Assembly: GCA_947652115.1 (NCBI GenBank)
Contig: OX393570.1
Span: 13,378,103-13,442,102, forward strand
DNA: 64,000 nucleotides
DNA from: Blastomussa wellsi
Lineage: Eukaryota > Cnidaria > Anthozoa > Scleractinia > Plerogyridae
Direction: 5' to 3'
The notes under the pieces were generated by a model. It was not told the DNA's origin and ran no database searches. It saw nothing but the letters and a program-made list of their open reading frames with translations. Shown piece after piece: positions 1 to 64,000 of the stretch. Made by a program: the position numbers and the translations under genes. Position 1 is the first letter of the stretch; the number at the start of each line of letters is the position of its first letter.

Positions 1-13
1 CAATCTTCCATTT

Positions 14-126
14 TGACTCCACAATGTTCGACAAAGACTCCACGATGTTCCAGGTTGTTTCCACAAAATTCCACAAAGAAACCACAATGTTCCACGTCGA
101 CTCCATAGTGTTCGACAAAGACTCCT
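14..126. repeat. Imperfect short tandem repeat
   Basis: Recurring cores of the type gactccacaatgttc, several followed by gacaaagactcc, at spacings of about 20-33 bp. The open frame across it looks like a by-product of the repeat and shows no protein-like features. Confidence 0.5.
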
Positions 127-1071
127 CGTTTCACTTCTTACTCAGTTGTTCACCTTGGACAAAAAGAGGCACCCATTTGATCGTACTAAGAATCCGAAGG
201 AGGAATCGTTTAGAATCTGTCATCCCGAAGTGAACCTGTGTTTCCGCAGTTGAGTATATGAATGTAAAGAGAAGGAGCATTGTGACGTACTATTTTGGCG
301 CGCGAAGTGTCAGCGGCGCTCTCCTGTGAAAGGGCCTTCAACTGAGAAATTTATTTTGCCACAAGACTGGCTGACGTCTTTAAGAAGTTTTTTTTACCCG
401 CCTGGTTACTAGAAGGACATCATTAGGTCTGGAAACGCGCAAGTCTATAGCATATTTCAAAGAACCGAGATATGTTGTTTGTCTACGATCGCTGAGAGCG
501 TTTATCGACGCTGGCTGTAAAACTTAGCGATTGGGGGACACACAGAGCCAGGCGCAAAGCTAAGTCTAGAAGCAATTCTTATCAAAAGCGTATATATTGG
601 CGTGAGTTATGACCGTCTTGCCAAAGATTGACCTTTAGGAAGTTTGGAATTGAAGAATTGCTAATAGACTTAGTATGAATTGTGTAAGTAGTCGCTGTCT
701 ACCTCGCCGTGTTGAACTGACTCAGCGATATCCCATAATATTCTTTCATACTGTAACGGTTGCATTCGGCCAGGAGGCGCATGTTTCAGTGTTACGGCTG
801 ATGATACTGCAAGTGCTAAATTCTAACACGCAAAATCAACAGCGAAAGAGATTTTGGTCCAAGAAAGTGAAATGTTCAGTTATCTAGGTCAATAAAGTAG
901 CCCTTTCTTCCTTCTTTCGAAGGAGAATTTGGAGCGCGATCGTACTAGTAACTTCTCGAAATTGCGTTACAGCGTGACTGCCGAGTGATTCTGGGGATGG
1001 TTATTATGGACTACCTCCCGTTCAGTCCAGAGAGGAAGACACGACCGCTGAAATTGGTGGACTTCGTTTTG
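127..1071 (+). repeat. Left arm of a long inverted repeat
   Basis: This arm matches the reverse complement of 2,643-3,513 with scattered substitutions. Landmarks include the segment near 675-840 (tgtaagtagtcgctgtctac), which reappears inverted near 2,900-3,034, and the tail near 1,020-1,070, which reappears at 2,643-2,700. Small ORFs inside occur in mirrored form in both arms and are judged non-genic. Confidence 0.75.
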
Positions 1072-1454
1072 AGCCGACAAGGATGATATATAGGACTAGT
1101 CTATGTGTGTGTAAAACCCGACAAGGATGATATATAGGACTGGTTTATGTGCTGGTAATTTTAATCAGACGATTTTCACTTATTGAGAAAGTAAGCGTCA
1201 TGGATAGTCGATAAAACAAACTCGTATGTAGTCACTCATTACCGGCATTACGGGACAAACATGTTGCGTTCTACGCTAAGCTTCGAAGTTTTAGTAAAGT
1301 GGAGTTGAGAGTGAGAGTGAAAAATATCCTACATTTCCAACCCAAACGCACTTTAATTGAGCACACACTCCGAATGGATCAGTTGACTTCCGGCGGAAAT
1401 TAATTGTTGCCAAGTATACAAAAACCTAATGTTTTTTTTTGCTAGTATTCCAAG

Positions 1455-1625
1455 GGATACAGAGATGTCGAAGCGGAATCGCTGGCGCACTGTTGATTTT
1501 GCTTTGTCATCCCAGAGTCGCGGGTTCAAATCTGTATGCCCATGGGTATCCTTATATGGCTTGGGGGCCGGATAGCCCCTACCCCGTGTGGATTTGAAAC
1601 TGCGATTCATTGAATCGACTGTTTT
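1455..1625 (+). repeat. tRNA-like (SINE-like) segment, copy 1
   Basis: Contains a pol III B-box-like ggttcaaatc near 1,524 with an A-box-like stretch (gatgtcgaagcggaatcgctgg region) about 45 bp upstream, followed by a T-rich/ATTT tail. It has no foldable complete tRNA that I can defend. A near copy lies at 9,580-9,745. Confidence 0.4.
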
Positions 1626-1675
1626 TTTTTTTTCTTAAATTTATTTTTATTTATTTATTGATTGATTTATTTATT

Positions 1676-2035
1676 ACTAATCTTACAAATCCAGTAATTT
1701 GTGGCTCATAAAAATGGCGTTAAAAATCCAGTATTTTTTTTCTTACAAAAATCGTCCAACAAATCCTGAAATTTGTGGCTTACAAAAATTGTCTAACAAA
1801 TCCAGTAATTTCTGGCTTATCAAAATCGTCTAAAAACGCGTAATTTGCGGCTTTCAAAATTCGTCTGACAAATACGGTAGTTTGTGGCTCATCAAAATCG
1901 TCTTAAATCGCAGGTAATTTGTGGCTTTAACAAATTGTCTTACAAATCAAGTAATTTCTGGCTTATCAAAATCGTCTTAAAACACCGGACATTTGAGGCT
2001 TACAAAATTCGTCTTAAAAATCCAGTAATCACCCG
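1676..2035. repeat. AT-rich minisatellite, about 37-bp unit
   Basis: About nine degenerate units built on cttacaaatccagtaatttg followed by tggcttataaaaatcgt. The same array recurs at 9,787-10,150, in the other copy of the complex repeat. Confidence 0.75.
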
Positions 2036-2642
2036 ATCGTATGATTAGAGACTGAATTGGACTCCACTCAGCCCTGTTACTATTACGTAATATACTGGAT
2101 AAAGCTTGGAAGTGCGCGGGCAAGACATTAATCAGCAACTACTTGTGAACCTCACGTATAGAGATTGGCCGAACTGAAAGATACACGGACGTAATAATTG
2201 ACGGCAAGGAGTGCCTATGACTATAACAAGAACGACAATTGGACTCTGTCAGACTATGAAACTCGACAACAATTGCATTGTAACAACACTGTCACTACAA
2301 CAACTTGCAATTGCAATTAGTTGGTCTGAGATAAACGTGGTTTACTGAAATAAGTTTTACCGGCACTTCAAATTTAATATTTAAGCGGTCACTAAAACTT
2401 ATTGCAAGGTATCACCAAGGGTAACTGAAAAAGCTGAGGCGGTTAGTTCGAGATCACGCTGGAAATGAACATTATATGCACGTGGTCGAGTTTTCTGATG
2501 TGTTGCTATTTCTATCTTTGACTGACACGACTCCGTTCAGGTTTTAATGTAAGAAAACCGATCGCTAACGGGTTATTAAGTAATCATATTTCTTACCTGT
2601 CGACCCTTAGCTTCTCAGTTGCTCTGTGAACAGCTGTCAAAA

Positions 2643-3513
2643 CAAAGTCCACCAATTTCAACGGTCATGTCTTCCTCTCTGGACTGAACGGGAGATAGTC
2701 CATAATAACCATCCCCAGAACCACGTCGCAGTCACCCTGTAACGCAATCACGAGAAGTTACTAGTACGATCGCGCTCCAAATTCTGCTTCGAAAGAAGGA
2801 AGAAAGGGCTACTTTATTGACCTTGATAACTGAACATTTCACTTTCTTTGGCCAAAATTTCTTTTGCTCTTGATTTTGCGTGTTAGAATTTGGCACTTGC
2901 AGTATCATCAGCCGTAACACTGAAACATTCGTCTCCTGGCCGAATGCAACCGTTACAGTATGAAAGAATATTATGGGATATCGCTGAATCAGTTCAACAC
3001 GGCGAGGTAGACAGCGACTATTTACACAATTCATACTAAGTCTACAAGCAATTCTTCAATTCCAAACTTCCTACAAGTCAATCTTTAACGAGACGGTCAC
3101 AACTCACGCTAATATATACGCTTTGGATAAAAATTGCTTCTAGACTGAGCTTCGCGCCTGGCTCCCCCAATCGCTAAGTTTTACCGCCAGCGTCGATAAA
3201 CGCTCTCAGCGATCGTAGACCAACAACATATCGGTTCTTTGAGATATGCTATAGACTTGCGTGTTTCCACACTTAATGATGTCCTTCAGCTAGTCTTCTG
3301 GCAAAATAAATTTCTCAGCTGCAGGCCCTTTGGCAGGAGAGCGCCGCTGGCACTTTGCGCCCCAAAAGAGTACGTCACAATGCTCTTTCTCTTTACATCT
3401 AAACACATGTGCACTTGGGGATGACAGATTCTCACCGGTTCCTCCTTCGGATTCTCAGTACGATCAAAGGGCTGCCTCTTTTGGTCCAAGGTGAACAAGT
3501 AAGAAGTGAAACA
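2643..3513 (-). repeat. Right arm of a long inverted repeat
   Basis: Reverse-complement partner of 127-1,071. The 1.57 kb between the arms holds the tRNA-like segment and the minisatellite. Part of this arm (3,130-3,700) is also present as a direct copy at 10,760-11,340. Confidence 0.75.
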
Positions 3514-3710
3514 AAGGCTAAGCGACATGACAAGTGCGTTGCGTGAAACATTGCGCCATGAAGCATCACGCTAGACGGATACAGCTCTTGCGACACACTT
3601 TGCTATAGCAGTTGAAGAAGGTAGAAAACGTTATTCTTCTTTCTGTGGCCGTTCAAGTGACTTGTTTTGTATGAAATTTGGCCATAGCGCGGTATGTTAC
3701 ATGGCGTTCT

Positions 3711-3818
3711 GTTTCATTTAAGGTGCACCCGAACCAAAATATTTTTTTCCCTGAAATAAACTTGTACCAAACGCATTATACCTTTGGTTTCTCCTTTTAC
3801 CAAATTCTGATTGGCTAT
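3711..3818 (+). mobile_element. MITE-like element, left part (split by gypsy insertion)
   Basis: Starts gtttcatttaaggtgcac. The following about 110 bp match, inverted and with moderate divergence, the end of the right part at 8,385-8,514. Removing the gypsy element leaves a unit of about 390 bp with about 120-bp terminal inverted repeats and no coding capacity. Confidence 0.6.
3814..3818 (+). repeat. Target-site duplication of gypsy element, left
   Basis: gctat directly precedes the left LTR and recurs at 8,232-8,236 directly after the right LTR. Confidence 0.95.
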
Positions 3819-3931
3819 TGTTATGTTCACGACAAACTTTACGCCATGTTTGTCACAACCTCGTGTATTTTTTTATTACCCATCATGCCTTATGAACTTA
3901 CAGGGTAACATACTATGACGCATACATGACA
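3819..3931 (-). repeat. 3' LTR of the gypsy element
   Basis: 113 bp, 112 of 113 identical to 8,119-8,231, with tg...ca termini. This is unusually short for an LTR, as in some compact gypsy clades. Confidence 0.97.
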
Positions 3932-3957
3932 TCTCCCTTTCTTTTTTTTTTTTTTTT
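3932..3957 (-). promoter_or_regulatory. Polypurine tract
   Basis: On the minus strand this is a long A run followed by gaaagggaga, immediately 5' of the 3' LTR, the expected place for the plus-strand primer. Confidence 0.9.
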
Positions 3958-4111
3958 GATTAAGGCACATCTGAACTTGATCAAAGCTTAGTAATCATAA
4001 GGCCTAACAGGAAACAATAAAACATGAAAAAAATAAGTCTCTGTCCATGGTTCATGTTGTTAACTAGTGTTCATAGCCAACAAAAAATAAAGTACAGGCT
4101 GTAGTGGCAAA

Positions 4112-7100
4112 CTATTGTTCATAGTCCTTGAGGTAAGCAGGCTGCCTGACTAATCTTCCAGAACGAGTATGCACTGCAGGTTTCTGTGCTTGCTGAGCTT
4201 GTATCTCAGCAGTAGGAACAGGTGCTTTACTGACTTTAGAAGAGTGAGTATTTGGTAACTCCTTGGTTTGTGCTTGAGCAGACTCTCTTAGTGTGTCTTG
4301 CGAAGCTCGGCATTTGTTTAGGTGTCTGCGATTTCTCCGATACTTCTGACCTTCGGGCGTTTGAACGATGTATGATCTGGGTGTGTGATGCTTACTGATC
4401 ACGGTGGCAGGCACCCACTTGTTTTTATGCTGTAATGTGACCTTGTCACCATTGAAGAGGGGTGTCAGCTCTTTACTACTATGTTTATCATAGTAAAATT
4501 TCTCTTTCTGCTTTCTTTTGTAGAAGTGTTCCTTGACTTCTTGGGCTCCATGTGTCTTTAACAGATCTGCATTTGTTGGTAAGGATGTTTTTAATCTGCG
4601 ACCCATGAGCAACTGTGCCGGCGATAAGCCTATGCCTTCCAATGGCGTGTTCCTGTAGTTTAGCAAAGCCTTGTATGGATCATGTGCTTTCTTTAAGAGG
4701 CTCTCAATGGTTTGTACTGCTCGCTCTGCTTCGCCATTGGCTTGAGGGTACTTTGGGCTGGAAGTTGTGTGTACGAAACCATAGTCGTTGCTGAATTCTC
4801 TGAATGCTAAGCTGGAGTACTGGGGTCCATTGTCACTGATTAGTTCATCCGGGATACCATATTTGGCAAACTGGCTCTTCAAGTGACAAATGACATTGTT
4901 ACTGCTTAGGTTGCCAAGTTTAGCAATTTCAATCCATTTCGAGTAGTAATCAACACTCAGCAAGTAATGTGCACCATTAAACTCAAACAAGTCACTTCCA
5001 ACCTTTGCCCATGGTCTGTCTGGTAGCTCTTGAATCACCATTGGTTCTTTGGGCTGTGCTCTCTGGAACTGGTTGCATATCGAGCACTTTGACACTTTAT
5101 CTTCAATTTGAGAGGACATGCCAGGCCAGAATAAGATGTCTCGCGCTCGCTGTTTGCATTTTACGATCCCTTGATGTGATTCATGGATGCGGTCTAGCAT
5201 TTCTTTTCTCCACGTCTGAGGTACAATAAGCCTCTGTGCTTTAAATAGGAGACCATCAACTGACGTGAGTTCATCTCTGTAGTCCCAATACTGGCGAATA
5301 GCATTTGGTACCTCTTCCTTGCTTGTGGGCCATCCATGCTGGATTACTGAGCTTAAAGCTTGCATAACCGGGTCATCCACCGTAGCTTGTTGTAGCTCCA
5401 CATACTTCTCAGGTGAAATAGGAAGATGGGCTGTGAGATGAACCTCATTTACTTCCAGGTCTGGAATTAAGGTTTCAGTAGTTTCTGGCAGGTATGATCT
5501 GCTCAGTGCATCAGCTACTGAAAGTTCTACTCCAGGGCGCCACTTGACCTTCAGATCATAACGTTGCAGGGTTAACACCATTTTCTGCAGCCTTAATGGT
5601 GCCTGATGTAAGGGCTTATTCAAGATGTACTGCAATGGTTTGTGGTCTGACTCCACTACAGTTGGTGTTCCATAAATGAACTGATGAAACTTCTGTGCTC
5701 CGTACACAATTGCTAAAGTTTCCTTTTCAATTTGCGCATAGTGTTGCTGTGCTGGGGTAAGGGCTCGCGATGCGTAAGCCAAGGGCTTCCCATCTTGAAA
5801 GAGGACTGCACCTAACCCCTTAGAACTAGCATCTACAGATAGGGTTAGTGGCTTTTTTGGATCATAGTAACCAAGTACTGGGGTAGAGGAGGCCATCTGC
5901 TTGAGTTTCTGAAAGCTTGTTTCTTGCTCTTGATCCCAGTGCCATGCGACTTGCTTTTCTAGCAATTCTCTCAGTGGTGCGCTTTCAGAAGCCATGTTGG
6001 GCATAAACTTTGCAAGATACTGGATGAATCCAAGGAATGACTTAAGTTCCTTTGTGCTTCGAGGAGGCTGCATTTCTTGCACAGCACGAATCTTTTCGGG
6101 ATCCGGTTTCAAACCATCTTTGCTGAGGACATGGCCAACATAAGGAACTTCTTCCTGTCTTATTCGGCACTTCTTTGCATTGAATTTGAGATTGACTTCA
6201 CGTGCTCTGTTTAACACTTGCTTTAGTCTGGCATCATGCTCATCATCATCTTTTCCCCAGATTAGAAGATCATCAACGATGACGTTCACACCGTCAATTT
6301 CCTCAAACAACTCTGACATGCGTTGCTGAAACACTTCGGGGGCTGACTTTACACCAAACGGCAGTCTGGTAAAGCGATATCGCCCATAGGGTGTGTTGAA
6401 AGTACACAACTTTGAGCTAGCTTCATCCAATTTCACTTGCCAGAAACCAGATGTGGCATCTAAAACTGAAAACACTTTTGCTTGTGGCATTTCAGCGACA
6501 ACTTCTTCTACTGTCATCATTGGGTAATGCTCTCTTCTGATTGCTTTATTTAAATCCCTGGGGTCAATACAAATACGGATCTTGTTTGGTTTTACCACAG
6601 CGACCATGCTGTTCACCCAGTCAGTAGGCTCCGTCTGTCTGACTATTACTCCTGTCTGCTCCATACGGTCAAGTTCTTCTTTGATCTTGTCTTTAAGAGA
6701 CACCGGTACCTTTCTAGGTGGATGAACCACTGCAGGGATATTTGGATCCAACTTGATTGTGTGCTCACCAGGAATGCATCCTAGACCTTGAAATAGATCT
6801 GGGTACTCATCCAGAATATTTTGATTCTTAGATGTGGGGCACTCTGGAATGTGTAGCTGTTCTTTAGGCTGACATTCTTGTAGTTGGTGTATTCTGGCCA
6901 GTAATCCCATTTCTTTACAGGTTTGAGCACTAAGCACTGCAGGTGCTCCAACTTCAACCACATGGAACTTTACATCATACATAACACTTTTATGCTCACA
7001 AGGTAATGTCACCACTCCTCTGGTAGGAATTTGATGACCTGAGTATGACTTTAACCTGACTTGAGTTTCCTTGATTTGGCATTGAATTCCAAGATCTTCA

Positions 7101-8026
7101 ATTACTTTGTAGGGAAGGACGTTACATTTTGCACCAGTGTCTAACTGAAACTTAACCACTTTGTTTTGAATTGTCATCTCTTCACACCACTCATTCAATT
7201 CTACTGTGTTAATTGAGGTAATACATGCAACAAATAGCTCTTCATCACTATCTTCTACTTCTACAGAGTGCACCTTTTTTTTACCATCTGGCTTAGATCG
7301 GCAAACCCTGGCGAAATGGTTCAACTTTTGACACTTCGTACACCGCTTTCCTTTTGCAAAACATTTGCTGTTGTCATGTTTATATCCACATTTGTGACAT
7401 TCTTTACTTTGCAAGTCTTTCTTTTGAGTGCGCTCAGTTTTCTGTTTCCGCTGATTTACACTATTAATGCTAGCATCTTCTTTTGCCATGGTTTCTAATT
7501 GTTCTTTTGACATTTCGTCGGTTCTAGCTATGTCAATTGCCTTTTCTAGGGTAAGGGTTGAGCCTTCCTGAATATGCTTTTCTCTGGTTTTGGTAGAAAG
7601 GCATCCAATCACTACTCTATCTCGAACCATTTCATCTGGGTCAGCATAACCACAGTCCTTTACAAGTAACTTCAAATCAGTGAGAAATTGCTCAAATGAC
7701 TCACCCTCTTGTTGAACTTTCTGGTGGAACTTGTACCTTGCAAACACTCTGTTCGATTTGGGCTTCACGTATGCTTCGAATTTTGTGTAGTACGTGTCGA
7801 GTTTCTTCGCTTCGTCTGCTCCCTGCTCCCACGTACTGTATATTTCACTACCTTTGTCTCCAACCCATAACATTAGGTAGTTGCACTTTACCTCTTCACC
7901 TTTTTGCTTGAGAGGACCTCCGAAAGTGAACTCACAGTGTTGCTTGAAGGCTTTCCATGCATTCGGTAAATCACCGCTCGACCAATCCATCTTTGGAGTG
8001 CTACCAGCTGAAGATTGTCCGTCCAT
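4112..8026 (-). CDS. Gag-Pol polyprotein of Ty3/gypsy retrotransposon
   Basis: One uninterrupted frame of 1,304 codons encodes every expected activity. It has a Gag region (about 1-205) and two CCHC zinc knuckles (C210/C213/H218/C222 and C229/C232/H237/C242). An aspartic protease follows with LDTG at about 295-298. Reverse transcriptase spans about 440-600 with the active-site variant VIVDD near 592-596. RNase H begins near SVDASSKG (about 730). Integrase has an HHCC zinc module (H948, H951/C981, C984) and catalytic D1012, D1065 and E1101 (the NGEAER motif). Gag and Pol are in one frame with no frameshift or stop between them. All key residues are present, so the copy may be competent. The C-terminus after about 1,150 is a basic tail. 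Start at the ATG whose complement ends at 8,026. Confidence 0.97.
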   Translation of the reverse strand: MDGQSSAGSTPKMDWSSGDLPNAWKAFKQHCEFTFGGPLKQKGEEVKCNYLMLWVGDKGSEIYSTWEQGADEAKKLDTYYTKFEAYVKPKSNRVFARYKFHQKVQQEGESFEQFLTDLKLLVKDCGYADPDEMVRDRVVIGCLSTKTREKHIQEGSTLTLEKAIDIARTDEMSKEQLETMAKEDASINSVNQRKQKTERTQKKDLQSKECHKCGYKHDNSKCFAKGKRCTKCQKLNHFARVCRSKPDGKKKVHSVEVEDSDEELFVACITSINTVELNEWCEEMTIQNKVVKFQLDTGAKCNVLPYKVIEDLGIQCQIKETQVRLKSYSGHQIPTRGVVTLPCEHKSVMYDVKFHVVEVGAPAVLSAQTCKEMGLLARIHQLQECQPKEQLHIPECPTSKNQNILDEYPDLFQGLGCIPGEHTIKLDPNIPAVVHPPRKVPVSLKDKIKEELDRMEQTGVIVRQTEPTDWVNSMVAVVKPNKIRICIDPRDLNKAIRREHYPMMTVEEVVAEMPQAKVFSVLDATSGFWQVKLDEASSKLCTFNTPYGRYRFTRLPFGVKSAPEVFQQRMSELFEEIDGVNVIVDDLLIWGKDDDEHDARLKQVLNRAREVNLKFNAKKCRIRQEEVPYVGHVLSKDGLKPDPEKIRAVQEMQPPRSTKELKSFLGFIQYLAKFMPNMASESAPLRELLEKQVAWHWDQEQETSFQKLKQMASSTPVLGYYDPKKPLTLSVDASSKGLGAVLFQDGKPLAYASRALTPAQQHYAQIEKETLAIVYGAQKFHQFIYGTPTVVESDHKPLQYILNKPLHQAPLRLQKMVLTLQRYDLKVKWRPGVELSVADALSRSYLPETTETLIPDLEVNEVHLTAHLPISPEKYVELQQATVDDPVMQALSSVIQHGWPTSKEEVPNAIRQYWDYRDELTSVDGLLFKAQRLIVPQTWRKEMLDRIHESHQGIVKCKQRARDILFWPGMSSQIEDKVSKCSICNQFQRAQPKEPMVIQELPDRPWAKVGSDLFEFNGAHYLLSVDYYSKWIEIAKLGNLSSNNVICHLKSQFAKYGIPDELISDNGPQYSSLAFREFSNDYGFVHTTSSPKYPQANGEAERAVQTIESLLKKAHDPYKALLNYRNTPLEGIGLSPAQLLMGRRLKTSLPTNADLLKTHGAQEVKEHFYKRKQKEKFYYDKHSSKELTPLFNGDKVTLQHKNKWVPATVISKHHTPRSYIVQTPEGQKYRRNRRHLNKCRASQDTLRESAQAQTKELPNTHSSKVSKAPVPTAEIQAQQAQKPAVHTRSGRLVRQPAYLKDYEQ

Positions 8027-8100
8027 TTTCTTCGCTGTCTCTTGTTGGCTGTTTTCTGATTCTTTTGCGAAGCTCGGTGGCTTTCTTTAAGGCGTTAATT

Positions 8101-8118
8101 CGACTTATTCTGACACCA
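8101..8118 (-). promoter_or_regulatory. Primer-binding site
   Basis: Directly inside the 5' LTR the minus strand reads TGGTGTCAG then AATAAGTCG. The TGG start and the first nine bases fit the 3' end of a tRNA-Leu; the remainder does not match well, so the tRNA identity is tentative. Confidence 0.75.
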
Positions 8119-8231
8119 TGTTATGTTCACGACAAACTGTACGCCATGTTTGTCACAACCTCGTGTATTTTTTTATTACCCATCATGCCTTATGAACTTA
8201 CAGGGTAACATACTATGACGCATACATGACA
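8119..8231 (-). repeat. 5' LTR of the gypsy element
   Basis: 113 bp, tg...ca, one mismatch to 3,819-3,931. Followed on the plus strand by the target duplication gctat (8,232-8,236). Confidence 0.97.
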
Positions 8232-8236
8232 GCTAT

Positions 8237-8514
8237 GGCATTCAAAAGATAGGAAAAACTAGACATCATTAGTTGCACGACGGAGTAAGAATGGGCGTGG
8301 GTCTTTTCCTGGGTTGATTTCAAGCCAGAAATAGACCCAAGCTCCTTCTGACTCGGTTGTTCAACAAATGATGCTCAGCGTTTCGTAGCTTTTGAATGTC
8401 ATAAACAGTCAAAATTTGGTAAAAAGGAGACACGAAAGTTGTAATGCGTTTCGAAATGGTGCTAACTTTATTTTAGCGAAAAATATTTCTGGTTAGGTGC
8501 ACTTTAAATGAAAC
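8237..8514 (+). mobile_element. MITE-like element, right part
   Basis: Continues the element interrupted at 3,818. Its last about 130 bp, ending tttaaatgaaac at 8,514, are the inverted counterpart of 3,711-3,818. No ORF. Target duplication not resolved. Confidence 0.55.
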
Positions 8515-9311
8515 ATTCGCCTCAAGGATTGCTACACTGCGCAACGTTTCACACAACGCACTTGACACGCCGCTTCGTGACATGTTGCGTGATATATTAC
8601 ACTGTGTACAAGGACTTTGTCATGGACACAAGTGTTTACCTGATTGATTGTGGTTGATTGCTGGTAAAAACGACAACAAAGAAACTGTCTCTTTATTGCC
8701 GTTTTATTGCGTTTACAAAAATAAAATCTAGCCGATCTTGTCCCTGCTCGTCGGGTTGTTTTCACTCTGCTCCGCGTTAGAGCGTTCAAACACAAAATCA
8801 AAACCTAATCACCAGAGCATCTTTTCACTTTTCAAATATCTGTACAAAAAAAGTTTAAACTGCTCTTAAAACATTTTCAAGAGCCTTTTAAAAAAGTCCG
8901 TCAAACTCTTTCTGCTGGGAAAATGCGTCTATTATTCACGTATTTTGGCATTACAGGCCCAAAACCAGATGACTTAAGTTGTTGTTTCAATTTAAAGCCC
9001 GCAACGAAACTGCTGGCATATCAGATGAGAGTGTACCACAAGTTACAAAAGGACTCCAAACGGACAACTGATCAACCTGTGAAATGCACGAACTGTTAAG
9101 TTAAACAATAAGTTTTGTAAGTATTCATAACTTTGCGTATTCAAATTTCGATGAAGTTTCTCGCAGTAAAACATCTCGCAGACTAAGCATAAATACTGAA
9201 ATACTGAAATCTCCATAACGCTTTCTTTCTTAATAAGTGAAAATCGTCTGATTAAACTTACCAGCACATTAATCAGTCCCATATACCATCCTTGTCGGGT
9301 TTTTGCCGTTG
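8515..9311. other. Unassigned repetitive spacer
   Basis: No gene is supported. The end (about 9,215-9,311) matches 1,075-1,206 in inverted orientation, including catccttgtcggg against cccgacaaggatg, whereas sequence from 9,312 onward matches 1,207 onward directly. The rest shows no recognised feature. Confidence 0.5.
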
Positions 9312-9579
9312 CTCGATAGTCGATAACACAAACGCGTATGTAGTCACTCATTACCGGCATTACGGGACAAAAATTTGGCGTTCTACGCTAAGCTTCGAGG
9401 TTTTAGTAAAGTGGAGTTGAGAGCCTTGACATAGGATTCACTGACGGTGAAAAATATCCTACATTTCCAACCAAAACGCACTTTAACTGAGCACACACTC
9501 CGAATGGATCAGTTGACGTCCGCCTTAAATTAATTGTTGCCAAGTATACAAAACCTAATTTTTTTGGCTAGCAATCCAA

Positions 9580-9745
9580 GGGATTCAGATGGCGAGGCAG
9601 AATCGCTGGTGCACTGTTGATTCTGCTTTGTCATCCCAGAGTCGCGGGTTCAAATCTACCTGCCCAGGGGTATCCTTATATGGCTTGGGGACCGGATAGA
9701 CCCTTCCCCCGTGTGGATTCTAAACTGCTATTCATTGAATCGACT
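9580..9745 (+). repeat. tRNA-like (SINE-like) segment, copy 2
   Basis: A-box-like tggcgaggcagaatcgctgg and B-box-like ggttcaaatc about 45 bp apart, then a T/A-rich tail. Near copy of 1,455-1,625. Confidence 0.4.
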
Positions 9746-9786
9746 GTTTTTTTCTGAAATTTATTTTTATTTATTTATTGATTGAT

Positions 9787-10150
9787 TTATTTATTACTAA
9801 TCTTACAAATCCAGTAATTTGTGGCTTACAAAAATCGTCTTAAAAATGCAGTAATTTTTTGGCTCATAAAAATGGTGTTAAAAATCCAGTATTTTTTCTT
9901 AAAAAAATCGTCGCACAAATACTGAAATTTGTGGCTTACAAAAATTGTCTTACAAATGCAGAAATTTGTGGCTTATAAAAATCGTCTTAAAACGCAGGTA
10001 ATTTGTGGCTTACAAAATTCGTCTTACAAATTCATTAATATGTGGCTTACAAAAATTGTCTTACAAATCAGTTATTTGTGGCTTATCAAAATCGCCTGAA
10101 AACACCGGATATTTGAGGCTTACAAAATTCGTCTTACAAATCCAGTAATC
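9787..10150. repeat. AT-rich minisatellite, copy 2
   Basis: The same about 37-bp unit as 1,676-2,035 (aatccagtaatttgtggctt with variants), about nine to ten units. Confidence 0.75.
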
Positions 10151-11369
10151 ACCCGATCGTATGATTAGAGACTGAATTGGACTCCACTCAGCCCTGTTAC
10201 TATTACGTAATATACTGGATAAAGCTTGGAAGTGCGCGGGCTAAAAATTAATCAGCAACTAGTTGTGAACCTCACGTATAGAGATTGGCCGAACTGAAAG
10301 ATACACGCACGTAACAATTGACGGCAAGGAGTGCATATGATTATAACAAGAACGTTTATTGGACTTCAAAAATTGAATCTCTGTTAGACCTTTTCAAAGA
10401 GGCGACTATGTTACTCGACAACATTTGCATTGTAACAATACTATAACAACAACAACAACATGCAATTGCGATTAGTTGGTCTGAGATAAACATGGTTTAG
10501 TGAAATAAGCTCTACCGGCACTTCAAATTCAATATTTAAATGGTCACTAAAACTTATTGCAAGGTATCACCAAGCGTAACTGAAAGAGCCGAGGTTGTTA
10601 GTTCGAGATCACGCTTGAAATCAACATTACATTCTCGTGGTCGAGATTTGTGATGCGCTGCTTTTTCTATCTTTGGCTAACACGACTCTGTTCAGGTTTT
10701 AATGTAAGAAAACCGATCGCTAATGGGTTATTAAGTAATCATATTTTCTTACCTGTCGACCCTTCGCGCCTGGCTCTGTGTCTCTCCCAATCGCTAAGTT
10801 TTACCGCCAGCGTCGATAAACGCTCTCAGCGATCGTAGACCAACAACATATCGGTTCTTTGAGATATGCTATAGACTTGCGTGTTTCCACACTTAATGAT
10901 GTTTTTCTAACAACCAGCCGGGAAAAAAACATTTTGAAGATGTCAGCTAGTCTTCTGGCAAAATAAATTTCTCAGCTGCAGGCCCTTTGGCAGGAGAGCG
11001 CCGCTGACACTTTGCGCCTCAAAAGAGTACGTCGCAATGCTTTTTCTACTTACATCTAAACACAGGTGCACTTGGGGATGACAGATTCTCAACGGTTTTT
11101 CCTCCGGATTGTCAGTACGATCAAATGGGTGCCTCTTTTGCTCCAAGGTGTACCAGTAAGAAGTGAAAAAAGACTAAGCGTCGCGACAAGTGCGTTGCGT
11201 GGAATATTTCGACATGAAGCATCACGTGAGACGGATTCAGCTCTTGCGAGCCACTTTGCTGTAGCAGTTGAAAAAGGAAGAAAATGTTATTCTTCTTTCT
11301 GTGGCCGTTGAAGTGACTTGTTTTCTATGAAACTTGCCGTTAGCACGGAATGTTGCAGGGCGCAAAAGA

Positions 11370-12475
11370 TAGCGACGTCCTCGTGATAACGGCACTGCTC
11401 GGACTTTAGCGAAAAAAATCCATTTTCGGCCTTCTGAAAAGATTCAATTCTTTGCTAAAAAAAATGCGCTTGTCGTCTAACATTGAAATAGCGATGTTCT
11501 CCTTATAACGGTACTTTGCGGACATTAGCGCTTAAATTAAAGCCGATTCGGCCAACCTTGTAAAAAATCAATTTTCGGCCTTCTAAACAATTTCATTTTT
11601 TTGCTAAAAAATTGCGTTTCCCGGAAAACGCTGATTAGCGATGTTCTCGTGATAACGCCACTGCGCGGACACCAGCGCTTTAATTTCAGGTGATTGGGCC
11701 AAAATTCCAAAAAAATCAATTTTCGGCTTTCTGAAAAGTTTCATTTTTTTGCTAAAAAATTGCGCTTGCCGTCAAACGCTGAAATAGCGATTTTCTCGTG
11801 ATAACGGCACTGCGCGGACATTAGCGTTTTAATTTCAGCCGATTCGGTCAACCTTCCAACAAAATCAACTTTCGCCCTTCTCAAAAGTTTAATTTTTTGC
11901 AAAAAAAAATTGCGCTTGAGCTTTAACACTTAAATAGCGATCTTCTCGTGATAACGGCACTGTTCGGACATTAGCGCCTTAATTTCAGCCGATTCGGCCA
12001 ACGTTCCAAACAAAAAATCAATTTCCGGCCTTCTGGAAAATAAAATTTTTGGACTAAAAAATTTCGCTTGCCCTCAAACGCTTAAATATTGATGTTCTCG
12101 TGATAGCGGCACTGTGCGGACATTAGCACTTTAATTTAAGCCGATTCGGGAAACCTTCAAAAAAATCAATTTTCGGCGTTGTGAAAAATTTTATTTTTTT
12201 GCGAAAAAATTGCGCTTGCCCTCAAACGCTGAAATATTGATGTTCTCGTGATAACGGCACTGCGCGGAAATTAGCGCTTTAATTTCAGACGATTCGGTCA
12301 ACCTTCCAAAAAAATAAATTTTCGGCCTTCTTAAAAGTTTCATTTTTTCGCTAAAAAATTGCGCTTACTGTCAAACACTGAAATAGCGATGTTCTCGTGA
12401 TAACGGCAGTGCGCGGACATCAGCGCTTTAATTTCAGCCGATTCGGCCAACCTTCCAAAAAAAATCAATTAGCAG
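11370..12475 (+). repeat. 149-bp satellite array, about 7-8 units
   Basis: The marker tcgtgataacggcac recurs at about 11,391, 11,500 (degenerate), 11,647, 11,796, 11,946, 12,098, 12,246 and 12,395, giving a period of about 149 bp. Each unit also has aatttcagccgattcggcc and attgcgcttgcc. The same satellite in one to three units sits at 15,818-16,095, 33,560-33,695 (inverted) and 59,140-59,400, always just upstream of the LINE fragment. Confidence 0.85.
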
Positions 12476-12594
12476 AATCCGCGGTCGAGTGTCCCTCGCT
12501 TAACCCATTTTGCACAAAAAAAAAATGAAAAAAATTCTAAATTTAATTTCTGAACTTTTCCTTTGATTGACATGTTTACACATACAATATAAGA

Positions 12595-13745
12595 TGTTAG
12601 ATATTTGTAGCTTTAATGAATCCTCGAAAATGAAGTGGATCCAGAGGTACCTAAATGACGAAAATAAAGGAAAATGGAAAGTTTTTTTGACTATCACTTA
12701 GAAAAGTACGGAGGCAAACTGTTGTTCCAATGCAACTTGAAACAGCAGGATACCTCACGGCTAATTCTCCAATACCCTTTCTTGAAGGAGATAATACAGT
12801 ACTGGACCAATTTTAACTTCTGAGATGAGCACATATATGGCACAATTCTCACATAAGAATAGGAAGTCGCCAATTCTATAGATCTTGGCTAAGCGCGGGG
12901 ATAAAGGAGATTAGAGATCTGCTAGATGACGAACAAAATTTTCTAAGTTATAATGCCTTTATAGATAAATACAGAATTAAAACCAATAATCTCGAATATT
13001 ACAAAGTAATATCTGCTGTAGCGCATTATAAGAAAATGCACTTTAAAGTCAATCATAACCTACCACCAAATAATCCGACAACTTCTTTTTCTCATGCCAA
13101 GGTTTCAAAAAAAGGTTTATGAATATTTGATAAACAAAAAATCTTCTATACCATTAAGAAGTCAGGGGAAGTGGTTGGAAGAGATTAGGGACATAGCTAG
13201 TAACCCTTACATAACAGTAAACTGGAAAAATACGTATTGCCTGTCATCTTTGTGTACAAAAGAGTCAAAACTTAGAGCCTTCCAATTTAAACTCCTTCAT
13301 AGAAGAATCGCCACAAATGACTTTCTGCACAAGATGGGTATTAAACAAACGGATTCCTGCTCCTTCTGTGAGGAACAAAAAGAAACTCTCGTTCATTTAC
13401 TTTGGACCTGCGAACATACACAGAAATTTTGGAAGAGCACTGGAGTTCTCAAAACCTCGATGATTTAGAAAATGTTTCTCCTTCTTTGACTCTATGTTTT
13501 GGTCTCTTGATAATGTTAAAGATGTTCTCTTTCATCAGCTACTCCTTCTAGCCAGATATTACATATATAACTGTCGACTTGGGAACAAGCTTCCTAACCT
13601 ACAGGTCTATATACAACTACTTATAAATTCAATGGAAATTTAAAAGCAAACTGCATTCTACAGCAACGACCCAAACCTCTTTGTGAAGAAGTGGTCTCGT
13701 TTGCAAAACAACCTCTCACAAAGTGTACTACATTACCAGTATAAA
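12595..13745 (+). pseudogene. LINE reverse transcriptase, C-terminal zinc-binding fragment
   Basis: 5'-truncated non-LTR retrotransposon remnant. Broken frames encode the region after the RT core of LINE ORF2. The best preserved part (13,094-13,468) contains the RT-associated zinc-binding pattern CSFCEEQKETLVHLLWTC, preceded by FQFKLLHRRIATNDFLHKMG, both typical of the zf-RVT module. The frame is interrupted several times and no endonuclease or RT core is present. Four sister copies occur in the window, each embedded in the same composite unit. Confidence 0.75.
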
Positions 13746-13789
13746 GATGAAAGCAGCGTAGAAAGCGTAGAACCGTTTAATTGTTAACT

Positions 13790-15355
13790 AAATAAACTTC
13801 AAGTGATTTTTTAGTTTGTATTCCACAGTACCGTAACCATTGCTAGTAGTCGTAAGCATCATTAGCATTTGTAAGCATTGTTAGCATTGCGAGCAAAATT
13901 TGTATTAGTTTTGTAAGCATTGTTAAGTTTGCGAGTAAAATTTGTATAGTAAGTTTTATGTAACTATTGTAAGTAATGTGGTATTGTTAGCGTAACATTA
14001 GTGTTTTACGTAATGCTAGTATTGTAAACTTGTCTGCTTTGTAAGCAATAATAACAATAAAAAAGGCGTTTTGCAAAATATCAGCTAGATCGATAAAGAT
14101 ACAAGCATTTTAGACGAAATTCAAGACGAAAAATGGGAGGGGACTCGACAATTTGGGGGAATCCATGAAAAAAAGGGTTTCAGATGCCCAAGTTTGGGTA
14201 AAAGAGGGTTAGTGCCAGACCCCCTTTGGTGGTACAAATTACGGAAGTCAAAATTTTCAAAACAAAAAAATGTAGTAAAGGTATATACTTTACACTCTAT
14301 ACGCGTCTTACATCGGACTTTTTCCTTAACTGAAAATTTTACGAATATGAAAAAAATACAGATTCCTTAACTCTAAAGGTTAAGAGCCAAAATTTTGCAC
14401 AATTGTTAGCATGATGTTGTGCATTTCTAGTATGAAATATGAAGTGATTTGGTTTAAAAATGTTTTAATTACAAATTTTTTTGTGTTCGACAGGGTAAAT
14501 TCTGACACGGGAGGGGAACTCGATTTTGCGCTTTTTTGGTCATATCAAAGAGGGTTTTAATCAAAATCAAGTATGTTTGATATGGTTGAATAGATCTTTT
14601 CAAGAGGAACAATTTAATGTGTGTTAGACCATCTAAGATTAAAACTGTTATGAGATATACGGCTCCACATTTTAAAAAAAGGACGGGAAATCGACAATTT
14701 AAGATCAAATTGGCTTACTTAGTACATTTTTTTTATCTCGAAACAGGTTCAACACTAGAGATTATGCTTGATGCCATTCGAAAGATAAAGAATTGCTTAT
14801 TCATTGAAAAAAGTAGTTCGATGCCATATTCTAATGGTAGTGAGTAGCAGCTTATCAAAGAGAACAAAATTATAATAAACAAGGAATTTTAACATTTTTG
14901 GCAAATTTTGAATTTTAATCTACAGCGCTAGGTTAAATGTAAATACATTCAATTTACGTATGCAAATTGCAAATTGTCTGTCCTTTACACATAGCAATTT
15001 GTGGATCTTAACCCCCATTGTTTTCAAAGTAATAGGATTTTAATCATTAGGGTGCCAGTTGCCACAGTTATGTTTTCAAATTTGGTTGACAGGTGTCAAA
15101 CGTTTTCAAAATATGCTGACTCAGCAAAAATCGTGCATTTTCAGAATTTATTTCGATAGATTTTGTCAAATTCTGTAAAACTGCTAAGTTTGATGTCATC
15201 AAAATAAAATGCAAATTACTTATGATTTTTTTAAAATGAGTAAAAAATTATGACACGCTTTGACACCTGTAAATCACACTTGATAGTATGATTGACAATG
15301 CAAGGTGTTGCCATGCTATTGGAACTTCGCAGCAGTTATTCCTATACTACCTGTG
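13790..15355 (+). other. AT-rich tail and non-coding 3' module of the array unit
   Basis: 13,840-14,060 is built from gtaagcattg and gcgagtaaaatttgtat motifs. After about 14,075 follow signatures shared by all units: gggaggggactcgacaattt, cagatgcccaagtttgggta, ctgacacgggaggggaactc and gcaaggtgttgccatgctat. No gene is supported; short ORFs here are not conserved between units. Confidence 0.7.
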
Positions 15356-15463
15356 CAAATTTACAGATCTTAGATTAAAACCTGAATTTTGTACGATTTT
15401 TTAGGTAAAGACCCTTATTGCGGTATATTTGAGTGAACACATATGAAGTCCCCTTTCCTCGAA

Positions 15464-15817
15464 AGACTCTTCCGGCAAGTGGGACAGATACCTTGATGAG
15501 TGTGACACCCTGCTTACGAACAAGGAGGTGGACATCATTATGAATTCCCAGCCGGCAGTTGAGGGAAGACAAGCTGTAATTGCAGCTGATGCAGCGGAAA
15601 CAACAGAAGATTTGACTCTGAAATAGTTCTGTGCCGTCAGATATCTCCTCCTCGTATCAATAACCAGAACTGTAGGAACCCGACTGGGCCCATTCGAAAA
15701 TGCAACGATACAAATGTTCGCGAAAGCACATTGGGACGAGAAGAAAAGGAAGTTGGTTATGCTTGTGTCATCGCACAAACGCGAAGAGGATGGTCCTGCC
15801 CCAATTCCAATGGGGGA
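15464..15817 (+). pseudogene. Tyrosine-recombinase-like fragment
   Basis: Corresponds to about 58,785-59,140 of the best unit. It includes the in-frame TAG that follows the gactctgaaa codons, then the frame around the probable first catalytic Arg and the SHKRE Lys region. It ends by running directly into the 149-bp satellite. The catalytic His-x-x-Arg and Tyr region is absent. A relic, not a working gene. Confidence 0.55.
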
Positions 15818-16095
15818 ATTGCGCTTGCCCTCAAACGCTGAAATATGGATGTTCTCGTGATAACGGCACTGCGCGAACATTAGCACTTTAATTTCAGCCG
15901 ATTAGGCCAACCTTCCAAAAAAATCAATTTTCGGCCTTCTGAAAAATTTTATTTTTTTTTCTAAAAAAGTGCGCTTACCGTCAAACACTGAAATAGAGAT
16001 GTTCTCGTGATGACAGCATTGCGCGGACATCAGCGCTTTAATTTCAACCGATTCGGCCAACCTTCCAAAAAAATCAATTTTCCGCCTTCTTAATA
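15818..16095 (+). repeat. 149-bp satellite, about two units
   Basis: Starts attgcgcttgccctcaaacg at the end of the recombinase fragment and carries tcgtgataacggcac and a degenerate second unit. Confidence 0.8.
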
Positions 16096-16099
16096 CGGT

Positions 16100-16965
16100 A
16101 TGCATGTGTATGGCACAATTCTCACATAAGAATAGGAAATCGCCCATTCTTCTATAGATCTTGGCTAAGCGTGGGGATAAAGGAGATTAGAGATCTGCTA
16201 GATGACGAACAAAATTTGCTAAGTTATATTGCCTTTATCGATAAATACAGAATTAAAAGCAATTATCTCGAATATTACAAAGTAATATCTGCTGTAGCGC
16301 ATTATAAGAAAATGCACTTTAAAGTCAATCATAACCTACCACCAAATAATCCAGTTGACAACTTCTTTTTCTCATGCCAAGGTTTCAAAAAAAGGTTTAT
16401 GAATATTTGATAAACAAAAAATCTTCTATACCATTAAGAAGTCAGGGGAAGTGGTTGGAAGAGATTAGGGACATCGCTAGTAACCCTGACATAACAGTAA
16501 ACTGGAAAAATACGTATTGCCTGTCATCTTTGTGTACAAAAGAGTCAAAACTTAGAGCCTTCCAATTTAAAGTCCTTCATAGAAGAATCGCAACAAAAAG
16601 AAAAGAAACTCTCGTTCATTTATTTTGGACCCGCAAAAATACACAGAAATTTTGGAAGAGCACCTTTGACTGGAGTCCTCAAACCCTCGATGATTTAGAA
16701 AATGTTTCTCCTTCTTTGACCCTATGTTTTGGTCTCATTGATAATGTAAAAGATGTTCTCTTTCACCACCTACTCCTTCTAGCCAGATATTACATATATA
16801 ACTGTCGGCTTGGGAACAAGCTTGCTAACCTACAGGTCTATATAAAACTACTTATAAATTCAATGGAAATTGAAAAGCAAACTGCATTATACAGCAACGA
16901 CCCAAACCTCTTTGTGAAGAAGTGGTCTCGTTTGCAAAACAACCTCTAACAAAGTGTACTACATT
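16100..16965 (+). pseudogene. LINE C-terminal fragment (zf-RVT), copy 2
   Basis: Same family as 12,595-13,745. Two overlapping frames (16,171-16,410 and 16,374-16,949) cover the C-terminal region. About 80 bp around the zinc-binding cysteines are deleted (frame jumps from HRRIAT to RKETLVHLF), so the domain is broken. Confidence 0.7.
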
Positions 16966-17120
16966 ACCAATATAAAGATGAAAGCAGCGTAAAGCGTAGA
17001 ACCGTTTATACTTAAAGTGATTTTTTAGTTTGTATTTCACAGTACCGTAAGCATTGCTAGTAGTCGTAAGCATCATTAGCATTTGTAAGCATTGTTAGCA
17101 TTGCGAGTAAAATTTGTATT

Positions 17121-18290
17121 AATGATTTCCTCGAAATGGATTTGTGGAACAATTCTTTGATACGAGTAGGAAACAAACTGGTTAATTACAAATCCTGGAT
17201 TCATAAAGGTATTAACAAAGTAAAGCAGATCACTGAAAACATCTTGTTCTTAGGATACACAGACTTTCTAGCACTATATAATATTAAAACATCCTTTATT
17301 GAGTACTATGGTATAACAACAGCATTGAGTAAAATTCGAAAAAGTATTAATCAGCAACAGGCTATTGATGACCAGGGCGTAGAAAACGAATGGTATGAGA
17401 AAATTGCAACCTGTAATAAAGTTAGTAGAACAATTTACCAAACCCTGGTGGCTACAGTACAAACTAAACCAGATAAAAGTCAAGCCAAGTGGGCTACAGA
17501 CTGTAATTTAAGAGAAATAGACTTCAGTACCTGGCAAAAGATTTATATTAAGCCTTTCTCTTGTACCAAGAGCTCAAAACTTAGAAATTTTCAATTTAAA
17601 TTCAATCATCGTAGAATAGCAACAAACGCCTTCTTAAAACATTAGGATAACGGAAGATGACCTCTGCACCTTTTGCAAGGCAGACAAAGAAACGCTTTAT
17701 CATCTTTTCTGGAGCTGCCCTATATCACAGAATATATGGCGGGCTTTGAATGCCTGGCTTATTTCTCACGGAGTACTCACCAAAAATGAAGAAATCAATC
17801 ACTGTATTGCATTAGGTTTCAACACAGAATCCTGCTCCATTCTGCTTGACTTGTGCTCCTTAATTGCACGATATTATTTATATACTTGCAAATTGCAGCA
17901 GACGTTACCACAGCTTTCAGCCGTTATTAAGATTATATATTACCATGCACGTTTGGAGAAACAAACACTCTCCAGTAAGGATTTTACAAATAAGTGGAAA
18001 CCTTTGATTGCCTAGACAATTGCTTAATGCAATCTTACATATCAGCAATTGCTCTGAACTCATAACTTTCCATCTTGTAAACCCTTATAAGGAACTCGAT
18101 ATTAGACCCATCTTTTCAAAGCTGTGGTTACTCTGTGTTTAGCTGTCTTTATGTATATTAGTAACTTGTTTTTTTTTCTTTGTAATTTGTATTAACAATT
18201 AATGTAACTATGTACTTAAAATCAACTAATGTAAGTAAGTAATTATTGTCAGTATTGTATATGTTTGTTGTGTTTTCAATAAAAAAAAAA
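17121..18290 (+). mobile_element. Second LINE, 5'-truncated, nested insertion
   Basis: A different non-LTR family from the array LINE. Frames 17,136-17,645 and 17,746-18,015 encode a C-terminal RT region with a zinc-binding pattern (FNHRRIATNAFL, then CTFCKADKETLYHLFWSC), separated by a frameshift near 17,640. It ends with aataaaaaaaaaa. The AT tail of unit U2 resumes at once (attgtattagttttgtaag), and attttgtatt-type sequence flanks both ends as a probable target duplication of about 9-11 bp. 5' truncation plus an A-tail is the usual product of target-primed reverse transcription. Confidence 0.75.
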
Positions 18291-18940
18291 ATTGTATTAG
18301 TTTTGTAAGCATTGTTAAGTTTGCGAGTAAAATTTGTATAGTAAGTTTTATGTAACTATTGTAAGTAATGTAGTAACATTAGTGTTTTACGTAATGCTAG
18401 TATTGTAAACTTGTCTGCTTTGTAAGCAATAATAACAATAAAAAAAAAGGCGTTTTGCAAAATATCAGCTAGATCGATAAAGATACAAGCATTTTAGAGT
18501 AATTTCAAGACGAAAAATGGGAGGGGACTGGACAATTTGGGGGAATCCATGAAAAAAAGGGTTTCAGATGCCCAAGTTTGGGTAAAAGAGGGTTAGTGCC
18601 AGACCCCCTTTAGCGGTAGAATGCCGTTGAGATGACCTGCAAATTACGGAAGTCAAAATTTTCAAAACAAAAAAATGTAGTAAAGGTATATACTTTACAC
18701 TCTATACGCGTCTTTGGTTTAAAAATGTTTTAATTACAAATTCTTTTGTGTTAAATTCTGACACGGGATGGGAACTCGATTTTGCGCTTTTTTGGACATA
18801 TCAAAAAGGGCTTTAATCAAAATCAAATACGTTTTATATGGTTGAATAGATATTTTCAAGAGGAACAATTTGGTGTTTGTTAGACCATCTAAGATTGAAA
18901 CTGTTATGAGATATACGGCTTCAAATTTTAAAAAAGGATG
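18291..18940 (+). other. Remaining tail and 3' module of unit U2
   Basis: Resumes the U2 tail, then the module up to cggcttcaaattttaaaaaa. It contains the undisturbed site gccgttgagatgacctg (about 18,630), the same site that element B occupies elsewhere in the array. No gene. Confidence 0.65.
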
Positions 18941-18944
18941 GCAG

Positions 18945-19965
18945 GTGTCAAAATTTTTCTCCGGAGCCCCTGCACCAAAAGTTCGAGGAAATGTGCCCGT
19001 TCTTCTACAACAAAAAAGTGCCGGACGAAGTTGTTAGAATACTTGCGCCAAACAGACAAAAATCGCGGAGACGGGAAAAAACTCGTGGGAGCTTTGTCCG
19101 CAAGGAGACTTTTGCTCTTTGCTCCTCTGTTGCGTTGGCACTTGGCCCACGGGGCGGTTATCACACGGGTCCACAGGTCAATTCCGTGGTTCCTCGACGA
19201 ATTCACCGAGGCGAGGCGGACTGGAGATGTGGAAAAAAGCAAGGCGCTGCTGGCAGACGTTTTCAAGCTGCTTGTGAATAGCGGGTACGGAAAGCTCATC
19301 GAAGCGTTGGAGCGGCAGACAAGCGTAATTTACACCAAAGATGAGAAGGTGGTCGACAGAGCCTTGCGAAGCGCGTATTTCTTCGACCTTGATGAGATTG
19401 GGCCGGCGTATGAGCTGGGAAGCCGCAAGCCAAGGATCACAATCAGGCGACCGTTTTAGGTTGGAATCGCTGTCTACCAACTGGCCAAGCTGCGGATGCT
19501 GGAATTCTACTACGATTTCTTCGACAGGTATTTCGACAGAAAAGATTTTGAGCTGATTCAGATTGACACAGACAGTAACTACATGGCAATCTCCGCGGAG
19601 CGGCTAGAGGATGTTGTCAAACCGGAGCTGCGAGCGGAATTCGAGACGCAGAAGCAGCAGTGGCTGGCTTGGGACAAATGGAGCGGCCGCACGCCCGGGC
19701 TCTTCAAACTCGAGTGCGAGGGGGGCCGGATGATCGCGCTCTGCTCAAAGTGTTACTTCGTCGACGACGAAGCGGGCGAAAAAAAAGAAGTTCAGCACGA
19801 AAGGGGTGTCGAAGAGGCAAAACGAGATAACCTGGCAGCGTTTCAAGGCAGCTTTGGAAGGAAACCAGGATATGGCAACCGACAGAGGTTTCAGGATAAG
19901 GGACGGCCAGATAGTTACTTACGAGCAGCAGAAACTGGGACTGAGCTCAAAAAGTCATAAAAGTC
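18945..19965 (+). pseudogene. polB: Family B DNA polymerase, C-terminal fragment (element A)
   Basis: Retains the palm and C-terminal region of a protein-primed-type polymerase B. It has the motif B-like region (KLLVNSGYGKLIE near 19,265-19,303) and motif C DTDS at about 19,565-19,576 followed by NYMAIS. Then comes PGLFKLECEGG, which provides the KxE-type motif after motif C. The frame is broken near 19,020, near 19,458 (a TAG at the end of the first long frame) and again downstream. The exonuclease domain and motif A are gone because the element is truncated at 18,941. In element B the same gene is full length but also broken. Confidence 0.85.
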
Positions 19966-20102
19966 TTGTTTCCGTTCAAGCGTTTTTCTTTTGGCAGGAA
20001 GACATTTTTTGCATATATTTGCCTTGGAAATTAAAACACTGTTGCGTCCACTCCCCATTTTTCAAAATACATCTATTTCTTTAAAAGGGGGTCCAATTTT
20101 CA

Positions 20103-21057
20103 CTAGATGTCAGACAGAGGAAGAGTGGTGTTTGGAGGGACAACCAGCAGCTCTTCACGCAGAAAACCGCGCCCTGGTCCGTCGCGCAAATAGTAGAGAA
20201 CAGGTTGATTTGGTTTGACCCAAACTCTTTCCATGTTGAAAACTTTCAACGACCAGATCGGGTCTGTGGCCCTTCTTCCCCCACCATCCAACTCTCCTGG
20301 TTGGAAGAGATAGCGAACTTGGACAAGAGAGGGGAGGATTTTTTCGGCCTTCCCAACAGGTCGAAAATAAGGAGTTGAGGGCTGCGCAGAAAAAGATTTT
20401 TCTTTGATTGCTTCCGCAGGTTTTTTACCCGTCAGCCGGGTTTTTTCGTTGTTAAAGCGGCACAACTGCAGGAAGTCTTTTCACCCACGCAGTATACCGC
20501 TCGCCCTCCGGCAGACGCATTTCCACGGCGTACTGATGTCCGAACAAACGTTCGGCAAGGGTGCGATTGAAACGTTCAACAATGGCCTGGTCGCGATGAA
20601 TGTCAACGCGCCCGCGCCGGATATTGGTTTTGTGCTTTTCCATGTCTTTTGACACGGCGCCCATGAATTCGCGCCCGGGGTTGCAGCAGTTGAGGCCATT
20701 CCAAAGGCCCGCGTTTGTAAATCTTCTGAAATGCCCGGGCGATATCATCAGAATTTTCAAAGGTTCGGCCTCTTTCCAACGGCTGGCCACGTCGACGACG
20801 GTCAGCGCGTATTTGTAAACTTTGCGCCCGCGGGACAGTTTGTCGTGCGGCCAAAAAAGGAGGTCCGCCTGGTGGACCGCGTTGGGTGTGGGCACGTCGA
20901 ACTTTGGCCGAGGAAAGCGCCTCGGAGCGGGCAGGTAAATCTGCCAGAGGGCTTGCTTGACCAGCCACTTTTTTGCGGCGTCTTCTGGCACCTTGGCGGC
21001 CTCGGATAATGTTTTAACAGCGGCAAGGCCTTTCCAATAGCCTCCTGGACCGTAGAC
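20103..21057 (-). pseudogene. int: Retrovirus-like DDE integrase (element A)
   Basis: N-terminal helical part, then the rve catalytic core with HQADLLF (first Asp), NPGREFMG (the position of the second Asp is altered by a frameshift) and QAIVERFNRTLAERLFG (Glu), then an SH3/chromo-like C-terminal region (RRATDPIWSLKVF near 20,250) ending REELLVVPPN. Two frameshifts around 20,690-20,760 and one near 20,460 break it. The N-terminus is fused directly to the upstream small membrane gene by a deletion that removes the normal start. Its function in the family is element integration. Confidence 0.85.
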
Positions 21058-21402
21058 CATCGCTTGGATGATAGAAATCAGAGAACCTGGGCTCTTTGGG
21101 AGGTGCCATTCGCTTGTCAGGGTGCGCCTGATTCCAAAGTTTGAAAGCGTAGTCAGTGTTGGTGAAGTTCAGCTTGGCCTCCTCCTTTATTTGCGCGTTT
21201 GTCGCAATCCAGTCGAGAAGTTTGGTGCGGTCACACGCGTATTTTGCGTACGCTGCTTGGTACGCCTCGAGAGCTTTATCATGGCGCACTTTTTCTTCAA
21301 GCGCTGCTTTGTCACCGCCTCCGCCCTCGCGAGATAATTGCCGCCGATGAAAGCCGCTGCGTTCAACACAGCCCCGCCAACCATAATCGCGACACTTGCC
21401 AT
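21058..21402 (-). pseudogene. Small membrane protein MASxAIMVGG family (element A)
   Basis: Homologue of the intact 42,750-43,175. Start ATG complement 21,400-21,402. The hydrophobic N-terminus ASVAIMVGGAVLNAAAFIGG is followed by a frameshift near 21,310, a helical central region, and FSDFYHPSD. The C-terminal membrane segment is deleted and the frame runs into integrase. No function known to me; likely an element-encoded membrane or virion component. Confidence 0.7.
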
Positions 21403-21424
21403 TTTTTTTCTTATATTCATTTTT

Positions 21425-21640
21425 TTAAATGTTGCTTGGAAGTATTTTCAGACGTTGGTGGGAAGGATTTTCTGGTCCTCTAGGTATTTTTTTTAGCGCA
21501 ACGCTCCCCGCCATCACAGCTGTGAACAGTGGGTAGTTTTCGATAGAATTAGAAGGGTCACCTGTAAAACTTTTCTTGAACGTTTTTTTGGCCACCCAGC
21601 CTATGTCAACAGCGAGGCCGACGAGGTTGGCGGCATCCAT
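21425..21640 (-). pseudogene. Small membrane protein, homologue of 42,484-42,705 (element A)
   Basis: Conserved DAANLVGLAVDIGWVAKK and NYPLFTAVMAGSVALKK align with the intact B copy. The N-terminal ATG used in B is not present here, and an expanded A run shifts the frame after SVALKK, so the C-terminus is altered. One or two membrane helices. Function unknown. Confidence 0.65.
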
Positions 21641-21683
21641 GACGGTTTTGACGAGCTTCTTGTTGGTTATAGATAATAGAAAA

Positions 21684-21947
21684 TTATTTAATTGAAATTA
21701 TTTCTTGAATTTCCACTAATTTTTTTTGGTTTTCAAGACATTTTTCAACACATTTTTGAAGTGCTTGCACAGTTTCCACTTCATTCTCATCTTCCACATC
21801 TTCCTCCTCTTCTTTGAAATGATCAAGATTTTTGGCAATCCAAAAGATAGTTTTAAGGCAATTGTACGTGAATGCCCCCCAAACAAAGCCAACGCCTGAA
21901 ACTGCTGCGATGCTTATCGTTAACTGGTTGAAGTTGATTTTCCGCAT
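21684..21947 (-). CDS. Small membrane protein with acidic tail (element A)
   Basis: Start at MRKINFNQ (complement of 21,945-21,947), 87 codons. A single N-terminal hydrophobic segment (about residues 8-33) is followed by an acidic stretch EEEEDVEDENEVE and a helical tail. It matches the B copy 42,209-42,460 in architecture: hydrophobic N-terminus, conserved NLDHF/NPDLS position, acidic middle. The frame is open. The role is unknown; synteny between ATPase and integrase suggests a virion or assembly membrane protein. Confidence 0.65.
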   Translation of the reverse strand: MRKINFNQLTISIAAVSGVGFVWGAFTYNCLKTIFWIAKNLDHFKEEEEDVEDENEVETVQALQKCVEKCLENQKKLVEIQEIISIK

Positions 21948-21998
21948 TTTTATATTCACCAAAATATCTTCAAATGATTTTTTTCCCCTCTAGTCCAT

Positions 21999-22473
21999 CT
22001 AAACCATCTGGTCAAAGCCTTTTTTGGGTGGCGTTGATGGATGCGGAGATGCTTGCATCAACTGTGGCGCAACTGCCGGCGCAGTTGCCCGTTCCTTTTT
22101 AAAAAAGGCTCGGATGTCTTCACGCTTGAGTCGTTACAAGCGTTGCGCCAATTGCAATGATAGAGATCCATTGGGTTGTGCTGAGACCATTTGTGACTTT
22201 GGAATCTGAATCTGAATCAGCTGCTGCTGCTGCTACAACAGGCTCTGGTTCGGCCGGCGCAGATTTTTTTTCATTCTCGTTTGCGATTTTCTCGAGATAA
22301 GCTTTTTTCTGTGCTTCGCGGGCCAACCGAGTTCTTTCAGCAACCATTTTACCAGCGGCCACTCGCTTGGGATTTTTGGCGGGCTTTGTTGCCTGAGTTT
22401 GTGGAGTTACTTGGCTTTCCTGTGGTTCAGGGTTTGCTTGAGCGGACGGTTGCGGCTGCTTTTCTTCAACCAT
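21999..22473 (-). pseudogene. Basic/Pro-rich single-TM protein (element A)
   Basis: Homologue of the intact 41,706-42,176. It starts MVEEKQPQPSAQ, with the conserved basic block NPKRVAAGKMVAERTRLARE, an Ala-rich linker and the TM segment LSTTQWISIIAIGATLVTT. A frameshift follows at about 22,130, after which the conserved KREDIRAFF and a Pro-rich tail ending in a stop at 21,999-22,001 lie in another frame. Function unknown. Confidence 0.7.
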
Positions 22474-22497
22474 TGTTACCTGGAAACAAATGTATAT

Positions 22498-22665
22498 TTA
22501 ATTAAAAAATTTTTTCTGTGCTTCGCGGACCAACCGAGTTCTTTCAGCAATCCTTTTACCAGCAGCCACTCGCTTGGGATTTTTGGCGGGCTTTGTAGCC
22601 GGAGTTTGTGAAGTTACTTGGCTTGTTTGAGCGGACGGTTGCTGCTGCTGCTGTTCTTCAACCAT
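22498..22665 (-). pseudogene. Truncated duplicate of the basic/Pro-rich TM gene
   Basis: Repeats the N-terminal half of the adjacent gene (start MVEEQQQQQ, then NPKRVAAGKRIAERTRLVRE) with its own upstream region including aaatatatatt, then stops at the start of the next copy. A local tandem duplication followed by truncation. Confidence 0.7.
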
Positions 22666-22717
22666 TGTTACGTGGAAACAAATATATATTAAAAAATTTT
22701 TTTGTGAGAATTGCTGC

Positions 22718-23284
22718 CTATTTCTGAGGAATTTTTTCAGCAGGTGGTGAGGGAAGCTCAGTAATTTCAACCGTTTTTGCTTCGCTTTTCCAATCAATGT
22801 GTTTTATTGTGGTCAGCACCGCGGTGGCCACAGCGAGAAAACGCCCCCACTTTAAAGAAACGGCGCCGGCCAGGTTGGAGAGCTCTTTGTTGATGAAATA
22901 GTCGTTTATGAGTTCTTTTTGATAAGCGTCGATGTCTTTGACGTCAACGACAATTCCGGCCGCTTTGGACACAAGAAAAATGAAGCTGTCGATCAAGCTG
23001 TCAGTTGTATTTGAGCCCACCAAGGCCTCCCAACGTTTGATGTTCTTCTCAACATCTTTGTCGGAGAGGCGCTTGACCTGCTCGTGCGACAGTTGCACAC
23101 CGAGGGCTTCTTTTTATTTTCCTTTTGACACCAGCACGGTCAACTTCTCACGAAGAGCAGAAATATTAGGCTGCAATGAAGCAACTGAAGAGACATTGTC
23201 GGGCGCGCTCGTTGGCTCAGCTTCAAGCAAGTTCAAAACGTCAGTCATGCAGTCTTCAAATTCGCTCGTTGATTGTTTCGCCAT
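22718..23284 (-). pseudogene. Conserved helical protein, homologue of 49,455-50,006 (element A)
   Basis: Reads MAKQSTSEFEDC at the start, then EAEPTSAP and the conserved LSHEQVKRLSDKDVEKNIKR block and KDIDAYQKELINDYFI. One in-frame TAA at 23,114-23,116 interrupts it; downstream of that the same frame continues to the stop at 22,718. The start lies in frame with the upstream ATPase fragment, so the two form a single fused frame. Function unknown. Confidence 0.7.
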
Positions 23285-23653
23285 TTTGTATAGGTTGAAT
23301 CCTGCGTGGCGGGCGCTAAATGCGAGATTTACCTGCGGGCCTGTGCGCTTTTTCACATCTTTCGTGGCCGCGCAGTCATCGAGGATTATGAGCGTGTTGG
23401 TGCCTTCCAAAAAGAAGCAAACAAGCTTCAACCAGGGTTCAACCTCATTCTGTTCGCAAATGATAACATAAAAACGCGGGTCCGCCAAAGCGAAACGATG
23501 AAAAGTCATGTTATGCGCGAATGTCGGGCAGATGAGCACGATGTAGTCGAACTTGCCGCGAAAAGGCCCGTGGAGGTGATCAACCACAAACCTTGATTTG
23601 CCTGAATTCGTCGGGCCCACGATGAAAAATCTTTTTCCATGGCTAAAGATCAA
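23285..23653 (-). pseudogene. Packaging ATPase, N-terminal fragment (element A)
   Basis: Keeps Walker A GPTNSGKS and Walker B-like LIILDDCAA followed by KDVKKRTGPQ, as in the A32/FtsK-HerA family of DNA-packaging ATPases. The C-terminal half present in the intact copy (50,014-50,628) is deleted, and the frame runs straight into the next gene (MAKQ...). The N-terminus is also altered: the first residues do not match B or C because the neighbouring deletion ends there. Confidence 0.8.
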
Positions 23654-23673
23654 GAAAAAGTTAAAAAAATGAC

Positions 23674-24456
23674 ATGGAAGAAATCAGAAACAGAATGAGA
23701 GTTATTGATGAACAGAGAGCTGCTCTTGAAGATACACATTGGCCTTTGGATGAAAAAGAAATTAAAAAACTGAAACAGGCGAAAAAAGACCTTGAAAAAG
23801 AACATCAAGATAGAAGAAAACAACTTGAACAAATCAACAAAACAGCAAAACAGGCGCCAAAATTAAAAGAAGATATACAGAAGCTCACAGAAGAAATTGC
23901 CAGGTTAGATAAAAACATAAGTGAACTTCAAGAAAAAATTGACACAGAAGCCCTCAACGGGCTAAAAGTACAAAAAGCAGAACTGGAACGCGAAAATGAA
24001 GAAGATAGGGCGATCATCAACGATGAGGACGCCTCACCCTCTGACAAAGAAGCCGCGGAAGAAAGAGTTGCGGAAAGAACCGAGGAGCTTGCGCGTCTGC
24101 AAACGCAGATTGAGGAAAGAGAAAGTGCGCTTCCACTTCGTGAGCGAGTAAAAGAGATCTTCAAAAAATACGGCGTGACCGCCACGGCTGTCCTTCTTGC
24201 TGCTGGTGTCACGATTGGTGCTGTCGTTAGCACCATCAACTCGTCGCTGAAAGCCACCGCCAAAGGGTTGGGAAATGGCTTGAAAGAGATTGGCAAAAAA
24301 CTTGCTGGAATCCTTCCCGGTTTGATTGGCTCAATTGTTTCTTTTCTTTTCAAAGCTGCTGGCCATGCAATCGGTTTTCTTGCTGAGCACACCTGGCTTC
24401 TGATTTTGGATGTGGTGGCATTTTTGGTTGAGGGCTATATCAAAAAGCGACGTTAA
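23674..24456 (+). CDS. Coiled-coil membrane protein, C-terminal part (element A)
   Basis: 260 codons, open. A long charged coiled coil (about 1-165) is followed by a conserved hydrophobic Gly-rich block (GVTATAVLLAAGVTIGAVV) and further membrane segments ending AEHTWLLILDVVAFLVEG and a basic tail. It equals the C-terminal 56% of the C-copy protein 51,949-53,337; the N-terminal acidic region is deleted. Its stop codon TAA overlaps the stop of the convergent gene within TTAA at 24,453-24,456. Confidence 0.7.
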   Translation: MEEIRNRMRVIDEQRAALEDTHWPLDEKEIKKLKQAKKDLEKEHQDRRKQLEQINKTAKQAPKLKEDIQKLTEEIARLDKNISELQEKIDTEALNGLKVQKAELERENEEDRAIINDEDASPSDKEAAEERVAERTEELARLQTQIEERESALPLRERVKEIFKKYGVTATAVLLAAGVTIGAVVSTINSSLKATAKGLGNGLKEIGKKLAGILPGLIGSIVSFLFKAAGHAIGFLAEHTWLLILDVVAFLVEGYIKKRR

Positions 24457-26133
24457 CGCAATGTCAAGAAGGCCAAACCCGCAACTGCTACCGCACCAAC
24501 CGCAACAGCTATTTTGTTTAAGTCATGAGACTCACTGCCGGAGCCAAACGTTGGCGTCGGCGCTGGTTCAGGTTCCGCTGCTGTTTGGGACACAGGCGCT
24601 GGCTCTTTTTTCACCGCTTTGTGAATTGGATTGGAAGGATGGCTGTTTGGCGGGTTAATTTTTTATTTCCCGCCAGCCATGAGCTGAAGAGCCGCCTTTT
24701 TCGTGCTTTTGTTTGCACCGTCGTTTATCCCCAGTTTCATGCCCGGTATCGCCTGTTTGAGTCGGTTGTTGTAGCCAACCGTGCTTTCTGTGTTTATTAC
24801 CATCTGTGCGGGCATCAGCCATGCACCCGGACATACAGCAAGGTTGAGCCTCACCTTTGCCTCATCCACCGCCAGCTGATAACGCTGCACGCTTTTGCCA
24901 GGTCGGGCTGCCTTATCGTATCTTCCACCAAGACGAGGAACTCGCTCTGGGCCTCCTTTGCGCGCCCCCCTTCACCCAGGATGCTGCTGTGGACGTTTAC
25001 TTGCGCGCCCAAGATGCAATACACGAACGCCTCTATCGACTGGTTTATTCGCGACAAACCCGCCTGGGTCAAACCTGCCGTGGTTTTGGGCGCGAACCAA
25101 TTGAATTGCTCTTCCGCGGCGTTGTTTCTTATGAAACAAATTGAAATTCCCCTTTCTGACGCCCTTGGGTCCTCGTCGTCGAATTTTGCTTTTGCCGATG
25201 GATAGGGCACGTCCAAAACGAAAGGGTCATGACAATAAATGTAAACGCTCCCCAGCCCGTGGTTTGCCCCGTACGTGAAGCGGAAATCAGCTGACGGGGG
25301 AACGCCGAACTCTGCGCACAATCTTTTGTAAGAAGCTTCGTCATGGTTGTTGTTGGTTTAACTGAATGTTGGGTCGCCCGGCAATGCGCTTACACTTTGG
25401 ATGCCTCCGAGCTGGAAGAGGATTAGCCGAACCGTGAAGTATACATGGAAGATGTAGAACGCCCGCACCTGCGGCGGCAGATTCAGCGTTGTGTTGTCTT
25501 TGTCAAACACTTAACGTGATATTCCGCAACCTGTCGTCGCACACCATACGGCAAAGTTCAGCTGCTGTTCCCAGAAAGATAGATCAGGCCGGGCCAACCA
25601 TTTTTTTTTTTTGCGAGCTTTGACGTTTCGAACTTCTGTTGTTCCTTTTCGAATATCTCTCTGAACTTTGTTGTAAAATACTGGTCAGGGGAGACATAAA
25701 AATCCACTGATTTGTTGAATATTTTCTTCAAACTTGGCGCCGCGTCATGAAATTCAAGTGCTGGAACCGACGGCAAACTTTTTTCTGTACTGGGCGATAA
25801 CTGACCAGGGAAGCCGCCAACGTCATCCAAACCCAGCGCGCTTTTCATGCCTGCATCCCAATATTTGCGGTCTGAACCGAAGACGCTTTGTAGACTGCCT
25901 TAACCCTCTTTCCAGAATATTTCGGCTGTTGCTGTGTGGTCCGGCGCAAAAAATGTCTGTGCTTCAAATTGGCTTTTGTCAGCCCTCGGAAACCGTGCAG
26001 AAAAAGCCGCCCATGCCTTGGCTTGTGCAAGCTTCGCATTCGCCGTGGAGATTCCGTTGGCAGCCTGCGCTCTTTTTTCAAGATAGTCAAACACAACAGA
26101 ATCTTGCTTGCGTGCGGTTTTCCAGATGTTCAT
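24453..26133 (-). pseudogene. C-terminally membrane-anchored conserved protein (element A)
   Basis: Homologue of 53,334-55,020. Start ATG complement 26,131-26,133 (MNIWKTARKQ). Recognisable blocks are FPRADKSQFEAQ, HDAAPSLKKIFN, FTTKFREIFEKE, LTQAGLSRINQSIEAFVYCI, AKEAQSEFLVLVED and VCPGAWLMPAQMVINTES, then a linker and a terminal hydrophobic segment. Interrupted by a TAA near 25,902, a frameshift near 25,600, a stop near 25,512 and another shift near 24,880. Function unknown; probably structural, because it is always beside the capsid genes. Confidence 0.75.
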
Positions 26134-26187
26134 CTTTATATATTCCCCGTAATTTTTCAATTGAAAATTTGCGCGCAACATAATAAA

Positions 26188-26752
26188 ATGGTTGTGCTTA
26201 CTATTTCTACGTCTTCTAATCCATGCACCGTCAATTTTGACAACCCGATTCCAGAGGCCTCTTTCGTAAGGCTGTTGTCTTGTTCGCTTTATAATTCGTG
26301 GCATAATTTGAAAAACGATGGGGTAATTACAATGTCTGATCCTGATGGTAAACGGGCTGTTCCCATTACATTCCTCAGAGGGCATTACACTCTTGAAAGT
26401 ATGGCTCAAAATATTGAACATGCTCTCGCTAATGATGATGTAATTTTGATGTAAAACTTCCCACTCAAATCGATACACCAGCTGGTGCAATGGTTATTAA
26501 CAACTTTGGGAATAAAAAAATAACTCTTGACGAAGACTTAGCCGATTTTCTTGGCATATCCCGCGTTTTGTTTTTCAGAACTTTCGTCAAACGGCTTCGT
26601 ACACCGAGTACTTACTTTGTCCATTGCGACTTTGTTGACCACAATCAAAATTTGGTCAATGGCAAAGCTTCAACCCTTCTTGCAAAGACAACGACGGAGA
26701 GCTTTTTGATTTTAACGATCAACCTCTTGAATTCGAATTGCAAATTATTTGA
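26188..26752 (+). pseudogene. Probable minor virion protein (element A)
   Basis: Begins MVVLTISTSSNPCTVNFDNP with the conserved RLLSCSLYNSW. A TAA at 26,452 and a frameshift break it. FVHCDFVDHNQNLVNGK is retained, but about 40 residues before the conserved C-terminal ending are deleted, and the ending itself is shifted in frame. Intact homologue: 55,063-55,731. I do not assign a fold with certainty; a penton/minor-capsid role is inferred from size and neighbours. Confidence 0.7.
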
Positions 26753-26775
26753 AAAATAAAATCTGTGTATATACC

Positions 26776-27329
26776 ATGTCTTCGTCTATTGCGTTGCCAA
26801 GTGCTCCGCCTATTTATCCAGAGCTTCCCCTGGAAAGAACCGAAAATTTCCGGCTTACTGAGATCAGTAAAATTGAAAAAGAAATTGCCGATGAGGCTGA
26901 ACACCGGAGGCTTCTATTTAAAAAATACAAGAAAACTCGCAAAGTGATTCACTATTCCGGGGTGTCTCTTGGCGTTGCAAGTGCCTTCCTGTCTTCCGGG
27001 GCCGTTGCATCTTCACTTACTGGCGTCGGAATTGTGGTCGGTGCGCCTGTTGCTGGAATTGCCGCCCTCCTTGGCTTTGCTTCCACAGGCCTGTATGCTA
27101 TTAACAAGAAGCTTGAAAGGAAAATTAAAAAGCACACGAAAATTCACGCTCTGGCCCTGGCAAAGCATGACTCGATAAAAGGCTCCGTCTCTCAAGCTCT
27201 CAATGACGATAATGTTTCCAACGCTGAATTCAAAATGATCTCTGGTGAAATGCAGAAATATCGTGAACTCAACGAGAGACTGCGGAAAAACCTCGCGAAG
27301 CCGTCCGATTCGCCGAATATTGAAACGTG
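26776..27329 (+). pseudogene. Gly/Ala-rich membrane protein, truncated tandem copy 1 (element A)
   Basis: Start ATG at 26,776 (MSSSIALPSAPPIYPELPLE). It is nearly identical to copy 2, which starts exactly 562 bp downstream. The duplication cuts off the last about 26 codons: after SPNIET the frame reads into the upstream region of copy 2. One substitution (Ile to Val) distinguishes the copies in the central region. Confidence 0.75.
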
Positions 27330-27337
27330 TATATACC

Positions 27338-27967
27338 ATGTCTTCGTCTATTGCGTTGCCAAGTGCTCCGCCTATTTATCCAGAGCTTCCCCTGGAAAGA
27401 ACCGAAAATTTCCGGCTTACTGAGATCAGTAAAATTGAAAAAGAAATTGCCGATGAGGCTGAACACCGGAGGCTTCTATTTAAAAAATACAAGAAAACTC
27501 GCAAAGTGATTCACTATTCCGGGGTGTCTCTTGGCGTTGCAAGTGCCTTCCTGTCTTCCGGGGCCGTTGCATCTTCACTTACTGGCGTCGGAATTGTGGT
27601 CGGTGCGCCTGTTGCTGGAATTGCCGCCCTCCTTGGCTTTGCTTCCACAGGCCTGTATGCTGTTAACAAGAAGCTTGAAAGGAAAATTAAAAAGCACACG
27701 AAAATTCACGCTCTGGCCCTGGCAAAGCATGACTCGATAAAAGGCTCCGTCTCTCAAGCTCTCAATGACGATAATGTTTCCAACGCTGAATTCAAAATGA
27801 TCTCTGGTGAAATGCAGAAATATCGTGAACTCAACGAGAGACTGCGGAAAAACCTCGCGAAGCCGTCCGATTCGCCGAATATTGAAACGTTAAAAAAACA
27901 GATTCGCCAAGAGCTTCGTCAAGAACTTCGAAAAAAACTGACGGCGTCCAGCACAAATTTGAAGTAA
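27338..27967 (+). CDS. Gly/Ala-rich membrane protein, copy 2 (element A)
   Basis: 209 codons from ATG 27,338, uninterrupted. It has a Pro-rich N-terminus, a charged helix with the motif RTENFRLTEISKIEKEIADE, then a long Gly/Ala/Val hydrophobic hairpin (about residues 60-110). Charged helices follow, ending in a basic QELRQELRKKL repeat. The architecture suggests insertion into or bending of a membrane. Homologue at 30,581-31,160. It is the only complete copy of this gene in the window. No functional assignment. Confidence 0.75.
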   Translation: MSSSIALPSAPPIYPELPLERTENFRLTEISKIEKEIADEAEHRRLLFKKYKKTRKVIHYSGVSLGVASAFLSSGAVASSLTGVGIVVGAPVAGIAALLGFASTGLYAVNKKLERKIKKHTKIHALALAKHDSIKGSVSQALNDDNVSNAEFKMISGEMQKYRELNERLRKNLAKPSDSPNIETLKKQIRQELRQELRKKLTASSTNLK

Positions 27968-27976
27968 ACTTTGAGT

Positions 27977-28240
27977 CTAAAAAAAGAAAAATCTCCCTCT
28001 CTGTTTTAAAAAAGTAGACCAGGCCTCTTGCGAAAAAATAAAAGTTCCCAACGTGACTAAAATTGGAGATTGGCAGAACTTTGTGAAATGCTTCTGCTTT
28101 TCCACACGCTTTTCTGTATTTACAAGGAACTTCCAACACCCGTTTGGCAGAGCGAGGTCAGACGGATAACACAGCAAGTTGTTGAGGCAATGTCCGAGGT
28201 GGGCTCTGATCGACGGTTCGATCGTGCGCTTTGAACACAT
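27977..28240 (-). CDS. Conserved short ORF of unknown reality (element A)
   Basis: A frame containing HCLNNLLCYPSDLALPNG and KRVEKQKHFTKFCQSP is recognisable also in element B's displaced end (about 31,250-31,430, minus strand), where it is broken. It may be the distal part of the zinc-ribbon transcription unit or an untranslated conserved region. Weak evidence. Confidence 0.3.
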   Translation of the reverse strand: MCSKRTIEPSIRAHLGHCLNNLLCYPSDLALPNGCWKFLVNTEKRVEKQKHFTKFCQSPILVTLGTFIFSQEAWSTFLKQRGRFFFF

Positions 28241-28247
28241 CTTGGGT

Positions 28248-28790
28248 TCACACCCTTTTTATAAATATTTCACTGTCGATTTCATCAAAAGTTGGGTCGC
28301 CGAGGAAGTGTTTGGCTCCATTTTTCCAGCACGAGAAGCACATTCCGTTCACAGACGCTGCATTTTCTACAAACCGTTGCCTTGACAATTTGTTCACCCT
28401 GCTACAAAAATGGGCGGCTTGCAGTTCCTCGTGAATTGCCTCCCAGCCAAGGGATAACTTTTGCTTAATTTTTTCCCTCAACTCTGGCGTTTGAAATTTC
28501 TCCATCGGCAAGAACGCTTGCTCTTTTTGCTTCAGCTCGTGCAAAAGATGGGCATAATTTTTCTTTGCTTTTTTCTCTATGCGTGTTGGCCGCTGTTGTA
28601 GCGTGTGCCCTCCGCAATGCCCGCATAGTCGGTGGTCGGTCAAAATCCCGATTCCACAGCTGCGGCATGGCGCCGGCTTTTGCCTTCCTTTTTGATTTGC
28701 CAGTTGTGCTGCACGCAATATTTTCCGTCGCACTTTTTACCGCAGTTCTTTTTCCGATTTCGCAGCAACCACTTTCACTTGGGCGAAGTA
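28248..28790 (-). pseudogene. Zinc-ribbon-like protein (element A)
   Basis: Cys-rich core PCRSCGIGILTDHRLCGHCGG followed by a helix QQRPTRIEKKAKKNYAHLL, then a further Cys-containing tail (CFSCWKNGAKHFLG). The N-terminal Cys/His part lies in a different frame upstream of about 28,680, so the gene is frameshifted. It lies at the element end, as in the terminal repeats of element B. Likely nucleic-acid binding by fold; role unknown. Confidence 0.65.
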
Positions 28791-28845
28791 ATATCACAAC
28801 GGTTGAGCGACGAGGTGGTATTTGTTTTCCTCATGTTCTACTACT

Positions 28846-29848
28846 GCGCGAGGAAAAGGAAATTACAGATCTGCTAGATGACGAACAAAATTGTCTAAGT
28901 TATAATGCCTTTATAAATAAATTCAGAATTAAAACCAATTATCTCGAATATTATAATTATAAGAAAATTATAAGAAAATGCACTTTAAAGTCAATCATAA
29001 CCTACCACCAAATAATCCAGTTGACAACTTCTTTTTCTCATGCCAAGGTTTCAAAAAAGGTTTATGAATATTTGATAAACAAAAAATCTTCTATACCATT
29101 AAGAAGTAAGGGAAGTGGTTGGAAGAGATTAGGGACATAGCTAGTAACCCTGACATAACAGTAAACTGGAAAAATACGTACTGCCTGTCATCTCTGTGTA
29201 CAAAAGAGTCAAAACTTAGAGCCTCCCAATTTAAACTCCTTTATAGAAGAATCGCCACAAATGACTTTCTGCACAAGATAGGTATTAAACAAACGGATTC
29301 CTGCCCCTTTTGTGAGGTACAAAAAAAAACTTTCGTTCATTTATTTTGGACCGGCAAAAATACACAGAAATTTTGGAAGAGCACCTTTGACTGGATTTCT
29401 CAAAACCCCTAAACCTTCTTTGACTCTATGTTTTGGTCTCATTGATAATGTAAAAGATGTTCTCTTTCATCAGCTACTCATTCTAGCCAGATATTACATA
29501 TATAACTGTCGGCTTCGGAACAAGCTTGCTAACCTACAGGTCTATATACAACTACTTATAAATTCAATGGAAATTGAAAAACAAACTGCATTCTACAGCA
29601 ACGACCCAAACCTCTTTGTGAAGAAGTGGTCTCGTTTGCAAAACAACCTCTAACAAAGTGTACTACATTACCAATATAAAGATGAAAGCAGCGTAAAGCG
29701 TAGAACCGTTTAATTGTTAACTAAATATACTTCAAGTGATTTTTTAGTTTGTATTCCACAGTACCGTAAGCGTTGCTAGTAGTCGTACGCATCATTAGCA
29801 TTTGTAAGCATTGTTAGCATTGCGAGTAAAATTTGTATTAGTTTTGTA
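28846..29848 (+). repeat. Composite array unit U3 fragment (LINE plus tail)
   Basis: Begins near gatctgctagatgacgaaca and ends gtattagttttgtaa at 29,848, where displaced piece 1 of element B starts. It corresponds to about 59,780-60,800 of the best unit. The missing continuation of this tail is found inverted at 35,873 going leftwards. Confidence 0.75.
28860..29690 (+). pseudogene. LINE C-terminal fragment (zf-RVT), copy 3
   Basis: Frames 29,119-29,412 and 29,312-29,653 carry CPFCEVQKKTFVHLFWTG in place of the usual final Cys, preceded by LYRRIATNDFLHKIGIKQTD. Multiple frame breaks. Same family and position in the unit as the other copies. Confidence 0.7.
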
Positions 29849-29899
29849 AAATCATTCCCTTTTATTTTTCAATTGAAAATTTGCTCGGAACAAAATAAA

Positions 29900-30568
29900 A
29901 TGGTTGTGCTTACTATTGTTACAACAGAAAACGATCACACTGTTTACTTTGACAATCCAATTCAGAACCCGAGATTTATCAGACTGTTGGGTTGTTCACT
30001 TTACAACTCGTGGCACAACTTAAAAGAAACGGGGAAAGTGTTAGTATAGTTTGGGCAGTCTAGAAAAGAAGAAACTCTTTTGCTTCCTGGCAACTATTCT
30101 TTCGAAAATATCCAAGACTTTTTCAACGAAGGTTTCAAAGACAAAATATTTTCTGCAAAGATGGACCCATTCGGTAGAACACTTATCATAACCCCAAAGA
30201 AAGAAAAAAATGTCACAGATTTTGATATAAGCGACAAAATGAAAAAACTTTTTGATATTGTCGCCAAAAATGACACGCAAATAACCACCTATGGTTTAAA
30301 AACTGAGAAGTTTTATTTTATCCACTGCGATTTAGTGGACAGTGAGCAGAACCTTTTCAACGGAAAGCGTTCGAGTGTTCTTGCGAGTTTTGACATAAAA
30401 GGCAAACCTTATGAAAAAGTTACATATCATAGCGGTGAACAACATGTTTTGAGAGACACAAATAAAACCAGAGAAGTTCATAGTTTAAACATCTCTGTCA
30501 AAAATGAAAATGGCAAACTGTTGGACTTTCATGGGTTCCCAATTTTTTTCCTTTTAGAAATAAATTGA
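29900..30568 (+). pseudogene. Probable minor virion protein (element B)
   Basis: 222 codons from ATG 29,900, interrupted only by one in-frame TAG at 30,047-30,049. Conserved blocks are IRLLGCSLYNSWHNL, FYFIHCDLVDSEQNLFNGK, FDIKGKPYEKVTY and VHSLNISVKNENGKLLDF. The length and every block match the intact C-copy 55,063-55,731. Conserved short beta-strand-like segments fit a single jelly-roll minor capsid/penton protein, but this is inference. Confidence 0.75.
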
Positions 30569-30580
30569 AATTATTATACC

Positions 30581-31160
30581 ATGTCTTCGTCAAATGTGTT
30601 GCCGAGTGCACCTGACCTTCCCCCGCTTGAAAGAACCGAAAATTTCCGACTAACTGAAATCAGCAAAATTGAAAAAGAAATAGCCGATGAAGTCGAGCAT
30701 CGTAGGCTTGTATTGAAAAAATACACGAAAGCCCGGAAAATTATCCACTATTCCTCGGTTTCTCTCGGCGTTGGAAGTGCATTCCTTTCTTCTGGTGCCG
30801 TCGCAAGTTCTTTAACGGGCGTTGGAATTGTTGTCGGTGCGCCTGTCGCCGGAATTGCCGTCCTCCTTGGGTTTGCTTTGACAGGCCTTGCTGCTGTTAA
30901 CAGGAAGCTTGAGAGGAAAATCAAAAAAGCAAAACACGACTCTATCAAAAGTTCCGTTTCCCAAGCTCTGGATGACGGCAATGTTTCTGACGCTGAATTT
31001 AAAATGATCTCTCGTGAAATGGAAAAATATCGTGAATTAAAAGAGAGACTTCGGGAAAACTTCGCGGAAAACCGAATATTGAAACGATAAAAAAATAGGT
31101 TCGCCTCGAACTTCGGAAAGAGTTTCTGAAAAAAATGTCGGCGTCCAACGCGAATTTGAA
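30581..31160 (+). pseudogene. Gly/Ala-rich membrane protein (element B)
   Basis: ATG at 30,581 (MSSSNVLPSAPDLPPLERTE), 12 bp after the upstream stop. Same charged helix plus Gly/Ala/Val hydrophobic hairpin as 27,338-27,967. A frameshift near 31,070 ends the frame early (stop at 31,088-31,090), leaving the conserved basic C-terminus in another frame to about 31,160, with one further stop in it. Function unknown. Confidence 0.7.
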
Positions 31161-31458
31161 CTAAACTTTGAATCGAAAAAAAGAAAAATATATCTCTCTG
31201 TTAAGACCTTTGGTTGATCCACGAAGGAAAAAAAGTTTCCAACGTTTTGGAAATTGAAGATTGACAGAACTTTGAAAAATGCTTCTGCTTTTCCACACGC
31301 TTTTTTGTATTCACCAGGAACTTTCAACGCCCGTTTGGCAGAGCGAGGTCAGACGGATAACACAACAAGTTGTTGAGGCAATGTCCGAGGTGGGTTCTGA
31401 TGGAGTTTGCGTGGTAGGTCACCGCTCTTAAAGAAAATGTTCTCCTGTCACACGTATT

Positions 31459-31854
31459 TTACAAAGGTTTCGCAGTCATCTTCAGGCACGTGGAAGGATT
31501 CAAGGTAGTGTTTTTTTTTTCATTTTCAAAACATGCGGCAAATAAACCAGTTTTTCCGCAAACGTTACATTTGCGGCAATAGATTGATTTTGTAATTCGC
31601 CCAAGTTTTTCACAAAAAGGGGCCTGTTCATCACGCACCTCATCCGGCCGCTTTTGCAACGTGGCCCATCCGCAATACACGCATAGCCGGTGGTCGGTCA
31701 AAACACCGATTCCGCAGCTGCGGCATGGCGACGGCTGTTGCATTCCTTTCTTCTCTTGCAATTTGTGCTGATAACAATATTGCCCGCTGCACTTTTTGCC
31801 GCAGTTCTTGGGCCGGTTTTCTCCGTGTTTTTGTGCCAATTTTGTCTCCGCCAC
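31459..31854 (-). CDS. Zinc-ribbon-like protein in the terminal repeat (element B, displaced end)
   Basis: Open frame of 131 codons. Cys/His-rich: NCGKKCSGQYCYQHKLQE, then PCRSCGIGVLTDHRLCVYCG, then a third module CRKCNVCGKTGLFAACFEN. The putative start codon is GTG in a context (agtggcgga) identical to the copy at 48,720, so initiation is doubtful or the start is further in. The N-terminal half is inside the terminal inverted repeat. Likely a nucleic-acid-binding zinc protein; role unknown. Confidence 0.6.
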   Translation of the reverse strand: MAETKLAQKHGENRPKNCGKKCSGQYCYQHKLQEKKGMQQPSPCRSCGIGVLTDHRLCVYCGWATLQKRPDEVRDEQAPFCEKLGRITKSIYCRKCNVCGKTGLFAACFENEKKNTTLNPSTCLKMTAKPL

Positions 31855-32135
31855 TTCTCTCTAATTGGTTGAAAGTGAAAGGGGGTGTTCTTCTGCCAAG
31901 TAGTAGACGCGGCCGGAAACAAATACAAACGAGGAGTACACCGTTGTCACATCTTCGCCCAAGTTGAAGAAGCGAGCCAAAAGCCAGCTTGTTTCACTTG
32001 GGCGAGGATGTGACAAACGGTTTCACCACCCCCTGCCACCCCACCACCACCCCCAACCACCCCCGCAACACCCTGCCACCCCCCACCACCCCTGCCACCC
32101 CCTGGTGGTGTTCATTTTCCACCGCGGCTACTACT
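31650..32135 (-). repeat. Terminal inverted repeat of element B, displaced copy
   Basis: About 0.5 kb, closely similar to 48,491-49,004 from cgcttttgcaacgtg to the terminal ctactact. It includes part of the zinc-ribbon gene, a subterminal hairpin and a CCACC-rich tract (32,025-32,105). The terminus reads AG...CT as in Polintons. Next to it, caacgacattctacc is the array unit sequence in inverted orientation. Confidence 0.85.
31943..32018. repeat. Subterminal hairpin in the terminal repeat
   Basis: Arms tgtcacatcttcgcccaagt and acttgggcgaggatgtgaca enclose about 30 bp. Also present at 48,803-48,878 with compensating and single changes. Could be a replication or packaging signal (inference). 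Confidence 0.7.
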
Positions 32136-32639
32136 CAACGACATTCTACCGCTAAAGGGGGTCTGGCACTAACCCTCTTTAACCCAAACTTGGGCATCTG
32201 AAACCCTTTTTTTCATGGATTCCCCCAAATTGTCGAGTCCCCTCCCATTTTTCGTCTTGAAATTAGCCTAAAATGCTTGTTTCTTTATCGATCTAGCTGA
32301 TATTTTGCAAAACGCATTTTTTTGTATTGTTATTATTGCTTACAAAGCAGACAAGTTTACAATACTAGCATTACGTAAAACACTAATGTTACGCGAACAA
32401 TACTACATTACTTACAATAGTTACATATAACTTACAATACAAATTTTACTCGCAAAGTTAACAATGCTTACAAAACTAATACAAATTTTACTCGCAATGC
32501 TAACAATGCTTACAAATGCTAATGATGCGTACGACTACTAGCAATGCTTACGGTACTGTGGAATACAAACTAAAAAATCATTTGAAGTATATTTAGTTAA
32601 CAATTAAACGGTTCTACGCTTTAACCTGCTTTCATCTTT

Positions 32640-33545
32640 ATATTGCTAATGTAGTACACTTTGTGAGAGGTTGTTTTGCAAACGAGACCACTTCTTCACA
32701 AAGAGGTTTGGGTCTTTGCTGTAGAATGCAGTTTCCTTTTCAATTTCCATTGAATTTATAAGTAGTTGTATATAGACCTGTAGGTTGGTAAGCTTGTTCC
32801 CAAGCCGACAGTTATATATGTAATATCTGGCTAGAAGGAGTAGCTGATGAAAGAGAACATCTTTTACATTATCAATGAGACCAAAATATAGAGTCAAAGA
32901 AGGAGAAACATTTTCTAAATCATCGAGGTTTTGAGAAATTCAGTCAAAGGTGCTCTTCCAAAATTTCTGTGTATTTTTGCCGGTCCAAAATAAATGAACG
33001 AAAGTTTTTTTTTGTACCTCACAAAAGGGGCAGGAATCCGTTTGTTTAATACCTATCTTGTGCAGAAAGTCATTTGTGGCGATTCTTCTATAAAGGAGTT
33101 TAAATTGGAAGGCTCTAAGTTTTGACTCTTTTGTACACAAAGATGACAGGCAGTACGTATTTATCCAGTTTACTGTTATGTCAGGGTTACTAGCTATGTC
33201 CCTAATCTCTTCCAACCACTTCCCCTGATTTCTTAATGGTATATAAGATTTTTTGTTTATTAAATATTCATAAACCTTTTTTGAAACCTTGGCATGAGAA
33301 AAAAAAACTTGTCAACTGGATTATTTGGTGGTAGGTTATGATTGTGCATTTTCTTATAATGCGCTACAGCAGATATTACTTTGTAATATTCGAGATAATT
33401 GGTTTTAATTCTGTATTTATCTATAAAGGCATTATAACTTAGAAAATTTTGTTCGTCATCTAGCAGATCTCTAATCTCCTTTATCCCCGCGCTTAGCAAA
33501 GATCTATAGAAGAATGGGCGATTTCCTATTCTTATGTGAGAATTG
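32640..33545 (-). pseudogene. LINE C-terminal fragment (zf-RVT), copy 4
   Basis: Three frames (33,260-33,499, 32,940-33,215, 32,646-32,897) together cover the same C-terminal region as the other copies, including CPFCEVQKKTFVHLFWTG. The frame is broken near 33,230 and 32,930. Confidence 0.7.
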
Positions 33546-33559
33546 TGCCATATATATGC

Positions 33560-33695
33560 ATACTGTATTCAGAAGACCGAAAAGTGATTTTTTGGAAGAT
33601 TGACCGGATCGGCTGAAATTAAAGCGCTAATGTCCGCGCAGTGCCGTTATAACGAGAACATCAATATTTCAACGTTTGATGGCAAGCGCAATTCC
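33560..33695 (-). repeat. 149-bp satellite, about one unit
   Basis: One unit with gtgccgttataacgagaaca and cagccgattcgg-type motifs, inverted, at the same junction with the recombinase fragment as in the other units. Confidence 0.75.
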
Positions 33696-34110
33696 CCCAT
33701 TGGAATTGGGGCAGGACCAACCTCTTCGCGTTTGTGCGATGACACAAGCATAACCAACTTCCTTTTCTTCTCGTCCCAATGTACTTTCGCCAACATTTGT
33801 ATTGTTGCATTTTCCAATGGGCCCAGTCGGGTTCCTACAGCTCTGGTTATTGATAACAGGAGGAGATCTCTGACGGCACAGAACTACTTCAGAGTCAAAT
33901 CTTCTGTTGTTTCTGCTGCATCAGCTGCAATTATAGCTTGTCTTCCCTCAACTGCCGGCTGGGAATTCATAATCATGTCCACCTCCTTGTTCGTAAGCAG
34001 GGTCTCACACTCATCAAGGTATTTTTCCCACTTGCCGGAAGAGGTCTCTTTTGTAATGCAGCGCCTCCACCCTTTCAGATTTACTGCGAGGTCGAAGAGG
34101 ATTTTTAGGG
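33696..34110 (-). pseudogene. Tyrosine-recombinase-like fragment (inverted unit)
   Basis: Minus-strand frame equivalent to about 58,718-59,140. It contains the same in-frame TAG after gactctgaag and the same fusion to the satellite. It extends slightly further 5' than the copy at 15,464, then changes to unit-linker sequence near 34,110. Confidence 0.55.
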
Positions 34111-34194
34111 TGAGTATTCACGTTTTGAAGTCTTTCGAGGAAAGGGGACTTAATATGTGTTCACTCAAATATACCGCAATAAGGGTCTTTACTT

Positions 34195-34814
34195 AAAAAA
34201 TCGTAAAAAATTCAGGTTTTAATCTAAGATTTGTAAATTTGCACAGGTAGTATAGGAATAACTGCTGTGAAGTTCCAATAGCATGGCAACTCCTTGCATT
34301 GTCAATCATACTATCAAGTGTGATTTACAGGTGTCAAAGCGTGTCATAATTTTTCACTCATTTTAAAAAAATCATAACTAATTTGCATTTTATTTTGATT
34401 ACACGAAACTTAGCAGTTTTACAGAATTTGACAAAATCTATCGAAATAAATTCTGAAATTAAAAAACCTTTTGAACCAAATCACTTCATATTTCACACTA
34501 GGAATAAACAACATCATGCGAACAATTGTGCATAATTTTGGCTCTTAACCCTTAAGGAATCTGTATTTTTTTCATATTCGTCAAATTTTCAGTCAAGGAA
34601 AAAGTCCGATGTAAGACAAGTATAGAGTGTCAAGTGTATACCTTTGCTACATTTTTTTGTTTTGAAAATTTTGACTTCCGTAATTTGCAGGTCATCTCAA
34701 CGGCATTCTACCACTAAAGGGGGTCTGGCACTAACCCTCTTTAACCCAAACTTGGGCATCTGAAACCCTTTTTTTCATGGATTCTCCCAAATTGTCGAGT
34801 CCCCTCCCATTTTT
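34195..34814 (-). other. 3' module of the preceding array unit (inverted), internally deleted
   Basis: Shows tagcatggcaactccttgca and ggtcatctcaacggcattct landmarks in inverted order. The part between about 34,470 and 34,490 skips roughly 0.5 kb present in other units. No gene. Confidence 0.6.
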
Positions 34815-35651
34815 ACTCGTGAATGGAATGAAACGAGTATAGTGGTTCCAAATATGCTAATTTCACTCGCTCACTCATTTCCCGTAAACTTTTTTTTTAA
34901 TGCCGCTGACTAGTGCACAATTTGTATCGTTCAAGTACTATCGCCATGTATCGCGGGCTCTAATTCCAAGGGAGAGACCCTGGGAACGAGGTTGTGTTTT
35001 GAACTCGGCTGGCTATTTGGACGATCTACGGTGACTTTTTAAATTTTGAGCTTACTCTATTCCTTTAGCGAATCGTTCTGCAAATTTACTCGTGAACTTG
35101 CATATGCTTTGAGGCCGTGGAAAGTCTTCATGGTTCTTGCTTCGCAATCTACATAACATCGTTTGTTTTGCGGCCGGAGAAGTCTTCATGGTTCTTGTTT
35201 ACTTCAGCGAATCGTTCTGCGAATTTAACTGTCGACTTCAGCTAGCATCATACGTTTTGAGGCCGTGCTTTGAGGCCGTGGAAAGTCTTCATGGTTCTTG
35301 CTTCGCAATCTACATAACATCGTTTGTTTTGCGGCCGGAGAAGTCTTCATGGTTCTTGTTTACTTCAGCGAATCGTTCTGCAAATTTAATTGTCGACTTC
35401 AGCTAGCATCATACGTTTTGAGGCCGTGGAAAGTCTTCATGGTTCTTGCTTCCCAACCTACATAACATCGTTTGTTTTGCGGCCACCAAGACAAAAAAAG
35501 GTATCTTTTCTTGACTATGAATCCAGCCATTTATTTAAGCAACTATAAAAATTGCATCGGTAACATTGCACGGTTTTCAGGTAGACCCCACTTGTAAATC
35601 AACTTTTCAACGTCCTTGGTCCTCACCATTTACACTCTTTCATTCACGAGT
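34815..35651. mobile_element. About 0.84-kb insertion with short terminal inverted repeats
   Basis: Bounded by actcgtgaatggaa (34,815-34,828) and the inverted tttcattcacgagt (35,638-35,651), 13 of 14 matching. It interrupts the array module between cccattttt and cttgaaatt. No transposase; probably non-autonomous. The 21 bp from 35,652 to 35,672 are not explained. Confidence 0.55.
35093..35490. repeat. Tandem repeat inside the 0.84-kb insertion
   Basis: About 2.5 units of 150-160 bp, each with gaggccgtggaaagtcttca and atcgtttgttttgcggcc. Units start near 35,111, 35,271 and 35,420. Confidence 0.75.
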
Positions 35652-35890
35652 TGGCTCACAGCCACTTTGATTCGACTTGAAATTAGTCTAAAATGCTTGT
35701 ATCTGTATCGATCTAGCTGATATTTGGCAAAACGCCTTTTTATTGTTATTATTGCTTACAAAGCAGACAAGTTTACAATACTAGCATTACGTAAAACACT
35801 AATGTTACGCTAACAATACTACATTACTTCCAATAGTTGCATATAACTTACAATACAAATTTTACTCGCAAAGTTAATGAATAAACCGCA

Positions 35891-37521
35891 ATGTTTGGAT
35901 ATCTCGGAAAAATAGCGCAGGCCGCCAATGCGAAGATGGCACAAGCCAAGGCGTGGGCAGATTTTTCTGCACGGTTTCCAAGGGCAGACAAAAGTAAATT
36001 TAAAGCCCAGGTATTTTTTGAACTGGACCATGCAACAACCGAAATATTTTTCGAAGAGGGCCCCGACAGTTTGGAAAGCGTATTCGGTTCAGATTCAAAA
36101 TATTGGAGCGCAGAAATGAAAAGAGCGCTGGGTTTGGTTGAAGTTGACGTTGGCGGCTTCCCTTTCCAACTGTCGCCCCGCACAGAAAAAAGTTCACAGG
36201 CGGTTCCAGCAGTTCCATTTCATGACGCGGCGCCGAGTTTGAAGAAAATATTTAACAAACATACCACAATTTATGTAACCCCTGACAAGTATTTTTCAAC
36301 AAAGTTCAGAGATGTTTTCCAAAAAGAACAGCTGAAATTCGAAACATCAAAGCCCGCAAAAAAATGGTTAAGGGGGCCAAATCTGTCTTTCTGGGACCAG
36401 CAGCTGAATTTCGCAGTGTGGTGTGCGACGACAGGCTGAGGAATCTCAAGAGAAGTATTTGACGAATAAAACACAACGTTGAAACTGCCATCGCAGGTAC
36501 GGGCGTTTTATATCTTCCACGTTTACTTCACGGTTCGACGCATCCTATTTCAGCTCGGAGGAATCCAAAGCTTTAGCGCGCTTCCTGGCGACCAAACATG
36601 GAGTCAGTTTAACAATCGTTACGACGAAGCTTCTTACAAAAGATTATTTGCAGAGTTCGGTATTGACCCGTCAACTGATTTCCGGTTTAAGAACGGGGCG
36701 AACCAGGGGTTGGGGAGCGTTTACGTTTATTGCCGCGACCCTTTCATCCGGAACTTGTCCTATCCATCAACAAAAGCAAAATTTGATGATGAAGATCCGA
36801 GAGCGTCAGAAAAGGGAATTTCAATTTGTTTCATAAGAAATGACGCTGCTGAAGAGAAATTCAATTGGTTCGCACCAAAATCCTCGGCAGGTTTGACCAA
36901 GGCGGGGCTTTCACGTATCAATCAGTCAATTGAAGACTTTGTGTACAGCATTTTGGGCGCGCAAGTAAACGTCCGCAGCAGCATCCAAGGAGAAGGGGGG
37001 CGCGCAAATGAGGCGCAGAGCGAGTTCCTTGTCTTAGTGGAAGATGCAGTGAGGCAGCCCGACCTGCGAAAAGCGTGCAGCGTTATCAGCTGGCGGTCCT
37101 TGAGGCCAAGGTACGGTTGAACCTTGTTGTTTGTCCGGGGGCTTGGCTGATGCCGGGGGATATGATAATAAACACAGAAAGTACGGTCGGTTACAACAAC
37201 CGATTGAAACAGGCGATACCGGGTATGAAACTGGGGATAAACGAAGAGGCAAACAAGGAAACAAAAAAGGCAGGGCTAAGGTATATGGATGGCGGGAGAT
37301 CAAAAATAAACCCGCCAAACAGCCATCCTTCGAATCCTGTTCACAAGGCAGCCACAGCTGAAAGCAAAAAGGATCCAAAGCCTGCAAGTCCAGCAACAGA
37401 AGAAGTGCAAACAGAAGAACCAACAACCGCGGCTGGCTCAGACAGCAATCTCAACAACAAAATTGCTGTCTTTGTTGGCGCGGTTGCAGTTGCGGGGTTG
37501 GCTTTCTTTGCATTGCGTTAA
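35891..37521 (+). pseudogene. C-terminally membrane-anchored conserved protein (element B)
   Basis: Begins at ATG 35,891 (MFGYLGKIAQ). Blocks shared with copies A and C: FPRADKSKFKAQ, HDAAPSLKKIFN, FSTKFRDVFQKEQ, FHVYFTVRRILFQLGGIQS, LTKAGLSRINQSIEDFVYSI and VCPGAWLMPGDMIINTES. A hydrophobic C-terminus KIAVFVGAVAVAGLAFFAL makes a tail anchor. Broken by TGA at 36,437-36,439, TAA near 36,467 and a frameshift at about 37,075. Its stop shares TTAA (37,518-37,521) with the convergent coiled-coil gene. Function unknown; likely a virion component. Confidence 0.8.
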
Positions 37522-38857
37522 CGCCGGCTCTCAATCAAAAATGCCACCACACCCAAAATCAGAAGCCATGTGTGCTCTGCCAGAAAACCAATTGCCTGGC
37601 CAGCAGCTTTGAAGAGGAAACTAACAATCGAGCCAATTAACCCGGGAAGGATTCCAGCAAGTTTTTTGCCAATCTTTTTCAAACCATTTCCTAGCCCTTT
37701 TGCGGTCGCTTTCAGCGAATTGTTTATGACGCCGACGACGGCGCCGATCGTGACTCCAGCAGCAAGAAGGATTGAACCGACTGTCACGCCGTATTTCTTG
37801 AAGATCTCTTTGACCTTTTCACGAAGCGGCATAACACTTTCTCTTTCCTCAATCTGCGTTTGCATTCGCGCAAGCTCCTCTTGTCTTTCCGCAACTCTTG
37901 CTTCCGCGGCTTCTTTGTCAGAAGGCGAAGTGTTCTCATCATCGATTATTTTCTGATCTTCTTCATTTTGGCGTTCCAGTTCTGTTTTTTTGAACTTTCA
38001 GCTCGTTGAGGGCTTCTGTGTTAATTTTCTCTTGAACTTCACTGAGCCTGGCATTTTCTTCTCTGAGCTTCTGAATATCTTCTTCTAATTTTGACTCCTG
38101 TTTTGCTGCTTTGTTGATTTTTTCAAAGTGCTTTCTTTTTTCTTGAAGTTCTTTTTCAAGGGCTTTTTTCTCCTGTTTCACTTTCTGAATTTCTTTTTCA
38201 TCCAAAGGGCCACGTGTATCTTCAAGAGCAGCTCTTTATTCATCCATTATTCTAATTCTGTTTCTGATTTCTCCCATGTCATTTTTAACTTTTTCTTGTT
38301 CTTCTGCCAAAGATTTAGAAATTTCCAGTTCTTTTTCTTTTTCAACCATTTCTTGCTGAACGGCTTCCTTTAATTTAAAAATGGACATTCCGAGTGCAGT
38401 TTTTATTTCTTTGGTAAGGTTTGGATTAAGATGCCATTGTTTTGAACCACTTTTTGTGGTAAACAGGTCATATGCTTTTTTTACAGCGCCAAACATTTTA
38501 ACTTGAAGCCTTCCTTTTGGGCTGTAAAATACGTCAAGCTCGCTTGCGCTCATGTTCGGAAATGTCTCTTTTGCCACAATCCAAGCTCGTTCACTGCTGA
38601 GTTCACCGCTGCCTATCAATGGAGTTTCCTCGGTGTAAGAAGGTTCAGGCAGACCGCTCTGTTCGTGTAGCCTTGTTTCCATTTGAATTTCATCACCGCC
38701 ATGATAGGGTGTCGATGCGGTGCCCGGCACAAAAGGACCGGTTGTGTTTTGGCGCTTTTCCTCTTGTTCATCGTCATCGCCATCGTTGCCAATAGCATCG
38801 TCAAGGTCAGGGATGTGGATCATAACCAGGATTATCAAAACCGCCACCTTCCGCCAT
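37518..38857 (-). pseudogene. Coiled-coil membrane protein (element B)
   Basis: Start ATG complement 38,855-38,857. An acidic Asp/Glu-rich N-terminus and ASTPYHGGDE motif are followed by a domain with FYSPKGRLQVKMFGAVKKAY, a long coiled coil (about 38,380-37,870) and the conserved hydrophobic Gly-rich C-terminus ending LAEHTWLLILGVVAFL. Broken by a frameshift near 38,810, an in-frame stop at 38,236 and a shift near 37,980-37,990. Divergent from the capsid gene with about 40 bp between starts. Function unknown. Confidence 0.75.
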
Positions 38858-38886
38858 TGTCTATTGAATAAAAAAAATTTCTGTTT

Positions 38887-38892
38887 AATATA
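38887..38892 (+). promoter_or_regulatory. TATA-like motif before the major capsid candidate
   Basis: aatata, then gaaaATG. First of a series of such motifs directly upstream of element genes. Confidence 0.45.
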
Positions 38893-38896
38893 GAAA

Positions 38897-40139
38897 ATGG
38901 CGGTGCAAGCAAACCTTCGTCCAACACACACTGAAAAAAATCCAACGCGATGAAAGCCGAGCGCACGGTCAATCGCATCACCTTTGATCGTAGCGAAGCC
39001 AACCCCACCGAGACCCTTTTTGTTCACGTATCCAAGCTGAATGAGCACGAGGTCCTTGTGCCAGGCTCTCTCGGACTGCTTTTCAACATCGACCTGTCTG
39101 GAGGGGACCCCAACAACTTCCTCGTTCAAAACGTCACACGGGCTCTTGTTGACAAGATGGTTGTGAAGTACGCTGGAAACACAGTGCAGGACACGGTGGG
39201 GTACGACATCTACAAGATCTGGGAGGACCTTTTCCTCTCGCAGGAGGAGCGTGACGACATGCCGCTCGATGGAATTCAAAGCGAAGATCTCTGCAAGATC
39301 CGCTCAAATACTGAGGATAAGAAAACCTCGGGTGTGGACGCGGAAAACGAGCTCTCCAAAGTTTTCAGAATGAAATACCGGATCCGGCTGGACCACCCGA
39401 TTCTGAAAAACCACGGAGTCTTTTATCCCCAAGCGCTCTATCACAACCTCGTTTTTGAGTTGAAACTTGCACCGGCCTCGCAGGTTGTAAAAGGCCCTGA
39501 TCCGGAAAAACTGCAATACAAGCTGAAAAACATCCAGCTCGAGTACGAAATGATTAGAAGCAAGACCTTGGCGGAAGAGGCAATCGATGTGTACAACGTG
39601 GGAAAGGAGTTCTTATACGACCGCGTGATTCGGGATCAAGTGATCACCTTTTCAAAAAGCGGCGACTCAAGGATTAACCTCAGAGTAAACCCTCAGAGAA
39701 GATCCATGAAAGGCATGCTTCTTCTTTTCATTGAGCCATACACAGCCGGTACCAGGGATTCAGAAAAGTATATCAACCCAGACCTGACGAAAGTGAGTGT
39801 TACGGTGAACGGCACGCCAAACATGCTCTTCAACAACGGCCTCGAAGGAAAAGATTTTTGGAGCGAAAATGACCGCTTCTTTGGCAAGGCAAAAAGCAAG
39901 CACATGAATCTGAAAAAGTGCTGGAGCGAAGACAAGTTCGGGCTTCTGATCGATTTGCGCTCCATGAAAGATCAGACGCTGCACGGCAGCGGCACACGGC
40001 TTGTGAAACAAAAGACGGGGTTCAGCTCGAGATCGAGCGAAAGCTCAGCGGCTCAGGCAAGGTTAACTGCCACGTTTTCGAGATCGGCGACTCGCAAATG
40101 AATATTTTGGGAAATCAATTTGAATCTGTGCAATTCTAA
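38897..40139 (+). pseudogene. Major capsid protein candidate (element B)
   Basis: About 410 codons. The first ATG (38,897) is separated from the main frame (MKAERTVNRITFD at 38,950) by a 1-nt shift, and another shift near 40,010 alters the last about 40 residues (true stop 40,137-40,139). Strongly conserved with C: NFLVQNVTRALVDKMVVKYA, KIWEDLFLSQEERD, YRIRLDHPILKNHGVFYP, RRSMKGMLLLFIEPY and VTVNGTPNMLFNNG. Beta-rich, of a size suiting a double jelly-roll capsid protein, next to the packaging ATPase. The capsid assignment is inference from synteny and conservation, not from a fold search. Confidence 0.65.
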
Positions 40140-40143
40140 TATA
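40140..40143 (+). promoter_or_regulatory. TATA motif directly before the ATPase start
   Basis: The tata abuts the ATG at 40,144, just after the capsid stop. Confidence 0.4.
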
Positions 40144-40748
40144 ATGGATCCAAACAACATTCCGTTCAACGCTCTAATCGTTGGCCCGACAAATTCAGGG
40201 AAATCGCAGTTTGTGATTGATCAGCTCTGCGGGCCTTTTCACGGCAAGTTCGACTACATCGTGCTAATCTGCCCAACATTACTGCATAACAAGACTTATC
40301 AAGACCTCGCTTTGGAGGACCCGCGTTTTTATTTTATCGTTTGCGCACAGCATGAGGTGGAACGCTGGTTGAATATTGTAAGCTTTTTTTGGATGAAACC
40401 AACACATTCATAATCCTCGATGACTGCGCTGCCTCAAAAGATGTGAAAAAGCGCTCAGGTCCGCTGGTCCAGCTCGGATACAGCGGCCGCCACTCAGGAC
40501 TCAGCCTATGGGTGCTAACTCAAAATTTGACCAGCATCACATCTTCTTACCGCGGAAACGTATTTGCGATTGTGCTTTTCTATACGCCCTCACTGAAGTC
40601 TTTGAAATATTTTTATGATGAATTCGCCGGCAGCATCCTTACTAAAAAGGAGTTCGAAGAATACATTTTTAAGTTGGGGAAAAATAAGTTTTCCTACCTT
40701 GAGTGCGCAATTCGGTGCCCAACGGAAATAAAATTTGTTCGCAATTAA
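40144..40748 (+). pseudogene. Packaging ATPase (element B)
   Basis: ATG 40,144. Walker A GPTNSGKS (codons from 40,183), Walker B-like IILDDCAASKDVKKR, then the sensor-like VLTQNLTSITSSYRGN region. This is the pattern of A32-type FtsK/HerA superfamily ATPases that package viral DNA. One frameshift at about 40,390, in a T run, splits it into two overlapping frames (stop of the first at 40,413); otherwise all blocks are present. Intact counterpart at 50,014-50,628. Confidence 0.85.
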
Positions 40749-40760
40749 AAAAAGAAAACT

Positions 40761-40767
40761 TATATAA
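40761..40767 (+). promoter_or_regulatory. TATA-like motif before the 40,771 gene
   Basis: tatataaa four to ten bases upstream of the ATG; the best consensus of the series. Confidence 0.5.
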
Positions 40768-40770
40768 AAA

Positions 40771-41649
40771 ATGGCGACAAAATCAACGATTGCATTCGAT
40801 GACCAAGTGATGACCGATGTTTTGAGCTTGCTTGAAGCTGAACCAACCAGCGCGCCCGACGACAATGTCTCATTGCAGTCTGATATTCCCGCTCTTCGCG
40901 AGCAGTTGGCTGTGCTGGTTTCAAGAGGAAAATCCAAAGAAACCCTCGGTGTGCATCTGTCGCACGATCAGGTGAAGCGCCTCTCAGACAAAGATGTTGA
41001 GAAATATATCAAACGTTTGGAGGCCTATGTGAGCACAAAGATAACTGACAGCTTGCTCGACAGCTTCATTTTCCTTGTGACCAAAGCGGTTGGCTTGGTC
41101 GTCGAAATCAAAGACATCGACGCTTATCAAAAAGATATCACAAACGACTATTTAATCAACGAACGGCTCTCCAACCTGGCCGGCGCCACTGCACTCAAGT
41201 GCGGAAGTTTTCTCGCTGTGGCCGACGCGGCGATGATCAAAGCGGTTGGCTTGGTCGTCGAAATCAAAGACATCGACGCTTATCAAAAAGATATCACAAA
41301 CGACTATTTAATCAACGAACGGCTCTCCAACCTGGCCGGCGCCACTGCACTTAAGTGCGGAAGTTTTCTCGCTGTGGCCGACGCGGCGATGATCAAAGCG
41401 GTTGGCTTGGTCGTCGAAATCAAAGACATCGACGCTTATCAAAAAGATATCAGAAACGACTATTTAATCAACGAACGGCTCTCCAACCTGGCCGGCGCCA
41501 CTGCACTCAAGTGCGGAAGTTTTCTCGCTGTGGCCGACGCGGCGATGATCACAATAAAACACATTGTTTGGAAAAGCAAAGCAAAATCGGAAGAAACTAT
41601 TGAGCATTCCTCACCAACTGTTGAGCTTTCCTCACCAACCGCTGAATAA
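40771..41649 (+). CDS. Conserved helical protein with triplicated 52-residue module (element B)
   Basis: 292 codons, open. N-terminal EAEPTSAP, LSHDQVKRLSDKDVEKYIKR and SLLDSFIFLVTKA match the 183-codon C copy (49,455-50,006). Then a 156-bp segment containing KDIDAYQKDITNDYLINERL and KCGSFLAVADAAMI is repeated three times in frame (41,085-41,552), so the protein is longer than its homologues by two modules. The C-terminus has short SSPTVE/SSPTAE repeats. Helical, possibly with weak membrane segments; function unknown. Confidence 0.75.
   Translation: MATKSTIAFDDQVMTDVLSLLEAEPTSAPDDNVSLQSDIPALREQLAVLVSRGKSKETLGVHLSHDQVKRLSDKDVEKYIKRLEAYVSTKITDSLLDSFIFLVTKAVGLVVEIKDIDAYQKDITNDYLINERLSNLAGATALKCGSFLAVADAAMIKAVGLVVEIKDIDAYQKDITNDYLINERLSNLAGATALKCGSFLAVADAAMIKAVGLVVEIKDIDAYQKDIRNDYLINERLSNLAGATALKCGSFLAVADAAMITIKHIVWKSKAKSEETIEHSSPTVELSSPTAE
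41085..41552 (+). repeat. In-frame 3 x 156-bp tandem repeat
   Basis: agcggttggcttggtcgtcg recurs at 41,085, 41,241 and 41,397. The units differ by only a few bases, for example ctcaag/cttaag and atcacaaac/atcagaaac. Confidence 0.95.
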
Positions 41650-41683
41650 TTCCTCAGCAATTCCTCAAAATTTTTTTTATTGA

Positions 41684-41693
41684 ATATATATAT
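41684..41693 (+). promoter_or_regulatory. TATA-rich motif before the 41,706 gene
   Basis: aatatatatat followed by ttgtttccaaaa and the ATG. The same arrangement precedes the homologues at 22,473, 22,665 and 49,387. Confidence 0.45.
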
Positions 41694-41705
41694 TTGTTTC
41701 CAAAA

Positions 41706-42176
41706 ATGGATGAAGAAAAGAAGCAACCGACCGCGCAAGATAGCACTGAAGCACTGAAAAGCCATCCAACTTCACAAACTCCAGCCACAAAGCCCTCCAA
41801 AAATCCCAAACGAGTGGCTGCCGGTAAACTGGTTGCTGAAAGAAATAGGGTGCTCCGCGAAGCACGCAAAAAAGCTTATCTCGAGAAAATCGCAAACGAG
41901 AATGAAAGAAAATCTGCACCTGATCCTCCGGCGCCTGCGCCTGCGCCATCAGAGCCCGCTGCAGATGATTCCAAAGGCAGAAATTGGCTCAGCACAACCC
42001 AATGGATCTCTGTCATTGCAATTGGCACAACGCTTGTAACGACTTATGTCAAGCGTGAAGACATCAAAGCCTTTTTTCGGCCAACTGCGCTGGCACCTCC
42101 GTCAGCGCCAGCACCTGCGCCACAATCTCCGCAGCCATCACCGCAACCCAAAAAAGGCCTTCGCTACATGGACTAA
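41706..42176 (+). CDS. Basic/Pro-rich single-TM protein (element B)
   Basis: 156 codons from ATG 41,706, intact. A Gln/Thr-rich N-terminus leads to a conserved basic helix NPKRVAAGKLVAERNRVLRE and a Pro/Ala linker. One TM segment LSTTQWISVIAIGTTLVTTY is followed at once by VKREDIKAFF and a Pro/Ala-rich tail ending KKGLRYMD. Homologues: 21,999-22,473, a truncated duplicate at 22,498-22,665, and 49,165-49,387 (truncated). Probably an element-encoded membrane protein; a virion role is plausible from synteny but unproven. Confidence 0.75.
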   Translation: MDEEKKQPTAQDSTEALKSHPTSQTPATKPSKNPKRVAAGKLVAERNRVLREARKKAYLEKIANENERKSAPDPPAPAPAPSEPAADDSKGRNWLSTTQWISVIAIGTTLVTTYVKREDIKAFFRPTALAPPSAPAPAPQSPQPSPQPKKGLRYMD

Positions 42177-42200
42177 AATCCATTTGAATATATTTTGCAG

Positions 42201-42207
42201 AATATAA
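42201..42207 (+). promoter_or_regulatory. TATA-like motif before the 42,209 gene
   Basis: aatataaa directly before the ATG; a second gaatatatttt lies at 42,186-42,196. Confidence 0.45.
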
Positions 42208-42208
42208 A

Positions 42209-42460
42209 ATGCCGAAAATCAGCTTAACCCCGTTTGCGATAACCACCGCAGCAGCAACAGGCATTGGCCTATTTTGGTGGTATTTCCCAAAGTGTTGCTT
42301 TAACAGTGTCGTTTGGCTTGTCAAAAATCCTGATCTGTCTGCGGAGGAAAATGAGGAAGATGAGGAAGATGAGGAAAATGTAGAAAATGTGGAAGAGCTA
42401 AGTGATCAAGAAAAGAAAGAGTTACTTTGGAAAGTGTTAAAAAAATTTCCAATTAAATAA
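42209..42460 (+). CDS. Small membrane protein with acidic tail (element B)
   Basis: 83 codons, intact. The N-terminal hydrophobic segment ISLTPFAITTAAATGIGLFW is followed by a Cys-containing loop, VKNPDLSAEEN, then a strongly acidic run (residues about 48-70). Counterpart 21,684-21,947 in element A. Function unknown. Confidence 0.7.
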   Translation: MPKISLTPFAITTAAATGIGLFWWYFPKCCFNSVVWLVKNPDLSAEENEEDEEDEENVENVEELSDQEKKELLWKVLKKFPIK

Positions 42461-42483
42461 TTTTCTCTCTTTCTATAACCAAC

Positions 42484-42705
42484 ATGTCTAACAACAAGCT
42501 CGTCAAAATCGTATTGGATTCCGCAACCCTTGTCGGTCTCGCTGCGGGCATTGGCTGGGTGGCCAAAAAAGCGTTCAGGAAAAGTTTTACAGCTGACCCT
42601 TCTAATTCCTTCGAAAACTACGCAATGTTCACAGCTGTGATGGCGGGGAGCCTTGCGCTCAAAAGATATCTGGAGGACAAGAAATTCCTTCCAGCCAGCG
42701 TCTGA
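42484..42705 (+). CDS. Small membrane protein GIGWVAKK family (element B)
   Basis: 73 codons, intact, ATG 42,484, preceded by tctataaccaac. Hydrophobic ATLVGLAAGIGWVAKKAF and FTAVMAGSLALKRYLEDKK suggest two short membrane helices. Counterpart 21,425-21,640 in element A is broken. Lies 23 bp after the preceding stop. Function unknown. Confidence 0.7.
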   Translation: MSNNKLVKIVLDSATLVGLAAGIGWVAKKAFRKSFTADPSNSFENYAMFTAVMAGSLALKRYLEDKKFLPASV

Positions 42706-42749
42706 AATCCTTCCGACCAACATTTTGAAAATAAAAATATAAGAAAAAA

Positions 42750-43175
42750 ATGGCAAGTATCGCAATAATGGTTGGCGGAGCTGTGCTGAACGCAGCAGCT
42801 TTCATCGGTGGAAATTATCTCGCGATGGCTTTTGGAGGCGACGACAAAGCTGCGCTTGAAGAAAAAGTGCGGCATGATAAAGCTCTCGAGGCGTACCAAG
42901 CTGCGTACGCAAAATACGCCCGCGACCGCACCCAACTTCTCGACTGGATTGCAACAAATGCACAGATCAAGGCAGAAGCCAAGCAAAACTTCACTAACAC
43001 TGACTATGCCTTAAAACTATACGGCCAGACACACCCTGAAGAACGCATGTCGCCTCCCAAAGTACCCAAGTTTTCTGATTTCTATCAACCGAGCCAGCAG
43101 CAGAAAAATGGCGAACTCGCATTCGTTGGCGTCGGGACTTTCGCTCTGGCCTATGCAGCTTTCCGGTTCCTTTAA
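42750..43175 (+). CDS. Membrane protein MASIAIMVGG family (element B)
   Basis: 141 codons, intact. The hydrophobic N-terminus MASIAIMVGGAVLNAAAFIG is followed by a charged helical middle (about 35-75), a Pro-containing segment with FSDFYQPS, and a C-terminal membrane segment ELAFVGVGTFALAYAAFRFL. Two membrane anchors with a soluble loop of about 90 residues. Counterpart 21,058-21,402. Last gene before integrase; function unknown. Confidence 0.75.
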   Translation: MASIAIMVGGAVLNAAAFIGGNYLAMAFGGDDKAALEEKVRHDKALEAYQAAYAKYARDRTQLLDWIATNAQIKAEAKQNFTNTDYALKLYGQTHPEERMSPPKVPKFSDFYQPSQQQKNGELAFVGVGTFALAYAAFRFL

Positions 43176-43190
43176 ACTTTTTTTCTCTTT

Positions 43191-43194
43191 TATA
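43191..43194 (+). promoter_or_regulatory. TATA motif before integrase
   Basis: tttatagtgATG; the motif lies three bases from the start. Confidence 0.4.
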
Positions 43195-43197
43195 GTG

Positions 43198-44159
43198 ATG
43201 GATGCCAAACTTGCAAAGATATACTACGGTCCTGGTGGTTATTGGAAAGACCTCGCAGCTGTTAAAAAATTATCTGAGGCCGCAAAGGTGTCTGAAGACG
43301 CCGCAAAAAAGTGGTCGGTCAAACAAGCCCTCTGGCAGATTTTTCTGCCCGCTCCGAGGCACATTCCAAGACCAAAATTTGATGTTCCCACGCCCAATGC
43401 GGTCCACCAGGCGGACCTTCTTTTTTTGCCTCACTACAAACTGCCCCGCGGCCGGAAAATATTTAAATATGCGCTTACCGTCGTCAGCGTGGCCAGCCGG
43501 TTCAAAGAAGCCGAAGCCTTGACTTCAAAAAATTCTGATGAGGTCGCGCGGGCCTTTCAGAAAATTTATAAACGCGGGCCACTCCAATGGCCACAATTAC
43601 TGCAGGTTGACCCAGGGCGCGAATTCATGGGAGCCGTCTCGAAAGAAATGGAAAAACATAAAACAAACGTTCGCCGCGGGCGCCCCGAGATTCACCGCGA
43701 CCAGGCCATTGTCGAACGTTTCAACCGCACCCTCGCCGAGCGTTTGTTCGGACATCAATACGCCGTGAAAATTCGTTTGCCAGAAGGCCAACGGTCCACG
43801 GCGTGGGTGAAAAGACTTCCTCTCGTTGTTGCCGCTTTGAATAACTAGAAAACCCGGCTGAAAAATCTGTTTATGCGCAACCTGCCACTCCTTACCTTCG
43901 ACCAGTTGGGAAAGCCGAAAAAATCCTCCCTTCTCTTGTCCAAGTTCGTTATCTCTACCAACCCGGCGAGTTGGAAGGCGGCGGAAGAAGGGCCACAGAT
44001 CCGATCTGGTCGTTGAAAGTTTACAACATAGAACGAGTTCTGCAGAAACCGAAGCAACCCGCTCTCTACTATGTGCGCGACGGTCCAGGGCGCAGTTTTG
44101 TGCGTGAAGAGCTGCTGGTTGTTCCACCAAACACCGTTCTCCTGCCGGCTGACATCTAA
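43198..44159 (+). pseudogene. int: Retrovirus-like DDE integrase (element B)
   Basis: ATG 43,198. The catalytic triad is visible as D73 (HQADLLF), D138 (VDPGREFMG) and E173 (QAIVERFNRTL), with 34 residues between the last two, the classic DD(34)E spacing of rve integrases. The C-terminal region (RRATDPIWSLKVY, REELLVVPPN) fits an SH3/chromo-like DNA-binding end. It is interrupted by an in-frame TAG at 43,846-43,848 and a frameshift near 43,862; the true stop is 44,157-44,159. The catalytic core itself is uninterrupted. Confidence 0.9.
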
Positions 44160-44162
44160 CCG

Positions 44163-44441
44163 GTGGACCGCCCTTTTAAAGAAATGGATGTTTTTTTAAA
44201 AATGGGAAGTGGACGCAAAGGTGTGTTACTTTCAATGGGAAACTACAAAACTTTTGTTCCTGCCAAAAGAAAAGCACTTGTTCGAAAACAAGCCTATCCT
44301 GTCGACCCTTTGTTAATGGAGGTTTTGGAAGGTTTGGACCTACGCGATGTTGTCCGAGCCCTTGGGATTTCAACCCCAAATGCTGCCAGCTCGAAAAGTT
44401 CAGATTCTGTTGGGGCAAGCCCAAATGCTGCCAAATCATAA
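44163..44441 (+). CDS. Short conserved ORF between integrase and polymerase (element B)
   Basis: Open frame directly after integrase; the first ATG is at 44,184. A recognisable part (PFKEMDVFLKMGSGRK and VPAKRKALVRKQ) is also seen, degraded, on the minus strand of element A at about 19,985-20,100. It ends at the polymerase 3' end, with the two stops overlapping. DNA is conserved but protein status is uncertain. Function unknown. Confidence 0.4.
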   Translation: MDRPFKEMDVFLKMGSGRKGVLLSMGNYKTFVPAKRKALVRKQAYPVDPLLMEVLEGLDLRDVVRALGISTPNAASSKSSDSVGASPNAAKS

Positions 44442-47400
44442 GTGAAATTCTATTGGTTCTGTGTGAATTCTGTCGGGCAGCACCCACCTTTTGTCATAAA
44501 AGGCGCTCAGCCCCAGTTTCTGCTGTTCATAAGTGACAATCTTTCTTTACCGCATCCTGAAACCTCTGTTGGTTGCATGTCCTTGTTTCCTTCCAAAGGG
44601 GCTTTGAAACGCTGCCAGGATATTTCGTTTTGCCTCTTCGAAACTCCTTTCGTGCTGAACTTCTTTTTTCGCCCGCTTCGTCGTCGAAGAAGTAACATTT
44701 TGAGCAGAGCGCGATCATCCGGCTGCCCTCGCACTCGAGCTTGAAGAGCCCGGGCGTGCGGCCGCTCCATTTGTCCCAAGCCAGCCACTGCTGTTTCTGC
44801 GCCTCGAATTCCGCCCGCAGCTCCGGTTTGACAAGATCCTCGAGACGCTCCGCGGAGATGGCCATATAGTTGCTGTCTATGTCCATCTGAATCAGCTCAA
44901 AATCTGGTCGGTCGAAATACTTGTCGAGGAAGTCAAAATAGAATTCCAGCATCCGTAGCTTTGCCAGCTGGTAGACGGCGATTCCATCCTGAAACGGTCG
45001 TTTGATTGTGATTCTTTGCTTCCGGCTTTCCAGCTCATACGCCGGCCCAATCTCATCTAGGTCAGAGAAATACGCGCTTCGTAAGGCTCTGTGGACCGCC
45101 TTCTCATCTTTGGTGTTAATCACGCTCGTCTGCCGCTCCAACGCTTCGATAAAATTTCCGTACCCGCTGTTCCCAAGCAGTTTGAAAACGTCTGCCAGCA
45201 GCGCTTTGCTTTTTTCCACGTCTCCTGTCCGCCGCGCCTCGGTGACCTGCTCCACGAACAACGGAAAGATCTTGCCTGGCTTGTAATCGATTGTTCTGTA
45301 AACGTTTGTGATAACCGCCCCGTGGTCACCATACCATCGAAGCAGAGGCGCGAAGAGCAAAAGCCTCTTTGCGGACAAAGCTCCCACGAGTTTTTTCCCG
45401 TCTCCACGGTTTCTGCCCGTTTTGCGCAAGTATTCGAACATGTGTTCCGGGACAACTGCGTCCGGCACCTTTTTGTTGTAGAAGAACGGACACATTTCCT
45501 CGAACTTCGAGTGCAGGGCCTCCGGAATCTCAATGTCGACCTCGGCGAGGCCGAACCATGTTCCTCTTTTGAGCCTGTGCGTTATCACAAACGCTGCGTC
45601 CTCTGGGCAGTTGAAGAAGTGTTCGACCGTTTCCTTTCCGCAAGGCATTTCTCTCAGCATGGTCGATAGATAGAGGGCGTTGGCGTCGAAGCCCAAGATC
45701 TTTTTGCACAGACGGGCGTCTTCCTGCTGGTGCGATCTTATTTTTGTCACACCGGCTTCGTGGCAGCGCTTGAAAACGATGCGCCTTTCAACATCTCGTA
45801 CGCTTCCATCCGTGGACTCCAAAGATCCGCGCCTCTCTCAACCGCTCCCCGGAGTAAGTAGTGCAAACTCACCCCCGGGACACTGACCGCGTCTTTCAAG
45901 ATGTCGATTCCTTTTTCGGTGTAGAAAGCCGGCATCTTTTCCAAAGCCTCGAGGCCTGGCGCCACGTCGAGATTGTTATAAAAGCGTAGCCAATCCGCGA
46001 ATGTGCCCATTCCCTTTTCTTTGAACAGGCGCTTGCAGCCTTCCCATTCTTCTCTCGAGAGCACATGCTCGTTCTTCAGACGCGAAAACCACTCTGGATA
46101 GTCTGGGAGCCCTGGATAGTCGAGCTTTTGTGGCGAATCGAACCACTCGTACGGAAACCACGATTTCTCTGAGGCACATTCGTAAGCTCGGACCCACTTT
46201 TCGTAGCTGGTCCCCGGGCCAAGATAATTTATTATTTCGAGGAAACGGAAGCCCCAGGTCAGCAAGAACATAACCTTTTTTCCTTTTTTCGCCACTCTGA
46301 TTTTTCCGGTTGTGTCAGCAAGCCGCTCCACAAAGAAGCTTTTTATCAAGTTCAGATCGTAACTTCCCGAGATGAACCCGACGACCGGCACCTGGTCGCA
46401 CCATTCCCCAATTTTTTGCCGCTGCTTTTTTGGCAGCAGGTCCAAGTCTTCTGGCGCGAACTCCTCCCAGACTTTGCGCCGGATGTTTTTCCCGCGTCTC
46501 TCCAACTCTTTCATAAACTTGCGCACCAGCACTGTGGGGTCTCTTTCGCAGATGTGGATGGGCTCTCTCTCGAGCGTGTCGCCGATGCTCACCGAGATTG
46601 GCACATGCACGTTCTCGATCACCAGCATGGACGTGGTCTCCTTCCGCTGCGTCCTTTCGCCAAATGCTTCGAAATCAAAGAGGATCACGTGCGGGTAGCT
46701 TTTTGTTTTGGTCTGCGGTGGTTCGACGTCGATTTTTCCAACTTCACACGCCCAAACATGGACCACGCGGTAACCAGCCCCGATGAGATCTTCTGTACGC
46801 CAATGCGTGGCCTTCCACATGTCTTCACGAGTTCGGTCGCCACGGAACATGCTTCTGAAACGATCTTGCGGGAAACATTTTCGGCAACCGTGCCAGTGGC
46901 AGCCGTGGAATTGAAACACGGTCTTTGTTGCTGGATGCCAACCATCGACTGGCGCACCTAGAATCCACCTCTCGCCTCCGTGTCCACACATTGCGTGGTG
47001 GATGTGGATTTTCCGCCGCTTGGCTTCTTTTTCAAGCTACACCAGAGATTCTTTGGAAGCGGTTTCTGGATAAAACGCTTTTTCGAAAGCTGTCTTCGGG
47101 GCTTCGACTTTTTCACCCGGGCAATAGATTTTTGTTTCCCCTTTGGAACACCTTTCGACATGCCGTCGTAGACTGTCAACTCGTGTGAATCTCGAACGAC
47201 AATGAACACACGCATAAATTTTCGCAATCTTTGCTATGTTTTTTATCAAAAAGGCGTGCCCATCCCAGATGCCGATTGTCATAATGGTTTTCAGCTTGGC
47301 TGGCGCGTTTCTTCTAAGATGCCAAACCACTTCGCCAGGCTCATAAACTTTGATGCCAAGCCAATCTGAAAAAGCCACTTTTTTGTTTAGATGCTTTTCA

Positions 47401-47951
47401 ATCTCTTCTAAATCGTCAAAAGACGTTTTTGTTTTGTCAAGAGACGTTTTTGGAATGTCTTTTGGAGCTTTTGCGAAATCGTAGAAATTCTTGGCAAGTT
47501 CTCTGGCCGCTTCTGTACTTCTTTCCGGTCTGGCTCCTCTATGCACTGCAATACAACGCCAGAGACATAAATTATCTTGGTAAGTGTCCAGCGCCAACAT
47601 TGGCCCATTACGGCCACGTGCAAGATTGCGCAGCCAGTCAGGCAAGGGACCTGTCCCTAACAAAGGCGCGTTATCGATAACAACTTTCACAAAGACATCT
47701 TCAAAGGCAACGAACAGCCACCTTGTGTCCGGTCTTTCGACATTGTCGATTTCCAGACGTTCCTCTTCCCTTGCATTCAAATATTCTTCCGCTTCTGAAT
47801 ATCGGTTTATCCAGTGCGAACCATCAAATTCTTCATACCACAAAATCATCTTTCCCTCTTCAACGTGTTTCAGCCAAAAAGAAAAAGCGTACCTTATATA
47901 CATCGAGGTGTCAACATTTGCCCGGATCTTTTCCATGATTTCCTCTGTCAT
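44436..47951 (-). pseudogene. polB: Protein-primed-type family B DNA polymerase (element B)
   Basis: About 1,170 codons in total, the replicase of the element. It has an N-terminal region with a CVHCRSRFTRVDSLRRHVERC zinc finger-like motif and a FHGCHWHGC Cys/His motif. The 3'-5' exonuclease motifs are Exo I FDFEAFG, Exo II FISGSYDLNLIK and Exo III YNNLDV. Palm motif A is FDANALYLS, motif B is KLLGNSGYG, and motif C (complement 44,872-44,883) reads DIDS rather than the DTDS of copy A. Broken by an in-frame TAG at 47,037-47,039, a frameshift near 45,790, a frameshift in an A run near 44,650 and a disturbed C-terminus (stop 44,436-44,438). Confidence 0.9.
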
Positions 47952-47993
47952 GTTTTCGTTTCGCGCCCGGAACGCCCATTTTATAAAATGGCG

Positions 47994-48338
47994 TCATCTT
48001 TCCATTCCCCACTCAGCTTCTGGTCCATGCATGAACCATGCAAGAGTTTCGTGGTATTTTTCTTTCGATTCGACTGTCTGGGGTTGGACTGGATCAAACA
48101 TTTTTAGAACACTGTCTGGCGTCCCTCTTTTTCGCCTTGGAGGTGCGATGGGGCTTTAGGGTTTTGGAAGCAGAGGTTCGGGGAGCCGCTCCAAGGCTTC
48201 CTGGGGTATGCGGCGGAAAAACGTATTCCGAATTTGTTCATCCCGAATTTGTTCATTCCGAATTTGTTCAAACAGTTTTTCAATATCAATTTCCGCGATG
48301 GCTTCTTCCATATCCTGCAACGTCACTTGCTCAGCCAT
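47994..48338 (-). pseudogene. Small acidic helical protein upstream of polymerase (element B)
   Basis: ATG complement 48,336-48,338 (MAEQVTLQDMEEAIAEIDIE). Contains a triplicated RNEQI/RDEQI pentapeptide from 15-bp repeats at about 48,235-48,282. A TAA at 48,156-48,158 interrupts it, and the same frame stays open to a stop at 47,994-47,996. It lies 43 bp upstream of the polymerase ATG, with a ttttataaaat motif between them. Unknown function. Confidence 0.5.
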
Positions 48339-48411
48339 TTTTGTTTTTGTTTTGGTGTATTTCTCTAATTGGTAAATTTTCTTTTGGGGCATATCTAATT
48401 GGTGGATTTCT

Positions 48412-48720
48412 TTAAATCGTTGATCTTTTTTGGAGCTCGCGCAAAACAAGTTCAAAATTTTTCTTCGCTTTTTTCTCTATCCGTTTTAACCGCTTTTGCA
48501 ACGTGTCCCCTCCGCAATACACGCATAGCCAGTGAAAGGTCAAAACACCGATTCCGCAGCTGTGGCAGGGCGACGGCTGTTGCATTCCTTTCTTCTCTTG
48601 CCATTTGTGCTGATAACAATATTGCCCGCTGCACTTTTTGCCGCAGTTCTTGCGCCGGTTTCGAAGCAACCACTCGCAGTTGTTTTCTCCGTGTTTTTGT
48701 GCCTTTTTGGTATCCGCCAC
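48412..48720 (-). CDS. Zinc-ribbon-like protein in the terminal repeat (element B right end)
   Basis: 102 codons, open. CEWLLRNRRKNCGKKC then QYCYQHKW gives one Cys/His cluster, and PCHSCGIGVLTFHWLCVYCG the second, followed by the helix QKRLKRIEKKAKKNFELVL. The putative start is GTG, in the same context as at 31,854. The C-terminal end differs from the other end's copy, as expected where the terminal repeat stops. Probably a small nucleic-acid-binding protein. Confidence 0.6.
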   Translation of the reverse strand: MADTKKAQKHGENNCEWLLRNRRKNCGKKCSGQYCYQHKWQEKKGMQQPSPCHSCGIGVLTFHWLCVYCGGDTLQKRLKRIEKKAKKNFELVLRELQKRSTI

Positions 48721-49004
48721 TTCTCTCTAATTGGTTGAACGTGACAGGGGGTGTTCTTCTGCCAAGTAGTAGACGCGGCGGGAAACAACCGAGGGGTGCA
48801 CCGTTGTCACATCTCCGCCCAAGTGGAAGAAGCGAGCAAAAAGCGAGCTTGTTTCACTTGGGCGAAGATGTGACAAACAGTTTCACTACTCCTGCCACCC
48901 CCGCCACCACCCCCTTCAACACCCTGCTACCCCGTCACCCCCTGCCACCCCCCACCACCCCTGCCACCCCCTGGTGGTGTTCATTTTCCACCGCGTCTAC
49001 TACT
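48491..49004 (+). repeat. Terminal inverted repeat of element B, right end
   Basis: Pairs with 31,650-32,135. Ends ...ccgcgtctactact at 49,004, followed by cgtaga and array sequence. The opposite terminus (32,135) is flanked by caacga, whose complement tcgttg gives a 5-6 bp imperfect target duplication (cgttg/cgtag). Includes a CCACC-rich tract at 48,893-48,975. Confidence 0.88.
48803..48878. repeat. Subterminal hairpin, right terminal repeat
   Basis: tgtcacatctccgcccaagt pairs with acttgggcgaagatgtgaca across about 27 bp. Same as 31,943-32,018. Confidence 0.7.
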
Positions 49005-49164
49005 CGTAGAGATGACTTGCAAATTACGGAAGTCAAAATTTTCAAAACAAAAAAATGTAGTAAAGGTATATACTTGACACTCTATACGCGTCTTACATCG
49101 GACTTTTTCCTTAACTGAAAATTTCACGAATATGAAAATAATACAGATTCCTTAACCCTAAGGG
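49005..49164 (+). repeat. Array unit fragment U5 between elements B and C
   Basis: 160 bp of the unit 3' module, from gagatgacttgcaaattacg to accctaagggtt, equal to about 61,118-61,281. Plus orientation. No gene. Confidence 0.8.
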
Positions 49165-49387
49165 TTGCCTGCTTGTTGTTTGCAATAATGATAGCCGCCT
49201 CATCTGCGGCTTTTTTCTGCGCTTCGCGGGCCAGCCGTGTTCTTTCGGCAACCATTTTCCCAGCAGCCACTCGCTTGGGATTTTTGGCAGGCTTTGTTGC
49301 CTGAGTTTGTGAAGTTACTTGGCTTTCCATTGGTTGCTGTGGTTCAGAGATTTCTTGAGCGGTCGGTTGTTTCTGTTCTTCAGCCAT
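49165..49387 (-). pseudogene. Basic/Pro-rich TM protein, N-terminal fragment (element C)
   Basis: MAEEQKQPTAQ start, then NPKRVAAGKMVAERTRLARE, then lost at the element breakpoint; the TM segment is missing. Confidence 0.7.
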
Positions 49388-49454
49388 TGTTACTTTGAAA
49401 CAAATTTATATTAAAAAAATTCTTTTTGTGAGGAATTGCTGGCTTTCTGAGTAA

Positions 49455-50006
49455 TTATTCAGCGGTTGGTGGGCTTTGCTCAATAATTTCTTCCGATTTT
49501 GCTTTTAAATCAATGTGTTTTGTTGTGATCAGAGCTGCGTTTGCCAAAGCGAGAAAACGACCGCACTTTAAAGACATGCTGCCTGCCAGGTTAGACAGCA
49601 CTTTGTTGATGATGTAGTCATTTCTGAGTTCTTTTTGATAAGCATCGATGTCTTTAACGTCGACGGCCATTCCGACTGCTTTGGTTACAAGATAAATAAA
49701 GCTGTCTATCAAGCTGTCGGTTGTCTTTGAGCCCACGTATGTCTCGTACCGTTTTGTGTATTTCTCTACATCTTTGTCGCTTAGGCGCTTCACATTCTCG
49801 TGTGTTAACTGCACCCCGATTGCTTCTTTGGCTTTCCCTGTTGACACCAGCACGGCTAGCTGCTCACGAAGTGCGGGAATATCAGGCTGCGTTGAAACTA
49901 ATGGAAAGGCATTGCCGGGCGCGCTCGTTGGCTCAGCTTCAAGCTCGCTCATAACGCCAGCCATTTGTTCTTCGGTAATTTGGAGTAATTCGGTTGGATT
50001 TGCCAT
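49455..50006 (-). CDS. Conserved helical protein (element C)
   Basis: 183 codons, intact. MANPTELLQI start; conserved LELEAEPTSAPGN-type N-terminus, LTHENVKRLSDKDVEKYTKR, DSLIDSFIYLVTKA, KDIDAYQKELRNDYIINKVL and a C-terminal LKCGRFLALANAALITTKHI. Mostly helical with a moderately hydrophobic C-terminal half. Preceded by aaatataaaATG and followed by the basic TM gene. Single-module form of the gene triplicated in B. Function unknown. Confidence 0.75.
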   Translation of the reverse strand: MANPTELLQITEEQMAGVMSELEAEPTSAPGNAFPLVSTQPDIPALREQLAVLVSTGKAKEAIGVQLTHENVKRLSDKDVEKYTKRYETYVGSKTTDSLIDSFIYLVTKAVGMAVDVKDIDAYQKELRNDYIINKVLSNLAGSMSLKCGRFLALANAALITTKHIDLKAKSEEIIEQSPPTAE

Positions 50007-50016
50007 TTTATATTTA
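50006..50016 (-). promoter_or_regulatory. TATA-like motif before the helical protein (element C)
   Basis: Minus strand taaatataaa directly upstream of the ATG. Confidence 0.45.
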
Positions 50017-50628
50017 TTGCAAATTTTTTAATTGAGATTTTTTTATTCCGTAAGGGTGCCGAAGTAAGAACACAAGGTAGGAAAACTTATTTTTTTTCAG
50101 CCATGAAATGTAATCTTTGTACTCATCTTGAGAAAGTTCGCCGGCGTAATCTTCAAAAATCGCTTTCAAAGTCTTCCCTGCGGGAGTGTAAAAAAGCACA
50201 ACTGCCCCAATGTTTTCGCGGAAAGAAGCCGTTATGCTGGTCATCTTTTGGGTGACCACCCACACGCTTAGCCCTGTGTGGCGAGCGCTGAACGCAAGTT
50301 TGACCAGCTCGCCTGTTCGCTTTTTTACATCTTTCGAGGCTGCGCAGTCATCAAGGATAATGAGCGTGTTGGTGCCCTCGAAAAGCCAGGAAACAAGCCT
50401 CAACCAGCCCTCAACCCATTCCTGTTCGCAAATGATAACATAAAAACGCGTGTCCGCCTCGGCGAAGCGGTGAAAAGTCTTGTTATACGCAAATGTCGGG
50501 CAGATGAGCACGATAAAGTCGAACTTGCCACGGAAAGAGCCGCGGAGCTGATCAACCACAAACTTTGATTTTCCCGAATTAGTCGGTCCAATTACGAGAG
50601 CGTTAAACGGTATGTTGCCGGGGTCCAT
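50014..50628 (-). CDS. Packaging ATPase (element C), intact
   Basis: 204 codons, no interruption. Walker A GPTNSGKS at about residues 13-20, Walker B LIILDDCAA near 88-97, then KDVKKRTGELV and VVTQKMTSITASFREN, which fits the sensor/arginine-finger region. A32-like FtsK/HerA superfamily ATPase, expected to pump element DNA into capsids. It starts right after the capsid gene (stop 50,639-50,641) with tatag between them. It is the only undamaged copy in the window. Confidence 0.9.
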   Translation of the reverse strand: MDPGNIPFNALVIGPTNSGKSKFVVDQLRGSFRGKFDFIVLICPTFAYNKTFHRFAEADTRFYVIICEQEWVEGWLRLVSWLFEGTNTLIILDDCAASKDVKKRTGELVKLAFSARHTGLSVWVVTQKMTSITASFRENIGAVVLFYTPAGKTLKAIFEDYAGELSQDEYKDYISWLKKNKFSYLVFLLRHPYGIKKSQLKNLQ

Positions 50629-50638
50629 TTTTTCTATA

Positions 50639-51887
50639 TCAGTACTGCAAAGATTCTAATTGCTGCCCCATTATGTTCATTTGCGAGTCACTGATAACAA
50701 AGACGTGGCAGTTCACGTTCCCTGAGTTTTTGGCATTCCGCTCGAGTTCAAGCTGGACTCCATCTTGTGTGTTTACAAGCCGCGTGCCGCTTCCGTGCAT
50801 TTGATGACTTTCCATTGAGCGAAGATCTATCAGAAGCCCGAACTTGTTTTCTTCTTTTCTTTTTCAGATTTATGTTCGGTGTTTCGTTTTTTGGCTTGCC
50901 AAAGAAGCGGTCAACTTCACCCCAGATATCCTTTCCTTCGATGCCGTTATTGTAAATCATGTTGGGCTTGCCGTTCACAGTAACGGTGACTTTTGTCAGG
51001 TCTGGGTTGAAGTACTTTTCTGAATCCCTGGTGCCGGCTAAATAGGGCTCAACGAAAAGGAGAAGAAGACCTTTCAGGGACCTTCTCTGCGAGTTTACTC
51101 TGAGGTTTATCCTTGTGTCAGTGCCTTTTGAGAAGGTGTGCACAAATGGCCGCTCAACATGATCGTAAAAGAATGCCTTCCATGAGGAGTAAACACTGCG
51201 CGCGTCTTCCGCCAAGGTCTTGCTCCTCATCATTTCGTACTCCAGCTGGATTTTTGTCAGCTTGTATTTCAGTTTTGTTTCGTCAGAGCCTTTTACAACT
51301 TGCGAGGCCGGCGCAAGGGTAAGCTCAAACATGAGGTCGTGGTAAAGAGCTTTGGGGTAGAAAACGCCGTGGTCGGTCAGGATCTGGTGGTCCAGTCGTA
51401 TTCGGTATTTTGTTCCGAAAACATTGTTAAGCGCCGTTTCAGCGGCGACGCCTGAGGTTTTTTTATCCCCCGCATTTGAGCGGATCTTGCAGAGGTCCTC
51501 AGTCTGAATACCCTCGAGCAGCATGTTGTCCCGCTCCTGCTGCGAGAGGAAAAGGTCCTCCCAGATCTTAAAAATGTCATACCCCACCGTGTCCTGAAGT
51601 GTGGTGCCAGCGTACTTCACAACCATCTTGTCGACCAGAGCACGGGTGACGTTTTGTACGAGGAAGTTGTTGGCGTGCCCTCCAGCCAGGTCGATGTCAA
51701 AGAGAAGTGAGATCGAGCCTGGCACGAGGACCTCGTTCTCATTCAGCTTGGGCACGTAAACATTTAACGTCTCGCCGGGGTTGGCTTCGCTGGGATTAAA
51801 AGTGATGCGCTTGACCGTGCGCTCGGCTTTCATTCCGCCTGAAATTTTTTCTTCGTTCGTTGGTCGAAGGTTTGCTTGCACAGACAT
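50639..51887 (-). pseudogene. Major capsid protein candidate (element C)
   Basis: ATG complement 51,885-51,887 (MSVQANLRPTNEEK). About 415 codons with the same blocks as B: NFLVQNVTRALVDKMVVKYA, KIWEDLFLSQQERD, YRIRLDHQILTDHGVFYP, RRSLKGLLLLFVEPY and VTVNGKPNMIYNNG. One frameshift in a purine-rich stretch at about 50,860 displaces the last about 70 codons; the correct stop is 50,639-50,641. The rest is clean. Capsid identity inferred from size, conservation and position before the packaging ATPase. Confidence 0.68.
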
Positions 51888-51888
51888 G

Positions 51889-51894
51889 TTTATA
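51889..51894 (-). promoter_or_regulatory. TATA-like motif before the capsid candidate (element C)
   Basis: Minus strand gtataaacATG, one base from the start. A second AT-rich stretch (tttaaatataaaag) lies further upstream, shared with the divergent coiled-coil gene. Confidence 0.45.
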
Positions 51895-51935
51895 CAACGC
51901 CGGGCTTTTATATTTAAATAAAAAATAATTTCAAA

Positions 51936-51941
51936 ATATAA
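51936..51941 (+). promoter_or_regulatory. TATA-like motif before the coiled-coil gene (element C)
   Basis: aaatataatttcgcgATG. The divergent promoter region between capsid and coiled-coil genes is only 61 bp. Confidence 0.4.
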
Positions 51942-51948
51942 TTTCGCG

Positions 51949-53337
51949 ATGGCTGAAGGTGGAATGTTTGGACACGAGGACCCTGATCTTGACGAACAAC
52001 TTGACGAAAAAGACAAACAACAAGATTCTGACGATGAAGAAGAGGTAAATACAACACAGCCTTTCCAACCCGATTCCGCATCAACACCATACCATGGTGG
52101 TGAACAACATGAAATGCAAACGATGCAACACGAACAGAGTGGGCTGCCAGAACCTGATACATCTTATGTTGAAATCCCACCGTTAGGTGGTTTTATTCAT
52201 GAATATGACAAGCCACAAATTCTTGAAAAAGCTAAACAATACATCAAAAGCAAGTTTCCAAAAGTAAACTGGGGAAAATTAGGCCCAATTAGTTTCGGTA
52301 AAAAGGCTGAAAATCAAAATACAATTGTTTCATTAGGCCCTAAAACGGGGGAGGCAAGAATTTTCAGAAAAGATGGAAAAGGCTTTCTCAAAAGTTTCAC
52401 AGACAAGTTCAAAGACTCCCTTGGGCCTGAAGCTGAATCTCTTATTACTGAAGATAATGTAAGTATAAGAGAAGAAAGACAGAGATTGAAAGAAGCTGAA
52501 AAGCAACAAAAACAGGCTGAGAAAATTAACGCTGAGAAAGAAAAAGAAGTACAAAAAATACAAGATCTCAGAATCAGGATTGAGCGAACTCAAGCCAGGA
52601 TTGATCAACTCGGGTCAAACGTTGAAAATGAATCGGAACTGCGAGACTTGCGGCAGCGGGAAAAAAACTATAAAACCGATCTTGAAAACGCGAAAAAAGA
52701 GGTGACCGCTCTTGAAAAACAAGCAAAAGACATAGAAAAGGAGAAAGCAAGGGTTGACAAACTCAGAACTAGCCTCGCTGCGAAAGAAAAAGAAAGAAAC
52801 ACTCTTGAAGAAAGACTGAACACAACAAAAAACCTGGATGAATTGAATGAAAACAAAGCAGAACTAGAAAGCCAAAATGAAGAAGACAGAGCGATTATCG
52901 ATGACGAGAACGCTTCACCTTCTGAAAAAGAAGCTGCCGAGGAGAGAATTGCAGAAAGAGAAGAGGAGCTTGCCAGGTTGGCAACACAAATTGAAGAAAG
53001 AGAAAGAGCCATGCCGCTTCGTGAGCGTGTAAAAGAGATTTTCAAAAAACACGGTGTGACAGTGGCATCAATCCTTCTTGCTGCTGGTGCCACGATTGGT
53101 GCTGTAATTGGCTCAATTACCAACGCTTTGAAATCGATGGGCAAAGCTTTGGGAAACGGGCTAAAAGCTATTGGAAAAAAAACAGCCTCCCTCCTTCCGG
53201 GACTTATTGGCTCGATTGTTTCTTTTCTTTTCAAAGCTGCTGGCCAGGCAATTGGTTTTCTGGCAGAACACACATGGCTGTTGATTTTGGCTGTGGTGGC
53301 CTTTTTGGTTGAAGGTCAGATAAAAAAGCAGCGTTAA
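51949..53337 (+). CDS. Coiled-coil membrane protein (element C), full length
   Basis: 462 codons, intact. It has an acidic N-terminus (residues about 10-35), an ASTPYHGGEQ motif, and a globular part to about 160 with PKTGEARIFRKDGKG. A long Glu/Lys/Arg coiled coil covers about 165-360. Then comes a conserved C-terminus with several hydrophobic Gly-rich stretches (ASILLAAGATIGAVIGSI, LPGLIGSIVSFLF, HTWLLILAVVAFLVEG) and a basic end. The stop overlaps the convergent gene in TTAA. The size and shape suggest a fibre-like or membrane-tethering virion protein; this is inference. Confidence 0.75.
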   Translation: MAEGGMFGHEDPDLDEQLDEKDKQQDSDDEEEVNTTQPFQPDSASTPYHGGEQHEMQTMQHEQSGLPEPDTSYVEIPPLGGFIHEYDKPQILEKAKQYIKSKFPKVNWGKLGPISFGKKAENQNTIVSLGPKTGEARIFRKDGKGFLKSFTDKFKDSLGPEAESLITEDNVSIREERQRLKEAEKQQKQAEKINAEKEKEVQKIQDLRIRIERTQARIDQLGSNVENESELRDLRQREKNYKTDLENAKKEVTALEKQAKDIEKEKARVDKLRTSLAAKEKERNTLEERLNTTKNLDELNENKAELESQNEEDRAIIDDENASPSEKEAAEERIAEREEELARLATQIEERERAMPLRERVKEIFKKHGVTVASILLAAGATIGAVIGSITNALKSMGKALGNGLKAIGKKTASLLPGLIGSIVSFLFKAAGQAIGFLAEHTWLLILAVVAFLVEGQIKKQR

Positions 53338-55020
53338 CGGAATTTCCATAATACCAAACCAGCAACTGCCACCGCGCCGACTGCCACAATTATTTTGTTC
53401 ACATCATGAGACTCACTGCCCGAGCCGGCTGTGGGCACTGGCTCTTCTGTTGTTGCTGGAGTTTTGACAGCAGGCTCTGGTTCTTTTGTTTCTGGAGTTT
53501 TGACAGCAGGCTTTGGCTCTTTTTTGCTTTCAGCTGTGGCTGCTTTGTGAATTGGGTTTGAAGGGTGGCTGTTTGGTGGGTTAATTTTTGATTTCCCGCC
53601 ATCCATGTACTGAAGGGCCGCTTTTTTTTGTGCTCTTGTTAACTTCGTTGTTTATTCCCAGTCGCATGCCCGGCCCCGCTTGTTTGAGCTGGTTGTTGTA
53701 GCCCACAACGCTTTCTGTGTTGATCACCATGTGGCCTGGCATCAGCCATGCTCCCGGGCACACAGCCATATTGAGTCTGTCTTTTGCCTCATCCACCGCC
53801 AGCTGATAACGCTGCACGCTTTTTGCCAGGTCTGGCTGTCTTATCGCGTCTTCCACCAGGACCAAAAACTCACTCTGTGCCTCCTTTGCCCTGCCACCAG
53901 ATCCAAGAATACTTGACCTCACGTTAACCTGCGCTCCCAGAATACAGTAAACAAAAGCCTCTATTGATTGGTTTATTCTTGACAAACCAGCCTGAGTCAA
54001 ACCTTCTGAGGCGTTAGGACAAAACCAATCAGCCTGTGCATAGGACGAATCATCAGGTTGTATGTAATAAATCAAGTTACCTTTGTCCCCCGAACCTTCA
54101 TCATCAGAAAACTTAAAATGGCCTCCTGGGTAACTGGTTGAAATTGTATCTGCTCCGGCATTTGTGACATAAATGTAAACGTCTCCAAGACCGTGATTTG
54201 CTGGTCTTGTAAAACGAAAATCACTTGAGGGACTAACACCGAACTCTGCACAAATTCGTTTGTATGAAGCCTTATCATATTTATTATTGTATTGGCTAAA
54301 CGTTGGGTCTCCAGGCAAAGCGCTTATGCTTTGAATTCCTCCCAACTGAAACAATATTCTCCTGATTGTAAAATAAACGTGGAACAGGTAAAAATTGTAC
54401 ACATTTTTAGGCAAACCCAGAGCTGAGTGGTCTTTATCAAAAATCTCGCGGCTAACACCGCAAGCAGTTGTTGCGCAGAAGACAGCAAAGTTGAGCTGCT
54501 GAGGCCAGTAAGACATTTCAGGCCCTGCTAGCCATTGCCTGGACTCTTTCCCTGAATGGTGAGTAAGTTTTGTTTTTTGGAATATTTCCCTGAATTTTGT
54601 TGTGAAATATTCGTCAGGCGTAACAAATATTTTCAAATTATTATTAAACAATTTTTTCAAACTCGGCGCGGCTTCGTGAAAGCCTTCTGCTGGGATAGGT
54701 AAAGTACTTTTTCCTATCCTTGGAGTAAGCTGCATTGGAAAACCGCCAACCATCAATCCGAGTGCGTCTTTCATTTGGTCACTCCAGTATTTTTTGTCTG
54801 ATCCGAAAACGCTTTGTGTTAAGCCGGAACCTGCTTTGAAAAAAATTTCTGCTGTTGCGATATGATTTTCATCAAACACTACTTGTGCTTCAAATTTACT
54901 CTTGTCAGCTCTGGGGTAATATTTGTCGAAGTTTGCCCACGCATACTTTTTTGCTTCTTTTGATTCGTTTTCGACATTCGCTGAAGACAGCCACGCGTAC
55001 TGCGGCATATTGTTGTCCAT
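53334..55020 (-). pseudogene. C-terminally membrane-anchored conserved protein (element C)
   Basis: About 560 codons from MDNNMPQYAW (complement 55,018-55,020). The main part (479 codons) is intact and carries all family blocks: YPRADKSKFEAQ, HEAAPSLKKLFN, FHVYFTIRRILFQLGGIQS, LTQAGLSRINQSIEAFVYCI, AKEAQSEFLVLVED and VCPGAWLMPGHMVINTES. A frameshift in a T run near 53,620 separates the linker, which has repeated PAVKTPE/PAVKTPA units, and the terminal segment KIIVAVGAVAVAGLVLWKF. It is as long and conserved as the capsid candidate, so it may itself be structural. Confidence 0.75.
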
Positions 55021-55051
55021 TTTTTACGTATTTTAATTAAATATATTTTCC

Positions 55052-55059
55052 TTTATATT
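55052..55059 (+). promoter_or_regulatory. TATA-like motif before the minor virion gene (element C)
   Basis: tttatattaaaATG. The divergent C-anchored gene has its own aaatatatttaatt 40 bp away. Confidence 0.45.
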
Positions 55060-55062
55060 AAA

Positions 55063-55731
55063 ATGGGTGTGCTCACGATCAACGCTCCTTCTAAGGACTA
55101 CACTGTTTATTTCGGCCATCCAATTCCAAAGCCAAATTATATCAGGCTTTTGAGCTGCTCGCTTTACAATTCGTGGTTTAATTTTAAGGGTGGAAAGGTC
55201 ACGTTTATCGATAAACAGAACAATAATGAAAATTACGAGACAAATTTACTACCCGGTTTTTACAATGTTGAGACTTTTGTTGAAGCTTTAAAGAAAGCCT
55301 TAAAAATATACCCAAACGTTAATTTTACAGATGCCGACACGCCCGCGGGCGTGCTGATTCTTCAAAATAAAAATTTTAATCGAATCAATATGAATTTCAG
55401 CGAGGAATTTGCCAAACTGTTTGATATTGAAGAAACTTTATCAGTGTTTAAATTTAACAAAAAACACTGCCTATCTACTTATTTTATTCACTGTGACATT
55501 GTTGACAGACAGAAAAATTTGCTCAATGGAAAACCGTCAAGTATTTTAGCTCGATTCGACTTAAGAGGTAATCCATATGAAAAAATCTCTTACAAGTTTG
55601 ATTCAAATGACTTGCGTGACACTATGTCTAGTAAATATGTAAACAGTTTGACAATATCAGTTAGAGATGAACTCGGGGAGTTATTTAATTTCAATGGATT
55701 CCCTCTTCAGTTTGAATTAGAAATACGTTAA
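55063..55731 (+). CDS. Probable minor virion protein (element C), intact
   Basis: 222 codons from ATG 55,063. Short alternating hydrophobic stretches suggest a beta-rich fold. Conserved blocks across three copies: IRLLSCSLYNSW near residue 27, FIHCDIVDRQKNLLNGK near 140, ARFDLRGNPYEKISY, and a C-terminal SLTISVRDELGELFNFNGFP. The size suits a single jelly-roll penton/minor capsid protein, but I cannot prove the fold by eye. Divergent to the C-anchored gene across 42 bp. Confidence 0.72.
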   Translation: MGVLTINAPSKDYTVYFGHPIPKPNYIRLLSCSLYNSWFNFKGGKVTFIDKQNNNENYETNLLPGFYNVETFVEALKKALKIYPNVNFTDADTPAGVLILQNKNFNRINMNFSEEFAKLFDIEETLSVFKFNKKHCLSTYFIHCDIVDRQKNLLNGKPSSILARFDLRGNPYEKISYKFDSNDLRDTMSSKYVNSLTISVRDELGELFNFNGFPLQFELEIR

Positions 55732-55830
55732 CAATTAAAAAATAAAATCTGTCTTTTATAGAAATGTACGAAATATTACTCGAGAGGTAATTTTGGCTAT
55801 GGAAGATGTTGACAATTAAAAAAATTTTTC

Positions 55831-55837
55831 TTTATAA
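55831..55837 (+). promoter_or_regulatory. TATA-like motif before the small zinc protein
   Basis: tttataaataataATG. Confidence 0.4.
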
Positions 55838-55843
55838 ATAATA

Positions 55844-56005
55844 ATGCCTGAGATATACTGCGTCAAAGAGCGTAAATTTACTCCAAATAAAAAAGGAACT
55901 GAAAAAATAATTCGCACTAAAAACGGGAGAAGAATGATGCAAGCTAAATGCTCTAGCTGCGGCATAACTAAGAGTTTATTTCTCCCAGAGAAAAGGAAAA
56001 AATAA
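55844..56005 (+). CDS. Small zinc-ribbon-like protein, 53 codons (element C)
   Basis: ATG 55,844, stop 56,003-56,005. Starts PEIYCVKERK and has a RTKNGRRMMQAKCSSCGITK core with a single C-x2-C pair. This resembles the small DUF5679-type ribbon proteins of large viruses and mobile elements, which normally have four Cys; here the first knuckle has only one (YCVKE). Very basic. Too short for most gene callers. Function unknown. Confidence 0.55.
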   Translation: MPEIYCVKERKFTPNKKGTEKIIRTKNGRRMMQAKCSSCGITKSLFLPEKRKK

Positions 56006-56464
56006 ATGTGCCGCGCCGCTTTTTTTTACTCTTTTGTTTTCTTGTTGCTTTTGTTACGACAAACTCGTTTAAAAACCAGAATTATTTTCCATTTGAAGAA
56101 ATATTTTGCATATATATAACCAAAGTATGCCAGCCACTCTGGCGAAAGCTCTTTTTTAGAAGGCATTGTAAGTTTTTTCAGTATATTACCGGGGCACAGC
56201 TGGCATACTTTGGTTATGCAAAATATTTCTGGCCCTTTTTTTTACTCTTTTGTTTTCTTGTTGCTTGTCTGCTTTTTGTTTTCTCTTTTCTTTCCTCTAA
56301 ACAACAATTAAAAAGGGTGATCGTTTCGGCGCACTTTTGTTTTCTCTTTTCTTTCCTCTAAACAACAATTAAAAAAGGTGATCGTTTCGGCGCACTTTTG
56401 TTTACTTTTATTTAGCTGCATGGTTGCCCTTTGTTTGCTTTTTGTTTACCTTTCTGTGATTGTT
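56006..56464. other. Non-coding end region of element C with nested repeats
   Basis: Contains an inverted pair (gaaatattttgcatat with aaccaaagtatgccag at about 56,088-56,132, against ctggcatactttggttatgc at 56,201-56,220). It also has a direct repeat of ttttttttactcttttgttt (about 56,020 and 56,239) and a 61-62-bp tandem duplication at 56,275-56,397 with ttaaaaagggtgatcgtttc. No gene supported. Confidence 0.65.
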
Positions 56465-56613
56465 AAGTAGTATGTCCGGAGTCAAATGAATACTACTTGG
56501 TCTCCACACTTTTTCCTTTTTTAGCTCAATCAGGCGAAGCCTGATTATGCTAAAACAGAAAAAAAAAGGTGTGGAGACCAAGTGGTATTCATTTGACTCC
56601 GGACATACTACTT
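56465..56613. repeat. 149-bp near-perfect foldback palindrome
   Basis: aagtagtatgtccggagtca at the left end pairs with tgactccggacatactactt at the right end, and the pairing continues through the inner arm to the loop centre tcaggcgaagcctga. Only a few mismatches. No coding. It sits between element C and the start of array unit U6. Confidence 0.85.
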
Positions 56614-57152
56614 GGCGTATGCTACCTGCCTGGTAAATTTGGGTGCAAATGATTAAATACCTTTAAAGTTATTAGCTTTTAAAGTTATATACAAAATGGT
56701 GGACGCATAACTCGTTACCATTACCAAAAACGATATTTTTACCCGAAAAAACAGAGAACGAGTAAGACCTTAACCGCCTCTAACTTTTAGAGGATATTAA
56801 TCCAGCCTTTCATATTAAGAGGGATTATAGAATGGGTAAACGGCTTTATGCACAGGGGAAACTTTGTGACTTCATTACAATGCCTGTAAGTACGACAGGC
56901 GCAAACTTAACTAACTTTAAGTGGATATTATGAAATAACTTGAAATTAGAATACACCGTAGAACGTTGGAAAGACACTCTGTGCATGGTGTCGATTTCAC
57001 CCGCGCTATAATGCCTGTAAGTTACTACTGATGTTTTGGCTATCCGGTTATATTTTCCATTTGGCACCCTTGAAAATCTAGGTAGTGTACACGTTGACTA
57101 TAAATTATGCATTTTGCACAGGCGTGTGTATGAAACCTTTGAGGAAATAAGT

Positions 57153-58126
57153 ATGGATATTAAATACAAGATAGATGACAAATTGTCGGTAGTGATAGAC
57201 CTTCTAAACTGTGCAAAGAACGGAGATCCAAAAGCTTTGAAAACATTAAATCTGGATGAAGGATTCGACTATACCTCACCAGCTGAGCTAGACCTATATT
57301 GCGTTGAAAAGAACAAACTAAAAGACGACCTTTGTGACATGGCTTACTTTTGTGCCTCATTGAACAAGCTGGGTCTACAGCATTGTGAAGAAATGGCAAC
57401 AAAGGCTATATCGTACATGATGTATGTTTACAGACTCAACCAAGATAAAGCAATAAAGGTCGTAAAAAATTTGAATGGCCAGGATGTGGCAGACGAAACA
57501 CTAGAAATAGTAAAAGATATCTGCCCTACGATAAACATTTTGTTAGAGGTCAACAGTTTGGACAAGCAATCAAGGAAGGAGGAAGCTGAAGTATGTAGCG
57601 ACGACGAAAGTAACGATGCAGAGAGCAATAAAGAGAGTGAAGGAGATACCACAGAGGAAGAGAATGAGGATGCAGGGCAGCAGGATGAGAACGAAGATAT
57701 GGAGAAAGCCGCAAAAGATAATCCGAATCCCTCCAGTCACCACCTGGGTATGACGTGTCTAGTAGGAAAAGGCTGCGGCGGGTACGTGGGGCCAAACCTA
57801 AAGCGACATCTGCTTAATGTTCAAGTCAAGAAAAATCAAATTTGCGAAGAACATGTGGACCGGTACCTTGCTATGGGACTAGACGCGAGAAAGAAGAGAG
57901 CCGAAGACAAAGAATAAGACTGGAAAGACCATCAAAGGGAGGTGGAAGCGTTGGTGCCCAGAGGTGGGTTGCAGCTACCTAGGGGCATACCTCCCCGAGC
58001 ACCTGCAAAATAAACATCGGATGAATACTACCAGTACCAAGTACAAGTTATGTCTTAAAGTGGCTAAACGCTACAAGGGCGTCAAGGAAGAATTATAGAA
58101 AATGCATGAACCAGAACCTCTTATAG
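57153..58126 (+). pseudogene. ORF1: acidic C2H2-type zinc-finger protein (unit U6)
   Basis: The first ATG in frame is 57,153 (MDIKYKIDDKL). A helical N-terminal region is followed by a long acidic Ser/Glu/Asp stretch, then finger-like CLVGKGCGGYVGPNLKRHL. The frame stops at 57,917 after a frameshift; the equivalent of unit U7 continues to a second finger (CPEVGCSYLGAYLPEHLQ) and a stop at 58,124-58,126. In U6 the second His of finger 1 is replaced (NVQVKK against NVHVKK in U7). Probably the DNA-binding partner of ORF2. Confidence 0.6.
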
Positions 58127-59145
58127 TGGAGTTGACCGTCAAGTCACCACCCTCCAAACGTGACAGCGAGTCTGATGAATCCTCTCAAATGGTACAACCT
58201 AAATCCCAAAAAAGAAAGCTAAACAAATTGGAGTCAGATGGCGAACAACATATCGTGCCACCAACCCCTTTAAAAAAGCAGGACAGTGCAGGACCATCCT
58301 CAAAAGTCGTACGTACAGACCCTAGAGAGGAGGAGGACGATGATGAGGATGATGACGTCTATCCAATGCAGAAAGACTATTTCAAGGTTGCGAACCCAGC
58401 AGGTAACCGCCACATTTGGATTATCGGCTACTATAAATACCTCTTTAAGCCGGCATCGGGGTTCCAGAAAGATAAGAATCGCCTGCAACATGCCTGTCAG
58501 GTGAAGACTATACTAGAAGAAATTGACAAGTACGGAGACGACATCCTTACTTTAGCACGGGAAGAAGGCAGCCGTGTGTGGCTCGAGTGGGTCATTCCAA
58601 ACTTAAAGAAGAAGGCGGCAGGCACCTTAAAAGCTTATCTGAACAGTCTTCAAATGCTCCTAGAGTTCGTAACCAAGAAAGTAACCCGACCTCACCTTCC
58701 AGTCATTGATGACGAAACCCTAAAAATCCTCTTCGACCTCGCAGTAAATCTGAAAGGGCTGATTCGCTGCATTACAAAAAAGACCTCTTCCGGCAAGTGG
58801 GACAAATACCTTGATAGGTGTGACACCCTGCTTACGAACAAAGAGGTGGACATGATTATGAATTGCCAGCCGGCAGTTGAGGGAAGACAAGCTGTAATTG
58901 CAGCTGATGCAGCAGAAACAACAGAAGATTTGACTCTGAAGTAGTTCTGTGCCGTCAGAGATCTCCTCCTCGTATCAATAACCAGAGCTGTAGGAACCCG
59001 ATTCGGCCCATTGGAAAATGCAACGATACAAATGTTCGCGAAAGCACGATGGGACGAGAAGAAAAGAAAGTTGGTTATGCTTGTGTCATCGCACAAACGC
59101 GAAAAGGATGGTCATGCCCCAATTCCAATGGGGGAATTGCGCTTG
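58102..59145 (+). pseudogene. ORF2: tyrosine-recombinase (Crypton)-like protein (unit U6)
   Basis: ATG 58,102, overlapping the end of ORF1 by 25 bases in another frame. An N-terminal acidic/basic low-complexity region leads to a helical core-binding-like domain (about residues 95-200: ILEEIDKYGDDILTLAREEG, TLKAYLNSLQMLLEFV). A TAG at 58,942-58,944 follows LTLK, after which the same frame continues with RDLLLVS, TRFGPLENAT and LVSSHKREKDG. These fit the first catalytic Arg and the beta-hairpin Lys of a tyrosine recombinase. The frame then fuses to the 149-bp satellite, so the His-x-x-Arg and Tyr motifs are missing. The family call is by motif only. Confidence 0.5.
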
Positions 59146-59400
59146 CCCTCAAACGCTGAAATATTGATGTTCTTTTTATAACGGCACTGCGCGGACATTA
59201 GCGCTTTAATTTCAGCCGATTCGGGCAACCTTAAAAAAAAAAACAATTTCCGGCCTTCTGAAAAGTTTCATTTTTAGGCTAAAAAATTGCGCTTGCTGTC
59301 AAACGCTGAAATAGCGATGTTTTCGTGATAACGGCAGTGCGCGGACATCAGTGCTTTAATTTCAACCGATTCGGCCAACCTTCCAAAAAAAATCAATTAG
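59140..59400 (+). repeat. 149-bp satellite, about two units
   Basis: Begins attgcgcttgccctcaaacg at the end of ORF2. It contains tttttataacggcac and tcgtgataacggcag variants, ending at the tagcagaaaccgcggtcgag motif that also ends the array at 12,475. Confidence 0.8.
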
Positions 59401-59519
59401 CAGAAACCGCGGTCGAGTTTCCCTCGCTTAACCCATTTTTGCACAATTTCTAAATCTAATTTCTGAACTTTTCCTTTCATTGACATGTTTACACATACGA
59501 TATAAGATGTTATATAGAT

Positions 59520-60640
59520 ATTTGTAGCCTTAATGAATCTTTGAAAATGAAGTGGATCCAGGGGTACCTAAATGAAAGTTTTTTTTGACTATCACTTAGG
59601 AACTTGAAACAGCAGGATACCTCACGGCTAATTCTCTAAGACCCTTTCTTGAAGGAGATAATACAGCACTGGACCAATTTTCTGAAATGAGCACATAGAA
59701 TTTTCCTCGCATTTATATGGCACAATTCTCACATAAGAATAGGAAATCGCCCATTCTTCTTGGCTAAGCGCGGGGATAAAGGGGATTAGAGATCTGTAAG
59801 ATGACAAACAAAATTTTCTAAGTTATAATGCCTTTTTAGATAAATACAGAATTAAAACCAATTATCTCGAATGTTACAAAGTAATATCTGCTGTTGCGCA
59901 TTATAAGAAAAGTCACTCTAACGTCAATCATAACCTACCACCAAATAATCCAGTTGACAACTTTTTTTCTCATGCCAAGGTTTCAAAAAAGGTTTATAAA
60001 TATTTAATAAACAAAAAATCTTATATACCATTAAGAAGTCAGGGGAAGTGGTTGAAAGAGATTAGGGACATAGCTAGTAACCCTGACATAACAGTAAACT
60101 GGAAAAATACGTACTGCCTGTCATCTTTGTGTACAAAAGAGTCAAAACTTAGAGCCTTCCAATTTAAACTCCTTTATAGCAGAATCGCCACAAATGACTT
60201 TCTGCACAAGATAGGTATTAAACAAACGGATTCCTGCTCCTTCTGTGAGGAACAAAAAGAAACTCTCGTTCATTTATTTTGGACCTGCAAACATACACAG
60301 AAATTTTGGAAGAGCACCTATGACTGCATTTCTCAAAACCTCTATGATTCAGAAAATGTTTCTCCTTCTTTGACTCTATGTTTTGGTCTCATTGATAATG
60401 TAAAAGATGTTCTCTTTCACCACCTACTCCTTCTAGCCAGATATTACAAATATAACTGTCGGCTTGGGAACAAGCTTCCCAACCTACAGGTCTATATACA
60501 ACTACTTATAAATTCAATGGAAATTGAAACGAAAACTGCATTCTACAGCAACGACCCAAACCTCTTTGTGAAGAAGTGGTCTCGTTTGCAAAACAACCTC
60601 TCACAAAGTGTACAAAATTAGCAATATAAAGATGAAAGCA
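59520..60640 (+). pseudogene. LINE C-terminal fragment (zf-RVT), copy 5, best preserved
   Basis: Frame 60,052-60,621 (189 codons) is open and carries LYSRIATNDFLHKIGIKQTD and CSFCEEQKETLVHLFWTC, then a helical C-terminus ending near the frame's stop. The upstream part (59,520-60,050) is broken. No RT core or endonuclease. Confidence 0.75.
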
Positions 60641-60649
60641 GCGTAAAGC

Positions 60650-62236
60650 GTAGAACCGTTTAATTGTTAACTAAATATACTTCACGTGATTTTTTAGTTT
60701 GTATTCCACAGTACCGTAAGCATTGCTAGTAGTCGTAAGCATCATTAGCATTTGTAAGCATTGTTAGCATTGCGAGTGAAATTTGTTTTAGTTTTGTAAG
60801 CATCGTTAACTTTGCGAGTAAAATTTGTATTGTAAGTTATATGTAACTATATTAAGTAATGTAGTATTGTTAGCGTAACATTAGTGTTTTACGTAATGCT
60901 AGTATTGTAAACTTGTCTCCTTTGTAAGCAATAATAACAATAAAAAAAAGGCGTTTTGCAAAATGTAAGCTAGATCGATAAAGATACAAGCATTTTAGAC
61001 TAATTTCAAGACGAAAAATGGGAGGGCACTCGACAATTTGGGGTAAGAAGGGGTTTCAGATGCCCAAGTTTGGGTAAAAGAGGGTTAGTGCCAGACCCCT
61101 TTTAGCTGTAGAATGCCGTTGAGATGACCTGCAAATTACGGAATTTTAAAATTTTCAAAACAAAAAAATGTAGTAAAGGTATATACTTTACACTCTATAC
61201 GCGTCTTACATCGGGCTTTATCCTTAACTGAAAATTTCACGAATATGAAAAAAAATAAAGATTCCTTAACCCTAAGGGTTAAGAGCCAAAATTTTGCACA
61301 ATTGTTTGCATGATGTTGTGCATTCCTAGTGTGAAATATGAAGTGATTTGGTTTAAAAGTTTTTTAATCAAAAATTTTTTTGTGTTCGACAGGGTAAATT
61401 CTGACACGGGAGGGGAACTCGATTTTGCGCTTTTTTGGTCATATCAAAAATGGCTTTAATCGAAATCAAATACGTTTTATATGGTTGAATAGATCTTTTC
61501 AAGAGGAACAAATTTTTGTGTGTTAGACCATCTAAGATTGAAACTGTTATAACATCTACGGCTTCAAATTTTAAAAAAGGACGGGAAATCGACAATTTAA
61601 GATCAAATTGGCTTACTTAGTACAATTTTTTTTATCTCGTTACAGATTCAACACTACAGACTGTGGTTTATGCCATTCGAAAGAATTGCTTATTCATTGA
61701 AAAAAATAGTTGCATGCCATATTCTAATGGTAGTGAGTAGCAGCTTATCAAAGAGAACCAAATAATAATAAACAAGGAATTTTAACATTTATGACAAATT
61801 TTAAATTTTAATCTACAGCGCTAGGTTAAATGTAAATACATCCAATTTACGTATGCAAATTGCAAAGTGTCTATCCTTTACACATAGCAATTTGTGGAGC
61901 TTAACCCTTATTATTTTCAAAGTAATAGGATTTTAGGGTGCCAGTTGTCACAGTAGTGTTTGCAAATTTTGTTGACAGGTGTCGAAACTTTTCTCTTCAA
62001 AATATGCTGACTCAGCAAAAAATCGTGCATTTTCAGAATCTATTTCGATAGATTTTGTCAAATTCTGTAAAACTGCTAAGTTTGATATCATCAAAATAAA
62101 ATGCAAATTAGTTATGATTTTTTAAAATGAGTAAAAAATTATGACGTGCTTTGACACCTGTAAATCACACTTGACAGTATGATTGACAATGCAAGGTGTT
62201 GCCATGCTATTGGAACTTCACAGCAGTTATTGCTAT
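60650..62236 (+). other. AT tail and 3' module of unit U6
   Basis: Tail with gtaagcattg motifs to about 60,955, then module landmarks cagatgcccaagtttgggta, gccgttgagatgacctgc (an uninterrupted element B target site at about 61,113), ctgacacgggaggggaactc and gcaaggtgttgccatgctat. No gene supported in this 1.6 kb. Confidence 0.7.
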
Positions 62237-62270
62237 ACTACCTGTGCTACCTGTGCTACGTGTGCTACCG
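62237..62270. repeat. 10-bp microrepeat at the unit junction
   Basis: ctacctgtg, ctacctgtg, ctacgtgtg, ctacc: three to four copies at the boundary between U6 and U7. At the U1/U2 boundary only ctacctgtgc remains. Confidence 0.75.
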
Positions 62271-62794
62271 GCCTGGTAAATTTGGGTGCAAATGATTAAA
62301 TACCTTTAAAGTTATTAGCGTTTAAAGTTATATACAAAATGGTGGACGCATAACTCGTTAACATTACCAAAAACGATACTTTTACCCGAAAAAACAAAGA
62401 ACGAGTAAGACCTTAACCGCTTATAACTTTTAGAGGATATCAATCCAGACTTTCATATTAACAGGGATTATAGAATGGGTAAAGGGCTTTATGCACGGGG
62501 AAACTTTGTGACTTCATTACAATGCCTGTAAGTACGACAGGCGCAAACTTAACTAACTTTCAGTGGATATTATGAAATAACTTGAAATTAGAATACACCG
62601 TAGAACGTTGGAAAGACACTCTGTGCATGGTGTCGATTTCACCCGCGCTATAATGCCTGTAAGTTACTACTGATGTTTTGGCTATCCGGTTATATTTTCC
62701 ATTTGGCACTCTTGAAAATCTAGGTAGTGTACACGTTGACTATAAATTATGCATTTTACACAGGCATGTGTATGAAACCTTTGAGGAAATAAGT

Positions 62795-63768
62795 ATGGAT
62801 ATTAAATACAAGATAGATGACAAACTGTCGGTAGTGATAGACCTTCTAAACTGTTCAAAGAACGGAGATCCAAAAGCTTTGAAAACATTAAATCTGGATG
62901 AAAAATTGGACTATACCTCACCAGCTGAGCTAGACCTATATGCCGTTGAAAAGAACAAACTAAAAGACGACCTTTGTGACATGGCTTACTTTTGTGACTC
63001 ATTGAACAAGCTGGGTCTACAGTATTGTGAAGAAATGGCAAGAAATGCTATATCGTACATGATGTACGTTTACAGACTCAACCAAGATAAAGCAATAAAG
63101 GTCGTAAAAATTTGAATGACCCGGATGTGGCAGACGAAACACTAGAAATAGTAAAAGACATCTGCCCTACGATAAACATGTTGTTAGAGGTCAACAGTTT
63201 GGACAAACAATCAAGGAAGGAGGAAGCTGAAGTATGTAGCGACGACGAAAGTAACGATGCAGAGAGCAATAAAGAGAGTGAAGGAGATACCACAGAGGAA
63301 GAGAATGAGGATGCAGGGCAGCAGGATGAGAACGAAGATATGGAGAAAGCCGCAAAAGATAATCCGAATCCCTCCAGTCACCACCTGGACATGACGTGTA
63401 TAGTAGGAAAAGGCTGCGGCGGGTACGTGGGGCCAAACCTAAAGCGACATCTGCTTAATGTTCACGTCAAGAAAAATCAAATTTGCGAAGAAGATGTGGA
63501 CCGGGACTTTGCTATGGGACTAAGAAGGAGAAAGAAGAGAGAGCCGAAGAGAAAGAATAAGACTGGAAAGACCATCAAAGGGAGGTGGAAGCGTTGGTGC
63601 CCAGAGGTGGGTTGCAGCTACCTAGGGGCATACCTCCCCGAGCACCTGCAAAATAAACATCGGATGAAGACTACCAGCACCAAGTACAAGTTATGTCTTA
63701 AAGTGGCTAACGCTACAAGGGCGTCAAGGAAGAATTATAGAAAATGCATGAACCAGAACCTCGTATAG
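62795..63768 (+). pseudogene. ORF1: acidic C2H2-type zinc-finger protein (unit U7)
   Basis: ATG 62,795. One base deleted in an A run near 63,108 shifts the frame after KVVKI; from 63,112 the frame is open to the stop 63,766-63,768. Both fingers are present: CIVGKGCGGYVGPNLKRHLL with NVHVK, and CPEVGCSYLGAYLPEHLQ with NKH. Because U6 and U7 carry different breaks, their common ancestor probably had an open ORF1. Confidence 0.62.
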
Positions 63769-64000
63769 TGGAGTTGACCGTCAAGTCACCACCCTCCAAA
63801 CGTGACAGCGAGTCTGATGAATCCTCTCAAATGGTACAACCTAAATCCCAAAAAAGAAAGCTAAACAAATTGGAGTCAGATGGCGAACAACATATCGTGC
63901 CACCAACCCCTTTAAAAAAGCAGGACAGTGCAGGACCATCCTTAAAAGTCGTACGTACAGACCATAGAGAGGAGGAGGACGATGATGAGGATGATGACGT
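63744..64000 (+). CDS. ORF2 start (recombinase-like), continues beyond the window
   Basis: ATG 63,744, overlapping the ORF1 stop by 25 bases exactly as in U6. MHEPEPRIVELTVKSPPSKR then a charged low-complexity region; open to the window edge. The catalytic part is outside the window. Confidence 0.5.
   Translation, partial: MHEPEPRIVELTVKSPPSKRDSESDESSQMVQPKSQKRKLNKLESDGEQHIVPPTPLKKQDSAGPSLKVVRTDHREEEDDDEDDD

Follow-up and report, generated by a model that had tools for sequence, protein, structure and literature searches.

The window, by which we mean the whole 64-kb stretch of DNA that was analysed, belongs to a eukaryotic and probably animal genome and holds a tandem array with a unit of ~5.64 kb and three incomplete or damaged Polintons, here called A, B and C (Table 1). 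The reference unit is U5, and the next copy, which begins at 62,259, is 97% identical to it. Elements A and B are oppositely oriented, with a piecewise identity of ~77–83%. The comparators A and C are both incomplete themselves; A possesses no match of at least 200 bp to the B end at 45,527-48,400. Rfam gave no matches at gathering scores and ARAGORN no tRNA genes. Element B is found in two pieces, a main part and a distal fragment, and judging from their sequences it is virtually certain that together they make up one Polinton of ~15.4 kb.

Table 1. Coordinates of Polinton B, its breakpoints, the array-unit DNA around it and the comparator elements (positions are those of the window).
Feature	Position	Strand	Remarks
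Polinton B, main part	35,874-49,004		13,131 bp
Polinton B, distal fragment	29,849-32,135		2,287 bp
Minor capsid (putative penton-like) gene of B	29,900-30,568	+	in-frame stop after 49 codons
Gly/Ala-rich, probably membrane protein	30,581-31,090	+	77.7% and 78.3% identical to the tandem pair of A (26,776-27,300 and 27,338-27,862, respectively)
Zinc-ribbon-like ORF overlapping terminal repeat	31,459-31,860	-	C-x2-C pairs by eye
Zinc-ribbon-like ORF of the main part, in the other terminal repeat of B	48,412-48,726		
Gene divergent to minor capsid in A and C	35,891-37,275	+	reading frame broken in B
Major capsid protein gene	38,935-40,101	+	frame shifted near C-terminus
Packaging ATPase, putative	40,102-40,748	+	two frames; weak Pox_A32 match
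rve-type integrase, predicted	43,108-43,848	+	PF00665
Family B DNA polymerase	44,527-47,036	-	two overlapping frames
Terminal repeat 1 of B	31,648-32,135	+	ends in CTACTACT at 32,128-32,135
Terminal repeat 2 of B	48,490-49,004	+	ends in CTACTACT at 48,997-49,004
Inverted segment	29,849-35,873		2.3 kb of distal Polinton B and 3.7 kb of array-unit DNA
Left breakpoint	29,848/29,849		array unit (U5-equivalent 60,798) joined to B interior; 1 nt ambiguous
Right breakpoint	35,873-35,877		reversed array unit (U5-equivalent 60,810) joined to B interior; ≤4 nt (TTAA) ambiguous
Array-unit DNA (U4)	32,136-35,873	-	contains left flank of B insertion site
Secondary insert within inverted array unit	34,824-35,670		U5-equivalent ~61,005-61,015
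Array-unit DNA, right flank of B insertion site	49,005-49,166	+	U5-equivalent 61,117-61,280
Reference array unit U5	56,616-62,258	+	period ~5.64 kb
Polinton A, comparator	18,938 (approximate start) to 28,845		CTACTACT at right end, 28,838-28,845
Polinton C, comparator fragment	49,209-55,728		both genes of the divergent pair open, with ATGs at 55,020 and 55,063

The predicted integrase of the main part matches PF00665 with an E value of 4.7e-6; its score of 27.2 bits falls short of the curated threshold (32.6). The family B DNA polymerase, predicted to be of the protein-primed type, matches PF03175 in its second frame only (27.0 bits, cut-off 25.8), while the PF04665 match of the putative ATPase (16.6 bits) lies below the cut-off of 22.8 and comes from one of two broken frames. 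For the major capsid protein there are 1895 relatives with E ≤ 0.001; of the 120 listed, 5 come from the coral Oculina patagonica and none of the others carries an organism name. It is 74% identical to its counterpart in C over 330 amino acids, the next match being in another frame. No sequence match was found in Pfam, PHROGs or PDB, and viral contigs searched with the protein and with its alignment A1 contained no relatives. Its structure model is poor (mean pLDDT 47.1), and a double jelly-roll fold is assumed from the family context. The gene at 35,891-37,275 (hereafter the 35,891-type gene) shares stretches of 60.6% and 80% identity, in different frames, with the 479-amino acid protein of C. 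Since several genes of B are broken (the 35,891-type gene and those for the capsid, ATPase and polymerase each extend across two or more frames), we regard B as an inert provirus fossil.

The fragment carries a gene whose product is predicted to be a penton-like minor capsid protein. It is 42.8% identical to the C protein encoded at 55,063-55,728, and 52 relatives of its second part were found in the database. The structure model of a relative, P0132 (mean pLDDT 60.9), has as its best PDB match the mavirus penton 6g41 (E 2.4e-5, TM 0.34); the viral matches with E ≤ 0.001 number 26 and include some named minor capsid or penton, and the TM-scores are low. The zinc-ribbon-like ORF of the fragment is without a Pfam match. 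In A, relatives of the minor capsid, Gly/Ala and zinc-ribbon genes stand in the order of the fragment and adjoin the 35,891-type gene, and the database protein P0161, in which a minor capsid runs into a part that is Gly/Ala-like by eye, follows the order of the displaced fragment as well. The first-pass annotation had stated that the main part lacks exactly these three genes and that the fragment supplies them. Their presence in the fragment, in the same order as in A, holds good, but the main part has one zinc-ribbon-like ORF of its own and is without the second only. In its predicted rve integrase, family B polymerase and putative penton-like minor capsid, each a mark of Polinton/Maverick elements, B resembles that group, and the weak A32-like match of its putative ATPase would fit in with this.

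Each terminal repeat of B closes with CTACTACT. On the plus strand of the 64 kb this motif occurs three times (28,838; 32,128; 48,997), always at a Polinton end, with about one copy expected by chance; since its reverse complement is also present twice, at 31,899 and 48,765 within the two terminal repeats of B, it is not confined to termini. These ends agree with (AGT)2//(ACT)2, the published Maverick end motif (PMC8097293). According to the same text intact vertebrate Mavericks are 12.7-24.6 kb long and 96% of loci are degraded. B is like them in its ~0.5-kb terminal repeats, its ends, its length of ~15.4 kb and its degraded state, and differs from the gene order described there for vertebrate Mavericks (PMC8097293).

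In the window the two repeats are direct, as had been claimed (342 of 368 core positions identical with 30 gap columns, and 35 of 36 in the outermost 36 bp). Polinton insertion by itself would not give direct terminal repeats, and in this respect, as in its imperfect target duplication, B is unlike Polinton/Maverick elements. The direct orientation is due to the inversion; with the 6 kb allowed for, the ~0.5-kb repeats are inverted.

Both pieces of B are flanked on the outside by array-unit DNA. Beyond 32,135, read in reverse, the unit ends ...GTCGTTG, and beyond 49,004 it continues CGTAGAGATGAC...; in U5 and U2 the site is uninterrupted and reads CCGTTGAGATGACC. Since the site is unbroken in these units, the DNA by 32,135 and that by 49,004 are the left and right sides of one insertion site, of which the left is now inverted relative to the right. 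U1 shows a 21-nt gap at this place and not a clean empty site, so that only U5 and U2 could be used as uninterrupted sites. The putative target duplication (TCGTTG / TCGTAG) is 5-6 bp long, against the 6 bp looked for, and its two copies differ at one base; the initial T on the right may be part of the element.

The 300 bp to the left of 29,849 correspond to U5 60,499-60,798 (96.0% over 300 columns). To the left of 35,874, in reverse, 198 of 200 bp match U5 60,810-61,010 (94.0% over 201 columns). With one side reversed the unit thus stops at U5 60,798 and resumes at 60,810, with 11 nt between, and U1, like the minus unit itself, has the same adjacency across the breakpoints. Since 1 and up to 4 of the 11 unit bases may survive in the junctions, the loss amounts to 6-11 nt. 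In a BLAST census of the window against U5, 7 of the 31 rows are on the minus strand, all of them within 32,134-35,880, and U4 is the only minus-strand unit DNA found. That this unit is alone in its orientation, and that its cut ends fit those of the neighbouring unit DNA, had both been noted in the first-pass annotation and are confirmed; its cut positions of about 29,849 and 35,873 hold and are refined to within 1 nt and up to 4 nt (TTAA), respectively.

Within the element the break falls between the divergent 35,891-type and minor capsid genes. In C the two are open (479 and 222 amino acids) and back to back, and in A they are back to back and both broken. The distance from ATG to ATG is 54 nt in A and 42 nt in C, and the halves left in B measure 17 and 51 nt, so the earlier claim that the cut intergenic region is completed by reversing one side stands. 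A runs on across the cut of B: 29,854-29,917 corresponds to A 26,142-26,205 (90.6%) and 35,927-36,163, reversed, to A 25,807-26,040 (79.2%). There is a single insertion site, and the breakpoints are reciprocal in host and element sequence. The broken continuity of the unit, the direct repeats, the opposite orientation of the two sides of the insertion site and the split gene pair are all explained by one inversion, as originally proposed, and we have hardly any doubt that the given sequence holds one inverted, once-continuous Polinton.

The inversion is probably biological. It is unlikely, in our estimation, that the assembly took in a short contig of ~6 kb the wrong way round and closed the joins without Ns. 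The region is repeat-rich and includes inverted matches of ~1 kb and 93% identity (28,846-29,849 / 33,492-32,468) as well as an identical inverted match of 20 bp (29,820-29,839 / 35,852-35,871). Both exist because the unit is repeated, and neither of the two reaches across the pair of breakpoints. Had repeats caused a misjoin, the switch should lie within inverted matches. Between corresponding 1-kb breakpoint arms (outer with outer, inner with inner) a comparison using exact words of 10-16 bp gave no inverted match of at least 10 bp. Furthermore, there is not a single N in the window, and the unit is short of 11 nt (6-11 nt dropped) instead of abutting or overlapping. The non-homologous junctions favour biology over assembly error, and since the arms have no inverted match, a two-break inversion by end joining is the best reading of them.

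It is very improbable that the two pieces derive from independent Polinton insertions or fragments which are complementary in look only. Three Polintons do lie in close proximity here, and the minor capsid genes of A and B differ strongly (324 of 602 aligned bases identical, 144 gap columns) and by much more than the adjoining genes, a difference that, taken by itself, might point to a foreign origin of the fragment. However, the minor capsid protein of C is only 40-56% identical to the three pieces of that of A; since it too is remote from A and B, this gene has diverged in all of A, B and C, and its distance is not a sign of a foreign fragment. Two blocks, one from each piece of B and lying to either side of the minor capsid gene in element order, are equally far from A, with 1926/2358 identities (81.7%; 35,924-38,303) and 641/779 identities (82.3%; 30,622-31,401); two other blocks from the main piece gave 84.1% and 87.9%. 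Independent origins are also at odds with outer flanks that together form one unit site, with breakpoint flanks that are complementary in unit and in element, and with terminal repeats which, in one alignment, are nearer each other (470/559, 84.1%) than those of A (203/287, 70.7%; 236/311, 75.9%).

We give equally little credence to a recurrent or programmed switch, in which the flip would part the capsid-vertex gene from a shared divergent promoter and silence particle assembly; no function is ascribed to the inversion itself, which is a rearrangement of an ordinary kind. A different origin of the flip, by recombination of inverted repeats or through the integrase of the element (abnormal transposition or autointegration), could appeal to the opposite orientation and ~77-83% piecewise identity of A and B and to the 20-bp inverted match near the breakpoints, yet it is scarcely credible, because the corresponding arms share no inverted match of at least 10 bp, an exchange between A and B would place breakpoints in both (which was not observed), and the integrase-driven variants are rejected on account of breakpoints that lie away from the element termini.

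The best explanation, to which we assign a probability of about 0.8, is a single Polinton insertion later rearranged by a two-break inversion of ~6 kb through end joining; we infer both that this occurred in the organism and that the ends were joined in this way. A single insertion of a Polinton (Maverick-type, with a retroviral-like integrase) would have hit an array unit at the equivalent of U5 ~61,117-61,123 and produced a short target duplication. Double-strand breaks would later have opened the DNA at two places, in the array unit ~320 bp beyond the edge of the element and between the divergent 35,891-type and minor capsid genes, and the ~6-kb middle piece would have been rejoined turned round by homology-free end joining, with 6-11 nt of the unit lost and 0-4 nt of microhomology. 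This would have separated one terminus, along with the minor capsid and Gly/Ala genes, from the remainder of the element and given the terminal repeats their direct orientation.

Where a two-break inversion is sealed by end joining or microhomology, the breakpoints are non-homologous, the loss is small and few bases are shared. The B locus resembles such inversions in its non-homologous breakpoints, its small loss and its 0-4 shared nt, and its sole peculiarity is that one break lies inside a provirus. Among the titles and abstract beginnings of the literature surveyed none describes a Polinton split by an inversion; absence from print is not claimed. A provirus split in this manner is recognisable as one insertion via its end motif, its target site and the phase of the host repeat, and surveys requiring inverted terminal repeats would misread such loci. 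Apart from this lesson in recognition the B locus is an ordinary fossil rearrangement.

The idea of a breakpoint hotspot, based on a poly-A-tailed insert near the unit breakpoint, was dropped, two events being too few. The insert itself (17,122-18,287) is located at the U5 equivalent of 60,779-60,790, 8-19 bp from that breakpoint.

Coordinates of the features considered here are collected in the table below. The tandemly repeated array units carry two open reading frames, downstream of both of which lies a zf-RVT stretch (Pfam; matched in two unit copies) that resembles the C-terminal part found at the end of LINE proteins. No reverse transcriptase domain was found in the five unit ORFs tested. 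The joint between units at 62,238-62,269 is marked by a 9-bp CTACCTGTG run.

Features of the array units, the retrotransposon and the penton-like genes
Feature	Position	Remarks
Tandem array	56616-64000; further units at 11412-18938, 28846-29849	unit ~5.64 kb
Array-unit ORF, first	57,021-57,914	
Array-unit ORF, second	58,099-58,941	7 database relatives
Insert in array unit	17122-18287	poly-A run and 8-bp flanking duplication TTGTATTA
Insert within inverted unit	34824-35670	847 bp, tandem duplication inside
Retrotransposon polyprotein, long open frame	4112-8026	1304 aa
Penton-like gene	A 26188-26756; B 29900-30568; C 55063-55728	

Inserts also lie within array units. The poly-A-bearing one lies 8-19 bp away from the unit position equivalent to the breakpoint of the inversion that splits Polinton B, and its ORF, judged by eye, appears to resemble the zf-RVT end of a LINE. 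At the insert within the inverted unit the flanking BLAST matches overlap by 11 unit positions, but the edge letters have no more than a few bases in common, too few to establish a target duplication. The retrotransposon polyprotein contains aspartic protease, reverse transcriptase, RNase H and integrase domains, in a Gypsy-like order.

Each terminal repeat of Polinton B contains, about 235 bp inward, an inverted copy of its own terminal motif AGTAGTAGACGCGG, so that the outermost part of each repeat (31899-32135 and 48765-49004) resembles a small inverted-repeat unit.

Among the three incomplete or damaged Polintons (A, B and C) the penton-like minor capsid (vertex) protein of C is only about 40-56% identical to that of A or B, while the products of neighbouring genes are more similar; this divergence may reflect either fast evolution or module exchange. 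The gene for the Gly/Ala protein, the neighbour of the penton-like gene, is present in A as a tandem duplicate (26765-27890; 564 bp, 99.8% identical). Lastly, one gene of B contains three nearly identical in-frame tandem repeats of 156 bp (41078-41551; 98-99%).
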